From: a virus
Reading direction: 5' to 3' (one strand)
Length of the DNA stretch: 42,295 nt
Virus record (IMG/VR): IMGVR_UViG_3300047284_000300
Span: 1 to 42,295 of that record
Under the pieces are notes generated by a model, which saw only the letters and a program-made list of their open reading frames with translations, did no database searches and had not been told where the DNA came from. This document shows positions 1 to 42,295 of this stretch, one piece after another. Position 1 is the first letter of the stretch. Each line of letters begins with the position of its first letter. The translations under genes were made by a program, and so were the position numbers.

Positions 1-79
1 CGCTAATAGTTTTCAATTGTTGCAATAAATCTATATCTTTTTCTCTAAAAGAAATATTAAGATTTCTTTGTGTAGTCAT
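1..79 (-). CDS. Hypothetical protein, N-terminal fragment
   Basis: An open frame begins with ATG at position 79 and runs off the window edge, giving 26 residues (MTTQRNLNISFREKDIDLLQ and on). A short strand-like stretch followed by a charged helix is compatible with a ribbon-helix-helix DNA-binding start, but too little is visible to name it. A host-type promoter lies 20-48 nt upstream, so it probably heads an early transcription unit. The reading frame is seen; the fold is a guess. Confidence 0.5.
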   Translation of the reverse strand, partial: MTTQRNLNISFREKDIDLLQQLKTIS

Positions 80-98
80 AATTACAAAATGTTACATT

Positions 99-127
99 GT
101 TATATATGAAAAAGGGGGTCTTGTCAA
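99..127 (-). promoter_or_regulatory. Sigma70-type early promoter
   Basis: On the minus strand TTGACA (122-127), a 17-nt spacer and TATAAC (99-104) form a near-consensus host promoter directed at the partial gene at the window start. The -35 box sits inside the stem-loop that terminates the preceding porin gene, so terminator and promoter share bases. Confidence 0.75.
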
Positions 128-132
128 CCCCC
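109..132 (-). terminator. Rho-independent terminator of the porin gene
   Basis: Read on the minus strand, GGGGGT and ACCCCC (6 bp) enclose a 7-nt loop and are followed by five T, 14 nt after the porin stop codon. The loop and one arm contain the -35 box of the next promoter. Confidence 0.8.
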
Positions 133-145
133 GATTGTTAGAAAA

Positions 146-1027
146 TCAGAACTTAAAGCCCAGACCAGTGGTGAACACAGGAGAATAGGTTCCGTTGGTA
201 GCACCGTAGCTGTTGGCAGCGTTGGTGGTGGGGAACTTCAGATCGGCAAAACCAACCAGAGAGTTAGTTAGACGACCTTCAACACCAAGAGCAAGCACAA
301 CTTGACCCTTCTCACCAACAGCAGATTGGAAGTTAGCGGCAGTGTTGTTAACAAAAGGAATCTGATAACCAACACCAGCATAGAGGTTTGCTTTGCTTAC
401 ACCAGAAGCAGCACGAGCAAGACTCCAATCATAAGAAACTAGAGCACCGCCACCAGCACCGATCTGACCAGCAGGAGTACCGACGAGGTTGGCATAGGGA
501 CGAACAGCAACAGCATTCTGATTACTGAAAGTCTTCATGGCATAGCGAGCTTGGATGGTAGCACCAGAGATAGTACGGTTCTCAGTGTAACCGTTGCCAG
601 CGACACCTTGCTTGTTGAGGAGTACACCAGCACCGAGATAGTTACCTACGCCTTGTGCTTTCTGAGCAGCAGCTACTTCTAGAGCAGATACACGAGCATT
701 AGTAGCACCGATTTCCTTAGCAAATTCAGCACGTAGAGCAGCAGCTAGCTGTGCATCTGCAGCAGTTTGGAACTCGCTGATACGATCTAGACATGCATTG
801 GTTAATGCAGCAAGCTGAGCACGAGTGGCAGGTTGACCAGGACGGAAAGTACCATCAGGGAACCCAGCAACACAACCATAACGAGATACTAGGTTAGAAA
901 TAGCCTGATATGACCATTCTGTTGGTTGAACATCACGCAGCTGTGAAACACTGGTGACTTGTGCCATGGCAGGGGCAACCATTGAGGTAGCAACAACACC
1001 AGCAGCAATAAATGAACGAATCATCAT
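146..1027 (-). CDS. SLH-domain outer-membrane porin-like protein
   Basis: A 293-aa protein with a signal peptide (hydrophobic residues 5-20, AMA-Q cleavage near 22), one S-layer-homology domain at about 25-85 (LRDV..W.Y.A...L, GFPDGTFRPGQPATRAQLA), a short helical linker (about 86-125), then alternating strand-like segments ending in a terminal phenylalanine (GLGFKF), the usual end of outer-membrane beta-barrels. This is the architecture of cyanobacterial SomA/SomB-type porins, but much shorter than the roughly 500 residues I remember for host proteins. The SLH domain would bind peptidoglycan-linked polymer and the barrel would sit in the host outer membrane. A perfect TATAAATA late promoter precedes it and a terminator follows, so it is probably a single late gene. 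Its base composition is visibly richer in G+C than the neighbouring orphan genes, consistent with acquisition from the host. The role during infection is unknown. Confidence 0.82.
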   Translation of the reverse strand: MMIRSFIAAGVVATSMVAPAMAQVTSVSQLRDVQPTEWSYQAISNLVSRYGCVAGFPDGTFRPGQPATRAQLAALTNACLDRISEFQTAADAQLAAALRAEFAKEIGATNARVSALEVAAAQKAQGVGNYLGAGVLLNKQGVAGNGYTENRTISGATIQARYAMKTFSNQNAVAVRPYANLVGTPAGQIGAGGGALVSYDWSLARAASGVSKANLYAGVGYQIPFVNNTAANFQSAVGEKGQVVLALGVEGRLTNSLVGFADLKFPTTNAANSYGATNGTYSPVFTTGLGFKF

Positions 1028-1053
1028 AATTTTAAATGATTAACTACAGATTT

Positions 1054-1061
1054 TATTTATA
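1054..1061 (-). promoter_or_regulatory. T4-type late promoter of the porin gene
   Basis: The minus strand reads TATAAATA 27-34 nt upstream of the porin start, an exact match to the T4 late promoter recognised by gp55-bearing RNA polymerase. Confidence 0.75.
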
Positions 1062-1064
1062 CTT

Positions 1065-1134
1065 TGGAAGCGGTTGGAATCGAACCAACTACTGTATGGA
1101 TTGTCTCCGTGCCGTTCCAGTTGGCTTCACTTCC
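1065..1134 (-). other. tRNA-like element lacking an anticodon stem
   Basis: The 70-nt minus-strand sequence has a 7-bp acceptor stem (GGAAGTG with CGCTTCC, one G-U pair), a 3-bp D stem (GCC/GGC with GG in the loop), and a perfect T arm (GTTGG-TTCGATT-CCAAC) followed by A as discriminator. The 20 nt that should make the anticodon arm and variable loop do not form a 5-bp stem in any register I tried and are 1-2 nt short. It is therefore either a decayed tRNA or a tRNA mimic. Its 5' end lies about 11 nt from the -10 box of its own promoter. Confidence 0.6.
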
Positions 1135-1140
1135 ATGAAA

Positions 1141-1178
1141 CTCCTAGTATACTAGGAGTTGTTGGGGTTGTCAACCCC
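1141..1178 (-). promoter_or_regulatory. Sigma70-type promoter embedded in two palindromes
   Basis: Minus strand TTGACA (1169-1174), 17 nt, TATACT (1146-1151). The -10 box is centred in a perfect 18-bp palindrome (1141-1158, CTCCTAGTA/TACTAGGAG) and the -35 box in a second one (1164-1178, seven-base arms around one base). It drives the tRNA-like element. The palindromes could be operators or hairpins; upstream positions 1179-1260 also hold imperfect hairpins, such as the 8-bp CTAGTTTT/AAAACTAG stem, and no gene. Confidence 0.75.
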
Positions 1179-1260
1179 ATTGCAGGCTCGCCACTAGTTT
1201 TGATTACGAGAAAACTAGAAACTCGGCGGAGTTAAAAACTCCTCATCCGCACCAGCAGGC

Positions 1261-1410
1261 TTAACCCTTATCCTGCGGGGTATTAAGTTGAAATAGAAGT
1301 GTTTTGATTACTTCTAAATCTGCTTTAATCGCATCAAGTTCTTCATGAATATCTTGATGATGAAATCTTAAAGGTTTTTGAATTAACTTATTGAAAGTTT
1401 TCTTTTTCAT
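1261..1410 (-). CDS. Small charged hypothetical protein (49 aa)
   Basis: ATG at 1410 opens a 49-codon frame (MKKKTFNKLIQKPLRFHHQD and on, ending TPQDKG). The N-terminus is basic; residues about 20-42 (HEELDAIKADLEVIKTLLFQ) form an amphipathic helix with heptad-like leucine/isoleucine spacing, suggesting a short coiled coil. There is no recognisable ribosome-binding site and the 3' end lies in a GC-rich hairpin. I do not recognise the family. It sits in a run of tiny orphan genes on the same strand, so a real gene is plausible but not certain. Confidence 0.5.
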   Translation of the reverse strand: MKKKTFNKLIQKPLRFHHQDIHEELDAIKADLEVIKTLLFQLNTPQDKG

Positions 1411-1457
1411 GTTATTACACTTTGGGTCAATTGACTCCACCAGGGCAAGTTTTTAAG

Positions 1458-1655
1458 TCATTCCGAGACATTTATATCTTTATAGATTTGCCAAATGTAT
1501 TTCTTATGCTCTTCAAGTTTTTGAATTGTCTCGTGCATTTTAATATAATTGTTTAGATCTAAACGATCTTCAATTTGCTTTAGTGTTGTTATTACACTTT
1601 GTATTTCGTCACAGACATTCAATAACTTGAAAGAACAGTAGGTTGTTTTTTCCAT
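1458..1655 (-). CDS. Small hypothetical helical protein (65 aa)
   Basis: The frame is open from 1697, but I prefer the internal ATG at 1655 (MEKTTYCSFKLLNVCDEIQS), because the upstream 14 codons look non-coding. The product is helical: residues about 10-60 carry a regular hydrophobic repeat (IQSVITTLKQIEDRLDL, ETIQKLEEHKKYIWQIYKDI). No signal peptide, membrane segment or known motif is seen, and no family is recognised. It lies between two other orphan small genes on the minus strand. A CTAAATA motif just upstream of the longer start resembles a weak late promoter. Confidence 0.55.
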   Translation of the reverse strand: MEKTTYCSFKLLNVCDEIQSVITTLKQIEDRLDLNNYIKMHETIQKLEEHKKYIWQIYKDINVSE

Positions 1656-1717
1656 GGGAATTAGGGGACGCATCCGACCAGTACTGTTATAGACCATCCG
1701 TGTCTCTGTGTATTTAG

Positions 1718-1891
1718 TTAGTCTCTGGGTTTTGGTTTATTGCATTCGTTACAATAATATGAAAATCCAGAACGAAAATATTTTACCACCTGATAGTGGT
1801 CCTTGTCAAGGGGGTATTCAGTGTGACATTTTGAGCACTGTCTAGTCCCACCACCAGCAGAGGTTTTCAAGTGTGTTGATGAACTGCTCAT
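1718..1891 (-). CDS. Small zinc-ribbon protein (57 aa)
   Basis: Starting at the ATG at 1891, the product has two CxxC pairs (CSKCHTEYPL near residues 19-22 and YYCNECNK near 47-51), the pattern of a treble-clef or zinc-ribbon domain that binds one zinc and usually contacts nucleic acid or protein. The frame is open to 1924, but the extra N-terminal residues lie deeper inside the neighbouring gene. Even with the short start it overlaps the 3' end of the 193-aa gene by 50 nt, which is more than the usual 4-nt overlaps here. Function unknown. Confidence 0.55.
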   Translation of the reverse strand: MSSSSTHLKTSAGGGTRQCSKCHTEYPLDKDHYQVVKYFRSGFSYYCNECNKPKPRD

Positions 1892-2423
1892 GGTAAACAG
1901 TGCGGCTCGGATTAGGTTTACCATCTTTCATGTCTTGAAGATACTGTATTATACCACGAACTACTGGCGTGTCTTGAAAGTATTCGTGCATTCGGTAACA
2001 ATCGAACTTCTCAATGTATTCGATGAAACCATGTAGGGGTGTCATATTGCGACGATATGCCCAAATAAACACATCTTCGTCTTTGATTCCTTCTTTGTTT
2101 AAAATTTCTAACGGAGTATATTTTTCTTCGCCATCTTCATCTTCAAGTTCTTCTGATTCTCCAAATACAAAATGGAGACCATCATAATACTTGTCATGAA
2201 GTTTTTCGTCTGGTGCTACACGAACTTTCTCATTCTCTTCCAGATAATAGTTCATGCGATTCTTGGCATCTTCATTCGTTAAACGAAATACAATGTTACC
2301 GATGTAATAATCTACAGGACCACCGTAGAGATGGGAAGATTCTCGTTTCCTGAATGAGAGATGAATAATTTCAAATCCAGGGTCTTCGTGTTCAGATTCA
2401 ACCAGTCCTTGTGAAATAGTCAT
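1842..2423 (-). CDS. Conserved-looking hypothetical protein (193 aa)
   Basis: A soluble acidic protein (MTISQGLVESEHEDPGFEII) with strand-rich N-terminal half and an acidic central stretch (SEELEDEDGEEKYTPLEIL), ending in FINTLENLCWWWD. No catalytic motif, signal peptide or membrane helix is visible. Its ATG overlaps the stop of the upstream 66-aa gene by 4 nt, so the two are translationally coupled. I recognise no named family; cyanophage accessory regions often carry such proteins. Confidence 0.65.
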   Translation of the reverse strand: MTISQGLVESEHEDPGFEIIHLSFRKRESSHLYGGPVDYYIGNIVFRLTNEDAKNRMNYYLEENEKVRVAPDEKLHDKYYDGLHFVFGESEELEDEDGEEKYTPLEILNKEGIKDEDVFIWAYRRNMTPLHGFIEYIEKFDCYRMHEYFQDTPVVRGIIQYLQDMKDGKPNPSRTVYHEQFINTLENLCWWWD

Positions 2424-2620
2424 ACTTCAAAATTATCTAAGTCTTTACCAGCTTTGATATGCTGCTTACGAAGTTTTTTTAACTCCTTCATCATGTCTTT
2501 AATTTGTTTGTATGCTTCGTCAGCACTAATCTTATCGCCAATTTCTAGACCAACGATAAGTTCTACCTTATCACCGAATCTAGCAAGTGCTCTTTCAAAT
2601 TCAGTAAGCGATTCGTACAT
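2420..2620 (-). CDS. Small helical hypothetical protein (66 aa)
   Basis: A 66-aa product (MYESLTEFERALARFGDKVE) that is almost wholly helical: an N-terminal amphipathic helix, a short turn at GLEIGDKISADEA, and a lysine-rich second helix (IKDMMKELKKLRKQHIKAG). It is the first protein gene after tRNA-Thr and overlaps the downstream 193-aa gene by the ATGA arrangement. No known domain is recognised. Confidence 0.62.
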   Translation of the reverse strand: MYESLTEFERALARFGDKVELIVGLEIGDKISADEAYKQIKDMMKELKKLRKQHIKAGKDLDNFEV

Positions 2621-2641
2621 AATAAGTTAAAAGGTTAACTA

Positions 2642-2712
2642 AGCCCCTATTCAGAATTGAACTGAACTCTGCTGCTTACAAAACAGCTGCATCACCACAA
2701 TGCTTTAGAGGC
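2642..2712 (-). tRNA. tRNA-Thr (TGT)
   Basis: A 71-nt cloverleaf: acceptor GCCTCTA/TAGGGGC, D arm GCAT-TGTGGTG-ATGC, anticodon arm GCTGT-TTTGTAA-GCAGC with anticodon TGT, T arm TTCAG-TTCAATT-CTGAA, discriminator T. CCA is not encoded. The 5' 21 nt are also the last six codons and the stop of the HNH gene. A GTTAA/TTAAC hairpin follows 2 nt after the 3' end. Confidence 0.95.
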
Positions 2713-3114
2713 ACATCTATGATAATCTTTCCTTGCTCGTTCTCTTCGTTGAACTCTACCACTGCCTTTATTCTTTGCCTTATATGTAGGAGTTTGAGAA
2801 TGACAGTTTGGACAGATAAACCTAAGATTTTCAGGAAGATTATTATAAGGGTTGCCATCAACGTGGTCAACCTCTAACGTGATTTGGTTATTGTTCCATT
2901 CACTTATCCCACAGCACGAACATTTATAACCGTGTGTTTCTGTGAGATATTCTCTCAAAGCAATTTTTCCAGGAAGTTTTCCTCCGTTTAACCACTCATC
3001 AATTCGTTGTTTCTTTTGAAACTCTTGTTGACAAGTGTTTGAGCAATATTTACCAGTTTTATTTGCTGGATTATATTTAAACTCAATAGAACAATTAGAA
3101 CACTTACCTAACAT
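2692..3114 (-). CDS. HNH homing-type endonuclease, 3' end inside tRNA-Thr
   Basis: A 140-aa protein with an N-terminal zinc finger (CSNC at 5-8, CSNTC at 24-28) followed by an HNH nuclease domain: CSCC near 65-68, the metal-binding DH at 83-84 in EVDHVDGNPYNN, the N of the fold near 91-92, and CPNCHSQ at 101-107. The tail is very basic (GRVQRRERARKDYHR), fitting DNA contact. Such freestanding HNH enzymes spread by cutting intron-less or endonuclease-less alleles. Residues 135-140 and the TGA stop are encoded by the first 21 nt of tRNA-Thr. A perfect TATAAATA late promoter lies upstream. Confidence 0.85.
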   Translation of the reverse strand: MLGKCSNCSIEFKYNPANKTGKYCSNTCQQEFQKKQRIDEWLNGGKLPGKIALREYLTETHGYKCSCCGISEWNNNQITLEVDHVDGNPYNNLPENLRFICPNCHSQTPTYKAKNKGSGRVQRRERARKDYHRCASKALW

Positions 3115-3131
3115 AGTAGACCTTTTTATTT

Positions 3132-3139
3132 TATTTATA
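3132..3139 (-). promoter_or_regulatory. T4-type late promoter before the HNH gene
   Basis: The minus strand reads TATAAATA 18-25 nt upstream of the HNH start codon. Transcription from here would pass through the HNH gene into tRNA-Thr. Confidence 0.6.
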
Positions 3140-3165
3140 GGGTCTACAACTGAGATACAGAGGCA

Positions 3166-3429
3166 CTAATCATTTGGCATATCTTCTGGATTTTCTAAAT
3201 CCACTGGAAATAAACAAGGATGACATTCTTCATCTATCAAATAGAATGAAGTTTTGTATAAATCTTCTGGACTATATTCTTGATTACTAGATGCTTCTAC
3301 TTGAATGTATGGATCTTCCTGTTGTTCTGGAGAAAGATCTTCAAATGTAAATGGAACATTGTTTATGAAATACATTTCGACAATTTCATTGTTGTAGAAA
3401 CAATATTTTGAGGAAATCTTGTATTTCAT
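3166..3429 (-). CDS. Small acidic hypothetical protein (87 aa)
   Basis: An 87-aa soluble, acidic protein (MKYKISSKYCFYNNEIVEMY), strand-rich in the N-terminal third, with a proline/glutamate-rich middle and the ending PVDLENPEDMPND. The upstream leader carries a small hairpin (TGTATC-CTTC-GATACA) just before the start codon and a CTAAATAAA motif that may act as a weak late promoter. No family is recognised. It lies between the HNH gene and tRNA-Asn. Confidence 0.6.
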   Translation of the reverse strand: MKYKISSKYCFYNNEIVEMYFINNVPFTFEDLSPEQQEDPYIQVEASSNQEYSPEDLYKTSFYLIDEECHPCLFPVDLENPEDMPND

Positions 3430-3463
3430 GTTTGTATCCTTCGATACATTTATTTAGTGGTAG

Positions 3464-3493
3464 GAGGGGGGAGCATCACCTTAAGCCCCCCTC
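3464..3493 (-). terminator. GC-rich hairpin between tRNA-Asn and the 87-aa gene
   Basis: GAGGGGGG and CCCCCCTC pair over 8 bp around a 14-nt loop. There is no T-run, so it may be an attenuator or processing site rather than a true terminator. The rest of 3430-3645 holds a 9-bp inverted pair (TGGTAGTTT/AAACTACCA, 29-nt loop) and a CTTAG/CTAAG hairpin near 3618-3635, but no gene or further tRNA that I can support. Confidence 0.45.
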
Positions 3494-3645
3494 TTTACTT
3501 CACTCAGCCACAGAATACTAGACCAAGGAGAGGTTTTGGTTCCTACGTGGTAGTTTGACCCTTTTTATCACCCCAGACTAAGGAAACTACCAAATGGCAT
3601 CTGGAGATCTTGGCGTCTACTTAGTTAATCGCTAAGGACTACCAA

Positions 3646-3717
3646 CTGGAGTGGCAGGGATCGAACCTGCGACAACTTGATTAACAGTCAAGCGTTCTAC
3701 CTCTGAACTACACTCCA
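3646..3717 (-). tRNA. tRNA-Asn (GTT)
   Basis: A 72-nt cloverleaf: acceptor TGGAGTG/CACTCCA, D stem GTTC/GAAC, anticodon arm CTTGA-CTGTTAA-TCAAG, T arm GCAGG-TTCGATC-CCTGC, discriminator G. All stems pair fully. CCA is not encoded. Confidence 0.97.
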
Positions 3718-3723
3718 ATAAAA

Positions 3724-3888
3724 TCAGTCTTCATCTAAAAGATATTCAACTGTGTTTGCAATGTCATTCATTGCTGTTCGTAAATCTGGTTGTTGTCCAG
3801 ATTCTTGTTTTAGTACTGGTCTTGAATTATCAGTCAGAGTCCATCTCCACTGATTCATATCTTTGCAATACCAAAGATTAATCTTCAT
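3724..3888 (-). CDS. Small hypothetical protein (54 aa)
   Basis: The ATG at 3888 (MKINLWYCKDMNQWRWTLTD) is preceded by GGAG and gives 54 residues; the longer open frame upstream is only the shadow of the next gene. Tryptophan/arginine-rich strands come first, followed by a C-terminal helix (TAMNDIANTVEYLLDED). It overlaps the 52-aa gene by 11 nt and ends 6 nt before tRNA-Asn, so the two small genes and the tRNA are probably one transcript. No family recognised. Confidence 0.65.
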   Translation of the reverse strand: MKINLWYCKDMNQWRWTLTDNSRPVLKQESGQQPDLRTAMNDIANTVEYLLDED

Positions 3889-4036
3889 GTTTAAAGTACT
3901 CCAAGTTAATCCAATTGAGTAACGTATTATAGGCATAGATAGCTGCCTCATTACAGTTATTCTTTTGCATATCTTGAATATAAAATTCAAGTGCTTCGAT
4001 AACCATTTCTCTATCTTTTTGAGAGATAAGTGACAT
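3878..4036 (-). CDS. Small helical hypothetical protein (52 aa)
   Basis: The frame is open to 4153, but upstream codons lie inside tRNA-Gly, and GAGG precedes the ATG at 4036, so 52 residues are chosen (MSLISQKDREMVIEALEFYI). The product looks like two helices with acidic, asparagine-rich turns. The GAGG ribosome-binding site is part of a CCTCA/TGAGG hairpin that follows the 3' end of tRNA-Gly, so tRNA processing and translation of this gene may be linked. No family recognised. Confidence 0.65.
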   Translation of the reverse strand: MSLISQKDREMVIEALEFYIQDMQKNNCNEAAIYAYNTLLNWINLEYFKHED

Positions 4037-4057
4037 AGTAACCTCAAATAGTGAGGA

Positions 4058-4128
4058 AGCGAATGACGGGGATCGAACCCGTGACACCAACTTGGAAGGA
4101 TGGGATGTTACCGCTACACCACATTCGC
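4058..4128 (-). tRNA. tRNA-Gly (TCC)
   Basis: A 71-nt cloverleaf: acceptor GCGAATG/CATTCGC, D stem GTGT/ACAT, anticodon arm CCATC-CTTCCAA-GTTGG (one T-T mismatch), T arm ACGGG-TTCGATC-CCCGT, discriminator T. CCA is not encoded. A CCTCA/TGAGG hairpin (4042-4056) follows after 1 nt. Confidence 0.95.
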
Positions 4129-4193
4129 AGCGACTCCTCTGTTTGAGCATCATCTGGCGTCCCAGGATAGGCTTGAGGAGTAGATGATTTTAT

Positions 4194-4460
4194 TTAGGTT
4201 GTAAAATTAATCTCTGGCTTTGGATTAATTGCTCCAAAAGTAATTATATCATCGTAGTTGGATGCAAAAGGAATACCTTCTACGTTGAAATCTTTCTTTG
4301 GAGTCTGCGCTCTGTTCATGATAATGATGTAACCTAGCTTTTGTAAAGCTTCTGCAATAGAATGAAGAGTATAAGGATCTTCATGCATTGCACCTAGTTC
4401 AAGTGCAGAACGAAGTGCCTGTTCAGCTTTTTCAATTTGATACTTAACCGATTCTCCCAT
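4194..4460 (-). CDS. Hypothetical protein (88 aa)
   Basis: An 88-aa soluble protein (MGESVKYQIEKAEQALRSAL). Residues 5-45 form a helical hairpin (AEQALRSALELGAM, YTLHSIAEALQKLGYIII), followed by a strand-like tail ending in KPEINFTT. It lies between tRNA-Ala and tRNA-Gly, on the same strand. The stop codon is part of a CTAAATA sequence that resembles a weak late promoter for the downstream tRNA-Gly group. No named domain recognised. Confidence 0.65.
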   Translation of the reverse strand: MGESVKYQIEKAEQALRSALELGAMHEDPYTLHSIAEALQKLGYIIIMNRAQTPKKDFNVEGIPFASNYDDIITFGAINPKPEINFTT

Positions 4461-4481
4461 AAAAAAATAATATAGTGGGAA

Positions 4482-4554
4482 TGGAGAATAGCGGACTTGA
4501 ACCGCTGACTTATAGCTTGCAAAGCTATCACTCTACCAACTGAGTTAATTCCCC
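4482..4554 (-). tRNA. tRNA-Ala (TGC)
   Basis: A 73-nt cloverleaf: acceptor GGGGAAT/ATTCTCC (one G-U), D stem ACTC/GAGT, anticodon arm ATAGC-TTTGCAA-GCTAT, T arm AGCGG-TTCAAGT-CCGCT, discriminator A. CCA is not encoded. Confidence 0.97.
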
Positions 4555-4703
4555 AGATGGATTAGGTGTGAATACCCCCGAATATTTCCAGTAGTATACA
4601 GGGACCTAACCTCTATCCGTATGCTGACTTTGCAGTTCAACGTCAAACTAGTAAACTAATCAACGGCGATTGTAGTCTGTGTTGAATAATATACTAGTGG
4701 TCT

Positions 4704-4734
4704 TTACCGTCAGAAAAAGTTCTGGTAACGGTAA
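4704..4734 (-). other. Hairpin next to the 3' end of tRNA-Pro
   Basis: TTACCGT pairs with ACGGTAA (7 bp) and, inside it, CAGAA with TTCTG (5 bp) around AAAG, with a 3-nt bulge. It begins 1 nt after the tRNA-Pro 3' end and has no T-run. The rest of the 4555-4735 spacer holds no gene that I can support. Confidence 0.55.
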
Positions 4735-4735
4735 G

Positions 4736-4809
4736 TCGGAATGATAGGATTTGAACCTACGGCATCTCGCTCCCAAAGCGAGTGCTCTACCAAACTGAGC
4801 TACATTCCG
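4736..4809 (-). tRNA. tRNA-Pro (TGG)
   Basis: A 74-nt cloverleaf: acceptor CGGAATG/CATTCCG, D stem GCTC/GAGC, anticodon arm CTCGC-TTTGGGA-GCGAG, T arm GTAGG-TTCAAAT-CCTAT, discriminator A. The C at position 1 is unusual outside initiator tRNA but pairs with G72. CCA is not encoded. Confidence 0.96.
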
Positions 4810-5018
4810 AGGTGAGTGATGGGAATCTGTCATACCCACAACCTGGATGGTTACACTGACAACCGTATTTCCAGGAACCTAGATTCTTCTTGGTCGGAAG
4901 TTCTATACCTTTGATTTCTCAATGATACAGCGGGCACCACCCCTAATCTATTACATTATCCCGTGAGTAACCACAAGGATTGTTCTGTCACACTCTTTGG
5001 AAACCCGTCGATTTCCAA
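4810..5018 (-). other. Structured non-coding spacer between tRNA-Ile and tRNA-Pro
   Basis: These 209 nt hold no open frame of note and no further cloverleaf. They contain a TTGGAAA/TTTCCAA hairpin (4997-5018) touching the 3' end of tRNA-Ile, and a CCTGGA...TCCAGG arrangement enclosing GGTT/AACC near 4843-4876. They could be tRNA-processing signals, decayed tRNAs or small RNAs. Confidence 0.4.
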
Positions 5019-5089
5019 TAGGAATACTGGGAATCGAACCCAGACCAACCCGTTATAAGCAGGCCGCTCTACCGTTAAGCTATACTCCC
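5019..5089 (-). tRNA. tRNA-Ile (TAT)
   Basis: A 71-nt cloverleaf: acceptor GGGAGTA/TATTCCT (G-U at pairs 1 and 5), D stem GCTT/GAGC, anticodon arm GCCTG-CTTATAA-CGGGT, T arm CTGGG-TTCGATT-CCCAG, discriminator A. Anticodon TAT reads AUA directly, unlike the modified CAT tRNA used by most bacteria, which suits an AT-rich phage. CCA is not encoded. Confidence 0.93.
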
Positions 5090-5098
5090 TAGACTAAA

Positions 5099-5353
5099 TT
5101 AACGAACTTCGTAATCTAGTCTACGTATTCGTCTCTTGGGAACATCTAACTGTTCAAAAGACTTTTGTTTTTCTTTTGGTTTTGTAAACCCACTTACCAT
5201 TTCAACTCGGCTCATGTCTTCAGCTATTATAACAGGTAATCCATTGTTGTCAAGTCTCATGTAAGCTCTATTAGGACACTTACAAGACTGTCCACGATTT
5301 GGTTGAGTTACTTGCAACTCCATGTTGCAATCTTTACATCTGATTTTGTACAT
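5099..5353 (-). CDS. Small zinc-ribbon-like protein (84 aa)
   Basis: An 84-aa protein starting MYKIRCKDCNMELQVTQPNR. CKDC (6-9) and CKC (24-26) form a likely zinc-binding pair of knuckles at the N-terminus; the rest is strand-rich and then basic, ending in KRRIRRLDYEVR. This suggests a small nucleic-acid-binding protein. It lies between tRNA-Ile and tRNA-Arg and is probably transcribed with them from the strong promoter at 5515-5543. No exact family recognised. Confidence 0.65.
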   Translation of the reverse strand: MYKIRCKDCNMELQVTQPNRGQSCKCPNRAYMRLDNNGLPVIIAEDMSRVEMVSGFTKPKEKQKSFEQLDVPKRRIRRLDYEVR

Positions 5354-5382
5354 TGATTCATACCTTAATTATTCAGTTGTCA

Positions 5383-5456
5383 CGACTCAGGAGGGACTTG
5401 AACCCCCGACCAACTGCTTAGAAGGCAGATGCTCTATCCAACTGAGCTACTGAGTC
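5383..5456 (-). tRNA. tRNA-Arg (TCT)
   Basis: A 74-nt cloverleaf: acceptor GACTCAG/CTGAGTC, D stem GCTC/GAGC, anticodon arm TCTGC-CTTCTAA-GCAGT, T arm GGGGG-TTCAAGT-CCCTC, discriminator G. It would read AGA/AGG codons, common in AT-rich phage genes. The leader between its promoter and the tRNA has a GGGTAG/CTACCC hairpin. Confidence 0.96.
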
Positions 5457-5514
5457 AGGTGAGGGGTAGGATTTACGCAGAGTTTGGACCCCTGCTACCC
5501 GTGCCCTCAATATT

Positions 5515-5543
5515 ATTATAGCACTATTGAGTGCAGTTGTCAA
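5515..5543 (-). promoter_or_regulatory. Consensus sigma70 promoter for the tRNA group
   Basis: Minus strand TTGACA (5538-5543), 17 nt, TATAAT (5515-5520): both boxes are perfect. It overlaps the last codons of the 128-aa membrane protein gene and points at tRNA-Arg and the genes behind it. Confidence 0.9.
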
Positions 5544-5910
5544 CCCATGGAGCACAGAGTCGGATTTCTCCTCCTAGTGCTTGACACTCATCAGTATAGC
5601 ACACGGAGGTGTCAACTGGTTTTTCTGAGCGTCGTGGTGATGGTATCGTAGCACGTCCATCGTCGCCTGTCAAGTCCTCATAATCTTTGATTGCTTTATC
5701 GACATCTCTCTCGATTCTTCTCTTGAGAAGCTTGTCGTCTTTTATTATATAGTCGTTTAATTCGGTGTTTGGAAAATACTTTCTCTGAACTTCATCAATC
5801 AGGTCATACCAATGGATCTCATCAATGCCTGTACATTTTGTAAGTAAACCTACAGTTGAAGTAAGTATAACCCCTATGATTGCAAAATTTATAACTTGCT
5901 TTTTATTCAT
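5524..5910 (-). CDS. Membrane-anchored hypothetical protein (128 aa)
   Basis: Starting at ATG 5910 (MNKKQVINFAIIGVILTSTV), it has one N-terminal membrane segment (about residues 7-25) followed by a charged soluble domain, presumably periplasmic, with a C-terminal set of four cysteines (VCYTDECQ, RLCAPWVDNCTQ) that could form disulphides. The sequence around LLTKC is near a lipobox but does not fit it well. It follows the RlpA-like gene on the same strand. A spanin-like or lysis role is possible from position and topology, but nothing proves it. The 3' end contains the promoter of the tRNA group. Confidence 0.6.
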   Translation of the reverse strand: MNKKQVINFAIIGVILTSTVGLLTKCTGIDEIHWYDLIDEVQRKYFPNTELNDYIIKDDKLLKRRIERDVDKAIKDYEDLTGDDGRATIPSPRRSEKPVDTSVCYTDECQALGGEIRLCAPWVDNCTQ

Positions 5911-5916
5911 GAGGAA

Positions 5917-5946
5917 GGGGAGAATCAAGTCTCCCCATTATTTATC
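5917..5946 (-). promoter_or_regulatory. Late-type motif and hairpin before the membrane protein gene
   Basis: The minus strand reads GATAAATA (5939-5946), a NATAAATA late-promoter match at the end of the RlpA-like gene, followed by a 7-bp hairpin GGGGAGA-loop-TCTCCCC (5917-5936) that ends 6 nt before the start codon. No clear ribosome-binding site is visible. Confidence 0.5.
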
Positions 5947-5948
5947 TG

Positions 5949-6311
5949 TTAGACTCTAGAATAACAGACACTAGCCACTCCCTGTCCTGGGTGTGCAATA
6001 GTAGAGAATGCCCCGTAGGACAGGTCGAGGTCTCGTCCTCCGACATATGGACCTCTATCATTCACTCGCACAATAACTGTTCTTCCATTTCGTTGATTTG
6101 TCACTCGTAACCTAGTTCCAAATGGAAGCCATTTATGTGCGACAGTTCGACCATATGCATTATAAGTTTCACCATTTGCGGTGGTTTGGCCGTGATATCC
6201 ATCACCTACACCATAATGTGATGCCAGGGAACATCCGCTGGCTGCCTCAGCTTTTTGGGGCGTAAATCCAAGAAGTGTTGAAGCAATGAGAAGTGTTGAA
6301 ATAAAACGCAT
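5949..6311 (-). CDS. RlpA-like double-psi beta-barrel protein (putative lytic transglycosylase)
   Basis: A 120-aa secreted protein: a signal peptide (residues 1-22, cleavage after AEA) and a single RlpA-type double-psi beta-barrel covering the rest. The residues matching the active site of RlpA lytic transglycosylases are present: E48 in TANGE, H59 in TVAHKWLPFGT, D85 in RVNDRGPY, and the DLSYGAF motif near 96-102. RlpA cleaves naked glycan strands at bacterial septa in the periplasm. There is no SPOR domain and no lipobox, so this is a minimal soluble form. Neighbours are tRNA-Tyr upstream and a membrane-anchored protein downstream, so a wall-related or lysis function is plausible. Confidence 0.85.
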   Translation of the reverse strand: MRFISTLLIASTLLGFTPQKAEAASGCSLASHYGVGDGYHGQTTANGETYNAYGRTVAHKWLPFGTRLRVTNQRNGRTVIVRVNDRGPYVGGRDLDLSYGAFSTIAHPGQGVASVCYSRV

Positions 6312-6432
6312 TTAAATTAATAGAACTCTACATCCCAATAGAAGGGGGGTACACCACACCTCTCGGTGGGCACCTTCCTGGGCACAAAATGACAACAACT
6401 CAATCGCTTATAATATAAATTGGTGTTGTCAA
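6312..6432 (-). other. Leader of the RlpA-like gene, structured
   Basis: The spacer between tRNA-Tyr and the RlpA-like gene holds a small hairpin with a GAGA tetraloop (CACC-GAGA-GGTG), GC-rich runs, and next to the tRNA end a TTGACA box with TATAAG only 14 nt away, too close for a convincing promoter. No gene is seen. Confidence 0.35.
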
Positions 6433-6514
6433 TGGGCAGGGCAGGATTTGAACCTGCGAAGGCAGAGCCGTCTGATTTACAGTCAGATTCCTTTAACCAC
6501 TCGGAAACCTACCC
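6433..6514 (-). tRNA. tRNA-Tyr (GTA)
   Basis: An 82-nt class II tRNA: acceptor GGGTAGG/CCTGCCC (one G-U), 3-bp D stem, anticodon arm TCTGA-CTGTAAA-TCAGA, a 13-nt variable arm, T arm GCAGG-TTCAAAT-CCTGC, discriminator A. CCA is not encoded. Confidence 0.96.
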
Positions 6515-6631
6515 GATAAGCCTAAAATCAGTAATGCCTCCTTCTATGCTATCTGCATAACGAGTAACATATTTCCAGCAGGACTGGTGACGGATGGTGT
6601 CAACAGGTTTACTGGCTTTAGACTTAAGGCA

Positions 6632-6679
6632 ATCTTAACACACTTCTATTCGGTTGTCAAGGTGTTTGGGATATTTATA
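6632..6679 (-). promoter_or_regulatory. Early and late promoters before tRNA-Tyr
   Basis: Minus strand TTGACA (6655-6660), 17 nt, TAAGAT (6632-6637) is a host-type promoter; TATAAATA (6672-6679) just upstream is an exact late promoter. Together they would allow both early and late transcription of tRNA-Tyr and the RlpA-like gene. The 117 nt between -10 and tRNA show no gene. Confidence 0.7.
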
Positions 6680-6683
6680 AAAC

Positions 6684-7379
6684 TTATGGTGTCTGGAAAA
6701 CCCTACCCCATCCATCCTTGCCACCTGGACACCACCTACGAGCAAGTTCTGATTTCTTATATACTGCTCCTTTTCCATTGGTTACGGCACCAGTATAGCC
6801 GTCGTTGAGGCTGCCGTAGGGATCATTAACAACATAATCACCTGATGGTGTCTTGCCAATAACTACAACCATGTGGCCACCAGTAGGAGCAGATAAAGGG
6901 CCACGGTGCAGAATACCAATAACGACAGGTCTTTGAGCAGCAAGCTCACGATCAAGATCAGCAAAAGTAAGATTATAGCTAAAGTGTGACTTAATACCAT
7001 AATTTGCCAACACACGGGTTTGCACCACATGATCAGTTGTGTCGCCAATTGCAAAAACTTTTTGAACGTAGGCATCATCGCCCTTTGCTCCTTTTAACGT
7101 GCCTGGTTTAAAATATTCAAGACACATAGCACAACTAGAGCTGTTACAAGTACGGTTAGCATCTCTGTAATTATCGGTTTGTGGGAAATATGGTACGTTA
7201 AGAATTGATGATTTTGGTTTCTCTTCTTTAGTTCTATAGATTCTAACCCAGTTTGCTGAGTCTTCCATTTCTTCTGGCGCTTTTTTCTCAAGCGTCTTTT
7301 CTAACTCTTCTACAGCAGCAACATGTTTTGGATTGCTTTCATCGAAATGTTTGAAAAAGTTGTGTAAGTCGATTTTCAT
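6684..7379 (-). CDS. Papain-like C39-family peptidase domain protein
   Basis: A 231-aa protein with a helical charged N-terminal part (1-55) and a C39-like cysteine peptidase domain: Q67 in NVPYFPQTDN (oxyanion), the catalytic C78 in NRTCNSSSCAMCL, H169 in GGHMVVVIG, and D186 in YVVNDPYGS. No signal peptide is present. C39-like domains in phages cleave peptide bonds and are often linked to wall degradation or virion proteins; the substrate here cannot be told. It overlaps the upstream nuclease gene by 4 nt (ATGA), so the two are co-transcribed from the promoter at 7767-7795. Confidence 0.78.
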   Translation of the reverse strand: MKIDLHNFFKHFDESNPKHVAAVEELEKTLEKKAPEEMEDSANWVRIYRTKEEKPKSSILNVPYFPQTDNYRDANRTCNSSSCAMCLEYFKPGTLKGAKGDDAYVQKVFAIGDTTDHVVQTRVLANYGIKSHFSYNLTFADLDRELAAQRPVVIGILHRGPLSAPTGGHMVVVIGKTPSGDYVVNDPYGSLNDGYTGAVTNGKGAVYKKSELARRWCPGGKDGWGRVFQTP

Positions 7380-7714
7380 TTTAGTTCTCCGAATAGTTTA
7401 ATAAAGTACTCTGCGTCTACTACTACTAATGGTTTCTTATGATTCTTTTTCATAACAACAATTGGTTCATAGTCCCCACAATTAGCTTTAGCTTGTTCAT
7501 ATGCTTCCCATACATTTAACTTCTCTACATTTTTACATTCAATTGAGAATGGAAATTTGGCTCTAGCAGCTCTGGCCATGATTAAGTCTTCGCCACCAGC
7601 ACCCATAGATCTAGATTCAATATCTTCAGGATGTATTTCTAGTTGTTCTATAAGTTGTTCTCTAACCCATTTCTGTAGATTTCTACCTTTAGCTTTAGCA
7701 CTTTGAGGTTTCAT
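7376..7714 (-). CDS. PD-(D/E)XK-type nuclease, Holliday-resolvase-like
   Basis: A 112-aa basic protein with the small PD-(D/E)XK nuclease pattern: an N-terminal helix with a basic face (AKGRNLQKWVREQL), then D43 in GAGGEDLI and E59-C-K61 in FSIECKN, followed by a helix (NVWEAYEQAKANC) and a strand (EPIVVMKKN). This layout matches VRR-NUC/Holliday-junction-resolvase-like enzymes, which cut branched or damaged DNA. It is the first gene behind the strong promoter at 7767-7795 and overlaps the C39 gene by 4 nt. The fold is inferred from motif spacing only. Confidence 0.7.
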   Translation of the reverse strand: MKPQSAKAKGRNLQKWVREQLIEQLEIHPEDIESRSMGAGGEDLIMARAARAKFPFSIECKNVEKLNVWEAYEQAKANCGDYEPIVVMKKNHKKPLVVVDAEYFIKLFGELK

Positions 7715-7740
7715 TATATATCTCTAAGTATTATCTAAGA

Positions 7741-7795
7741 TATTTATTCTGAACCCTGACAGAGTTATTATACAGAGTTTTATGGTGCTTGTCAA
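7741..7795 (-). promoter_or_regulatory. Consensus sigma70 promoter plus late motif
   Basis: Minus strand TTGACA (7790-7795), 17 nt, TATAAT (7767-7772), both perfect. 18 nt downstream of the -10 is AATAAATA (7741-7748), a late-promoter match. Positions 7752-7774 are identical, in inverted orientation, to 38726-38748. Confidence 0.9.
7752..7774 (-). repeat. 23-nt promoter-core repeat, copy 1
   Basis: The minus strand here (-10 box plus the initial transcribed AACTCTGTCAGGGTT) is identical to plus strand 38726-38748. The -35 boxes and spacing also match, while the spacers differ. Confidence 0.9.
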
Positions 7796-7870
7796 GCCCT
7801 CCTATGAAAAATCCTTAATAGGTCAGAAAACAGGCTTTTTTTCGACGGTTTTACTGGGGTTTTGGCCCAT

Positions 7871-7896
7871 AAAAAAAGAGACCCCGTAGGGTCTCT
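7871..7896 (-). terminator. Rho-independent terminator
   Basis: On the minus strand AGAGACCC/GGGTCTCT (8 bp) with a 4-nt loop is followed by seven T. It ends the histone-like virion protein gene, 22 nt after its stop codon. Between it and the promoter at 7795 no gene is seen. Confidence 0.92.
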
Positions 7897-7917
7897 CATC
7901 GTACTTTTGGGAATGAA

Positions 7918-8871
7918 TCAGCCTTCTAGGATTTCTGCAATCCAAGCTTCTGACATATTAACCATAATAGCTTGTGCTGCTTCTGGAGTCTCAGCATAAC
8001 CTTCTTCTAGAAGATGCTCTAGAACTACATCATATACATCTACTTCTTCACCGAGTCTAGATGCTAGCTTACCTGCACCAGAAGATACCTTTCTGGCAAC
8101 TTTACCAAGGAAACTCTTACCAGATTTCTTTGCAGCAGAACCTGCCGCCTGCATTTTAGCTTGAGCAGCGTCACTTGAAGACTTAGTTTTTGCTACTGCA
8201 GATTGACCTGCAGACTTAACTGCACCTTTAACTTTTTCCACTCCACGCTGAAGTTTATTAGCAGCTCTTTGTGCAAGGTGTCCAACTACAGCAGAACGAA
8301 CTCCTCTACGACCAGCAGGATCCTTTGATGCCTGCTTCATGCCGATGGAAGTTCTGTTTAGTGGCTTGCCTTTCTTGCTCTGAACTAGACCATGCTTTGC
8401 AGCATAATCACCAGCAGCAGTATCAACTGCCTTTCTAGCCTTTGCTACACCACTCTTAACTGCACCCTTGACACGAGCTGCTGCCTTACCAGGAGCATCC
8501 TTAACTGCCTGTGCTTGACGTTGACGAGCAGCAGAAACTACTGCAGTACGTCTCGCTTGTTGACGCATTGCAGTTCCTTGACCAGTAGTAACTGGTGCTT
8601 GTCTTTTGTCAGAACTTAGTTTAGTGTATCCACCACGACCAGTTGTTACTGTAGCTTCTGAAAGAATGTCTTCAAATGCCTCTTCAATTTCATCGAGATC
8701 GAAGCCTTCTTCAACCATAGCTTCAATTGTTTCATCAACAATCTCTTCTAGTTCATCATCATAAAGATAATCAATATCTTCAAATAATTCTGTTTCTTCT
8801 GCTAGAGTTTCTCTTATTTCATCGTCATACACGGCAAAATAAGATTCGTAAAGTTTTTGAGTACTTGTCAT
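7918..8871 (-). CDS. Histone-like virion structural protein (317 aa)
   Basis: Three zones are plain: a very acidic helical N-terminus (1-75, DDELEEIVDETIEAMVEEGF), a long Lys/Ala/Arg-rich middle (about 90-275, with KAAARVKGAVKSGVAKARKA and similar histone-H1-like repeats), and an acidic C-terminal helix module (280-317, VVLEHLLEEGYAETPEAAQA). The basic middle would bind DNA. The junction DILSE-A at the end of the acidic zone fits the (L/I)xE cleavage rule of the T4 prohead protease gp21. The same acidic-basic-acidic layout recurs in the 888-aa protein at 15585-18251. A perfect late promoter stands upstream and a terminator downstream. Internal head protein is the best guess. Confidence 0.7.
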   Translation of the reverse strand: MTSTQKLYESYFAVYDDEIRETLAEETELFEDIDYLYDDELEEIVDETIEAMVEEGFDLDEIEEAFEDILSEATVTTGRGGYTKLSSDKRQAPVTTGQGTAMRQQARRTAVVSAARQRQAQAVKDAPGKAAARVKGAVKSGVAKARKAVDTAAGDYAAKHGLVQSKKGKPLNRTSIGMKQASKDPAGRRGVRSAVVGHLAQRAANKLQRGVEKVKGAVKSAGQSAVAKTKSSSDAAQAKMQAAGSAAKKSGKSFLGKVARKVSSGAGKLASRLGEEVDVYDVVLEHLLEEGYAETPEAAQAIMVNMSEAWIAEILEG

Positions 8872-8902
8872 GGGAATTTCTATAAATTTTACTTTATAGT
8901 AT

Positions 8903-8910
8903 TATTTATA
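8903..8910 (-). promoter_or_regulatory. T4-type late promoter
   Basis: TATAAATA on the minus strand 32-39 nt upstream of the histone-like virion gene, in the short gap after nrdB. Confidence 0.8.
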
Positions 8911-8926
8911 AAAACTCCCGTATTGA

Positions 8927-10090
8927 CTATAGTTTAAATCCAGAGAAAGTATCCTTCTTCATATCTTGTTTAATACCACCAATTACATAGGATTCAATCT
9001 CCGTTTCTTGTGGAGCATTTTGCATCATCTTAGAATTTAACCAGTGCTCCGTCCAAGGAAGAGGATTGTTTGACATGGAAATATCAAATTCTGGTTTGAG
9101 TCCGATAGATTTCATTCTACGATTTGCAATGTATTCAACATATGAAGATAGTAACTTTGCATTCAAACCAATCATAGAACCATCTTTGAATAGATATTCT
9201 GCCCAAGCTTTCTCTTCATTAACTGCACGAATATACATTTGACGTACATTATCTTGCTCCTCTTCAATGATCTCAAGCATTTGAGGATCATCACCATTCT
9301 TCCAATTCTTAATAATGTTCTGAGTGATAACAAGATGCTGTGACTCATCCCGAGCAATCAATCCAATAATTTTAGCAGAGCCTTCCATGAGTTTGAGTTC
9401 ACCAAATGCAAATGAACAAGCAAAGGAAACATAGAATCGAATACCTTCAAGAATATTTACATTCATGATAGCACGATATAGTTTTCTTTTAACTTCTTTC
9501 AATTCAACATTTGCAGTTGTATGATCTCCAAGTTCCCATAGTCTTCCACCTCCCCATTGCTGGGCAGATTCAATCAACTCATCATAGGCTTGAGTCACAC
9601 TAGTTGCACGTTCTAGAATCTTTTCATCATCAAGAATAGTATCAAATACTTCAGATACATCCGAATATACATTTTTGATGATGTAAGTATATGATCGAGA
9701 ATGAATCATCTCCATCGTTTCCCAAATAGTCATGCAAGCTTCCAGTTCGGGAAGAGAACAATATGGAAGAAATGCCATACCAGGACCACGACCCTGAACA
9801 GAATCAAGCATAATCTGATACTTCAGGTTGGAAGTAAAGATGTGCTTCTGTTCAGGACGAAGGGTTTGATAATCTGCACGATCTTTTTGGAGGGAGACCT
9901 CCTCAGGTCTCCAGAAGTATCCAAGCTGCTGTTGTGTGAGCTTATCAAAAATAGGATACTTATAAGTATCATACCTTTGCACTCCTAAAGGCTTACCAAA
10001 AAACATTGGTTGCTTTTTGGTATCTACATGATTACTATTAAATACTGTCATTCCCTTGATTTCACTGTTGGTTTTTTTAATAAATTGCAT
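8927..10090 (-). CDS. nrdB: Ribonucleotide reductase class Ia, beta subunit
   Basis: A 387-aa R2 subunit. Iron ligands and the radical tyrosine are in place: E in ETMEMIHSRSYTYII (with H and the radical-site Y), then E in FAFGELKLMEG and the E..H pair in ARDESQHLVIT. It holds the diferric-tyrosyl cofactor that starts catalysis in NrdA, supplying dNTPs for phage replication. The ATG at 10090 is preceded by AAGGAG at good spacing; an upstream ATG at 10123 lies inside nrdA and is less likely. It follows nrdA by 11 nt in one operon with the primase. Confidence 0.96.
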   Translation of the reverse strand: MQFIKKTNSEIKGMTVFNSNHVDTKKQPMFFGKPLGVQRYDTYKYPIFDKLTQQQLGYFWRPEEVSLQKDRADYQTLRPEQKHIFTSNLKYQIMLDSVQGRGPGMAFLPYCSLPELEACMTIWETMEMIHSRSYTYIIKNVYSDVSEVFDTILDDEKILERATSVTQAYDELIESAQQWGGGRLWELGDHTTANVELKEVKRKLYRAIMNVNILEGIRFYVSFACSFAFGELKLMEGSAKIIGLIARDESQHLVITQNIIKNWKNGDDPQMLEIIEEEQDNVRQMYIRAVNEEKAWAEYLFKDGSMIGLNAKLLSSYVEYIANRRMKSIGLKPEFDISMSNNPLPWTEHWLNSKMMQNAPQETEIESYVIGGIKQDMKKDTFSGFKL

Positions 10091-10101
10091 GTATGTTCTC
10101 C

Positions 10102-12402
10102 TTAAATTTTGCAGCTTTCGCAATCTTCTTCAGATTCTAATTGTGATAACAATTGACTTAATGCTTCATTTTTATCTTCTGCATCGCCATCAGACTTACT
10201 ATCATAAGTGTTTTGATAGTAAGAAGTTTTCCATCCATACTTATAAGTCATAAGTAAATCTTGTGCCATCACTGAAGTAGGAACTTCATTATCTGGGTAA
10301 TTTTCTGGATTATAGGACCAGTTTCCAGAAATCGCTTGATCGAAGAATTTTTGCATAACAGCAACAATATTAATATAACCAGTATTCCCAGGCATATCCC
10401 AAAGAAGTGTATAGTTCTTTTTAAGTGTTTGATAGCTTGGGACAATCTGTTTAAGCGGACCCTTCTTCGATTTCTTAACGGACAGGTAATCTCTAGGTGG
10501 TTCGATTCCATTTGTTTCATTTGACACAACGGAACTGCTCTCTGAAGGCATCTGTGCGGACAATGTTGAGTGCCTGAGACCGTGAGCCAGGATGGATGTT
10601 CTAAGGCTTTCCCAATCATAGTTAAGAATATTAGGTACGATTTCGTCTACATCTTGCTTATATGTATCAATCGGAAGAATGCCTTGGGAATACTTAGTAC
10701 GATCAAAGTAATCACACTTACCCTTTTCCTTAGCCAATTGATTTGATGCCTTCAGAAGATAATACTGGAATGCTTCTGTTAGGTCATGAACTAGTTTCCA
10801 TGAAGATGGATCTTCGTATTTCACATTATGTCTGGCAAGATAATGTGCAAGACCAATATAACCAATGCCGAGAGAACGACGTGATTCGGTAGAGATACGT
10901 GCAGCTTCCACTGGATACTGTTGATAGTCAATCAATTCATCGAGAGAACGAACTGATAAGTCACAAAGTTCTTCTAGTTCAGAGAAGTTGTTTAGTTTTC
11001 CAACATTGATTGCAGACAAAATGCAAAGTGCAATTTCTCCACTCTTATCATCAATGTGATCAATAGGAACTGTTGGAAGAGTAATCTCTTGACAGAGATT
11101 AGACATATTTACTTTGTCTAGGAAAGAACTATGAGAATTGCAGTGGTCGATATTCATAATGTAGATACGACCAGTCTCTGCACGTTCTTTGAGAATGTTT
11201 AAAAATAGTTCTTGAGCGCCGACAGTTTTTCTTGGAATAGATGTATTTCGTTCATAAGATACATATAACTCGTCAAATCTATCAGTGCCAAAAGCATCAT
11301 AAAGATCAGGAACGTCGTGTGGAGAGAATAGTGAGATTTCTCCGTTTGAGATGAATCGTTCATAGAACAGCTTGCTGATTTGAATTGAGTAGTCTAGCTT
11401 ACGAACTCGGTTATCTTCAGTTCCTTTGTTATTTTTTAATACAATAATATCTTCTATTTCTTGATGCCAAATAGGGAAATGAACTGTAGCTGACCCACCA
11501 CGAATGCCGTTTTGAGTGCAACACCTGACCGTCGCTTCAAATTTTTTGAGAAATGGGATGACTCCTGTATGTGCAACCTCTCCTCCACGGATTTTGCTAT
11601 TGATACCCCTGATTCTGCCTGCGTTGATACCGATTCCAGCACGTTGAGCCACATAACGGCCAATAGCCATGTCAGAGCTGAAGATAGAATTGAGAGAATC
11701 GTCAGAATCAATAAGCACACAAGAAGCAAATTGACGAAGAGAGGTTCTAACACCAGCCATAATTGGCGTTGGAATGTTAATTCTGTGCTTGGAGATTGCG
11801 TTGTAGTATCGTTTGACATAATCTAATCTTGTTTCCTTTGGATATTCTGCAAACATTACTGCAGAAATAAGCATGTACATATATTGAGGAGTTTCATAAA
11901 TCTGTTTTGAACTCCTATCTTGAACCAAATATTTATCTACTACTTGACGAAGACCAGCATAAGTAAAAATATAATCACGTTCATGGTCAATCCAAGAATT
12001 GATTTTATCCCATTCTTCCATGGAATATTTACCAAGTAGTTCTCCATCATAGATTCCTAGAGAAACACCACCAACAAGATGATCATGAACATCTGGGAAT
12101 TTTATTTTCCAATTAGCTCCAAAGACTTGCTTATATAGACCGAAAAGCAAGAGACGAGCAGCAACATACTGGTAATTTGGATTATCGAGACTGATAAGGT
12201 CACTAGCTGACCTAACCAGGATTTCTTGGATTTCATCTGTCGTGATTCCGTCGTAAAATTGAATCCCTGAATTGATTTCTACTTGAGAAGCACTCACACC
12301 AGCAAGACCTCCACAAGCACATTCTACCATATTATGAATTTTATCTAAATCTAGAGGTTCAAGAGTACCATTACGTTTTTTAACTTTAGTACCGTTACTC
12401 AT
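10102..12402 (-). CDS. nrdA: Ribonucleotide reductase class Ia, alpha subunit
   Basis: A 766-aa R1 subunit with an N-terminal ATP-cone (about 5-95, VKKRNGTLEPLDLDKIHNMV), the substrate-site cysteine in RQFASCVLIDSDDS, the N-x-C-x-E active-site trio in SNLCQEITLPT, the radical-transfer tyrosine pair in TSYYQNTYD and the C-terminal shuttle cysteines CESCKI. It reduces ribonucleoside diphosphates. The ATG at 12402 overlaps the primase stop (ATGA) and has GGAAG upstream, so it is preferred to the in-frame ATG at 12414. Cyanophages usually carry nrdA/nrdB to draw on host RNA pools. Confidence 0.97.
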   Translation of the reverse strand: MSNGTKVKKRNGTLEPLDLDKIHNMVECACGGLAGVSASQVEINSGIQFYDGITTDEIQEILVRSASDLISLDNPNYQYVAARLLLFGLYKQVFGANWKIKFPDVHDHLVGGVSLGIYDGELLGKYSMEEWDKINSWIDHERDYIFTYAGLRQVVDKYLVQDRSSKQIYETPQYMYMLISAVMFAEYPKETRLDYVKRYYNAISKHRINIPTPIMAGVRTSLRQFASCVLIDSDDSLNSIFSSDMAIGRYVAQRAGIGINAGRIRGINSKIRGGEVAHTGVIPFLKKFEATVRCCTQNGIRGGSATVHFPIWHQEIEDIIVLKNNKGTEDNRVRKLDYSIQISKLFYERFISNGEISLFSPHDVPDLYDAFGTDRFDELYVSYERNTSIPRKTVGAQELFLNILKERAETGRIYIMNIDHCNSHSSFLDKVNMSNLCQEITLPTVPIDHIDDKSGEIALCILSAINVGKLNNFSELEELCDLSVRSLDELIDYQQYPVEAARISTESRRSLGIGYIGLAHYLARHNVKYEDPSSWKLVHDLTEAFQYYLLKASNQLAKEKGKCDYFDRTKYSQGILPIDTYKQDVDEIVPNILNYDWESLRTSILAHGLRHSTLSAQMPSESSSVVSNETNGIEPPRDYLSVKKSKKGPLKQIVPSYQTLKKNYTLLWDMPGNTGYINIVAVMQKFFDQAISGNWSYNPENYPDNEVPTSVMAQDLLMTYKYGWKTSYYQNTYDSKSDGDAEDKNEALSQLLSQLESEEDCESCKI

Positions 12403-13379
12403 ACTTTCTTCCATGTAGTAAATTTAAGTTTAGCTTCCAACCCTTGGTATGTATTTTCGTTGACTATTTTCTGAGGGTTGGACCCAGAAATAACCATGTC
12501 ATTGATATCCTTTTCCTTTACAGTACTTGGCCAAATGACAATCTTTTCTCCTGAATCAATAAGTTTTTCGTAGCGTTTAACTATCTCTAAATTGCGAGGT
12601 TCATTGTCCAAAATAAACACTCTATCTCTGTAGATAGATTTATCTAGCTGAACATCAGATCCACACATTGCAATCGCATTAGACAGAAAAAGAGAGTCGA
12701 ATGGACCCTCTGTGACATAGATTGTTTTGTTAAAGTCTACAGAATCAAGTCCAAATAGTTTAGCGTACTTGTCATCCAGGATGGTAGTAATATAGCGTAG
12801 TTTTGCAGTTTTGTCAAGAGCCCTTCCTTGAAATCCAAAAAGTTTTCCACTTTTGGACATGAGAGGAATGATGATTCTAGACTCTTTGATTGAACTTTCT
12901 GTTTTGGCCCAAGCATGAAAATCCTCTGCATAGTAGAACTTAGAAAAATATTTTTCTGGTATTTGTCTGTTGACAAGGTATTGTTTTGCTGGGTGTGAAT
13001 TATTTAGTTCTGATATCTTTGCTAGGTCTAATATAGGTGCCTTTTTAAACACAGGAGTTGTGAACTTAAACTTTGGTTCTTCGACTACAGTTCCTTTACC
13101 AGTCAATCCAGATTTAAACCTTTCCATGACATATTCATCATGTAAAGTTGAATCTAAATCTTTCAAAAAATTTGCAAGAGTTCTCCCCACACCACAATTG
13201 TGGCACTTGTATATCATATCTGCATTTTTTCTGTAAAAAAATCCTCGTGCCCTATTCCTATTTTTTGAAGAGTCTCCGCAATAGGGACAGCGAAAATTAT
13301 ATAAATCGTTTTTCTTTTTAGTAAACTTATCTAGTCTAATAGAAATGAGATTAATATATTTGGTGTCAATGTAACTCAT
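12399..13379 (-). CDS. 61: DNA primase (T4 gp61-like)
   Basis: A 326-aa protein with an N-terminal zinc finger (CPYC near 31-34, CHNC near 59-62) and a TOPRIM-type centre (IYVTEGPFDSLFLSNAIAMC near 216-235, then VFILDNEPRN). This is the DnaG-like primase that works with the gp41 helicase to lay Okazaki primers. Length is close to T4 gp61. It overlaps the upstream coiled-coil gene and nrdA by 4 nt each, and a perfect promoter inside the end of the upstream gene points at it, so primase, nrdA and nrdB form one early unit. Confidence 0.93.
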   Translation of the reverse strand: MSYIDTKYINLISIRLDKFTKKKNDLYNFRCPYCGDSSKNRNRARGFFYRKNADMIYKCHNCGVGRTLANFLKDLDSTLHDEYVMERFKSGLTGKGTVVEEPKFKFTTPVFKKAPILDLAKISELNNSHPAKQYLVNRQIPEKYFSKFYYAEDFHAWAKTESSIKESRIIIPLMSKSGKLFGFQGRALDKTAKLRYITTILDDKYAKLFGLDSVDFNKTIYVTEGPFDSLFLSNAIAMCGSDVQLDKSIYRDRVFILDNEPRNLEIVKRYEKLIDSGEKIVIWPSTVKEKDINDMVISGSNPQKIVNENTYQGLEAKLKFTTWKKV

Positions 13380-13792
13380 TTAGTAATGGTTTGCTCAGTC
13401 CTCCCATTATAGGCCATTCCAACCATATTGTCAATGAAGGGCACGACCAGTCCAACAACTAGCACAACTGCCCCAGATATCGCAGCCACCTGCCATCGAA
13501 ATTTTAATAAATCTCCAACTGTTTTCTCTATTGTCTCTACTCTTTTAAGTACAGTTGAGTGTTCTTCTGTATTAGTTTTCTTGATATCATCTACCATTTT
13601 AATAATAACTTCATCAGCTTTGGATGTTTGTTCAATTCTTTCTTCATGAATAACTAACATCTTACTAATGTTCTGACTTGTTTCACTGATTTTTTCAATC
13701 GCAGACTCTATCTTTTTCATCATCTGCTCATATATGCTAAGTCTTTCTTCTAGTAGAGCAAGTTTGGTTTCTGTAGTGGAATTTTGAAACAT
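13376..13792 (-). CDS. Coiled-coil protein with C-terminal membrane helix (138 aa)
   Basis: Residues 8-95 show continuous heptad repeats (LALLEERLSIYEQMMKKIES), then one membrane helix at about 101-120 (VAAISGAVVLVVGLVVPFID) and a short polar tail. It would be tail-anchored with the coil in the cytoplasm, or inverted. GAGG precedes the ATG. Position just upstream of primase is striking, but no partner is known. The distal end of the gene carries the promoter for the primase operon. Confidence 0.7.
   Translation of the reverse strand: MFQNSTTETKLALLEERLSIYEQMMKKIESAIEKISETSQNISKMLVIHEERIEQTSKADEVIIKMVDDIKKTNTEEHSTVLKRVETIEKTVGDLLKFRWQVAAISGAVVLVVGLVVPFIDNMVGMAYNGRTEQTITK
13406..13434 (-). promoter_or_regulatory. 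Consensus sigma70 promoter inside a coding region
   Basis: Minus strand TTGACA (13429-13434), 17 nt, TATAAT (13406-13411): both boxes are perfect. It is embedded in the last 20 codons of the coiled-coil gene and would start a transcript for primase-nrdA-nrdB. Confidence 0.88.
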
Positions 13793-13805
13793 GGTCCTCT
13801 ATAAG

Positions 13806-14192
13806 CTATGGGGCTGGTTGAGTGCCTCTGGAGGATGCGAATGATGCAATTTTTTCAAATCCAGCAGAAGATGAATTGATAGTTTTGATCATCTTAACTC
13901 GATTACTAGCGTTGAGGTTTCTATACAAATCAACTAATTTATTTGCGTTATCAGGGGAAACCTGAGCCTTTTCTCCATTGTCAAACATAACTATTCCTTG
14001 TTGACCACCTAAAGTAATTTGCTTTAGTTGATCAATTACTTTTCCACCACTTTCAAATAATCTTTGTTCACTTACTTTTTTTCTTTTTTTTCTTTTTGAT
14101 GCAGGAATTCCAGGTGGCTCTACACTAGGAGGAATTGATACAGCAGAACCATCTCCAACACAATTAGCAGCAACTTCTTCATTGTAATTCAT
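13806..14192 (-). CDS. Hypothetical protein with basic patch (128 aa)
   Basis: Start ATG 14192 overlaps the upstream stop as ATGA. The N-terminus (MNYNEEVAANCVGDGSAVSI) is polar and proline-rich, then a strongly basic run (SKRKKRKKVSEQR near 33-45), then a mixed domain (VIDQLKQITLGGQQGIVMFD) with predicted helices at the end. The basic run suggests nucleic-acid contact. The start recalls N-terminal segments of cyanomyovirus virion proteins, but I cannot assign it. It sits in a run of small genes leading to the primase operon. Confidence 0.6.
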   Translation of the reverse strand: MNYNEEVAANCVGDGSAVSIPPSVEPPGIPASKRKKRKKVSEQRLFESGGKVIDQLKQITLGGQQGIVMFDNGEKAQVSPDNANKLVDLYRNLNASNRVKMIKTINSSSAGFEKIASFASSRGTQPAP

Positions 14193-14551
14193 ATTTTGTT
14201 TAATTCCTCCAAACAATAAACATCGGGTTCTATGTTAGAAATGACATCATGTTCAAGTCTATTCAAAAATAACATAAATGATTTCAAATATTTCCAATAT
14301 TGGTTTTCTATTTTAAAAAACAATATTGGAGTTGCCGCATCACCAAAAATATTATAAACAACAATAATATGATTTAACAAAAGATGAGTTTTGAGAATTC
14401 CTGTTTTATCATATCGTTTAAGTAATCTTTTAATATACTTAAATCTTTTCAGGTCTTCAAAAAAATCATCTTTTGTCATTGCATTTGGATTGTCATAATT
14501 TTTAATTGCAAATAACAAAAAGTTATCTTCATTCAATTCATTAAATCTCAT
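14189..14551 (-). CDS. Conserved T4-like hypothetical protein (120 aa)
   Basis: A helical 120-aa protein (MRFNELNEDNFLLFAIKNYD). The middle, LKRFKYIKRLLKRYDKTGIL followed by HIIVVYNIFGDAATPILFFK, matches a small family I recall in many T4-like phages and other large phages; its function is not established. There is no signal peptide; hydrophobic helices are amphipathic rather than membrane-spanning. It overlaps the next gene by 4 nt. Confidence 0.65.
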   Translation of the reverse strand: MRFNELNEDNFLLFAIKNYDNPNAMTKDDFFEDLKRFKYIKRLLKRYDKTGILKTHLLLNHIIVVYNIFGDAATPILFFKIENQYWKYLKSFMLFLNRLEHDVISNIEPDVYCLEELNKI

Positions 14552-14557
14552 ATGTTA

Positions 14558-15172
14558 TCAATCGCCAAATGTTAATGTTGCAGCGCCATTGGAAATTACT
14601 TCTTCAGTACCACCTGCTGAAGTAATCTTCACACGATATGAAGTTCCATCTAGGGAATCATCAGTTACACCAGATACTAAAAGAGTGTCAGTTGTAAAGT
14701 CTGAATAAATTGAACCATCAAGTGTTGATGTAATATTTACCCAGCGGCTTGAACCAGAAGCTAGTCTCTGCCAAACATAGGCTAGAGTTCCTGGAGTGCC
14801 AGTAGTTGTTGTAGTTAAAGTGAATGATGCATCACCTGAAACTGTAGTTGCAGATGCTGGCTGTACAGTAATAGTTACTGAAGATGCCACGTCTGCTGCA
14901 ATAGTGTCATCAGACTGAGTTTCATTTGCATTGGTATCTGGATTTGCCAATGCAACTAATTTTTCAGCTTTATGACGAGTGTTTCCTGCGTTGTCGGTAT
15001 ATGTAAAATATGACCACCAACCAGGACCATCAATTCCACGCTGACGATTTTCATTTAGTTGAGCTTCAGTTTCATCAACAAACACAATCGTCTTTGCTTG
15101 AGAAGATGCAGCAATACCTATTTCTGCTTTTGCTTTATTTGCGTTAGAATCAGTTCTTCCGTATAGAGACAT
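14558..15172 (-). CDS. Virion protein with C-terminal Ig-like domain (204 aa)
   Basis: The N-terminal part (1-90, MSLYGRTDSNANKAKAEIGI with GPGWWSYFTYTDNAGNTRHK) resembles a module seen in many cyanomyovirus structural proteins. Residues about 95-204 are a threonine/serine-rich beta-sandwich (TITVQPASATTVSGDASFTL, YVWQRLASGSSRWVNIT, SYRVKITSAGG) of Ig or Big type, as on T4 Hoc and other surface-exposed phage proteins that bind carbohydrate weakly. AGAGGA precedes the ATG and TATAAATA lies further upstream, so it is a late gene. Head or tail decoration is likely. Confidence 0.72.
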   Translation of the reverse strand: MSLYGRTDSNANKAKAEIGIAASSQAKTIVFVDETEAQLNENRQRGIDGPGWWSYFTYTDNAGNTRHKAEKLVALANPDTNANETQSDDTIAADVASSVTITVQPASATTVSGDASFTLTTTTTGTPGTLAYVWQRLASGSSRWVNITSTLDGSIYSDFTTDTLLVSGVTDDSLDGTSYRVKITSAGGTEEVISNGAATLTFGD

Positions 15173-15206
15173 TTAACAATCCTCTGAAAAATATTTTTTC
15201 TATTAA

Positions 15207-15214
15207 TATTTATA
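15207..15214 (-). promoter_or_regulatory. T4-type late promoter
   Basis: TATAAATA on the minus strand, 35-42 nt upstream of the Ig-domain gene and directly after the T-run of the preceding terminator. Confidence 0.8.
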
Positions 15215-15237
15215 AAAAATGGGGAGTCACCTCCCCA
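15214..15237 (-). terminator. Rho-independent terminator
   Basis: TGGGGAG/CTCCCCA (7 bp) with loop GTGA, then six T on the minus strand. The loop contains the TGA stop codon of the 44-aa membrane protein gene. Confidence 0.92.
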
Positions 15238-15361
15238 GAAGCTTTTTAATAGTGTTTTTTGTAAAATCTATTATTGTATTTTCGTTAAATCTTTTTGTTT
15301 TACCAAGATATTCAGAAAAGCTGAGGAGTAAAGCTAATATTAGACTTACTCCCCAGTTCAT
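15227..15361 (-). CDS. Small membrane protein (44 aa)
   Basis: ATG at 15361 gives 44 codons. The first 19 residues (MNWGVSLILALLLSFSEYLG) form one hydrophobic segment, then a basic tail ending IKKLLGR. A single-span miniprotein with positive C-terminus could be an inner-membrane peptide. The ribosome-binding site is weak. The gene follows the 57-aa gene by 14 nt and its stop codon lies in the loop of the terminator, so translation reaches the terminator itself. Too short for family recognition. Confidence 0.55.
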   Translation of the reverse strand: MNWGVSLILALLLSFSEYLGKTKRFNENTIIDFTKNTIKKLLGR

Positions 15362-15375
15362 TATTAAACATTCAA

Positions 15376-15549
15376 TCACTTACAATCTCTAAGAAGTGCA
15401 GTTCTTACAGTTGCTGCAATTACATTATCAATATCATTATCAGTTGTGGCAACATAACGATCAATTAGTTCACAAACTAGCTTTTTTGTATGGCAACTAT
15501 TCATTGCTGCTAATAGTAGTGGCTTCACTACTTCTACTAATACTCCCAT
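15376..15549 (-). CDS. Small hypothetical protein (57 aa)
   Basis: ATG at 15549, with GGAG at good spacing, opens a 57-codon frame: MGVLVEVVKPLLLAAMNSCH, then LVCELIDRYVATTDNDIDNV and IAATVRTALLRDCK. It is helical, with three cysteines. The AATAAATA late motif 28-35 nt upstream indicates late expression. It would be co-transcribed with the 44-aa membrane protein up to the terminator at 15214-15237. Function unknown; a virion or lysis accessory are both possible. Confidence 0.62.
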   Translation of the reverse strand: MGVLVEVVKPLLLAAMNSCHTKKLVCELIDRYVATTDNDIDNVIAATVRTALLRDCK

Positions 15550-15576
15550 GATTTTTCTCCAGAAAGGATTCTCTTA

Positions 15577-15584
15577 TATTTATT
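15577..15584 (-). promoter_or_regulatory. Late-promoter motif AATAAATA
   Basis: NATAAATA match on the minus strand at the stop of the 888-aa gene, 28-35 nt upstream of the 57-aa gene. Confidence 0.6.
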
Positions 15585-18251
15585 TCAGTCAAATCTTGAT
15601 GACATGTTATCCTTAGCTCTTTGAGCAGCTGCACGACGTTTTGCAACTGTTTGTGCAGGAGATTCTCTTTCAGAACCATACTTGCCAGCCTCTGGAGGCT
15701 TTTTACCAGGAACTTTCTTTTGTCCTCTTGGTTGAACACCAGCTCTACTAGAACCCATCATTTTAGAAATCATCTGGAATGCTTTATCATTCTTAGCAGT
15801 TCCACCTTGTACAGTTGGTTTGCCAGTTCTGAAGCTCTTTCCAGTTTCCTTAGCATATCTATTTGCTTCGTCAACATGCTCAACCTCTTCCATATGACCC
15901 ATTGGAAGTTTTCCTTGCTTTTGCATTTGCAATCTTTGCTGTTGAAGCATTAATTGCTTTCTCTGCATCTGCTGTTGAGATTTCATTCTTTGTTGACTTT
16001 GTGCTGCACTTTTAGCGGCTTCGGGATCAACTTGCTCTTCCTGCTTCTTATATTGTTTCCAAGCAGTTGCAAATGCAATAGCCTTTTCTCGTTTAGTTAG
16101 ACCATCTTCAGCATAACCAGCTTTGATATGCTTAGCCATTCTTTTAAATTTTGCACCTGGAGGAGATACTTCATCAATTTGCTCAACTTCTTCTCTACGC
16201 ATATCAACTTGAGGATTGATGATCACACCATCTTTTCTTTTTCCTTTTACATCTGGAGTATTATCAGTTCTATTGGTTTGAGTCAAACTAACAAATTTTC
16301 CAGTCGCATCATCATCACTAGACTTTTTTTCAGTTAACTGCCTCCAGTCTGCAAAAGTAAATCTTTCGATGTCAAATGAATTTTGTAATTTTTCTTCAAT
16401 TAGTTCACGAGCTGATGGACCAGACTCTTCTACCATCAATGTTGCTTGCTCTAGGAAATAATCAAAGTGCTCCTGATCAAGAGTTTCAAAGATTTCCTGG
16501 ACTTCATCATAATTAAATGCGATTTCGGATTCAATGAAGTAACGTGTTAGAAGTTCTTTCTCTTCTTTCTTCATCTTTTTAACAAAGGTTCCAGCAGCTC
16601 TCCCAGCAGCTTGTGCTGCAGTTGCTCCAGATCTTCTAGCTGCTACTGCTTGTCCTGCAGCCGCTCCAGCAGCTCCCGCAGCCTTGACTGCAGTTCTACC
16701 TGCTGCTTGAGCTGCTCTACCAGCAGCGACAGTTGCTTTTCTTCTTGCTCTAGTTGCAGCCGCTGATTTTTCGGCTTCCTTACCTTTTGCTCTAACAGCA
16801 TCATAAGTTGCTTTAACTTCTGCAGCACGTCTTGCACCTACCTGTCTTACTGTATTTACTGATTGTTGAACTGATTTAATATCCTTTTCTGCTCTTGCTT
16901 TAAGTGCTCCAAGAATCCCACCTTTTGCCTTTTCTTTAGTTTGTGTTGGTGTTGATTTAGTTGCTGGCTGAGATTTCTTAGCATTTGCAACTTTAGACTG
17001 ACTCTTAAGAGCAGCAGTCATTCCCGATGACTTACTTCCTTCTTTTTCTTTTTCTGCCTTTCTTCCTTTATGTTCTGCGGTTCCACGAATAGCTGATGCT
17101 TTAGCGCCACCTTTTAATGAGCCAATTGACTTGCCAGACTTGGACATTCCAGAGCCACGTACCTTAGTACCACCAGCACCTCTTCTCCATTCTAATAGAA
17201 CTTCCTCTTCCTGTGCAAGTGTTTCTACATAATCACAGAAAGCATCAATACCCATTTCTTCAATTAGAATATCAATACCATATTCATTGAGACCTTCTGA
17301 AATAAAATATTCTGCTGCAAATTCAGCAACACTTTCCATTGGTACGCACTTATCTTTACCCTTTTCAGTACCAGCATACTTATAACCTTTCCAGCAAGCT
17401 TTGCCATCAGCACCTTGCTCTTTGCCTTCTTTGTTCTTTGCTTCTACGGTGAACTCTTCATTTCTAGGATCTCTGGTGCCTCTGAGTGGCTCTAAACCAG
17501 AACGACGACGTGCTTTGTTTCCAGCTCCCTGATCGCCATACCCAGCATATCTTGCACCTTTACCACCAGTGGATTTCTTTTCATACCCAGGTGTTCCAGG
17601 ACCATCACCACGAACTGCAATATTATGAGCATTTGCTCTATCTCTTGTAGTTACTCCATATGTCTGATACTGCTTACCCGCCAGTTTTCTCTGACGAGGA
17701 CCAGGACGCATTGCCTCATCTACAGTTTCATCTTCTTGAAGTTGTCTATTTCTCCAGAGTTCAGCAACATAATCTACAGCTTCTTTTCTGGTCTTCTTGA
17801 CATCATCACCTGGCTCATATGGTTTGTCATCTCCATCAGAATTCCACCAAGGATTCTTGCCATTGAACTTACGACCCTTTAGTTTAGGTCTTTTCTTCTC
17901 ATCAATAACTTCAACTTCTTCGTTCCTTTGTCCACCCTTAGCATTTAACTTTGCCTGAATACGTTGCTTCATTTCTGGCATAGAAGCCACATTATAAAGT
18001 GCCAGAGTTGGAGCACTGAATGTTGTGCCATTTGTGTAAACAGCAACGCCCATGTAATCTCTAACTTTTTTATCTTCAAGAAGAGTTAGGGCATAGTCAA
18101 GAGTTTGATCAATTAGATTTTCTCTTAGATACTCTTCTTGAGATTCCGCATCACCTGGGAAATATGCAGCTGCAGATTCCACCATCTTAGTAGCCTTATA
18201 CATCATGTCGGGAGTAAGTGACATGAACTGGGAGACAATAGATAAATCCAT
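15585..18251 (-). CDS. Large multi-module virion structural protein (888 aa)
   Basis: A mosaic of acidic helical modules separated by basic, low-complexity linkers. Visible pieces are an N-terminal helical domain (1-105, NLIDQTLDYALTLLEDKKVR), an acid/base linker, an acidic module near 305-360 (YFISEGLNEYGIDILIEEMG), a histone-H1-like Ala/Lys/Arg region (about 370-570, rich in AAGRA repeats), another acidic module (575-640, ESEIAFNYDEVQEIFETLDQ), a segment KRMAKHIKAGYAEDGLTKRE near 710 of a type I remember from cyanomyovirus virion proteins, and a glutamine/lysine-rich tail. It shares its layout with the 317-aa protein. Two NATAAATA motifs precede it. An internal head or scaffolding-type protein is my best guess. 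Confidence 0.7.
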   Translation of the reverse strand: MDLSIVSQFMSLTPDMMYKATKMVESAAAYFPGDAESQEEYLRENLIDQTLDYALTLLEDKKVRDYMGVAVYTNGTTFSAPTLALYNVASMPEMKQRIQAKLNAKGGQRNEEVEVIDEKKRPKLKGRKFNGKNPWWNSDGDDKPYEPGDDVKKTRKEAVDYVAELWRNRQLQEDETVDEAMRPGPRQRKLAGKQYQTYGVTTRDRANAHNIAVRGDGPGTPGYEKKSTGGKGARYAGYGDQGAGNKARRRSGLEPLRGTRDPRNEEFTVEAKNKEGKEQGADGKACWKGYKYAGTEKGKDKCVPMESVAEFAAEYFISEGLNEYGIDILIEEMGIDAFCDYVETLAQEEEVLLEWRRGAGGTKVRGSGMSKSGKSIGSLKGGAKASAIRGTAEHKGRKAEKEKEGSKSSGMTAALKSQSKVANAKKSQPATKSTPTQTKEKAKGGILGALKARAEKDIKSVQQSVNTVRQVGARRAAEVKATYDAVRAKGKEAEKSAAATRARRKATVAAGRAAQAAGRTAVKAAGAAGAAAGQAVAARRSGATAAQAAGRAAGTFVKKMKKEEKELLTRYFIESEIAFNYDEVQEIFETLDQEHFDYFLEQATLMVEESGPSARELIEEKLQNSFDIERFTFADWRQLTEKKSSDDDATGKFVSLTQTNRTDNTPDVKGKRKDGVIINPQVDMRREEVEQIDEVSPPGAKFKRMAKHIKAGYAEDGLTKREKAIAFATAWKQYKKQEEQVDPEAAKSAAQSQQRMKSQQQMQRKQLMLQQQRLQMQKQGKLPMGHMEEVEHVDEANRYAKETGKSFRTGKPTVQGGTAKNDKAFQMISKMMGSSRAGVQPRGQKKVPGKKPPEAGKYGSERESPAQTVAKRRAAAQRAKDNMSSRFD

Positions 18252-18273
18252 ATTCTGACCGTTATTGAAGTTC

Positions 18274-18291
18274 TATTTATTATTATTTATC
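18274..18291 (-). promoter_or_regulatory. Two late-promoter motifs
   Basis: Minus strand GATAAATA (18284-18291) and AATAAATA (18274-18281), the first overlapping the last codons of the nucleotidyltransferase gene. They lie 23-40 nt upstream of the 888-aa gene. Confidence 0.65.
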
Positions 18292-19461
18292 CTTTCGCTT
18301 ACCTTTAGTAAATGACTTCACAGGTTCTGTCGGATGCATTTTCTGCAAGTATTCTCTGTAATCGTCGGTTCCGATCTCTAATGGACCTGGATGATAACTC
18401 AGATCTTTAATCCATGTACGATGAATTTTCTTTTGTTCATCTACAAAAATTACATAACCAGATCCTCTAGTAACAATTTTTCCTTGTATTCCAGTAACAA
18501 TATCTTGAACTTTTTCTCCGATATTAAAAATATTTCCTTGATAATATTCTTCACGAAGATTGTCAATGTCTAAATTAGGTGCAATCTTCCATAACTCTTC
18601 TTTTAAATTAAGAGACTTTCTAACTTGCATATAAATTGCACGACACTCTTTTTTAGATACATTTCCAGGAAGTCCTTGTTTAAAAGTCTCATAATCATTT
18701 TCAAGTGCTGCTTTACGCATCATTGAACTTGTAATCCCTTCTGTTTTATCATCATCAGGATCTTTCATATTTGCACTTACAACTTCTACCCCATAGAAGT
18801 CATATACACTTCCGTTGTATTTCTGTGATATTTTTTCATACTTTTGAACATTCTCTTCTCCACATACAATAATAACATGATGATATCCCTCATCATGTAA
18901 AGAAGTTAAAATGTCATAAATATTATCTCCATTCTCAGGATCATTAATAATATTCTCTGCATGATCTGGAAATACATGCTGAAGAATATTATATTTTGTT
19001 TTGAAGTCTAGTGGATTTTGCTTTTTATCCGACGATCTGCTTGGGTAAATTCTGTATTCAGCTTCCAATTCTTCTGCATGTTCTTGAACTGCATTCAATA
19101 AATTTTCATGTCCAAGTGAAGGAGGATTGAATCTTCCGAAGGTAATGACAACAGCAGGACCCTCACCATGCTCAAGTTCTTGTGGTTCTTCTGCATTTGC
19201 AGGTTCAGGTTCAGGTTTCTGCGGAAGATTTTGAACATCTGCCGCTGAAGATGGTCCCATCAACGGCTCGCCATTTTTTAATTTTTTCTTTTCGTCTTTA
19301 GTAATAGAAACTAATTTTTGTCCACCCTTCTCACTCTTAGCTACTATTTCTCCTTTTGCATTAGAATAGTATCCCTTCCCTGTGTGGATGAGACCTTTTT
19401 TCTCTGCTTCTTTGCCTGCAGGAGTTCGTGCTTCTGTTATAAATTGTCTAAATGTTTTCAT
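18283..19461 (-). CDS. Nucleotidyltransferase with T4-type capsid-targeting N-terminus
   Basis: Taken from ATG 19461, the 392-aa protein begins MKTFRQFITEA, nearly the capsid-targeting sequence of T4 internal proteins (MKTYQEFIAEA), including the gp21 cleavage rule (L/I)xE before A. A charged linker follows (to about 100). Next comes a cytidylyltransferase/NMNAT-like Rossmann domain with the HxGH-type motif as GRFNPPSLGHENLL (near 110) and the second motif TSSMMRKA (near 245), which bind and activate NTPs. The C-terminus has a KOW/SH3-like segment (GEKVQDIVTGIQGKIVTRGS). The first H of HxGH is replaced by S. It may be packaged and injected with the DNA. The substrate is unknown. Confidence 0.75.
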   Translation of the reverse strand: MKTFRQFITEARTPAGKEAEKKGLIHTGKGYYSNAKGEIVAKSEKGGQKLVSITKDEKKKLKNGEPLMGPSSAADVQNLPQKPEPEPANAEEPQELEHGEGPAVVITFGRFNPPSLGHENLLNAVQEHAEELEAEYRIYPSRSSDKKQNPLDFKTKYNILQHVFPDHAENIINDPENGDNIYDILTSLHDEGYHHVIIVCGEENVQKYEKISQKYNGSVYDFYGVEVVSANMKDPDDDKTEGITSSMMRKAALENDYETFKQGLPGNVSKKECRAIYMQVRKSLNLKEELWKIAPNLDIDNLREEYYQGNIFNIGEKVQDIVTGIQGKIVTRGSGYVIFVDEQKKIHRTWIKDLSYHPGPLEIGTDDYREYLQKMHPTEPVKSFTKGKRKDK

Positions 19462-19493
19462 CAAAAACAAAAGTTCTACATTTATTATTTAGG

Positions 19494-19907
19494 TTAAATA
19501 TTAGTCATGACAATGGATTTTGCAGTTTTTAGATAATCTGCAAGTCTATAGAGTTCTTCAAAATTGTTTTTATATAATTTAAAAAAGTCTAGTGGATACT
19601 TAGCATTTTTATTTTTTGTGGTTAGCTTTGTATAATATTCTTCAAAGGTATCCAATTTATTTTCAGTATCAATGAAAGATTTAAATATAATAAACAGATA
19701 AAAATTTTGATTTTTAAAAATAAAGTTTAGAAATGCAGAATTTTTTTGTATGGACATTTCTGCATTTCTAAGTGCAATAGTAAACATCTTATATTGCGAT
19801 ACGGTGAAATTAAATGATTGTCCGAGAGATCGTAGTTTACTAACCTCAGACAAAATCATTGTAGAGTTTTTACCAAACAAATCCTTCAGACAATCATTCA
19901 GTTTCAT
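19494..19907 (-). CDS. Helical hypothetical protein (137 aa)
   Basis: An all-helical soluble protein (MKLNDCLKDLFGKNSTMILS), rich in phenylalanine, lysine and asparagine, for example SAFLNFIFKNQNFYLFIIFK. The hydrophobic stretch is broken by charges and is not a clear membrane helix. Start and upstream mazG stop nearly coincide at 19907, so it is translated with mazG. Cyanomyovirus replication regions contain such conserved orphans; I recognise no named domain. Confidence 0.6.
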   Translation of the reverse strand: MKLNDCLKDLFGKNSTMILSEVSKLRSLGQSFNFTVSQYKMFTIALRNAEMSIQKNSAFLNFIFKNQNFYLFIIFKSFIDTENKLDTFEEYYTKLTTKNKNAKYPLDFFKLYKNNFEELYRLADYLKTAKSIVMTNI

Positions 19908-20347
19908 CAGATATCTCCTTCTTGCCTGTTCTCGGATCGGAACACACGGAATGCACCTTCAGGATAACGTGAAGTTAGTTTTTCCACGTTAACTTCAAGA
20001 ACTTCTTCAATATTTGTTCCAAGTGCAATACATCCCTGTGCAATATACCACATTACATCACCCAGTTCTTTGATCATATGAGTACGGGATTGATCGTTGT
20101 ATGGCTTACCTTGAAATGCAATCTTCTTTACAATCTCAGCAAACTCTCCTCCTTCTGCAGTCATTCCAATCGCTGCAGTTAGAAGTTGGTTTAAATCAAC
20201 ACCAACTCCGTTTGCGTGGTCTTCGGGTGACTTACGACTTAGTTCATTTACTTTATTTACAAATTCTTCTGGATTGCTGGAGTAGATACTTGTGGTGTCT
20301 CCAACAAATTGCTGGTATGCATCGAGACTAATTAGTTTTTTGGTCAT
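19907..20347 (-). CDS. mazG: MazG-like nucleotide pyrophosphohydrolase
   Basis: A 146-aa protein with the MazG metal-binding pattern: ExxE in AEGGEFAEIVKK (near 82-86) and ExxD in IKELGDVMWYIAQ (near 111-114), set in the expected four-helix arrangement. MazG enzymes hydrolyse (d)NTPs to (d)NMP and pyrophosphate. Cyanophage MazG was first thought to lower ppGpp, while later biochemistry, as I recall it, favoured dGTP/dCTP; both are knowledge from outside the sequence. The ATG overlaps the gp41 stop as ATGA, placing it in the replication operon beside the nucleotide-supply genes. Confidence 0.93.
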   Translation of the reverse strand: MTKKLISLDAYQQFVGDTTSIYSSNPEEFVNKVNELSRKSPEDHANGVGVDLNQLLTAAIGMTAEGGEFAEIVKKIAFQGKPYNDQSRTHMIKELGDVMWYIAQGCIALGTNIEEVLEVNVEKLTSRYPEGAFRVFRSENRQEGDI

Positions 20348-21723
20348 ACTTTAAATCCGTCAAATGTTCTTGTTTTGGGTTTAGATGGTTTGTCATTGTA
20401 CTCATATTCTTCATCTTGACCAGAATCAGTGATGTTTTTCTGAGCACTGTCCTCAACATTATACAGCTTCATCTTGGATCTGTCAATACCCACGACGAAT
20501 CTCTTATACGAGGTTGGATCGTTGTAACGATTTTTTAACTGTTTGATCATAATTTGATTTAGTCCTTCAAGCTCCTCTGTACTAATAAGGGCGAACATAA
20601 AGTCAGCAGTAGCAGGAAGACCAAATGATTCCGAGGTATCAGTAAGCTCAACATCTGAGTTACCATAACCTTGACGAGTTGTTTGTGTTGCAGAAACAAT
20701 AGGAACATTGCACTCCACAGCAAGACCACGCAACTCTTCAGCAATAGCTTTTACATATGTATATGAGTTTACTAGAGTACCTTTATACCTAGCAGATGCA
20801 CAAATATTTAAATAGTCAATGAAAATAATATCTGGTCGGAATCCCTTCTTGAGAGCTAAATCATTCAATAAAGATTTGAAATGTCCAACGTGTGCAGATG
20901 CTGTAGGGTATTCCTTGATGATAAGTTTTCCCCTGGTTTTTTCCTGAAGTTTATTTAATTTAGATTCGTAACTTGTCTTTGGAAGATCTACAATATCTTG
21001 AATAGCAACATTCAATAAATTTGCGTCAATTCGTTCAGCAATTCGCTCTTCTGCCATTTCAAGCGTAATGTACAAAACGTTCCGTCCTTGCAACAAGACG
21101 GAGCTAGCCACATGGCACATGAATAAAGATTTCCCGACGCCTGTACCAGCAAGTGCGATATTAAGAGTTTTGTTAGGGAGCCCACCTTTAGTAATTTTGT
21201 TGAGGATGTCAATATCAAATGGAATTTTGTGTTCTTTTTTGTGATAGAAATCATATCGTGAATCAGAATCTAGGATATAGTCATGACCAATATGGTCATC
21301 AAATGATACAGCAAGAGCATCAGATAAAATGGAAGGAATAGAATCTTTGGTTCTAGTTTTGTCTTTTCCATCTGCAATTTTTACAGATTCAAGTAACGCT
21401 AGATATACAGCTCTATCTTTACACCACTTTTCTGTGGTGTCTAGCAACCATTGTTCATCATCTTGCTCTTCTTTCAATTCATTAATTAATTGAATTGAAG
21501 ATTGAAACATGTCGTCAGAGATATCCCTTCTATTTTCAACTTCGATATTCAAAATTGATTTGGTAGGGATATCATCATATTTCATAATAAATTTATACAT
21601 TTCCTGAAAAATTACCTTTTCAGAAAGAACATCAAAATAGTTTTCCTTAATAAAAGGAATTACTTTTCTGGCATACTTTTCATTATAAATTAAATTAGAT
21701 AAAATTTTAACTTCAATTTTCAT
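20344..21723 (-). CDS. 41: Replicative DNA helicase (T4 gp41-like)
   Basis: A 459-aa DnaB-family helicase: an N-terminal helical domain (1-130), then the RecA-like motor with Walker A AGTGVGKS near 192-199, Walker B in DIIFIDYLNICAS near 290, and the Q-containing sensor in VPIVSATQTTRQGYG. The tail (DKPSKPKTRTFDGFKV) is basic. It unwinds DNA at the phage fork and binds the gp61 primase. ATGA overlaps join it to the oxygenase gene upstream and mazG downstream. Length fits T4 gp41 (475 aa). Confidence 0.96.
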   Translation of the reverse strand: MKIEVKILSNLIYNEKYARKVIPFIKENYFDVLSEKVIFQEMYKFIMKYDDIPTKSILNIEVENRRDISDDMFQSSIQLINELKEEQDDEQWLLDTTEKWCKDRAVYLALLESVKIADGKDKTRTKDSIPSILSDALAVSFDDHIGHDYILDSDSRYDFYHKKEHKIPFDIDILNKITKGGLPNKTLNIALAGTGVGKSLFMCHVASSVLLQGRNVLYITLEMAEERIAERIDANLLNVAIQDIVDLPKTSYESKLNKLQEKTRGKLIIKEYPTASAHVGHFKSLLNDLALKKGFRPDIIFIDYLNICASARYKGTLVNSYTYVKAIAEELRGLAVECNVPIVSATQTTRQGYGNSDVELTDTSESFGLPATADFMFALISTEELEGLNQIMIKQLKNRYNDPTSYKRFVVGIDRSKMKLYNVEDSAQKNITDSGQDEEYEYNDKPSKPKTRTFDGFKV

Positions 21724-22277
21724 ACGTAATGCAGATAAGTACTTAACAAATATTTCTCCCCACTAATTGGGGGATTTCCTCGATGAGGGAACATCCATAA
21801 AGGAGGGAAGATTACCATAGTACCTGCTTTTGGAACTATTGTCAAATCCTGGAATATGGTTTCTCCTCCCGTTTCAACATCATTCAAATACCAAAAGAAA
21901 GATAAAAATCTTCTTGCAGTTTCATAGGTAGAAACATCTACATGAGTGTCAAATCTATCATTCCCATCATTTAAGTATTTTTTAATTCTGAATTGCTCAA
22001 AAGCATGTTTCTCAGGAAAACATCTTCTGTCAACAAATTTGTAATATTCATCTCTATACTTGTAAACGATTCGTATTAAATCATTATGCAGGGATTTAAC
22101 TTCTTGATTGTGAGATGATAAATCAGATGTTAAATTATATTGAGTGAAATTTGGCACTCCATTGTTTGAGATTTTTTCTTTTGATTCTGAAGATTCAAAT
22201 GTAGTTATGAGAAATGAACATTGCTCAGGAGTCAATACATTTTCATGAATTTGAATAAATTCATTCAAATGAACCAT
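21720..22277 (-). CDS. 2-oxoglutarate/Fe(II)-dependent oxygenase (prolyl-4-hydroxylase-like)
   Basis: Taken from ATG 22277 (AAGGAG upstream), 185 aa. The iron-binding HxD lies in [12 protein letters not shown] and the distal histidine in [17 protein letters not shown], with the lysine of GEK in the place of the 2OG-binding residue. The double-stranded beta-helix core fits [19 protein letters not shown]. Cyanophages often carry such oxygenases; substrates (protein proline or others) are not known. It overlaps uvsX by 17 nt and gp41 by 4 nt, so it is firmly inside the replication operon. Confidence 0.9.
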
Positions 22278-23280
22278 AACTATACTCCTTTTTAGCACAT
22301 TCATCTAGGGCTTGCATTACATCTGGCGTGAAGTATTTTTCAGGTTCATTAAGAATTGTCTTAGGATAAACAGAAGTATCCCCAATTTTATAACGATTAC
22401 CAGATTTAACGAAGACTCCGTACTTCTCACCCAGTTCCAATAATCCATAATACTTGTCCAGTCCTCGTTCATCATAAAACAACCTCGTTTCAATTAGAGA
22501 ATTTTCTTTTGTGAACCTGGATTTAAATGCTTTACATTTGATGATGTTACCTACAATTTCAGTTCCATCTTTTTCTTTTGATTTTGAAAGATAGATGATA
22601 GTAGAAGCTGCGTATTTCAGACCAGATCCACCACCCATTTCTTTAGTTGGAACATATGAACCAATTACATCGTAAGTGTGATTTGTGACAATCATAGGAA
22701 TGCCAGCAGTACCCAGTTTAAGAGACAGAATTCGGAACACAGACTTGATCACCTGTGATCGTGTCATATCCCTGGTCTCCTTGCCTGCAGAAGCATCCTC
22801 GATCTCCTTGGTGGTCGCAAGCATCCCCAGAGAGTCTAGCACAAACATCAGGGGAGGGCGATCACTCTTGGCTATTTTCATGTACTCATCAACAACTTTG
22901 ATTGATTGAGTACGAAACTCCTGAACTGTAGACACTGGAACTAGACCAACTCTCCTGGCATCAATACCACGACTAGTCATCATTTCCTTAGTGATTGCAG
23001 ACTCAGTTTCAAAATAAATTACTTCTCCCGTAGGATTTTGTTGAAGGAAATATTTAACGATTGAGAGAGCGAAGAAAGTTTTTCCAGTAGATGACTCACC
23101 AGCGAGAGCTGTAATCTTGTTGTTAGGTAGCCCCCCATAAATACTGCCACTAAGGAGAGCATTAAAGATAAAACTCCCAGTGTCAACAAAGCCGCTACAA
23201 TCTCCTGCGGCGACTCCATCTTCGACGATTCCTGCATACTCATTATCCAACTCTTTGATAACACTATTTAAGAAACTCAT
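22261..23280 (-). CDS. uvsX: RecA-like recombinase UvsX
   Basis: A 339-aa recombinase with Walker [13 protein letters not shown] near 62-69, Walker B in [16 protein letters not shown] near 145, and the L2-type segment with [11 protein letters not shown] near 220. UvsX forms filaments on single-stranded DNA, driving recombination-dependent replication with UvsY and UvsW, both also in this window. AGGAG precedes the ATG. The length is somewhat shorter than T4 UvsX (391 aa), as is usual in cyanomyoviruses as far as I recall. Confidence 0.96.
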
Positions 23281-23300
23281 GATTAACTCCTAATAATAAT

Positions 23301-25793
23301 TTACAAAAATGCTTCTAATGTTCCCCGTCTTTCGGAAACCCAGCCAATAGAATTTAGCACAGAATTCAATGGCTCTAAAAAACTCTTTGAGAATTGCATG
23401 TCATAGTCAATATACTTATGAACATTAAACTCTTGCGGAAGTGTTTGAAAATATGATATCACATTTTCTTGAATTGGGTTGGGGGTTTTTAAATACACAA
23501 ACTTGATTTTTTCTCCTTCCTGAATGTAAGGATACTTATTGGCAATCTTTAATTTTTTAACTAAATGATTATACATGATAGCTCCCCTAACTTGAATTGG
23601 AGTCTTTGGAGCATACAATGTAGATGATCCCTTATATTTGTCTAGATTATTTAAACTGCGAGGAAAGGAAATATTGACAATATCTTCTTTCCTAGTTTCT
23701 AATTTAACTTTATTAATGAAGTTGATTAGCACATCATTATCCTTCATTAGAATAATTTCAAACGCTTTATACAACTTGTCACGAAAGTAAGATGGTGTAG
23801 ATGATCTAGCAGTCTCCAGACCCATGATCTTCATTTTTGCCTTCTCATATCTTACACCTTCAGAATCCCACACGTTGAGAATGTAACGTTTTTTTGCAGT
23901 CCAGATTCCCTTATCCGCAATATTCTCACGTTTCATTTTCATTTTCTGAGAATAAGCATTTACATACTTTGCCAGTTCTTGGTAACAACTTTCAATATAA
24001 GTTTCAAGTTCCACCTTACAGATCTTATCAAGGAAATTGACAATTTTTTCAGTAGTCGTCTCTCTTCCTTTGAATACACTTTCGACCAAAGGACCCATAT
24101 TAAGATAAATGGAATCAGTATCTGCAGCAATAACATAATCTTCATTCTCAGTCTTAAGAATTTTATTTAGATACTTATTCATTTTAATCTCGATCCAACG
24201 AATCGAAAGCTGTCCAGATAAAGTAATTGCTTCTGCATTCGTAATTAGGAAGTACCTAAAGTATTCATTTCCGATAGCACCATAAGCAGAGTTCAGTTGA
24301 ATCTTACGTGCCATCTGAATGTTATTACAGCGGGCAATTTCTTTCTTCAACTCAATCGTTGGAGTCTTTTCGTATTGCTGTTTGGCAGCAATCATTTTAT
24401 TCTTATAAATGGTGCGATCCTCATAGATCTTCTCCATGAGCTTAGGAAGAAATCCCTGCTCATGAGTATCATACATTGCACCATTTGCACAAACTGTGCA
24501 GCAATCCAATGAACTTGTATCTATCTCTTGGGATAGAAGTTTATCTACATTAATAGATGGAAATCTTTCATGCAGTAGTGTTTCGGGTGAAATGTTATAT
24601 TGCATGATTAAATGGGGATATAGACTATTCAAGTCAAAATTGACAACCCAATCATGCTTACCAACAATAGGATCTTTAACATATGCACCTTCGTATGCAT
24701 AGTCTTTCTTTTGAATAACCTTGGGAGGAACTACAATATTTTTTTGTTTCAGATAATTGAAAATAATATTATCCCAAGTCTTTACTTGAGAATATACATC
24801 TTCAAAATTTTCTTTGGCGTCATATGCCATAGTAATTGCAAGCTCAATCAATTTCATTTTATCATCCATGCGATCAACAAGTTCTACGTCATGAATGTTG
24901 TAATTGATGAATTTCTGCCAATCTTTTGTATAGAATTCTTTGAAATTTTCAAACTCAGAGTGATCTAATTTTTTCTCTCCAAGTTCTACAAATGCAATAT
25001 GATCTAGTCTGTATGACTCTTGAGTTGTGTAAGTGAATTTTTTATACAAATCAAGATAATCCAGTACCGAAATTCCTGCAACTTCGTAGATAATATGAGC
25101 ACGACCCATAATTACAACTTCTCTGTTGGTAACAACTGTCCAAGGAGAAATTGACTTCATATGTTTGGTCGAAAGAACTTTCTCTAGACGACGCATAATG
25201 TATGGAATATCATACAAATAAACATTCCATCCAGTAACAACATCTGGAGTATCTTGAACCCACCAATTCAAAAAGTTTGTCAATAGTTCTTGCTCAGTCC
25301 AAAATACTCTATACTCGACATCAGATCGAGTATTTTCATACTCTCTAGTACCCCAAACAATAATTTGTTTAGTGTTAATATCTTTTACGGTGATGCAAAG
25401 AATTTCTTCTGCAGCGGCTTGAACATTTGGAAATCCATTTTCACAAGCAACCTCAATATCTAGAGATACAATATTCATAGAAGAAATATCAAATTTAATT
25501 TCTTCTTCTGGAAATTCATTCGCAATATACTGATACAAAAATCTTTCGTATCCATATACAGTAAAATTATTTACATCTTCATATTTTTTTAAAAACTCTT
25601 TAGCCTCTTTTGTTTTATCAAATTTGATTGGGGCTACATCCTGGCCATCTAGAGTTTTATGCTTAGAAGATTTATTTGAGGGTACAAATAAAGTAGGAGA
25701 AAATTTATCTTGATAAATTTCCTTAATTCCATTATTATACCCCCTATAATGAATCACATCTTTGATCAGTTGTACGTTGGTGTAAAACCTCAT
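23301..25793 (-). CDS. 43: Family B DNA polymerase (T4 gp43-like)
   Basis: An 830-aa replicative polymerase. The 3'-5' exonuclease has Exo I DIEVA (in VSLDIEVACENGFPN near 110), Exo II NVYLYDIPYI and Exo III in NYNIHDVELVDRM. Polymerase motif A is FDLNSLYPHLIM, motif B KIQLNSAYGAIGNEYF, and motif C AADTDSIYLNM. The C-terminal PIP-like tail would bind the gp45 clamp. It is slightly shorter than T4 gp43 (898 aa). The start overlaps the upstream small gene as ATGA, and it precedes uvsX by 20 nt. Confidence 0.98.
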   Translation of the reverse strand: MRFYTNVQLIKDVIHYRGYNNGIKEIYQDKFSPTLFVPSNKSSKHKTLDGQDVAPIKFDKTKEAKEFLKKYEDVNNFTVYGYERFLYQYIANEFPEEEIKFDISSMNIVSLDIEVACENGFPNVQAAAEEILCITVKDINTKQIIVWGTREYENTRSDVEYRVFWTEQELLTNFLNWWVQDTPDVVTGWNVYLYDIPYIMRRLEKVLSTKHMKSISPWTVVTNREVVIMGRAHIIYEVAGISVLDYLDLYKKFTYTTQESYRLDHIAFVELGEKKLDHSEFENFKEFYTKDWQKFINYNIHDVELVDRMDDKMKLIELAITMAYDAKENFEDVYSQVKTWDNIIFNYLKQKNIVVPPKVIQKKDYAYEGAYVKDPIVGKHDWVVNFDLNSLYPHLIMQYNISPETLLHERFPSINVDKLLSQEIDTSSLDCCTVCANGAMYDTHEQGFLPKLMEKIYEDRTIYKNKMIAAKQQYEKTPTIELKKEIARCNNIQMARKIQLNSAYGAIGNEYFRYFLITNAEAITLSGQLSIRWIEIKMNKYLNKILKTENEDYVIAADTDSIYLNMGPLVESVFKGRETTTEKIVNFLDKICKVELETYIESCYQELAKYVNAYSQKMKMKRENIADKGIWTAKKRYILNVWDSEGVRYEKAKMKIMGLETARSSTPSYFRDKLYKAFEIILMKDNDVLINFINKVKLETRKEDIVNISFPRSLNNLDKYKGSSTLYAPKTPIQVRGAIMYNHLVKKLKIANKYPYIQEGEKIKFVYLKTPNPIQENVISYFQTLPQEFNVHKYIDYDMQFSKSFLEPLNSVLNSIGWVSERRGTLEAFL

Positions 25794-26155
25794 TTAGAAA
25801 TCAGTTGAGTATACAGATTGAGAATTTCAGGTTTTGGTTCAATGATGGTCATAATCTTATCGGAATTGAGAAGAATATCTACATCATTAGTGTATTTTGG
25901 ATATTGCTCTAGTTGAACATAATCCGTTTGAGTACATATAGTCTCTATTCCGTCTTTAATATTTTTTTCTGTCGAAACACCTAATAGAATAGTATTCTCT
26001 GGGGGTTCATGTGAGTCGCCCTCTTTATAATCCCAATAAGTTATATCAATAACTCGATAAGGATTTTTCATATGAAGAGAAGGTTCCTCATCCAACTCGT
26101 CATATTCACAGATAATATACTCATTGTTGATCAGTTGAATTAATTTAATATTCAT
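25790..26155 (-). CDS. Small beta-rich protein, possibly Sm-like (121 aa)
   Basis: The start is set at ATG 26155 because a sigma70 promoter (-10 at 26184-26189) lies inside the longer open frame and GGAG sits just upstream. The first 20 residues (MNIKLIQLINNEYIICEYDE) repeat the strand-turn-strand pattern seen at the starts of the genes at 29110 and 38760 (KLI.M..GEDLIANV; VIKLLDGSELIGIV). That is the kind of opening found in Sm-like barrels, though the match is short. It heads the gp43-uvsX-gp41-mazG unit. Function unknown. Confidence 0.65.
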   Translation of the reverse strand: MNIKLIQLINNEYIICEYDELDEEPSLHMKNPYRVIDITYWDYKEGDSHEPPENTILLGVSTEKNIKDGIETICTQTDYVQLEQYPKYTNDVDILLNSDKIMTIIEPKPEILNLYTQLISK

Positions 26156-26183
26156 GGTAAGCTCCATTGGAACATCTCTATGT

Positions 26184-26212
26184 ATGATAGCATCATCTAG
26201 CTGCTTTGTCAA
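26184..26212 (-). promoter_or_regulatory. Sigma70 promoter for the gp43-uvsX-gp41 operon
   Basis: Minus strand TTGACA (26207-26212), 17 nt, TATCAT (26184-26189), directly following the hsp20 terminator. It places transcription start near 26177, upstream of the ATG at 26155. Confidence 0.85.
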
Positions 26213-26214
26213 GT

Positions 26215-26252
26215 AAAAAGACCCAATCCCTGATAGTTGCCAGGGTGGGTCT
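26215..26252 (-). terminator. Rho-independent terminator after hsp20
   Basis: Minus strand AGACCCA/TGGGTCT (7 bp) with inner CCCTG/CAGGG, followed by a run of T. It ends 2 nt before the -35 of the next promoter. A late-type AATAAATA (26284-26291) lies at the hsp20 stop and could also feed the gp43 operon late. Confidence 0.9.
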
Positions 26253-26286
26253 GTGCCGACGATATTTGGGGATTTCCCAGTTCTAT

Positions 26287-26790
26287 TTATTTAACTGTAT
26301 TTTCTCCAGGGAAGTTTGAATCTCGGTCTTCTGTTAGGAACTTTGGGTCGGATTTTGCTCCAGGAATAGACCAATTAGTTTTCTTCTGATGTTCTGGAAT
26401 GATTCTTTCAATATCTACAGATAGTAAACCATGTTCAAAATTCACAGAGGATACTCTATGTTCATCGGAGAGTTGTATCTTACGTGTGAAGGAACGTTTC
26501 GACAGACCTTTGTGTACATACTGTCTTGAAGTATCTCGTTCCTCAACTTTGCTGGTAATTGTGAGAACGTTTTGTTCTGTAAAGACTTCAATCTCTTCTG
26601 GTGTAAATCCTGCAAGAGCGACTTCAACTGTGTAGTTACTGTTGTCATGTTTGACTATATTGTAAGGAGGATAGTTTACGTTTACCGAATGCTGCATAGC
26701 ATCGAGTCGGTTAAACATTTCATCCAGACCTACAGCGAGTGGAGCGTAATCGTTCCAAAATGAATCTAGTGATTGAGTGGTGAATTTCAT
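26287..26790 (-). CDS. hsp20: Small heat-shock protein Hsp20
   Basis: A 167-aa protein with the alpha-crystallin domain at about 42-140: NYTVEVALAGFTPEEIEVFT, then NVLTITSKVEERD, FTRKIQLSDEHRVSSV and FEHGLLSVDIERIIPE with the conserved G-x-L. Such proteins hold unfolding proteins in solution as oligomers. Cyanomyoviruses carry one almost always. Its own promoter (26851-26880) and terminator make it a single-gene unit; AAGGAG stands before the ATG. The leader has an imperfect hairpin around 26825-26845. Confidence 0.95.
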   Translation of the reverse strand: MKFTTQSLDSFWNDYAPLAVGLDEMFNRLDAMQHSVNVNYPPYNIVKHDNSNYTVEVALAGFTPEEIEVFTEQNVLTITSKVEERDTSRQYVHKGLSKRSFTRKIQLSDEHRVSSVNFEHGLLSVDIERIIPEHQKKTNWSIPGAKSDPKFLTEDRDSNFPGENTVK

Positions 26791-26850
26791 CTTCTTAATC
26801 TCCTTAGTAAGCGAGAGTTTTTATAGAGACCCCGAAGGCATCTCTTCACA

Positions 26851-26880
26851 ATTATATATATAAATCATTCAAAATGTCCA
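26851..26880 (-). promoter_or_regulatory. Sigma70 promoter of hsp20
   Basis: Minus strand TGGACA (26875-26880), 18 nt, TATAAT (26851-26856). It diverges from the plus-strand gene at 26926. The transcript leader contains the hairpin at 26825-26845. Confidence 0.72.
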
Positions 26881-26895
26881 GGTCGGATTTCCGAA

Positions 26896-26903
26896 AATAA
26901 ATA
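26896..26903 (+). promoter_or_regulatory. Late-promoter motif on the plus strand
   Basis: AATAAATA lies 23-30 nt upstream of the ATG at 26926, fitting late transcription of the only long plus-strand gene. Confidence 0.65.
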
Positions 26904-26925
26904 CAGTATAATCAGTACACATATT

Positions 26926-27252
26926 ATGCTCTCTACAAATTACAGACTTAAATTGCAATCAATTTGTGACAATATCGTGCAAGGAAATGAAGTGTCTTTG
27001 CAAGATATTATATGGGCAGAAAAACTTGCAAAAGCGAATCGCACAGCAGGCACGATGCTTCGTCAAGCAAGAAGGAAAGCAGAAAATCCACATATGCAAG
27101 AAGGAGATATGGATGATTTTTTAAATCAACTTGACATTGGAGGATTGGGCAATGAAAGATTTGGCAAATCTGGATTTGATAGTGTAGATGATATTGTAGA
27201 TTTTTTCAGTGAAGGTAGGGACAAACCAGAAGACTGGAGACAAAGAGATTAA
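26926..27252 (+). CDS. Plus-strand hypothetical protein (108 aa)
   Basis: A soluble protein (MLSTNYRLKLQSICDNIVQG) with a helical basic first half (DIIWAEKLAKANRTAGTMLRQARRKAEN) and an acidic, glycine-containing second half (DDFLNQLDIGGLGNERFGKS, DDIVDFFSEGRDKPED). I remember similar proteins in T4-like cyanophages but no function. It is the only conventional-size gene on the plus strand, with a late-type motif ahead of it. Nothing in the sequence shows a catalytic site. Confidence 0.72.
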   Translation: MLSTNYRLKLQSICDNIVQGNEVSLQDIIWAEKLAKANRTAGTMLRQARRKAENPHMQEGDMDDFLNQLDIGGLGNERFGKSGFDSVDDIVDFFSEGRDKPEDWRQRD

Positions 27253-27293
27253 ACTGTATCAAAAGTTACAATTTTAATTGCCTATATATTAAT

Positions 27294-27351
27294 ACGTTCA
27301 TCTGCTATTTGCGAATAGCGAATGCAGACGGAAGTAAGCCGACTCGGAACG
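27294..27351 (+). ncRNA. Glutamine-riboswitch-like aptamer, copy 1
   Basis: P1 pairs CGTTC (27295-27299) with GAACG (27347-27351). Inside are ATC, a CTGC/GCAG stem with an inner TATT/AATA extension, then GACGGAAGTA (27327-27336) and AGCCGACT. The arrangement CGTTCATC-stem-GACGGAAGTA...GGAACG matches the cyanobacterial glnA-type glutamine aptamer as I remember it. Confidence 0.75.
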
Positions 27352-27354
27352 GAT

Positions 27355-27395
27355 CGTTCATCCCACATGGGACGCAAAAGCCGACTGAAGGAACG
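27355..27395 (+). ncRNA. Glutamine-riboswitch-like aptamer, copy 2 (Downstream-peptide type)
   Basis: P1 pairs CGTTC (27355-27359) with GAACG (27391-27395). The inner stem is CCCA/TGGG with a 2-nt loop, followed by GACGCAAAAGCCGACT and GAAGGAACGC. This is the layout of the Downstream-peptide (glutamine-II) RNA known from marine cyanobacteria and their phages, upstream of short open frames, and one follows here 31 nt later. Confidence 0.82.
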
Positions 27396-27426
27396 CTCTT
27401 TAACATAACACTTAAGGAGAACCCTA

Positions 27427-27585
27427 ATGTCACAAGCAACCTATCGTGGTTGTCAGTATAATACTGACACCCCTAAGCAAGAATATCAGCGTTGGTATTC
27501 CCAAACACATGCACCAGCACATCCACAAAATACTTATCGTGGCGTTGCCTACCGTCCTTGCAAAAATCAGGAGGTAGCAAAATGA
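27427..27585 (+). CDS. Riboswitch-controlled DUF4278-like small protein (52 aa)
   Basis: AAGGAG precedes the ATG at 27427. The 52-aa product (MSQATYRGCQYNTDTPKQEY) carries the motif TYRG-x-x-Y twice (residues 5-11 and 37-42: NTYRGVAYRP), the hallmark of cyanobacterial DUF4278 proteins. It is basic and soluble. It lies directly behind the tandem aptamers, so expression should follow glutamine level, as for the short proteins and glutamine-synthetase inhibitors under these riboswitches in the hosts. The ATGA overlap links it to the next 28-aa gene. Function is unknown; an effect on host nitrogen metabolism is inference. Confidence 0.8.
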   Translation: MSQATYRGCQYNTDTPKQEYQRWYSQTHAPAHPQNTYRGVAYRPCKNQEVAK

Positions 27586-27668
27586 ACTGGTTGAATGTAA
27601 TCCGTAAACAAATTCAAAAACAGAAGAGACTCCAGGAAGCACAATATTATATTGCAACTCTTGGATAA
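27582..27668 (+). CDS. Micropeptide (28 aa)
   Basis: A 28-codon frame (MNWLNVIRKQIQKQKRLQEA, then QYYIATLG) with AGGAGG at good spacing and an ATGA overlap with the 52-aa gene. It is a single basic amphipathic helix. Being between a coupled start and a terminator, it is very probably translated. It belongs to the riboswitch unit; no family can be named at this size. Confidence 0.65.
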   Translation: MNWLNVIRKQIQKQKRLQEAQYYIATLG

Positions 27669-27675
27669 AAAGAAA

Positions 27676-27697
27676 GGGGGCACATAGCCCCCTTTTT
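27676..27697. terminator. Bidirectional terminator
   Basis: GGGGGC/GCCCCC (6 bp, 5-nt loop) followed by TTTTT on the plus strand; the reverse strand reads the same stem followed by TTTCTTTTT. It closes the riboswitch unit and the convergent regA operon. Confidence 0.92.
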
Positions 27698-28119
27698 CAT
27701 TCTGGTTGTTTTTTCTTACCAATATTATATTTACTTTCAAGAGTCCATTCATGTTTATCTTTAAATGATAAAACTTTAATTTGACTCAACGGAGCTGCAT
27801 CTGCTACTTGTTCCAAATTTACAATTTTCACAAGACCCCAATCTTGGAGTAACTGTGCAATTCTGTTTTTTCTTTGTACATCATTTTGGAAAAGATTGGC
27901 TCGTTTTCCATCAAGAGCAAATAGCTCTTTAAAGTGTACAATATAATATTTGCCCTGCTTATGCAAAATATGGCATGATTGATATAATTTTTTTTCTTTG
28001 CGAGAAGCAACTCCAATACGAGTTAAAGTTTCTCGGACTTTTAAAAAGTCGTCTGGTTCCCCTAGAGTTACTTCAACCATTTGTTCTGGCGACCAACTCA
28101 CTTCACTATCAGTGTTCAT
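27697..28119 (-). CDS. regA: RegA translational repressor
   Basis: A 140-aa protein. From residue 14 on (MVEVTLGEPDDFLKVRETLT, then KKLYQSCHILHKQGKYYIVH) it follows T4 RegA closely. RegA binds the start regions of early phage mRNAs, including its own and the clamp and clamp-loader messages. The first ATG at 28119 is chosen because GGAGG lies just upstream and it overlaps the gp62 stop as ATGA, giving 13 extra N-terminal residues. It is the last gene of the clamp operon. Confidence 0.95.
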   Translation of the reverse strand: MNTDSEVSWSPEQMVEVTLGEPDDFLKVRETLTRIGVASRKEKKLYQSCHILHKQGKYYIVHFKELFALDGKRANLFQNDVQRKNRIAQLLQDWGLVKIVNLEQVADAAPLSQIKVLSFKDKHEWTLESKYNIGKKKQPE

Positions 28120-28502
28120 CTTTTCCCTCCACGATTCAATTTAGATTTGATAAATTCAAGTTGTTCTTCTGTTAATATTTTCAAAGCCATTTTGGCTTTT
28201 TCATCACTGTATCCATAATATTTCTTTACAGATTCCAGAGAATCGAGTTTCTCTTTCTTTAACCAAGGAGAGAAACGTTTCTTTGGTCTGATAATATTTA
28301 TATAAAAATCATATTGAAGTTTCTTATCTAAATGAGAATTTAGATTCATTTCATTTGATATTAAAATAGTGTCCATAAATCCAGAAAAACACCTATTAAT
28401 TACATATGGAGGGTAGGTGTTTTCACAATACTCATTTGATTCCATCAAATTTTGTTTGGAAATATTGATGGAATTTAAATAATCTTTTAACTCATACATC
28501 AT
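28116..28502 (-). CDS. 62: Clamp-loader small subunit (T4 gp62-like)
   Basis: A 128-aa protein (MMYELKDYLNSINISKQNLM) with the gp62 pattern: short N-terminal helical segment, YPPYVINRCFSGFMDTILIS, KKLQYDFYINIIRPKKRFSP, then KYYGYSDEKAKMALKILTEE. gp62 is the non-ATPase subunit that joins gp44 to load the gp45 clamp. It is shorter than T4 gp62 (187 aa), as usual in cyanomyoviruses. Its start overlaps the end of an HNH gene inserted ahead of it. Confidence 0.92.
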   Translation of the reverse strand: MMYELKDYLNSINISKQNLMESNEYCENTYPPYVINRCFSGFMDTILISNEMNLNSHLDKKLQYDFYINIIRPKKRFSPWLKKEKLDSLESVKKYYGYSDEKAKMALKILTEEQLEFIKSKLNRGGKR

Positions 28503-29097
28503 CTAATAAAGCAGCAAGAGGATTTACATAGTTTGAAGTATTAACAACTGAAGTTATCTTGCCTTTGTTCACAACGTTTCCACCATAAAATTGTACAGCT
28601 TTATGAGAATTTTCTTCAGGTGTTACCCATTCTAAATTATCAATATGATTGTTTGCTGGATTATGATCTTTATGATTAATCAATGAACACTCTTTAATCC
28701 AATCCTTTGCAGGTTCTGGAATATCGTTCCAATATGGTTTTAGTCTATCTGGTGGATGAGTATCCATTGGTTTAAAAGCCCACATCACCAATTGATGTGC
28801 AAAAACTTCCTTTAATACATTGGTGGAGCGATTGTTAACAAAATAATTATAATTTTCAAACATATCAGGAGGACAAGTTAATTTCACATACAAACATTTA
28901 ATAGATCCGTCTGTTTTATGAAATCTTGTACTAAATTTAATATTTTTAGTCATCATAGGATCATAGCTACGATCAAATCCTAGGTTTCCCAGTGATCTAT
29001 TTCTTAAATGACTAACTAAATTTCCATGATCTGATATGGAATACCACTGATTTTCCTTGCCATTACGTAGGCGAACCGTTCTCCATTCTTCTTTCAT
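28492..29097 (-). CDS. HNH endonuclease with NUMOD4-like start (201 aa)
   Basis: The N-terminus (MKEEWRTVRLRNGKENQWYS) resembles NUMOD4, a DNA-recognition module, with YSISDHGNLVSH. The HNH core is CSLINHKDHNPANNHIDNLE near 145-165, including H-x-D-H, N and the following EWVTPEENSHKA. This is the HNH_3 type seen in mobile phage endonucleases. It is inserted between the Sm-like gene and gp62, and its last codons (NPLAALLDDV) run into the gp62 start. No intron borders are seen. Confidence 0.88.
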   Translation of the reverse strand: MKEEWRTVRLRNGKENQWYSISDHGNLVSHLRNRSLGNLGFDRSYDPMMTKNIKFSTRFHKTDGSIKCLYVKLTCPPDMFENYNYFVNNRSTNVLKEVFAHQLVMWAFKPMDTHPPDRLKPYWNDIPEPAKDWIKECSLINHKDHNPANNHIDNLEWVTPEENSHKAVQFYGGNVVNKGKITSVVNTSNYVNPLAALLDDV

Positions 29098-29109
29098 GTC
29101 AATTTAAAA

Positions 29110-29397
29110 TTACACAATAATTTTTTTATCTGGAGTAATAATATTACTATACATTTTAGTGTATTGATCTACAATACTCTCATCTGCTTCAGCAATATAT
29201 ACCACAAACTTTCTACCTATGGTAATTTCAGTTTGTGCTTTACTAATCATTGGAGACCATGGAGCAAACCCGAGAGTTCCTTGTCCAGTAGGAACTCCAA
29301 CAATTGCATTCTCGACAACAATTACATCAAAGTTTTCTTTGACTACATTAGCAATTAAATCCTCACCAGAGGACATACGAATCAGTTTTACGTTCAT
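29110..29397 (-). CDS. Small beta-rich protein, possibly Sm-like (95 aa)
   Basis: The opening MNVKLIRMSSGEDLIANVVK is a strand-turn-strand with the G-E/S-x-L-I signature shared with the proteins at 25790 and 38760. Residues 25-70 continue as strands (DVIVVENAIVGVPT, EITIGRKFVVYIAEA), then a helix and a lysine-rich strand tail. Such length and pattern fit an LSm barrel, a fold that binds RNA, but the resemblance is by eye. It overlaps the HNH gene upstream by 4 nt and lies within the clamp-loader operon. Confidence 0.68.
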   Translation of the reverse strand: MNVKLIRMSSGEDLIANVVKENFDVIVVENAIVGVPTGQGTLGFAPWSPMISKAQTEITIGRKFVVYIAEADESIVDQYTKMYSNIITPDKKIIV

Positions 29398-29774
29398 TTT
29401 GGCAATTTAATTTTTGATTTGTGTAATGTAACATATTTTTGCACTGTGGCAATGGAAATTTTTAATTTACTTCTTATTTGTCTATAAGACATACCACTCT
29501 CCCACAATTTTATTATTTCATTAATTTTTTCTTGGGAATGAGGTGGTCTGCCACCAAATCTGTTAGGTTTATTTGATTTTAATTGACCAGCTTTAACTAA
29601 TTCAATAAATTTTAAATTTCTGTGTCTTTGTATATTATGAATCCAATCATGATGAGTGCAACATAATGTTATTATATTTTCCTCACAATCTTGTCCCCCC
29701 AAAGAAAGAGGGACTACATGATGATGATTTAAGTCGTCATCAACTCCACATATAACACAAAAATTTAACCTCAT
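29394..29774 (-). CDS. HNH endonuclease fused to a helix-turn-helix (126 aa)
   Basis: Residues 1-55 are an HNH domain: CVICG (6-10), the triple HHH of NHHHVVPLSLGGQDCEENI (near 17-20), and CCTHHDWIH (38-46). Residues about 75-120 form a resolvase-type helix-turn-helix (INEIIKLWESGMSYRQIRSK, LKISIATVQKYVTL) that would select the target. This joined design is typical of mobile phage endonucleases. ATGA overlaps fix it exactly between gp44 and the Sm-like gene, so the insertion keeps translational coupling. Confidence 0.88.
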   Translation of the reverse strand: MRLNFCVICGVDDDLNHHHVVPLSLGGQDCEENIITLCCTHHDWIHNIQRHRNLKFIELVKAGQLKSNKPNRFGGRPPHSQEKINEIIKLWESGMSYRQIRSKLKISIATVQKYVTLHKSKIKLPK

Positions 29775-30718
29775 TTGAATTTACAATCACACATCAGTTC
29801 AGTAAAGCAAGCCAAAGTGTTAATCTCTTGATCAGCAACAAAAGCAGCTTGGTATTGGTATTTAGCAAAAATCAATACAGCTTGTGGTATTGAGTGAGGC
29901 TCTAATGATTCGTACATTGTGTTGTAAATTTTACGAATGATTGCATTCACATCATTATCTAAATTTTCAACAACCCATTTACGAACATTACCAAAATTTT
30001 TATCCTTCAAAGATTTGACAAGATCTTTGAGATTTATATCTGATACTGATGCAAGGACACCAGTATCAATAACTCCTCCAGAAGAATATCTCTGAAGTTC
30101 ATTCAAAACCCGACGCCAATCAGGAAAAAATTTATTAATTACTTCTGCAACAACTTTTTCATCATACTCAACGCTTTCTTCCTCAAGAATAGCCCTGATA
30201 CGCTGGAAAAATTCTCCTGCGACCTTTGGCTTGTCCTTTCCTGTAATATTGAAGTCGAATACTGCACATCTACTTTGTAGGGGCTCGATGATCTTATTCC
30301 TGTAATTGCAGGTAAAGATGAATCGGCAGTTGCTATGAAACGTCTCAATATTAGCCCGTAGAAGGAGTTGAACGTCGTTGGTTGTATTATCTGCTTCGTC
30401 AATGATGATGACTTTTGGTTTACCATTTCCTTGAAGTGATAAGGTCGAAGCAAAGTTCTTTGCCTGGTTCCGTACCGTGTCCAAAAATCGTCCTTCATCA
30501 GATCCGTTGATGACATAAAAATCTACTCCCAATTCTTTACATAATGCTTTTGCAATTGTGGTTTTTCCAATTCCTGGGGGACCACACAAAAGTAGATTTG
30601 GAATTTCTCCATTATCTACAAAATTTTGAAAAGTTTGCTTTACACTTTTTGGAAGAATACAGTCACTCACTTTCTGTGGTCTGTACTTCTCCACCCACAA
30701 AAAATCATTACCAATCAT
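29771..30718 (-). CDS. 44: Clamp-loader large subunit, AAA+ ATPase (T4 gp44-like)
   Basis: A 315-aa protein with the clamp-loader signature WVEKYRPQKVSDCILP, Walker A GPPGIGKTT near 46-54, Walker B VIIIDEADN near 103-111, sensor 1 in FIFTCNYRNKII, and the arginine-finger SRC. Four copies with one gp62 open and load the gp45 clamp. Length agrees with T4 gp44 (319 aa). It follows gp45 by 4 nt. Two HNH genes follow it before gp62. Confidence 0.97.
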   Translation of the reverse strand: MIGNDFLWVEKYRPQKVSDCILPKSVKQTFQNFVDNGEIPNLLLCGPPGIGKTTIAKALCKELGVDFYVINGSDEGRFLDTVRNQAKNFASTLSLQGNGKPKVIIIDEADNTTNDVQLLLRANIETFHSNCRFIFTCNYRNKIIEPLQSRCAVFDFNITGKDKPKVAGEFFQRIRAILEEESVEYDEKVVAEVINKFFPDWRRVLNELQRYSSGGVIDTGVLASVSDINLKDLVKSLKDKNFGNVRKWVVENLDNDVNAIIRKIYNTMYESLEPHSIPQAVLIFAKYQYQAAFVADQEINTLACFTELMCDCKFK

Positions 30719-30722
30719 TCAA

Positions 30723-31391
30723 TCAACCTCCAAAAGTTGAATCTGGTTCAAGTGCAATCCAATAGGTCAGATTATATTTAGAACTTGTAAACTTAGAAAT
30801 ATTTGTAGAAGATACAAGTACTTTATATACGTCTGGAATGATTTTAATATTCTCAATTTTAAAATTAAAAGTAAACTCTTTATCAGTCTCTCCAACTTTG
30901 GCAGAAAAATTATTTGACGTGTCATTGTCCTTATTTCGGACAACTAAATTAATTTCTCCATCATTTCCGATCAATGATAGATCGCTGAGCTGATATACAC
31001 TAGATGCCTTAAGAAGAGATGAAAGAACTTCTTCACTCAATTCAAACTCAACAAGTTCTCCTCCCATCACGATGTCTTTATCTGGAGCAACCGTAATCAG
31101 GCTAGGATCTGAGAAAAAATACTTTACTTTAGAACGACCACTTTTGATGGTGACATAACTGGTATTATCAAAAACAAATTCTGGATCTTTGAACAGAGTC
31201 AGACCACCAAGAAATTCATTCAGATCATAGAGTGCAAAATCCTGTTCAAATTCTTCAGAGCAAATATATTCCGCAAGAATATTTTTAACTGGAGAAATGG
31301 TACGAATTTTAGTTCCTGCTTTTACCACAATTGATGAATTGATAGCAGAAAAGTTTTTGAGAACATTGAGAGTTTCGGTTGAAATTTTCAT
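30723..31391 (-). CDS. 45: Sliding clamp (T4 gp45-like)
   Basis: From ATG 31391 the protein has 222 aa (T4: 228): MKISTETLNVLKNFSAINSS, the two-domain PCNA-like pattern with DLNEFLGGLTLF near 72-84, and a C-terminal half ending TYWIALEPDSTFGG. A GTG two codons upstream is in frame but less likely. gp45 is both the polymerase clamp and the co-activator that connects gp33/gp55-bearing RNA polymerase to replication, so it links DNA synthesis with late transcription. Confidence 0.95.
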   Translation of the reverse strand: MKISTETLNVLKNFSAINSSIVVKAGTKIRTISPVKNILAEYICSEEFEQDFALYDLNEFLGGLTLFKDPEFVFDNTSYVTIKSGRSKVKYFFSDPSLITVAPDKDIVMGGELVEFELSEEVLSSLLKASSVYQLSDLSLIGNDGEINLVVRNKDNDTSNNFSAKVGETDKEFTFNFKIENIKIIPDVYKVLVSSTNISKFTSSKYNLTYWIALEPDSTFGG

Positions 31392-31393
31392 AA

Positions 31394-31702
31394 TCACTTA
31401 AATTCTTGAAGACCGTTTTGTGTGCGAGAATAATGCTTATCAAAATGAAGCAGGAGCATGGCATAATGAATTACTTTGAGAAGGTCTCGCTTGTTAAGTC
31501 CATCCTTATCACCATATCGGCTGCCATACTTAAGGATATTTGCTTGACAAAAAGGAGCAGCAAGACCTTTAGCTGCCATCAAATCAATAGTCTGAATGTC
31601 ATCATATCCTTGTTCGTCACCACAGTAATGACCATGATAAGTGCTGACTACATACTCTTCAATGTCTTTGAGGATCTTTTCCTCGTTGTACTTCCATTGC
31701 AT
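31394..31702 (-). CDS. DUF3310-like protein (102 aa)
   Basis: The ATG at 31702 (MQWKYNEEKILKDIEEYVVS) is chosen because a promoter with its -10 at 31745-31750 lies within the longer open frame. The product has STYHGHYCG, DLMAAKGLAAPFCQANILKY and the helix KDGLNKRDLLKVIHYAMLLL, the pattern of DUF3310 proteins (HY...Q.ID.....L.F..GN.LKY..R...K....DL.KA..Y), which are common in phages and once labelled nucleotide kinases without proof. It is the first gene of the clamp operon. Confidence 0.72.
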   Translation of the reverse strand: MQWKYNEEKILKDIEEYVVSTYHGHYCGDEQGYDDIQTIDLMAAKGLAAPFCQANILKYGSRYGDKDGLNKRDLLKVIHYAMLLLHFDKHYSRTQNGLQEFK

Positions 31703-31744
31703 AATTAAATCTCCAAATAAAAAATGGGGAGAGAAACTCCCCTT

Positions 31745-31773
31745 AGTATACCGCAATCAGGCGGCGGTGTCAA
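31745..31773 (-). promoter_or_regulatory. Sigma70 promoter for the clamp operon
   Basis: Minus strand TTGACA (31768-31773), 17 nt, TATACT (31745-31750). The -35 lies in the last codons of the cobS-like gene. The unit downstream is DUF3310-like, gp45, gp44, HNH, Sm-like, HNH, gp62, regA. Confidence 0.85.
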
Positions 31774-32869
31774 GTACCTCTTCGGTAGTTTCTGGGGTAG
31801 CTTCTTCAGTAGTGTCCAGATCAGAAGCATCAATGTTCTTGTAGAGATCTAGGAAAGAACTCTTGGTGTCATCATCAAAGCGATTGATACACACATTGAT
31901 TGCTTTCTTGCGATTCTTAAAGATAGCAAATGACTGAATGATATGAACAAGACGACGAGTAGTAATGATCTCATCTACACCACCATCATAGAAAGTCTTA
32001 CGAATGGTGTCTGCCCAAACAATTAGCTTGTCTACAAACTCCTCGTCAACAACTTCAAAAGAATTCATAAGGTTCATGAGAATCTTTTTCTCAGTCGCCA
32101 TTGAAGGATAAGGCTGCTCAAAGGTGATTGGGAAACGCTCAAGGAAAGCCTCGTTCATCACATTGGTGCCGATGAAACGACCATCATCAGAACCCTTACC
32201 TTTAGTGTTTGCAGTAGCAATCACATTGAACCCAGCAGAAGGAGTTACATACTGATTGATCTTCTTGAGGAAAACACCCTTGCCTTCCAGAACAGACTGT
32301 AGACACATAATCTTGTTGCTGGCAAGGTCGATCTCATCGAGAAGAAGCACAGCACCACGCTTGAGAGCGTTCACAACAGGACCGTCATGCCATACAGTCT
32401 CCCCATCAACAAGACGGAAACCACCCAGTAGATCGTCCTCATCGGTCTCAATTGTGATGTTGACACGAATCAGTTCACGCTTCAGTTGAGCACATGCTTG
32501 CTCTACACTGACAGTCTTACCATTACCAGAGAGACCAGTGATAAAGACAGGATAGAACATGCCAGACTTCACGATTCGCTTTACATCAGTAAAGTTGCCA
32601 AACGAGACATAGTTCTTATCCTTCTGAGGAATAAAGCTAACTACTGGAGTTGCAGGGGTGGCAGACATAGAATTAAAAGTTTTTTCAAGTTGTTCAGTTA
32701 CAGTCAAATTCCAAACTCCACGACTAGTTTTGTTAGGTTCAAGTGTTTTACAAATGGATGCGAGAGAAGTATTTGAACTTGCGGCGTATTCAATAAGTTG
32801 CTGGCGTGTGACAGTTTCACCATAAAGAGCAGACAGATTCTGGACAAGCTGATCAATCATTTGAGTCAT
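31757..32869 (-). CDS. cobS: CobS-like MoxR-type AAA+ ATPase
   Basis: A 370-aa protein: an N-terminal helical domain (1-95) and an AAA+ core with Walker A TGLSGNGKTVSVEQ near 113-122, the CobS/MoxR segment LLGGFRLVDGETVWHDGPVV, Walker B AVLLLDEIDLAS near 172-180, and sensor 1 VIATANTKGKG. In B12 synthesis CobS works with CobT to insert cobalt; in cyanophages the real client is uncertain. The next gene downstream codes for a CobT-like VWA protein, so the pair is kept. It has its own promoter at 32899-32927. Confidence 0.92.
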   Translation of the reverse strand: MTQMIDQLVQNLSALYGETVTRQQLIEYAASSNTSLASICKTLEPNKTSRGVWNLTVTEQLEKTFNSMSATPATPVVSFIPQKDKNYVSFGNFTDVKRIVKSGMFYPVFITGLSGNGKTVSVEQACAQLKRELIRVNITIETDEDDLLGGFRLVDGETVWHDGPVVNALKRGAVLLLDEIDLASNKIMCLQSVLEGKGVFLKKINQYVTPSAGFNVIATANTKGKGSDDGRFIGTNVMNEAFLERFPITFEQPYPSMATEKKILMNLMNSFEVVDEEFVDKLIVWADTIRKTFYDGGVDEIITTRRLVHIIQSFAIFKNRKKAINVCINRFDDDTKSSFLDLYKNIDASDLDTTEEATPETTEEVLDTAA

Positions 32870-32898
32870 AATGAAGTTACCTCGTTTGGTATGAAAGT

Positions 32899-32927
32899 AG
32901 TATAGGACAGAAGGGGTGGGGTGTCAA
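32899..32927 (-). promoter_or_regulatory. Sigma70 promoter of the cobS-like gene
   Basis: Minus strand TTGACA (32922-32927), 17 nt, TATACT (32899-32904), starting right at the stop codon of the CobT-like gene. Confidence 0.85.
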
Positions 32928-35077
32928 GCGATTTGCTCGATGAATTTCGATAAGATGATCTTATTGAAAGCTTTCTTTTTCATTTGAGTCTTGAATGTTA
33001 CTAGTGGACTCGATGAGCTAGCTGGTGAGATATCAGTAGGAGTACTATTTCCAATCTCAATAAAATACAATTCATTATATCCTAGAGAGGTTGCAGTAAA
33101 TGATCTTGTGTTTCCCCATTCTGCAGATACAGCACTCCAAGAAGAAAATTCATCTTTTAGATAACGAGCAACAAAAGACTTGGCACCATAGAAATCAATA
33201 AGCCTAAAGCCTACAGCATTAGATCCAGTGACTTGTCGATAATAATCTACAAATGCACCAGTAATTCCCATACTACCATTCTTACTAATATTCATCATAG
33301 TAATTTTGTTCTTTTTGTCCTGAAGACACAGGACATCATTAGCTTGAAGCCAACCAGCATGAACAATATTTCTTTGTCCAGAATATGGTGAGCGATTATA
33401 AGATACTGAGTTTGATTCGCCATCAGTCAAAAAGACTGTGTTCACTTTATCTACTTTGTAGGTTTTTTTAAACTTATCAAATACATCAATAGCAGCAAAA
33501 ATACATTCATTCAAAGGAGTACTTCCTAGATCATAATGAGTATATCCATAAGTTAGATATGATTGATGATCTAAAGCATGTGCAAGTTTCCAAATATTTT
33601 TCATTTGTTTTTCCAGTTGAGCAGTATTCATTTTACTGCTCAAGAAATTTACCAATAGGAAATCTTCACCAATATGAATCTGAGAATCTCCAAGTTTAAT
33701 CTTTTTACTACGAGACATTTGAGCATAATTTTTTGCTACATTTCTGTCATTGAAGGAATATACCTCAAAAGGAACTTGAACTTTCTTGCAAAATTGAATT
33801 AGGTTGAACAGTTGCTTGATAGTGCCTACTAGATTCCCTTGCATGGAACCAGACCAATCAAGATACATGATCAGACCATGAGACTTACCTTTAGGAACAA
33901 CAGTTACTTTCTTGAAGATGTCATCATTCCACTTGTAGGAATACATTTTATTGGTATCAAGAACACCAGTCCCAGCAGTAGCAGACCGATTATATTCGGT
34001 TGCTCGCTTTTTCATTTCAAATTCTTTAATTAGATATGATACTGACTTCTTACATTCATCCTTATAATTTTTGTAATCATTCTCTGCTTTATTAAACATA
34101 TTCTGGTAATAAGTTTTATTCCTATGGCCAGAAGTACCCGCATCGTTGATGACTTCTTTGAAAATATTAGGAAGATCATTTGCACAGTCTTTCCAAGGAA
34201 TGATATGACTATCAATATTCATAGTCGGAGGAGTCAGGTAGATATAATTACTACCTGTCATACTAGCAAGTTGTTGTTGATTCTTAGACCATGCATTATC
34301 AGTATCCGAAGTGAAGTCAGCTTCCTTTCCAGAGTTGTTAGAAGATGAAGAAGTAGCTTCTTTGGGAGTATCTTCTTTTTTATCAGAATCTGATTGAGTA
34401 GAATTCTGATTTTGACTATCACTCACATTGCTATCGGGAGTTTGATTTTTTTGAGAATCAGTTTCTTCCAGTTCTCCATCAGCAACATCTCCATTTGATG
34501 GATCAATCTGAATTTCAAGTTCTATTTCACGTTCAGTGTGCTCAACAAGTTCTTTGACAATGTTTACTACATCATCAAAAGTTTCTGCATTCGCAACTTT
34601 AGTAATAATTACTTTTTCTTCTGGAGTAAAGTTAATAAAAACTCCTCCGTTAACATTGCCCAATTTAAAATAAAGATTAATTTTATCAATAAACTTAAGT
34701 TCATTGATATCAATAGAATCAATCTCAAAGAAATCTTTGTCATGTAGCTCGGAATATCCACGATAGAATGCACGAGCAAGACCAGGATACTTTCGCTTCA
34801 TCAGCTTTTCAATACGAGCATCCTCGATCACATTCAGATACCCCTGGGGAAGGTTCAGATCACTTCCATACAAATCTGGAGTATAGATGGCATGACCAAC
34901 TTCATGACCTACAAGAAGATCATATACATCATTAGAAGTTCCCTCCCAAATAGGCAAAGTTAGCACTCGATTGTGCGTATCAAAACTTGCAGTGGAAACA
35001 GAACGATGCTCAACAGTAAGGTTTTCGGTTGCCAAAAGTTTCGCAAGAATGCTTTTGGACTGTTGGATGTCGGACAT
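32924..35077 (-). CDS. CobT-like protein: HExxH peptidase-like domain plus VWA domain
   Basis: Start ATG 35077 (GAGG upstream, 17 nt after the likely transcription start) gives 717 aa. Near 57-63 the sequence GHEVGHAIYTP is an HExxH zinc site, with a possible third ligand in NVIEDARIEKL. Residues about 190-270 are an acidic, Ser/Asp/Gln-rich linker. Near 405 the MIDAS start DWSGSM opens a VWA domain that runs to about 600. This is the layout of CobT-type partners of MoxR ATPases. It is followed by the cobS-like gene, each with its own promoter. Whether the zinc site cuts peptides is not known. Confidence 0.85.
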   Translation of the reverse strand: MSDIQQSKSILAKLLATENLTVEHRSVSTASFDTHNRVLTLPIWEGTSNDVYDLLVGHEVGHAIYTPDLYGSDLNLPQGYLNVIEDARIEKLMKRKYPGLARAFYRGYSELHDKDFFEIDSIDINELKFIDKINLYFKLGNVNGGVFINFTPEEKVIITKVANAETFDDVVNIVKELVEHTEREIELEIQIDPSNGDVADGELEETDSQKNQTPDSNVSDSQNQNSTQSDSDKKEDTPKEATSSSSNNSGKEADFTSDTDNAWSKNQQQLASMTGSNYIYLTPPTMNIDSHIIPWKDCANDLPNIFKEVINDAGTSGHRNKTYYQNMFNKAENDYKNYKDECKKSVSYLIKEFEMKKRATEYNRSATAGTGVLDTNKMYSYKWNDDIFKKVTVVPKGKSHGLIMYLDWSGSMQGNLVGTIKQLFNLIQFCKKVQVPFEVYSFNDRNVAKNYAQMSRSKKIKLGDSQIHIGEDFLLVNFLSSKMNTAQLEKQMKNIWKLAHALDHQSYLTYGYTHYDLGSTPLNECIFAAIDVFDKFKKTYKVDKVNTVFLTDGESNSVSYNRSPYSGQRNIVHAGWLQANDVLCLQDKKNKITMMNISKNGSMGITGAFVDYYRQVTGSNAVGFRLIDFYGAKSFVARYLKDEFSSWSAVSAEWGNTRSFTATSLGYNELYFIEIGNSTPTDISPASSSSPLVTFKTQMKKKAFNKIILSKFIEQIA

Positions 35078-35100
35078 AGGTGCCTCAATTCGTTGCACTT

Positions 35101-35129
35101 ATAGTAACAGGTCCACCCCACCATGTCAA
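35101..35129 (-). promoter_or_regulatory. Sigma70 promoter of the CobT-like gene
   Basis: Minus strand TTGACA (35124-35129), 17 nt, TACTAT (35101-35106), in the gap after gp46. Confidence 0.83.
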
Positions 35130-35151
35130 TGGGATGGACCATAAGCATTCC

Positions 35152-36864
35152 TTATATCTCTTTTACTTTGCTGAAGTTCTTGACCTTTTCAAATTGTAAA
35201 ACTTTTTCAAACTTATCATGTAATAGATCTCCTTTATGAGAAATTACAAATACATTTGTGTCACTATCTATTCCACGAATAATTCTAAGAAAATCTTCTG
35301 TTCCAGAAATATCAAGAGAAGAATCAAATACTTCATCTAATATCAATAGATTTGTATTTGTAGAATTCTTAAGTTTAGCAACTGCTCTCCAAGTAAACAT
35401 CAATGCCAAATCAATTCGCATTTTTTCACCTTCAGAGAAAGATGTGTAACTAAATTCATCTCTAAATCTGGATTTGATAGTTTCTTCAAAATTCTCATCG
35501 AGATTAAAGTTTACATAGAAGTCCATCATTTGAAGATACTTATTAATCAGCTGATTCATTACTGGTAGATATTTTTTAATGATCTTAGATTTGATTCCAG
35601 TATCTTTAAGCAAACTAGAAATAATTTCAAAATAAATTTTATTTGATTTCATCTTATCTACTTGTTTTTGAAGACCAAGACCTTCAGAAGCTAGTGCAGT
35701 AAGTTTTTGTTTTTCAGTTGCGATATCTTTATCTGATTCAGAAATTTTTTCAATTTCTTCTTGAAGTGCATCAATGAATTTTGTAAGTCCTTTACATTTA
35801 TAGTTTTGAGATGCCATTTGAACAGTTAGATCATTAACTTCAGACAAAATTTTCTGCGACTTATCAATAATTTCTTGAGACTCTTGAATTTTAACTTCAA
35901 CTTCTTGAATTGAAGTTTCAAGTTTTTCTATTTCAGAATTACATTTTGAAATGTGCTTACTCTTAACTTTATCAGTTAGATCTTGATTGCAAGTTGGACA
36001 AATATCATTTTGATCGTAAAATTGTATATTAGATTTATAATCAGATAGTTTAGTAAAAAATTTAGTTCTATATTTTTCTAATTCTTTTATGTTAATCTTT
36101 GGAAGACTTGCAAGCTCTTGATTTTTAGCTTGAAGATCATCACAAATTTTATCATAAGTTTCATTGCACTCTTTTATTTGTTTCTCGTAATCTTCTATTT
36201 GAATTTTTTTATCATCAATATTTTTTTGAGATTGATTTTTAATATAGTCAATATGATCTTTTTGCATTTTGACTTTTTCTTTTAGAAATTCAATTTCATT
36301 CTCATAAGACTTAATGTTATCATTATTGGTTTTAACTCTGTCTTTAAGAATCACATTCATTGTTGAGAAGATACGAATGTCCAAAAGATCCTCAATAATT
36401 TCTCTGCGGTGTGCTGCAGGAAGTTGCATGAAAGGAACAAAAGTACTGGAACCTAAAATTACAATTTGAGTAAATGATTTGTAATTTAATTTTAGAATAT
36501 TCTGTTCCAAATATTTTTGTTGATCTGACGCTGCAGCAGTTTGATCTAATAGCTGACCATCAATCCAAATCTCAAAAATATTTGGTTTCAGTCCACGAAT
36601 AATTTTGTACTCTTTTGATCCTATACTGAACTCTAGGTCTACTTTACAGTCTTTCTCATTTATAGAGTTAATTAACTGGTTTTTATTGACCTTACGAAAG
36701 GACTTGTTAAAGAGGGCAAATACAATAGCCTCAATGATAGTACTTTTACCTGCTCCATTAGAGCCCACTATCAAAGTAGTATTTGCATCATTTAGATTGA
36801 TTGTTGTTGGGGTATTGCCTACTGCAAGAAAGTTTGAATACGTTATAGACTTAAATAAAATCAT
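35152..36864 (-). CDS. 46: Recombination nuclease subunit, Rad50/SbcC-like (T4 gp46)
   Basis: A 570-aa SMC-like ATPase: Walker A VGSNGAGKSTIIEAI near 33-45, long coiled coil (about 175-410) with the zinc hook CPTC near 285, the ABC signature FSEGEKMRIDLALM near 475, and Walker B NLLILDEVFDSSLD near 510. With gp47 it processes double-strand ends for recombination-dependent replication. The size matches T4 gp46 (560 aa). The start overlaps the DUF3110-like gene by 14 nt. Confidence 0.96.
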   Translation of the reverse strand: MILFKSITYSNFLAVGNTPTTINLNDANTTLIVGSNGAGKSTIIEAIVFALFNKSFRKVNKNQLINSINEKDCKVDLEFSIGSKEYKIIRGLKPNIFEIWIDGQLLDQTAAASDQQKYLEQNILKLNYKSFTQIVILGSSTFVPFMQLPAAHRREIIEDLLDIRIFSTMNVILKDRVKTNNDNIKSYENEIEFLKEKVKMQKDHIDYIKNQSQKNIDDKKIQIEDYEKQIKECNETYDKICDDLQAKNQELASLPKINIKELEKYRTKFFTKLSDYKSNIQFYDQNDICPTCNQDLTDKVKSKHISKCNSEIEKLETSIQEVEVKIQESQEIIDKSQKILSEVNDLTVQMASQNYKCKGLTKFIDALQEEIEKISESDKDIATEKQKLTALASEGLGLQKQVDKMKSNKIYFEIISSLLKDTGIKSKIIKKYLPVMNQLINKYLQMMDFYVNFNLDENFEETIKSRFRDEFSYTSFSEGEKMRIDLALMFTWRAVAKLKNSTNTNLLILDEVFDSSLDISGTEDFLRIIRGIDSDTNVFVISHKGDLLHDKFEKVLQFEKVKNFSKVKEI

Positions 36865-37126
36865 GAGAAATAGTATCAGGAGGAATTACAAAATCATCTG
36901 GGGTTATTATGCAGTAATTATATCCAAAATTTTTACATGCTGCAACAGCATCTTCTTCTTCAATTTCAATCAACTGCATTTCTGGAAACCCATCTGCCTC
37001 TAGAAGACCAATATAGCGCAAAGCGTCATCCTCGTCAACAAACATCTGAAGAACTTTAGATCCATCAGATGTTGTTACCGCATAGGCACCTTCTTCTTTT
37101 TTGTCTTTTAGAGTTAATATGAACAT
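36851..37126 (-). CDS. DUF3110-like protein (91 aa)
   Basis: The sequence MFILTLKDKKEEGAYAVTTS, then VLQMFVDEDDALRYIGLLEA and MQLIEIEEEDAVAACKNFGY, follows the pattern of DUF3110, a small ferredoxin-like-size domain known mainly in cyanobacteria and plastids (MFVL... V.MFE.EDDA.RFA.LLE...FP.P.VE.I...E...FC...GY...). Its function is not known. It lies between gp47 and gp46, touching both, so it is co-translated with the nuclease. Transfer from a cyanobacterial host is the simplest origin. Confidence 0.75.
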   Translation of the reverse strand: MFILTLKDKKEEGAYAVTTSDGSKVLQMFVDEDDALRYIGLLEADGFPEMQLIEIEEEDAVAACKNFGYNYCIITPDDFVIPPDTISHDFI

Positions 37127-38175
37127 TACTGAAATTCAGAAGCTTCGATGTAAATTGATTTTATAATAGATTTTAAATTAGATTTATCGTAAGTATCTTT
37201 CATATCTTCTATATATCTTTGTAAAGTGGTCAATGTATCTTCGTGTTCTATAGTTTCGGTATCCCCATCTTCAGATATTAATTCAGTATTTTCCACAATT
37301 TTTAAATCATGAATTCCTATATTGTAGAATTTTTCTATGACTTTATCAAACATATAAAGATCTGTTTTATTTTCTACAATAACTTTTAGATAAGTATCTT
37401 TATACTGACTAAAATCACTAATCGTATAATTATTTTTTACATCATCGTAATAAAATTTTCTAAACATTTTAAACGGATTGCGAATGAATTTGAGTTTTCT
37501 CGCATCCAAATCATATAGATGAAATCCTCTTTCTTCATTGTAATCACTCCAAGTCATTTCATAAGGATTGCCAAGATAGTAAATATTATCATTTCTAGAC
37601 TTATGATGAAAATGTCCAGAAAATACTCTTTTAAATTTTGAAAATATATCTCGCTCAAGTCCACCTTCAAACGTATGTCCTGGGTGAGCTTCAAATCCAT
37701 TGATTTCCAAATGACCCATTAAAACTTCAGATTTTGTACTCTGAAGATGAGCCATTACTTTTGCTTGATTCTCAGAATTGATCCAGGGAACCATAGTAAT
37801 GGTATTGCCAAGAACATCTATATCACAAATTTCATCATAAATTGTAATATTGTTATAAGAATCTAAAAGTAAAGATGGAGTATTAACTCTATTAGTATTC
37901 TTATAATATGCAGTGTGATTTCCAACAATCATATGAATTTGGATACCCATATCTGCTAGTCTATCATAATAATGTCTTTTGATTCTGTCCCAAGCTACAA
38001 AATCTATAGACTTACGATTATCAAAAGTATCTCCAAGATCAAACAAAATTGTTATATTATTTTGCTCTAAGGTTGGAAAAAATACTTCATCATAGAACTT
38101 CAGAAAAAATTCCCAAAAAGCTTGAGATCCTTTTCTTCCGTCAAGATGTTGATCAGTAATAATAGCAGAATTCAT
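37126..38175 (-). CDS. 47: Recombination nuclease subunit, Mre11/SbcD-like (T4 gp47)
   Basis: A 349-aa metallophosphoesterase with all nuclease motifs: I DQHLD (8-12), II DLGDTFDNRK (near 46), III VGNHTAYY (near 89), IV GHLEI, and V SGHFHHK near 187. The C-terminal third (KYIVENKTD..., ending KSIYIEASEFQ) is the capping region that meets gp46. Length fits T4 gp47 (339 aa). It overlaps the gp55 stop by 4 nt, placing both in one unit from the divergent promoter. Confidence 0.96.
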   Translation of the reverse strand: MNSAIITDQHLDGRKGSQAFWEFFLKFYDEVFFPTLEQNNITILFDLGDTFDNRKSIDFVAWDRIKRHYYDRLADMGIQIHMIVGNHTAYYKNTNRVNTPSLLLDSYNNITIYDEICDIDVLGNTITMVPWINSENQAKVMAHLQSTKSEVLMGHLEINGFEAHPGHTFEGGLERDIFSKFKRVFSGHFHHKSRNDNIYYLGNPYEMTWSDYNEERGFHLYDLDARKLKFIRNPFKMFRKFYYDDVKNNYTISDFSQYKDTYLKVIVENKTDLYMFDKVIEKFYNIGIHDLKIVENTELISEDGDTETIEHEDTLTTLQRYIEDMKDTYDKSNLKSIIKSIYIEASEFQ

Positions 38176-38642
38176 CGGTTATTACGATATTCAAGGTTTT
38201 CTTTAATACTATTCATATCAGACATATTGAATCCCATGATGGAATCGTCTGCAGCGAATACTTCATCAAATCCAGAACGTTCTAATAATTTAGTTTTAAT
38301 TTCTAATTGCTTTTTCTCTTTTTGAATTCTTCTTAGAAACGCAAAATAAATTATCTGAGTAAAATAAGCAAAAGGATTAGTAGATTTTTCTGGATCAAAG
38401 TTGTCAATATACTGTAGGCAGTTTTCAATACCGTCACATATCATGTCGTCTTTAAACATGTAGTTGACAAAGTTAGGACGATATGATAGATGAGTTGCAA
38501 TTTTAAGAAAGCACTCTCCAATATAATTGGGGACTTTTGGTTTTGGCAACTCATTCTCTTTTGCATACTTTACTTCTTTTCTGTAAACCATTAAGGCATC
38601 CAAAAAATCCTTATTGTTTACGTAATGTTCTTTTTTCTTCAT
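38172..38642 (-). CDS. 55: Late sigma factor (T4 gp55-like)
   Basis: A 156-aa minimal sigma factor: the region-2-like core reads YIGECFLKIATHLSYRPNFV, DDMICDGIENCLQYIDNFDP and STNPFAYFTQIIYFAFLRRI, which binds core RNA polymerase and opens TATAAATA promoters. The C-terminal tail ends in NSIKENLEYRNNR; the hydrophobic clamp-binding end of T4 gp55 is not obvious. It is the first gene behind the minus-strand promoter at 38669-38697. Its targets are visible across this window. Confidence 0.93.
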   Translation of the reverse strand: MKKKEHYVNNKDFLDALMVYRKEVKYAKENELPKPKVPNYIGECFLKIATHLSYRPNFVNYMFKDDMICDGIENCLQYIDNFDPEKSTNPFAYFTQIIYFAFLRRIQKEKKQLEIKTKLLERSGFDEVFAADDSIMGFNMSDMNSIKENLEYRNNR

Positions 38643-38668
38643 TCAATTTGTTATTTGCAAGTGTATTC

Positions 38669-38697
38669 ACTTTAACACATTAGAATAGGCTTGTCAA
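38669..38697 (-). promoter_or_regulatory. Sigma70 promoter for gp55-gp47-gp46
   Basis: Minus strand TTGACA (38692-38697), 17 nt, TAAAGT (38669-38674). Its -35 is 7 nt from the -35 of the opposing promoter, the two separated only by a run of G. Confidence 0.8.
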
Positions 38698-38704
38698 GGG
38701 GGGG

Positions 38705-38733
38705 TTGACAAGAGTGCTGAATGTGTGTATAAT
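38705..38733 (+). promoter_or_regulatory. Consensus sigma70 promoter pointing antisense
   Basis: Plus strand TTGACA (38705-38710), 17 nt, TATAAT (38728-38733): both boxes are perfect. Transcription would run through 38740 onward, antisense to the 132-aa gene and then uvsW. No plus-strand gene of credible quality follows. Confidence 0.85.
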
Positions 38734-38748
38734 AACTCTGTCAGGGTT
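38726..38748 (+). repeat. 23-nt promoter-core repeat, copy 2
   Basis: Identical to the minus strand of 7752-7774: -10 box and the first transcribed bases (AACTCTGTCAGGGTT). Confidence 0.9.
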
Positions 38749-38759
38749 GAAAACTTATA

Positions 38760-39158
38760 TTAAGTATCTATATTAAGTTTAAAAGACTTCTCTAGAATCT
38801 TCCTAGCCTCTTCAATTTTATTTTTAAATCCTAATTCTTTATCTAGAGAAACTCTATTGTTATCCTCTTTATTAAGATATTTGTTTACAGTACTGCGGTA
38901 CAGATGTAAGATTTTATTGTCTGCTTCTCCTACTGTAAATACTTTATTTTTTTCTATAAAGAATATATCTTCCTTACAGAATTTAATCCAAGGTCTCATA
39001 TCTACTTTATACATTTCTCCAGCAGGAGTCATAACTTGCTCTACATCTATCTCAAAAGGATTTTCAATAATAAATCCATCTTCTTCTTCACATACAACAA
39101 CAATTCCAATTAATTCTGATCCGTCTAATAATTTAATTACTCCATAAAATTCATTCAT
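38760..39158 (-). CDS. Small beta-rich protein, possibly Sm-like (132 aa)
   Basis: The N-terminus MNEFYGVIKLLDGSELIGIV, then VVCEEEDGFIIENPFEIDVE, is strand-rich with the G-S-E-L-I-G signature shared with the proteins at 25790 and 29110. After about residue 90 it becomes a charged helix (NNRVSLDKELGFKNKIEEAR). An LSm-type barrel plus a helical tail is the likeliest fold, by eye only. The 3' end faces the antisense promoter at 38705-38733. It overlaps the uvsW 3' part by 4 nt. Confidence 0.66.
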   Translation of the reverse strand: MNEFYGVIKLLDGSELIGIVVVCEEEDGFIIENPFEIDVEQVMTPAGEMYKVDMRPWIKFCKEDIFFIEKNKVFTVGEADNKILHLYRSTVNKYLNKEDNNRVSLDKELGFKNKIEEARKILEKSFKLNIDT

Positions 39159-39928
39159 GTTTCCTTCCTTTTAAAATTTACTGGAATTATTTCGTACTCA
39201 AAATTTTCTTCTGAGTAAGTTTTAATTCTTTCTATTAGATGATTTAACGTATAATTTTTTTTATCTCCTTTGGAGAAATCATCAGCAATATCAAATAATT
39301 TTGCTTTTGTTTTATTTTCTCCTTTTCTCAATACTCTTCCTATTGATTGGAGATTTCTAATTCTTGATTTACTAGGGGAAGCAAAAATAACATTGTGTAA
39401 ATTTCTAATGTTAATTCCTGTGCTGAAAGTTCCGTAAGATGCCACAATAATGGCATTGTTTTCTTTTTCAGTAATTTCTCTGATTAATTCTCTTTCTTCA
39501 GCATCAACTCCACCATAGACAAAAAACACTTTACGTTCATTGTCTGTATGACTATTTATTATTTCATGAAGTATCTTGCCATGCTTTTCTACCATAGCAA
39601 ATAATATCAGTGTATTACCTTCTTGGTTGATGGCAAGATTTTTGATATATTTGTTTCTTTTTTCATCTCTACAAATATAATCTAATTCTTCTTGATAGGA
39701 TTCAAATTGATATGAATCATGTTGTAGTAATAATATATTAATTTTTAAATTTGATAGATACCCTTTGTCTATCAATTTTTTAGTCTTGATAACCTTGTTA
39801 ACAGGTCCAAATAACCCCTCTAAAACGAGTTGATTTGTGTTTGACCCATCCAGAGTACCTGTAAACCCAAATCTATACTTACAATTATGTAGTTTTGTCA
39901 TTATAGATATCAAATTGATGAGCTTCAT
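39155..39928 (-). pseudogene. uvsW: UvsW helicase, C-terminal part (out of frame)
   Basis: This 258-codon frame carries the second half of an SF2 helicase: FGFTGTLDGSNTNQ (motif III region), then NTLILFAMVEKHGKIL, VFFVYGGVDAEERELI, ASYGTFSTGINIRNL (motif V) and QSIGRVLRKGENK (motif VI). It lies one frame away from the upstream part and overlaps it by about 44 nt. The nearest ATG, at 39928, is poor in context, so separate translation is doubtful. The gene is probably broken by a small deletion, unless the sequence has an error or a frameshift is used. Confidence 0.82.
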
Positions 39929-40610
39929 CTCCAATTATTACATCATATTTTTCAAAAAAACTTTTAGGTAATTTGTAAATAGATTGCCAAGTAGTAACAG
40001 TTATTGGATTGATAGTTTGTTTAGATTTTCCAGCATAAATTTTATGAACTTCTTCTCCCCAACCATAGTCTTGAAAATCTTTTGATAACTGCTCTACAAG
40101 AGATGTGGTTGGAGTGATAATAAGAACATTTAAATTTTTATCAAGATAATATCTTACTATACAATAAATCATTAAAGATTTGCCAGAAGCTGTAGGAGAT
40201 AATAATAGTTTTCTATTATTTCTAAGTGCTTCATAAATTGCCTTATACTGATAATCTCTAACTTTAAATGGTATATTTAATGATTTAATATAATCTACCA
40301 AACCTTCTGGAGTGATAGATTGATCAGAAGCTTTTGGCATTCCATAATATGCATTATCTTGATCTAGATATGTGTAACTTCTAGAGCATAACCATTCTGT
40401 TAGATAGTCATATAATCCGACGTAAATTAATCCATCATAGGGACTGAATAATCTAATTTTACCATCCCACAATTTGTTTTTAAATTGAGGCATAAATTTA
40501 GCATTTGGAACATCAAATGTGAAATATTCAAATAATTCAAATTTAATATGTGGATCACATTCTACCGTTAAATATACTTCGTTTTTCTTTTTAATAATAA
40601 CATCTGTCAT
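39885..40610 (-). pseudogene. uvsW: UvsW helicase, N-terminal part
   Basis: This 241-codon frame has the UvsW N-terminal domain (1-105), the Q-like segment FKVRDYQYKAIYEAL, Walker A SPTASGKSLMIY near 138-146, motif Ia ITPTTSLVEQL and motif II IGDEAHQF near 227-234. It then runs into DIYNDKTT and a stop. Without motifs III-VI it cannot be an active ATPase. UvsW normally unwinds branched DNA and R-loops and switches off origin-dependent replication. The start overlaps the uvsY stop (TAATG). Confidence 0.88.
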
Positions 40611-41041
40611 TAAATACTACCTTGCATAAATTTTTGCCATTCAATGCTATTTTTGATTTGAAATCCTCTAGTGCTAATATTACTTAGAATACTTTCTAAT
40701 AAAAATATCATCTCCTTATAATAATTTAGTTTATTTAAAGCCGACTGAATTTCATCATCTGATTCAATATAAAGTTGAACATCTTGTTTCAATATTTTTA
40801 AATCAAATGGTTTTTCTTTATATACCTCTGCGTCTGATTTTCCAGTATAATACTCAAATTTTTCTCTGAGTAATTTTTTATAATCTTGGTCTTTTTTAAT
40901 TTTAATTAATCTTACATCTGAAAGCCAATTTAGATATTTGCTATGCAGTTGTGGAATTTTTATAGATTCATGATCAAGTAGGTCTTCATCCATCTTGGAA
41001 TCCTGAGCCCAATGATCTTTAATAAAGTCAATATCAATCAT
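40610..41041 (-). CDS. uvsY: Recombination mediator UvsY
   Basis: A 143-aa protein (MIDIDFIKDHWAQDSKMDED) with the UvsY pattern: HESIKIPQLHSKYLNWLSDV, the basic segment RLIKIKKDQDYKKLLREKFE that contacts single-stranded DNA, YYTGKSD, and the C-terminal coiled coil (IQSALNKLNYYKEMIFLLES) ending in EWQKFMQGS. UvsY loads UvsX onto gp32-covered DNA. Length is close to T4 UvsY (137 aa). It overlaps the gp3-like gene by 4 nt and uvsW by 1 nt. Confidence 0.95.
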   Translation of the reverse strand: MIDIDFIKDHWAQDSKMDEDLLDHESIKIPQLHSKYLNWLSDVRLIKIKKDQDYKKLLREKFEYYTGKSDAEVYKEKPFDLKILKQDVQLYIESDDEIQSALNKLNYYKEMIFLLESILSNISTRGFQIKNSIEWQKFMQGSI

Positions 41042-41574
41042 AGTTTTTTGTCATCAATTGTGTAGATATCGTATATAGTATACTTGAAACTAGTGCTAAC
41101 TGTAAAGTACTGAACGTCTTGTGCAGTGGATTGGAATCTCAGTTCTCCTATATTTGTTGGGAATAAATCTTTAAATACTATTTTAAATTTCTTTTGAAAG
41201 TTGGAATCTAAAATAAATAAAATTCCTTCACTGTAAGTTTTATCATCTAGATCATCTCCAGGGAGTTCTGCAATATCTCCACCAGAATAAGGATGACCAA
41301 GTTTTCTTACCCAATTATGTATGGCAAGATAATTTTTCATATTTTCGTCAACAATAAATTCAATATTCAAATCTTCAAACGAAATTTCATCTCCAGGATG
41401 TGGGATTGCATTCCATCTTGTAGCTTGAGTAGCTACAGATAAATTTATGCCTGGAACATTTGCGGATTGACAAAAAAATGAAACGTTAGGATATTTAATT
41501 AATTGAAATTGAAATCCAATTCCAGTTAAAAAATTAGCTGGACAATTTGAATTAGTTACAAAATTAGCTGACAT
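41038..41574 (-). CDS. 3: Tail completion protein (T4 gp3-like)
   Basis: A 178-aa beta-rich protein: MSANFVTNSNCPANFLTGIG, then FFCQSANVPGINLSVATQAT with the SANVPG motif common to tail-tube-related proteins, and DLNIEFIVDENMKNYLAIHN. Position between gp23 and uvsY is where cyanomyoviruses carry gp3, the tail terminator that stabilises tube and sheath, and the length matches T4 gp3 (176 aa). A related tube or baseplate role cannot be excluded. CTAAATAAA lies upstream as a possible late promoter. Confidence 0.75.
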   Translation of the reverse strand: MSANFVTNSNCPANFLTGIGFQFQLIKYPNVSFFCQSANVPGINLSVATQATRWNAIPHPGDEISFEDLNIEFIVDENMKNYLAIHNWVRKLGHPYSGGDIAELPGDDLDDKTYSEGILFILDSNFQKKFKIVFKDLFPTNIGELRFQSTAQDVQYFTVSTSFKYTIYDIYTIDDKKL

Positions 41575-41596
41575 AGCATTTTATTTTTATTTAGAT

Positions 41597-41623
41597 AAAA
41601 AAAGAGCCCCTTTTGGGGGGCTC
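41597..41623 (-). terminator. Rho-independent terminator of gp23
   Basis: Minus strand GAGCCCC/GGGGCTC (7 bp, 6-nt loop) followed by seven T, 21 nt after the gp23 stop. Confidence 0.93.
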
Positions 41624-41644
41624 CTGAAGTATGTGAATCAGTGA

Positions 41645-42295
41645 TCACATTAGGTTGATAACTCTGGTTCTTCTGTAGTAAACGTTGTCGTTTGCCTGAA
41701 GAGCACCAGAACGTTGAGTTAGACCACCTGCGAATGGGTTTGCAACCATACCATAACGGGTCTTGAAGCCGATCTTTGGCTGGAAGGTGTCCTGACCGAT
41801 GGAACGAACCATTTGGAGAGGAACATATGGACAATAGAAGAGACCTGCATCATATGCATTGGAACCCTTATACCCCATCACATAGTAGTGATCGTTAGAA
41901 ATGTTTGCTGAATATGGATCAACATATACCTTGATACGACCATTGATTGTACCAGCTAGAGTTGATACAGTGTCGTCTGGGGTGTCTGAAGTGTTGAGTA
42001 GTGGAGTGTAATCCATTACTTTAGCAGCAGCTAGAGCACTTGCAACGTCGGCTGAGCAGACGATGAAGTTGCCCTTTCCTCTACGAGTCTCATGACCGAT
42101 TGCGTTTGCATCACGCTCAATCTGGAAGAGTAGACCCTTGAACTTCTCAACTGACCAACGACCATTGGAGTCAACGTCGAGGTCGAAAGTACCAGCGTTA
42201 GCTACGTTGTTCTGAGCACCAGGCTTAGCGGTTACGTAGATGGTACGTACAACTTCACGGTTGATTTCAGTTAGAATCTCTGAGCTTAGAATGTT
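41645..42295 (-). CDS. 23: Major capsid protein gp23, C-terminal part
   Basis: The frame is open to the window edge and gives 216 residues without a start (NILSSEILTEINREVVRTIY, then GRRGKGNFIVCSADVASALA and KVMDYTPLLNTSDT, ending YRRTRVINLM). This is the C-terminal part of the HK97-fold major capsid protein of T4-like phages, which builds the head hexamers after gp21 removes its N-terminus. Base composition is richer in G+C than the early genes. The strong terminator behind it suits a highly expressed late gene. Confidence 0.95.
   Translation of the reverse strand, partial: NILSSEILTEINREVVRTIYVTAKPGAQNNVANAGTFDLDVDSNGRWSVEKFKGLLFQIERDANAIGHETRRGKGNFIVCSADVASALAAAKVMDYTPLLNTSDTPDDTVSTLAGTINGRIKVYVDPYSANISNDHYYVMGYKGSNAYDAGLFYCPYVPLQMVRSIGQDTFQPKIGFKTRYGMVANPFAGGLTQRSGALQANDNVYYRRTRVINLM

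Follow-up and report, generated by a model that had tools for sequence, protein, structure and literature searches.

A probable nested double glutamine aptamer ahead of two miniprotein genes in cyanophage genomes

Features of the locus

The window, i.e., the whole stretch of 42,295 nucleotides of IMG/VR record IMGVR_UViG_3300047284_000300, carries on its + strand two repeat units (27295–27351 and 27353–27399), each built as CGTTCATC...AGCCGACT...GGAACG, followed by a 52-aa ORF (27427–27585), a 28-aa ORF coupled to it through an ATGA overlap (27582–27668) and an intrinsic terminator of 11 pairs recovered by a terminator scan (27671–27697). All these features had been recognized in the initial annotation, and the repetition is beyond chance, the pair of units recurring in hundreds of cyanophage records. 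The block forms an isolated + strand island within a mostly – strand replication region, with Hsp20 on one flank and a RegA-type repressor and the clamp loader on the other. A candidate –10 element, TATATT (27285–27290, +), lies directly 5' of the repeats. Among relatives of the element, a TATAAT-like box ends 7–10 nt 5' of the aptamer in 231 of 352 distinct upstream sequences, so that a small phage transcript probably starts with the aptamer, the window's own box being a weaker match that the promoter scan did not detect.

Just upstream, on the same strand, lies a 108-aa ORF (26926–27252, +) of the uncharacterized family phrog_507, and DNA similar to this region occurs in many cyanophages. 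Elsewhere, the window holds a wcaG RNA (1180–1284, –) and a manA RNA (4809–5017, –; 108 bits), together with eight clustered tRNAs (2642–6514, –).

That the repeats belong to the glutamine-aptamer family was borne out by unit 2, which on its own scores 38.9 bits against RF01739 (Glutamine) and passes the gathering threshold of 35, whereas unit 1 on its own (23.0 bits, E 0.013) fails it. Against RF01704 (glutamine-II), unit 2 reaches 19.1 bits and relatives up to 28.8 bits, all below the gathering threshold of 33. Finally, a model of the nested structure described below (R1) scores the window at 87.4 bits, the window being one of the model's own sequences.

Pairing across the two repeat units

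Relatives were collected from IMG/VR using four patterns, plus one pattern leaving the inner part unspecified, and 434 loci, almost all of cyanophage origin, were parsed. The positions called 23 and 60 follow the numbering of this analysis; the long-range pair adjoining the glutamine ligand site has been described without those numbers (PMC6698751). Across copies, 23(1):60(2) is a standard pair in 434 of 434 loci (C-G 317, G-C 117), while within-copy pairing is found in only 321 and 319 of them. In the window, as in S-CREM1 and DSL-LC03, the two positions oppose G.G inside copy 1 and C.C inside copy 2, whereas the partners across copies are G-C and C-G; here, G23(1) at 27331 faces C60(2) at 27396 (+). 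Loop E is divided in the same way, since copy 1 has the AGUA strand (27333–27336, +) and lacks GAA, while copy 2 has GAA (27387–27389, +) and lacks AGUA. A glutamine-I three-way junction, comprising P3 and an AGUA/GAA loop E, can be formed only across copies, loop E being assigned from the sequence.

The two AGCCGACT repeats, (1) and (2), pair with each other as P3, i.e., AGCCGACU at 27337–27344 with AGCCGACU at 27379–27386 (+), and compensatory changes are seen in relatives. In AGCCGACU-like repeats, the last pair is T-A, G-C or A-T and the first A-T, G-C or G-T; short versions are fully complementary (e.g., AGTCG/CGACT), and the 8-pair version has two conserved mismatches (C.A at pair 3 and A.C at pair 6). 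The G-U pairs of P3 speak for a + strand RNA rather than for a repeat at the DNA level.

When 68 distinct ORF-less elements were aligned, 13 pairs of the nested structure had changed on both sides, with 23(1):60(2) paired in 100% (CG 48, GC 20) and the last P3 pair likewise in 100% (GC 21, UA 21, AU 8). For the tandem structure, the diagnostic helices fall to 72%, 66% and 65–70% in the same elements, and its covariation comes mostly from the P2 hairpins, which both structures share. A tree of the downstream protein was used to examine independence: for the P3 pair it gave 9 supported independent comparisons, all of which switched concordantly (p 0.004), while 23(1) and 60(2) each changed 16 times, with only 2 comparisons on supported branches. 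The outer helix P1 (CGUUC at 27295–27299 with 27391–27395, +) forms between the copies but, because the P1 strands (CGUUC/GAACG) are invariant in the alignment, as are their conserved flanks, P1 cannot discriminate between the nested and the tandem structure; the inner P1 strands were moreover required by most search patterns. Thermodynamic folding was discarded as an arbiter: the energies (nested –24.9, tandem –27.8, free MFE –31.0 kcal/mol) do not prefer the nested fold and are uninformative; the nearest-neighbour model leaves out loop E, the 23:60 pairs and the ligand, and the case is a comparative one.

As both the diagnostic pairs and P3 run across the copies, we conclude that one aptamer is nested in the other. 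On this comparative evidence, the outer unit is a canonical glutamine-I aptamer, with its 5' half in copy 1, including a P2 hairpin (27301–27328, +) supported by covariation and by the ORFs found in the loops of relatives, and its 3' half in copy 2 (loop-E GAA, GGAACG and C60(2) at 27387–27396, +), recognized by both Rfam and R1. As the covarying pairs show, its P3 carries as a cap another glutamine core, in circularly permuted order. Two complete aptamers standing head to tail, as proposed initially, are at odds with the failure of the within-copy diagnostic pairs and with the splitting of the loop-E strands between copies.

The inner core

The inner core combines the 3' part of copy 1 with the 5' part of copy 2 and runs GGAACG, nt 60, two or more additional linker nucleotides, CGUUCA, P2, CG and nt 23, without loop E. 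In the window, GGAACG and nt 60(1) occupy 27346–27352, CGUUC lies at 27355–27359 (partner 27347–27351), the P2 hairpin UCCC-ACAU-GGGA at 27361–27372 and C23(2) at 27375, facing G60(1) at 27352 (all +). GGAACG precedes its CGUUC partner, and the loop between them is never shorter than 3 nt. The 60(1):23(2) pair is G-C in 358, C-G in 20 and A-T in 8 of the 434 loci, and non-standard in 45, mostly as A.C or U.C within one group. Inner GGAACG, CGUUCA and CG22 equal their outer counterparts in invariance. Besides, every distinct segment retrieved by the outer-only pattern, newly gained loci included, has an exact GGAACG...CGTTCA, so that the inner core proves conserved even where the search did not ask for it.

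The cross-copy fold also accounts for the seemingly mixed cores GACGGAAGTA and GACGCAAAAGCC, since an outer glutamine-I core is here combined with a permuted inner one: their letters are as originally described, but the difference does not stem from a mixture of types I and II.

Many elements use the hairpin TTCGCTATTTGCGAATAGCGAA (27304–27319) as the P2 of one core or the other, and a matching piece of 25 nt is found between the tRNA-Ala and tRNA-Asn genes of S-RIM50; it is perhaps a mobile hairpin.

Genes within the aptamer loops

More than half of the parsed loci carry a gene of 49–75 aa within one or both P2 loops. Among the 434 loci, the insert is inner only in 163, outer only in 43 and present in both loops in 29, while the window, of the gene-less form, is one of the 199 loci without any P2 insert. 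Overall, the inner P2 loop bears a nested ORF in 192 of 434 relatives, and the outer one an insert in 72 of 434, nearly always an ORF of 59–75 aa. The first 167 inner inserts examined all have an ORF whose ATG is no more than a few bases away from the foot of P2, and in 157 of these 167 the stop falls exactly at the loop-E T(G/A)A. A later parsing raised the distinct ORFs to 169 for the inner and 63 for the outer loop; their ATG overlaps P2 in 169 of 188 inner and 66 of 71 outer cases. Substitutions concentrate at third codon positions, both in inner ORFs (2467 vs. 1223 and 542 at the other two) and in outer ORFs (1377 vs. 612 and 400).

Each of the 232 distinct nested proteins counted contains exactly two cysteines, and the N-terminus is hydrophobic in those that were read. 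The proteins fall into phrog_504 and phrog_6471, both uncharacterized families, with one outer family lacking a match. In P-SSM4, the nested ORFs are annotated as hypothetical proteins (T4-GC 429 and 430) and are followed by the YRG protein (431). The leader of DSL-LC03 is a near twin of the window's leader in which the inner ORF is present. On the tree of the downstream protein, which is short and noisy, the inner ORF shows 53 state changes and the outer one 33, and P2 inserts look to be frequently gained or lost.

The downstream miniproteins

The 52-aa protein (27427–27585, +) has two YRG motifs and belongs to phrog_5049 (E 6e-10). Its previously noted likeness to DUF4278 is seen in a match to PF14105 (22.8 bits, E 1.2e-4) that stays below the curated cut-off of 25.3. 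YRG is found in 334 of the 339 downstream ORFs of relatives, nearly always twice, and the two motifs do not vary in an alignment of the phage family, for which proteins with two YRG had been selected. The 28-aa peptide (27582–27668, +) belongs to phrog_545 (E 2e-6), the match covering its NWL-helix part, and in S-CREM1 and Bellamy a single ORF fuses NWL/IRxQI and YRG modules of a similar kind. For the 52-aa protein, AlphaFold predicts two strand pairs and a helix (mean pLDDT 76); predictions for the YRG and inner-ORF proteins are of moderate confidence and uninformative as to function.

The glutamine synthetase inactivating factor IF17 has a C-terminal, IF7-like inhibitory part. Pfam returned no match for either miniprotein besides DUF4278, and no IF7-like part, a missing profile match being weak evidence. 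Searches of the miniproteins and nested ORFs by Pfam, PHROGs, PDB sequence and fold returned no function. We only hypothesize that the YRG miniprotein could act on glutamine synthetase; it is predicted to be host-like and nitrogen-linked, with release at high glutamine as its predicted job.

The expression platform

C60(2) is also the first base of a putative anti-Shine-Dalgarno strand (CUCUUUAA, 27396–27403, +), complementary to the Shine-Dalgarno sequence of the 52-aa ORF (UUAAGGAG, 27412–27419, +). In 76 of 85 C60-type leaders, C60 opens a helix of 7–9 bp over the Shine-Dalgarno sequence, to be compared with about 0.6% of shuffled controls reaching at least 7 bp. Single glutamine-I switches of hosts have the same layout, CGCCTC...GAGGCG preceding the starts of YRG genes. 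More generally, the platform of these switches in cyanobacterial genomes is compact (GGAACG-CGCCTC...GAGGCG-AUG) and usually associated with a YRG gene.

The overlap of C60 with the helix amounts to one nucleotide and, with C60 blocked in silico, the Shine-Dalgarno sequence stays mostly paired, so that release is partial in simulation; the direction of the switch is consequently argued by analogy. A search for an anti-Shine-Dalgarno helix in G60-type leaders gave no clear counterpart, and a scan for an intrinsic terminator between aptamer and ORF found none. Type 1 and type 2 glutamine riboswitches precede DUF4278 genes, and glutamine activates expression through both (PMC6316151), from which we infer a translational glutamine-ON switch for the double-YRG (DUF4278-like) miniprotein.

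Distribution in phages and hosts

A 74-nt query from the window matched 400 GenBank records, tallied under Synechococcus, Cyanophage, Prochlorococcus and Marine virus only; about half of these matches cover at least 80% of the query, the weaker ones being provisional. The nested element is found in many GenBank cyanomyoviruses, including S-PM2, P-SSM2, P-SSM4 and P-HM1. When 84,980 bacterial and archaeal species were scanned for the exact pattern, 11 matches emerged. Two are contigs of Prochlorococcus single-cell genomes, one of them identical in length (189,106 bases) to an IMG/VR virus contig, and one is a 5.3 kb contig that was binned into a marine Dehalococcoidia MAG but, while its nested element is good (88.6 bits), probably strayed there from a cyanophage; the remaining ones are taken for chance. 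Model R1, run against 300 genomes from the same family as one of the Prochlorococcus records, recovered only that contig and one single aptamer. Neither the species scan nor the R1 search located the nested element in a host chromosome. In the same class, RF01739 matches occur in 172 of 291 genomes, and the host loci inspected, some 40 in number, each hold a single aptamer with an ordinary P3, AGUA and GAA being placed around it.

Proposed mechanism and alternatives

We regard it as likely that 27295–27396 is a nested double glutamine aptamer leader and a glutamine-ON switch for the double-YRG miniprotein and the 28-aa peptide. The leader would form the 5' end of a small phage transcript and fold as the nested double aptamer; L-glutamine would bind at the outer and probably also at the inner site. 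Binding would lock P1 and the G23-C60 pair, thereby withdrawing C60 from the anti-Shine-Dalgarno helix CUCUUUAA/UUAAGGAG, so that the miniprotein and the coupled peptide would be translated at high glutamine. The shared P3 would couple both sites, and the response could be steeper. Of the tandem sensor initially suggested for the two miniproteins, the two cores, the control of miniproteins and the phage context are retained, the tandem arrangement being given up.

A true tandem, in which two independent glutamine-I aptamers with a P1 of their own would give a more digital response, could appeal to the presence of CGUUCA...GGAACG in each copy, to copy 2 passing RF01739 by itself, to earlier reports of tandem glnA RNAs (PMC2864571) and to a slightly better RNAfold energy than that of the nested fold. 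Yet, its 23:60 pairs fail in about a quarter of the loci, whereas the cross-copy pair never does, the loop-E strands are divided between the copies and the covariation of P3 runs across them; as a fold, the tandem is ruled out by covariation, and we deem it highly improbable. Even less credit can be given to a mixture of types, in which copy 2 would be a Downstream-peptide (glutamine-II) aptamer, as originally annotated. This idea draws on the CGCA core of copy 2 and on the weak RF01704 matches, but these stay below the gathering threshold both here and in relatives, the glutamine-II order CGUUCA...P2...GGAACGG with its pseudoknot (PMC6698751) is absent, and most phages have CGC in copy 1 as well, which deprives it of any value as a mark of type; as stated, the assignment is refuted by score and strand order. 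If the nested fold is real, the outer site might nevertheless bind glutamine alone, the inner core then being a structural cap, as the relaxed inner 60:23 pair of some phages and the lack of an inner loop E would allow. On balance, we lean against this alternative while considering it a serious one, given that the inner GGAACG, CGUUCA and CG22 are as invariant as the outer ones, even in loci where they were not demanded.

With the nested fold retained, control could still be glutamine-OFF, or independent of translation (RNA stability or termination), a view to which the one-nucleotide overlap between aptamer and anti-Shine-Dalgarno helix and the G60-type leaders devoid of a clear helix lend some weight. 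It appears unlikely in view of the ON behaviour of host switches of the same layout (PMC6316151), of the helix present in 76 of 85 C60 leaders and of the terminator scan, which found none between aptamer and ORF. As an extension of the glutamine-ON reading, we tentatively offer, with more doubt than confidence, that in T4-like cyanophages the nested permuted double aptamer may be a two-output switch, where glutamine would silence the nested gene and open the YRG gene, while translation of the nested gene would dismantle the sensor. In ORF-bearing relatives, the nested start codon lies in an aptamer helix and the stop codon of the inner ORF in loop E, and the nested proteins, with their two cysteines and hydrophobic N-terminus, might perhaps be exported. 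If true, placing a gene within an aptamer that binds a ligand would constitute a novel arrangement.

Comparison with known systems

Glutamine riboswitches in phages, their link to DUF4278 and "tandem" glnA RNAs are already known: tandem glnA RNAs were reported by Weinberg 2010 (PMC2864571), and the glnA RNA is known in S-CREM1 and other phages (PMC9004378). In the literature searched, which did not extend to Ames 2011 and Klaehn 2018, neither the nested fold nor the permutation nor ORFs inside the aptamer were found to be reported, and their novelty is provisional. If upheld, the "tandem" glutamine riboswitches of cyanophages would become one interlocked two-site RNA and would supply a natural circularly permuted aptamer; protein genes inside aptamer loops have also come to light in many cyanomyoviruses. 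With matches in hundreds of phage records, among them the standard laboratory phages S-PM2, P-SSM2, P-SSM4 and P-HM1, the role of glutamine sensing in infection is directly testable.

In S-CREM1, a single glnA riboswitch of 99 nt (44.0 bits) has been annotated with coordinates covering both units; this element is homologous to that of the window and similarly placed, between Hsp20 and the translation repressor RegA, and the accessible part of its description mentions neither nesting nor permutation nor a loop ORF (PMC9964418). The outer core resembles glutamine-I aptamers (RF01739; cyanobacteria, e.g., the gifB leader) in CGUUCA, P2, the ACGGAAGUA loop E, GAAGGAACG and G23-C60, and host switches of this type also share the C60-first anti-Shine-Dalgarno helix and the downstream YRG/DUF4278 gene. 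In contrast, the P3 of the phage element carries a second, permuted core instead of a short hairpin, and its relatives bear ORFs within P2. The inner core is akin to glutamine-II (RF01704) in CGUUCA, in CGC with a C-G long-range pair, in GGAACGG and in the absence of loop E, and short downstream ORFs are common to both. However, the glutamine-II order CGUUCA-P1-CGC-P2-GGAACGG is circularly permuted here to GGAACGG-CGUUCA-P2-CGC, without the pseudoknot and below the Rfam threshold. Tandem riboswitches (glycine; tandem glnA, PMC2864571) likewise place two ligand cores before one gene, but the phage cores are interleaved around a shared P3 rather than consecutive. Finally, the B12 and Mbox leaders of M. 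tuberculosis also link a small ORF to a riboswitch (PMC11260477, PMC12810186); the ORF of the cyanophage relatives differs in lying inside an aptamer helix, where it starts in P2 and, if it is the inner one, stops in loop E.

Follow-up and report, generated by a model that had tools for sequence, protein, structure and literature searches.

Overlapping divergent promoters with an operator form switches of the lambda cI/cro type. In T4-like cyanophages of the S-PM2 and Syn9 type, early genes are preceded by a sigma-70-like motif, and the marine T4-like cyanophages are described as being without MotA, AsiA, Alt and Mod, both according to excerpted text of PMC2984593. On the control of the switch from early to late expression in these phages, the conserved site described here offers a direct handle. 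Antisense transcription is on record in the same family, as the RNA CfrI of S-PM2, approximately 225 nt in length, lies antisense to psbA and to the gene of a homing endonuclease (excerpts of PMC2984593 and PMC5931967). In T4, the origins oriF (at uvsY) and oriG (at 34) consist of a promoter and an A+T-rich unwinding element, UvsW removes R-loops at the origins, and skew shifts mark only some of them, as stated in the excerpted part of PMC3016281. PICMI satellites of virulent phages, finally, carry int, alpA and a primase gene (excerpt of PMC10803314). As kinds of element, divergent promoters, operators, early promoters and antisense RNA are each familiar. In the literature searched, key transcriptome studies lying outside its scope, we found no description of an antisense promoter that sits at the gene for the late sigma factor, carries an operator and is nearly universal, nor of such an element being shared with host-integrated islands.

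The promoter pair upstream of gp55

The window, that is the whole stretch of DNA analysed, is a 42-kb IMG/VR fragment (42,295 nucleotides) of a T4-like cyanophage of the family Kyanoviridae, whose nearest isolate by the gp55 region is Synechococcus phage DSL-LC03 with 65% nucleotide identity. The original prediction had placed a plus-strand promoter with two perfect boxes 7 nt from the -35 box of the minus-strand gp55 promoter, with only minus-strand genes on its far side, and all three statements hold for the following features.

38172–38642, minus strand: gp55, late sigma factor (PHROG 234, E 9e-68)
38669–38697, minus strand: gp55 promoter TTGACA-17-TAAAGT, 10/12 match (TTGACA 38697–38692, 17 nt, TAAAGT 38674–38669)
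38690–38712, no strand assigned: inverted repeat CTTGTCAA-G7-TTGACAAG without mismatches (0), containing both -35 boxes
38705–38733, plus strand: antisense sigma-70-type promoter TTGACA-17-TATAAT, 12/12 match (TTGACA 38705–38710, 17-nt spacer, TATAAT 38728–38733)
38734–38748, plus strand: operator-like dyad AACTCTGTCAGGGTT, 15 bp, directly after the -10 box and over the predicted start
near 38740, plus strand: predicted start of the antisense promoter
38760–39158, minus strand: 132-aa gene, phrog_471 ("methylamine utilization"), Sm_like match below cut-off
39155–40610, minus strand: uvsW helicase, two overlapping ORFs in the window record

gp55 and the 132-aa gene are minus-strand neighbours 117 bp apart, and the pair occupies the space between them, its two -35 boxes separated by exactly 7 nt, GGGGGGG (38698–38704). 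The long ORFs ahead of the antisense promoter, namely the 132-aa gene, the uvsW pieces and uvsY, all lie on the minus strand. As assembled, uvsW is broken into two overlapping ORFs and hence not intact; relatives have it undivided, and the split is either an assembly error or a real break. The label "methylamine utilization" of phrog_471 is the annotation carried in many phages, and the Sm_like (PF16243) match of the 132-aa gene reaches 23.7 of the 29.4 bits of the cut-off. Rfam detected no family at the antisense promoter; its matches in the window all lie elsewhere, comprising a wcaG RNA (1180–1284), a manA RNA (4809–5017), a glutamine riboswitch aptamer (27353–27399) and eight minus-strand tRNAs between 2642 and 6514.

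The antisense promoter is the sole 12/12 site within 22300–42295. The whole window has six such sites, where 60 dinucleotide shuffles average 0.12, so perfect promoters represent a functional class in this phage, and the predicted site beside gp55 is very probably a real promoter. A search for gp55 relatives yielded 80 IMG/VR loci, which together with the window and DSL-LC03, and less L035 with too little upstream DNA, gave 81 readable regions. All 81 contain an antisense-oriented promoter, and in 79 an exact TTGACA-17-TANNNT adjoins gp55 on the antisense strand; the exceptions are L018 with a spacing of 18, and L079, where the element stands approximately 400 nt upstream, ahead of an inserted gene. 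S-RIM2 and P-SSM4 also carry the antisense promoter at gp55, and in C48C1, whose gp55 is 44% identical, TTGACG-17-TATAAT is kept and the dyad is absent. No such promoter was observed at gp55 of the outgroup Escherichia Tequatrovirus, where the neighbourhood is different. Judged by these regions, the predicted promoter is conserved across the Kyanoviridae examined and is not a chance match. Its expected 5' ends in three isolates are as follows.

Syn9, near 123,698, minus strand: expected antisense 5' end
S-PM2, near 84,439, minus strand: expected antisense 5' end
P-SSM2, near 124,805, minus strand: expected antisense 5' end

The element is conserved together with its counterpart on the other strand. 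Among 88 loci, a single -35 box serves both promoters in 44, and the boxes lie 2–16 nt apart in 37 and are crossed in five, the remaining two (L004 and L020) having poor automatic picks. In ten loci the G-run between the -35 boxes is four to nine long, and its length sets the distance between the promoters. Of 75 gp55 copies, 66 have a reverse-facing promoter scoring at least 9.5 next to the element, as do 9/21 copies from host genomes, the other 12 of which have no clear reverse promoter. As such a promoter is found beside none of 19 sense-driving phage copies and in only 67 of 1500 shuffles, the pairing is no automatic by-product of the element. In L079, the pair stays together at the head of the operon despite the gene inserted before gp55. 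From these comparisons, the predicted unit under conservation is the back-to-back promoter pair.

The near-symmetry of the -35 region raises the question whether the gp55 promoter simply fires both ways, the antisense arm being functionless. TTGTCAA is indeed nearly palindromic and common to both arms in the 44 loci with a shared box, but the antisense arm is the more conserved one and possesses its own -10 box and dyad. Across 83 distinct intergenic regions, counted with C48C1 left out, the antisense -35 box is TTGACA in all 83 and the spacing is 17 in 82, while the sense -35 box varies (TTGTCA in 41, TTGACA in 25). As TTGACA-17 is kept even in loci with separate -35 boxes, we consider a mere by-product highly improbable.

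The dyad and a proposed switch

A sequence-only model of the element, termed R1 and built from 55 sequences, found one to four strong copies in each of 11 complete isolate genomes searched whole, and in all 11 one of these lies at gp55, an assignment that for S-SM1 and S-MbCM6 rests on position and not on a gene table. P-SSM2 (252 kb) has the gp55 copy and no other. In the window, the sole other occurrence of AACTCTGTCAGGGTT, at 7752–7766, lies within a second copy of the element.

7749–7798, minus strand: second copy of promoter and dyad, driving a RusA-like ORF (R1 51.3 bits, E 4e-15)
7376–7714, minus strand: 112-aa RusA-like Holliday junction resolvase downstream of this copy (PHROG 244, E 2e-22)

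Copies away from gp55 drive ordinary genes with a leader of approximately 40 nt, and in the isolates whose gene tables were inspected they precede clusters of short ORFs, several directly after the tail-lysozyme gene. An unanchored exact scan for TANAATAACTCTGTCAGGGTT returned at least 118 matching viral stretches, 80 of which were classified, plus two genome matches; 67 of the 80 classified viral loci are the gp55 antisense site. In three further loci (L147, L201 and L160), the back-to-back unit heads another operon, with a tail-side gene on one side and a small gene on the other, and its promoter is again antisense to the far side, into tail genes. The small gene is phrog_580 in L147, with its like, judged by eye, in L160. 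In L197, the unit points back into a gene of structural appearance.

Comparing gp55 copies with the other copies of the element (16 copies from 13 genomes with two or more) separates the dyad from its surroundings. The dyad differs at 0.071 of positions within a phage and at 0.228 between phages (0/20,000 permutations), whereas the spacer (0.566 against 0.618; 1250/20,000), the -10 box (0.094 against 0.129; 1895/20,000) and the downstream flank (0.613 against 0.673; 1014/20,000) show at most a weak within-phage tendency. Since similarity within a phage is found for the dyad and not for the spacer or flank, the dyad looks like a putative operator read by a phage-specific factor. Dyads changing in step at scattered sites would be the expected trace of a co-evolving DNA-binding factor, although short-tract conversion or recent copying could also yield such concerted change. 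The dyad arms are complementary beyond a permutation of the right halves (mean 8.52 against 7.97; 0/2000), a comparison that ignores the relatedness of the sequences. Mismatches in the dyad are dominated by T-G over A-C on this strand and mostly reflect one inherited consensus. As C48C1 is without a dyad and some loci, such as L021, L039 and L052, have poorly symmetric ones, the putative operator is not strictly required. An RNA hairpin formed by the dyad was rejected, the 5' arm lying between the -10 box and the usual start, and we read the repeat as a DNA dyad. The phrog_471 protein is not favoured as its reader; C48C1 has a gene in that position and no dyad. The dyad may serve as bait for the missing regulator.

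Taken together, conservation, the fixed 17-nt spacing, the dyad over the start and the overlap or close apposition of the promoters suggest a mutually exclusive switch between an early antisense promoter and the gp55 promoter, which we put forward tentatively, at somewhat less than even confidence. On this reading, the antisense arm is a true promoter of the sigma-70 type that belongs to the early class, points away from gp55 and makes up one back-to-back unit with the gp55 promoter; its early timing is suggested by the sigma-70 type and by the other copies ahead of short-ORF clusters. Host RNA polymerase on the antisense promoter would occlude the gp55 promoter early in infection. We infer this occlusion from the placing of the -35 boxes, which are shared, crossed or 2–16 nt apart, an arrangement in which two polymerases could hardly occupy both arms together; exclusion would be weaker in the 37 of 88 loci whose -35 boxes are adjacent and not overlapping. 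An early-made, phage-specific DNA-binding factor would then bind the dyad and turn the antisense promoter off, and the gp55 promoter, thereby freed, would allow the orderly expression of the late sigma factor and of gp47-gp46. What the antisense promoter transcribes may matter little, or may add interference against read-through from uvsW.

A possible antisense transcript and the origin alternative

The original prediction saw in this promoter the source of an antisense regulator missed by gene annotation. The conserved promoter facing the 132-aa gene and uvsW stands, and the overlooked plus-strand gene that had been named as a possible refutation was sought downstream, where no conserved plus-strand ORF was found; a distinct regulatory product likewise did not emerge. 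Among the matches listed, an ORF of at least 60 aa starts within 200 nt of 9/67 gp55-type copies against 8/15 copies elsewhere. Intrinsic terminators are almost absent, with three in 169,591 bases downstream (79 loci, within 3 kb), and cyanobacteria are not known to carry Rho. In the window, the downstream RNA folds no better than shuffles (z -0.46). Close to the predicted start, the codons of the 132-aa gene show no synonymous constraint (observed/expected about 1.0), in a count that excludes C48C1 and drops L002, L028, L035 and L079, in which no 132-aa ORF was found.

These results bear most directly on the possibility that a small overlooked gene, or a separate small RNA acting in trans, starts at the antisense promoter. 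The first transcribed bases are conserved, which would fit either, but conservation reaches only a few bases past the dyad (statistics taken over sequences in which a TTGACA was found), and copies driving other genes share the dyad. With neither a conserved ORF nor a terminator, a hidden plus-strand gene was rejected and a discrete small RNA disfavoured, fold and codon constraint being absent as well; we regard this pair of explanations as very unlikely.

An effect in cis, by which the antisense RNA or antisense transcription itself restrains the 132-aa gene and uvsW early, makes fewer demands on the transcript. The orientation and conservation of the promoter fit such an effect, as does its position, since in most loci about 26–33 nt separate the -10 box from the stop codon of that gene. 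The family has a precedent for antisense RNA in CfrI of S-PM2 (excerpts of PMC2984593 and PMC5931967), and the second unit in L147, L201 and L160 is antisense too. The analyses above gave no sign of a defined end or fold of the RNA or of constraint on its nucleotides, and although a long undefined transcript would be compatible with this, the explanation leaves the pairing with the gp55 promoter and the move of the pair with the operon head in L079 unaccounted for. As the main function of the promoter we therefore consider it unlikely, while antisense action in cis on uvsW may accompany the proposed switch.

The chief competitor of the switch is an origin: by analogy to oriF and oriG of T4, the promoter might instead make a primer RNA that anneals in A+T-rich DNA ahead and forms an R-loop origin, in which case its transcript would need neither an ORF nor a terminator. 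The lack of ORF, terminator and codon constraint agrees with this, uvsW and uvsY adjoin, P-SSM2 has a single copy of the element, and many of the host-genome copies described below adjoin a primase-domain gene with approximately 300 nt of non-coding DNA ahead. The A+T fraction rises to 0.745 at +15 to +60 compared with 0.66–0.69 further on (52 loci), but this rise coincides with the short intergenic stretch. Moreover, no G/C-skew inflection occurs at gp55 in Syn9 or S-PM2, the other copies drive ordinary genes behind a leader of some 40 nt, and an origin by itself leaves the dyad and the pairing unexplained. We thus judge this function doubtful, and the mutually exclusive switch is retained as the preferred reading.

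Copies in host chromosomes and comparison with known systems

An exact-pattern scan of a genome collection described as covering 84,980 species gave two matches, a short phage-like MAG contig (L242) and an island on a contig of 82 kb from the single-cell genome of a Synechococcus (L243). As the exact scan gave only these two, a host origin of the element was rejected. In L243, an integrase, an AlpA-like gene, a tRNA-Ser and a host competence gene adjoin the element.

2628–6533 of the L243 contig: island span as noted

With R1 at E 1e-4, the element was found in 20/300 genomes of the Synechococcus family, several copies lying on contigs of 1.9–3.2 Mb, and in 0/198 control genomes of an unrelated family, apart from the MAG already holding the phage-like contig. 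One host copy (L269) was dropped from the host-copy counts as a duplicate of L268. Behind the element and on the opposite strand, 13 of 21 host copies encode a zinc-finger (CPxC) protein, mostly starting within approximately 140 nt of the element (approximately 500 in L261); 14 were listed, and L272, a spurious frame, was dropped from the count and kept in the HMM. The HMM built from these 14 rows, one of them spurious, matches three phage proteins with E values of about 1e-20 to 1e-24, namely the primase annotated as gp61 in S-PM2, the corresponding protein of Syn9 and the window ORF at 12402–13379. A recombinase was confirmed near at least 8/21 host sources (L243, L260, L264, L270, L271, L272, L273 and L275), a minimum because the check covered part of the 21.

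Further observations concern the surroundings of these copies (L243 and L259–L278). Some islands are flanked by a tRNA. Several of L259–L278 show two adjacent short hairpins approximately 130–250 nt ahead of the element, with differing stems and GAA/GTA-type loops (seen by eye, some by script), which might mark an origin or act in packaging or as an RNA signal. NATAAATA, the cyanophage late-promoter motif, occurs at least once within 400 nt ahead of the element in 10/21 host copies by raw count (L243, L259, L261, L263, L265, L268, L270, L272, L274 and L278). By eye, L267, L270 and L276 have a second dyad like AACCTTTACAAGGTT behind the element, resembling a tandem copy. The 60-aa proteins of the islands, ribbon-helix-helix-like by eye, gave no match in Pfam (one scanned) or PHROGs (three scanned) and no significant phage homologue in Syn9, S-PM2 or the window (best E 0.33).

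From their gene content, the element-bearing host islands look like candidate phage satellites. A shade more tentatively than the switch itself, we propose that promoter and dyad form a phage-specific late-switch or first-origin signal, which satellites would copy beside a mimic of the primase zinc domain in order to fire or replicate only with the helper's factor. If true, the element in a host island beside a primase-domain gene would be a sequence mark for finding satellites. As in PICMI, several host copies lie near an integrase, an AlpA and a primase-domain gene; unlike in PICMI, the primase gene is a short homologue of the gp61 zinc domain, and the island carries a phage-type promoter.

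At the gp55 site, the comparison with oriF and oriG of T4 extends to a promoter with A+T-rich DNA ahead, no need for an ORF, and uvsW and uvsY as neighbours. The T4 origins differ in using MotA middle promoters, with no dyad described in the excerpted text of PMC3016281, and no skew change is seen at gp55 in Syn9 and S-PM2. CfrI of S-PM2 shares antisense transcription in the same phage family, whereas the site described here is gp55/uvsW in the relatives examined and its transcript is a predicted one. Like the early promoters of S-PM2 and Syn9, the element presents TTGACA and TATAAT boxes of the kind found ahead of early genes, but this subclass has a dyad over the start, occurs in one to four strong copies per genome and at gp55 faces no gene. 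Divergent switches of the lambda cI/cro type share with the proposed one the two back-to-back promoters and an operator on one arm; here, both arms are near-consensus sigma-70 promoters, and the regulator is a putative one.
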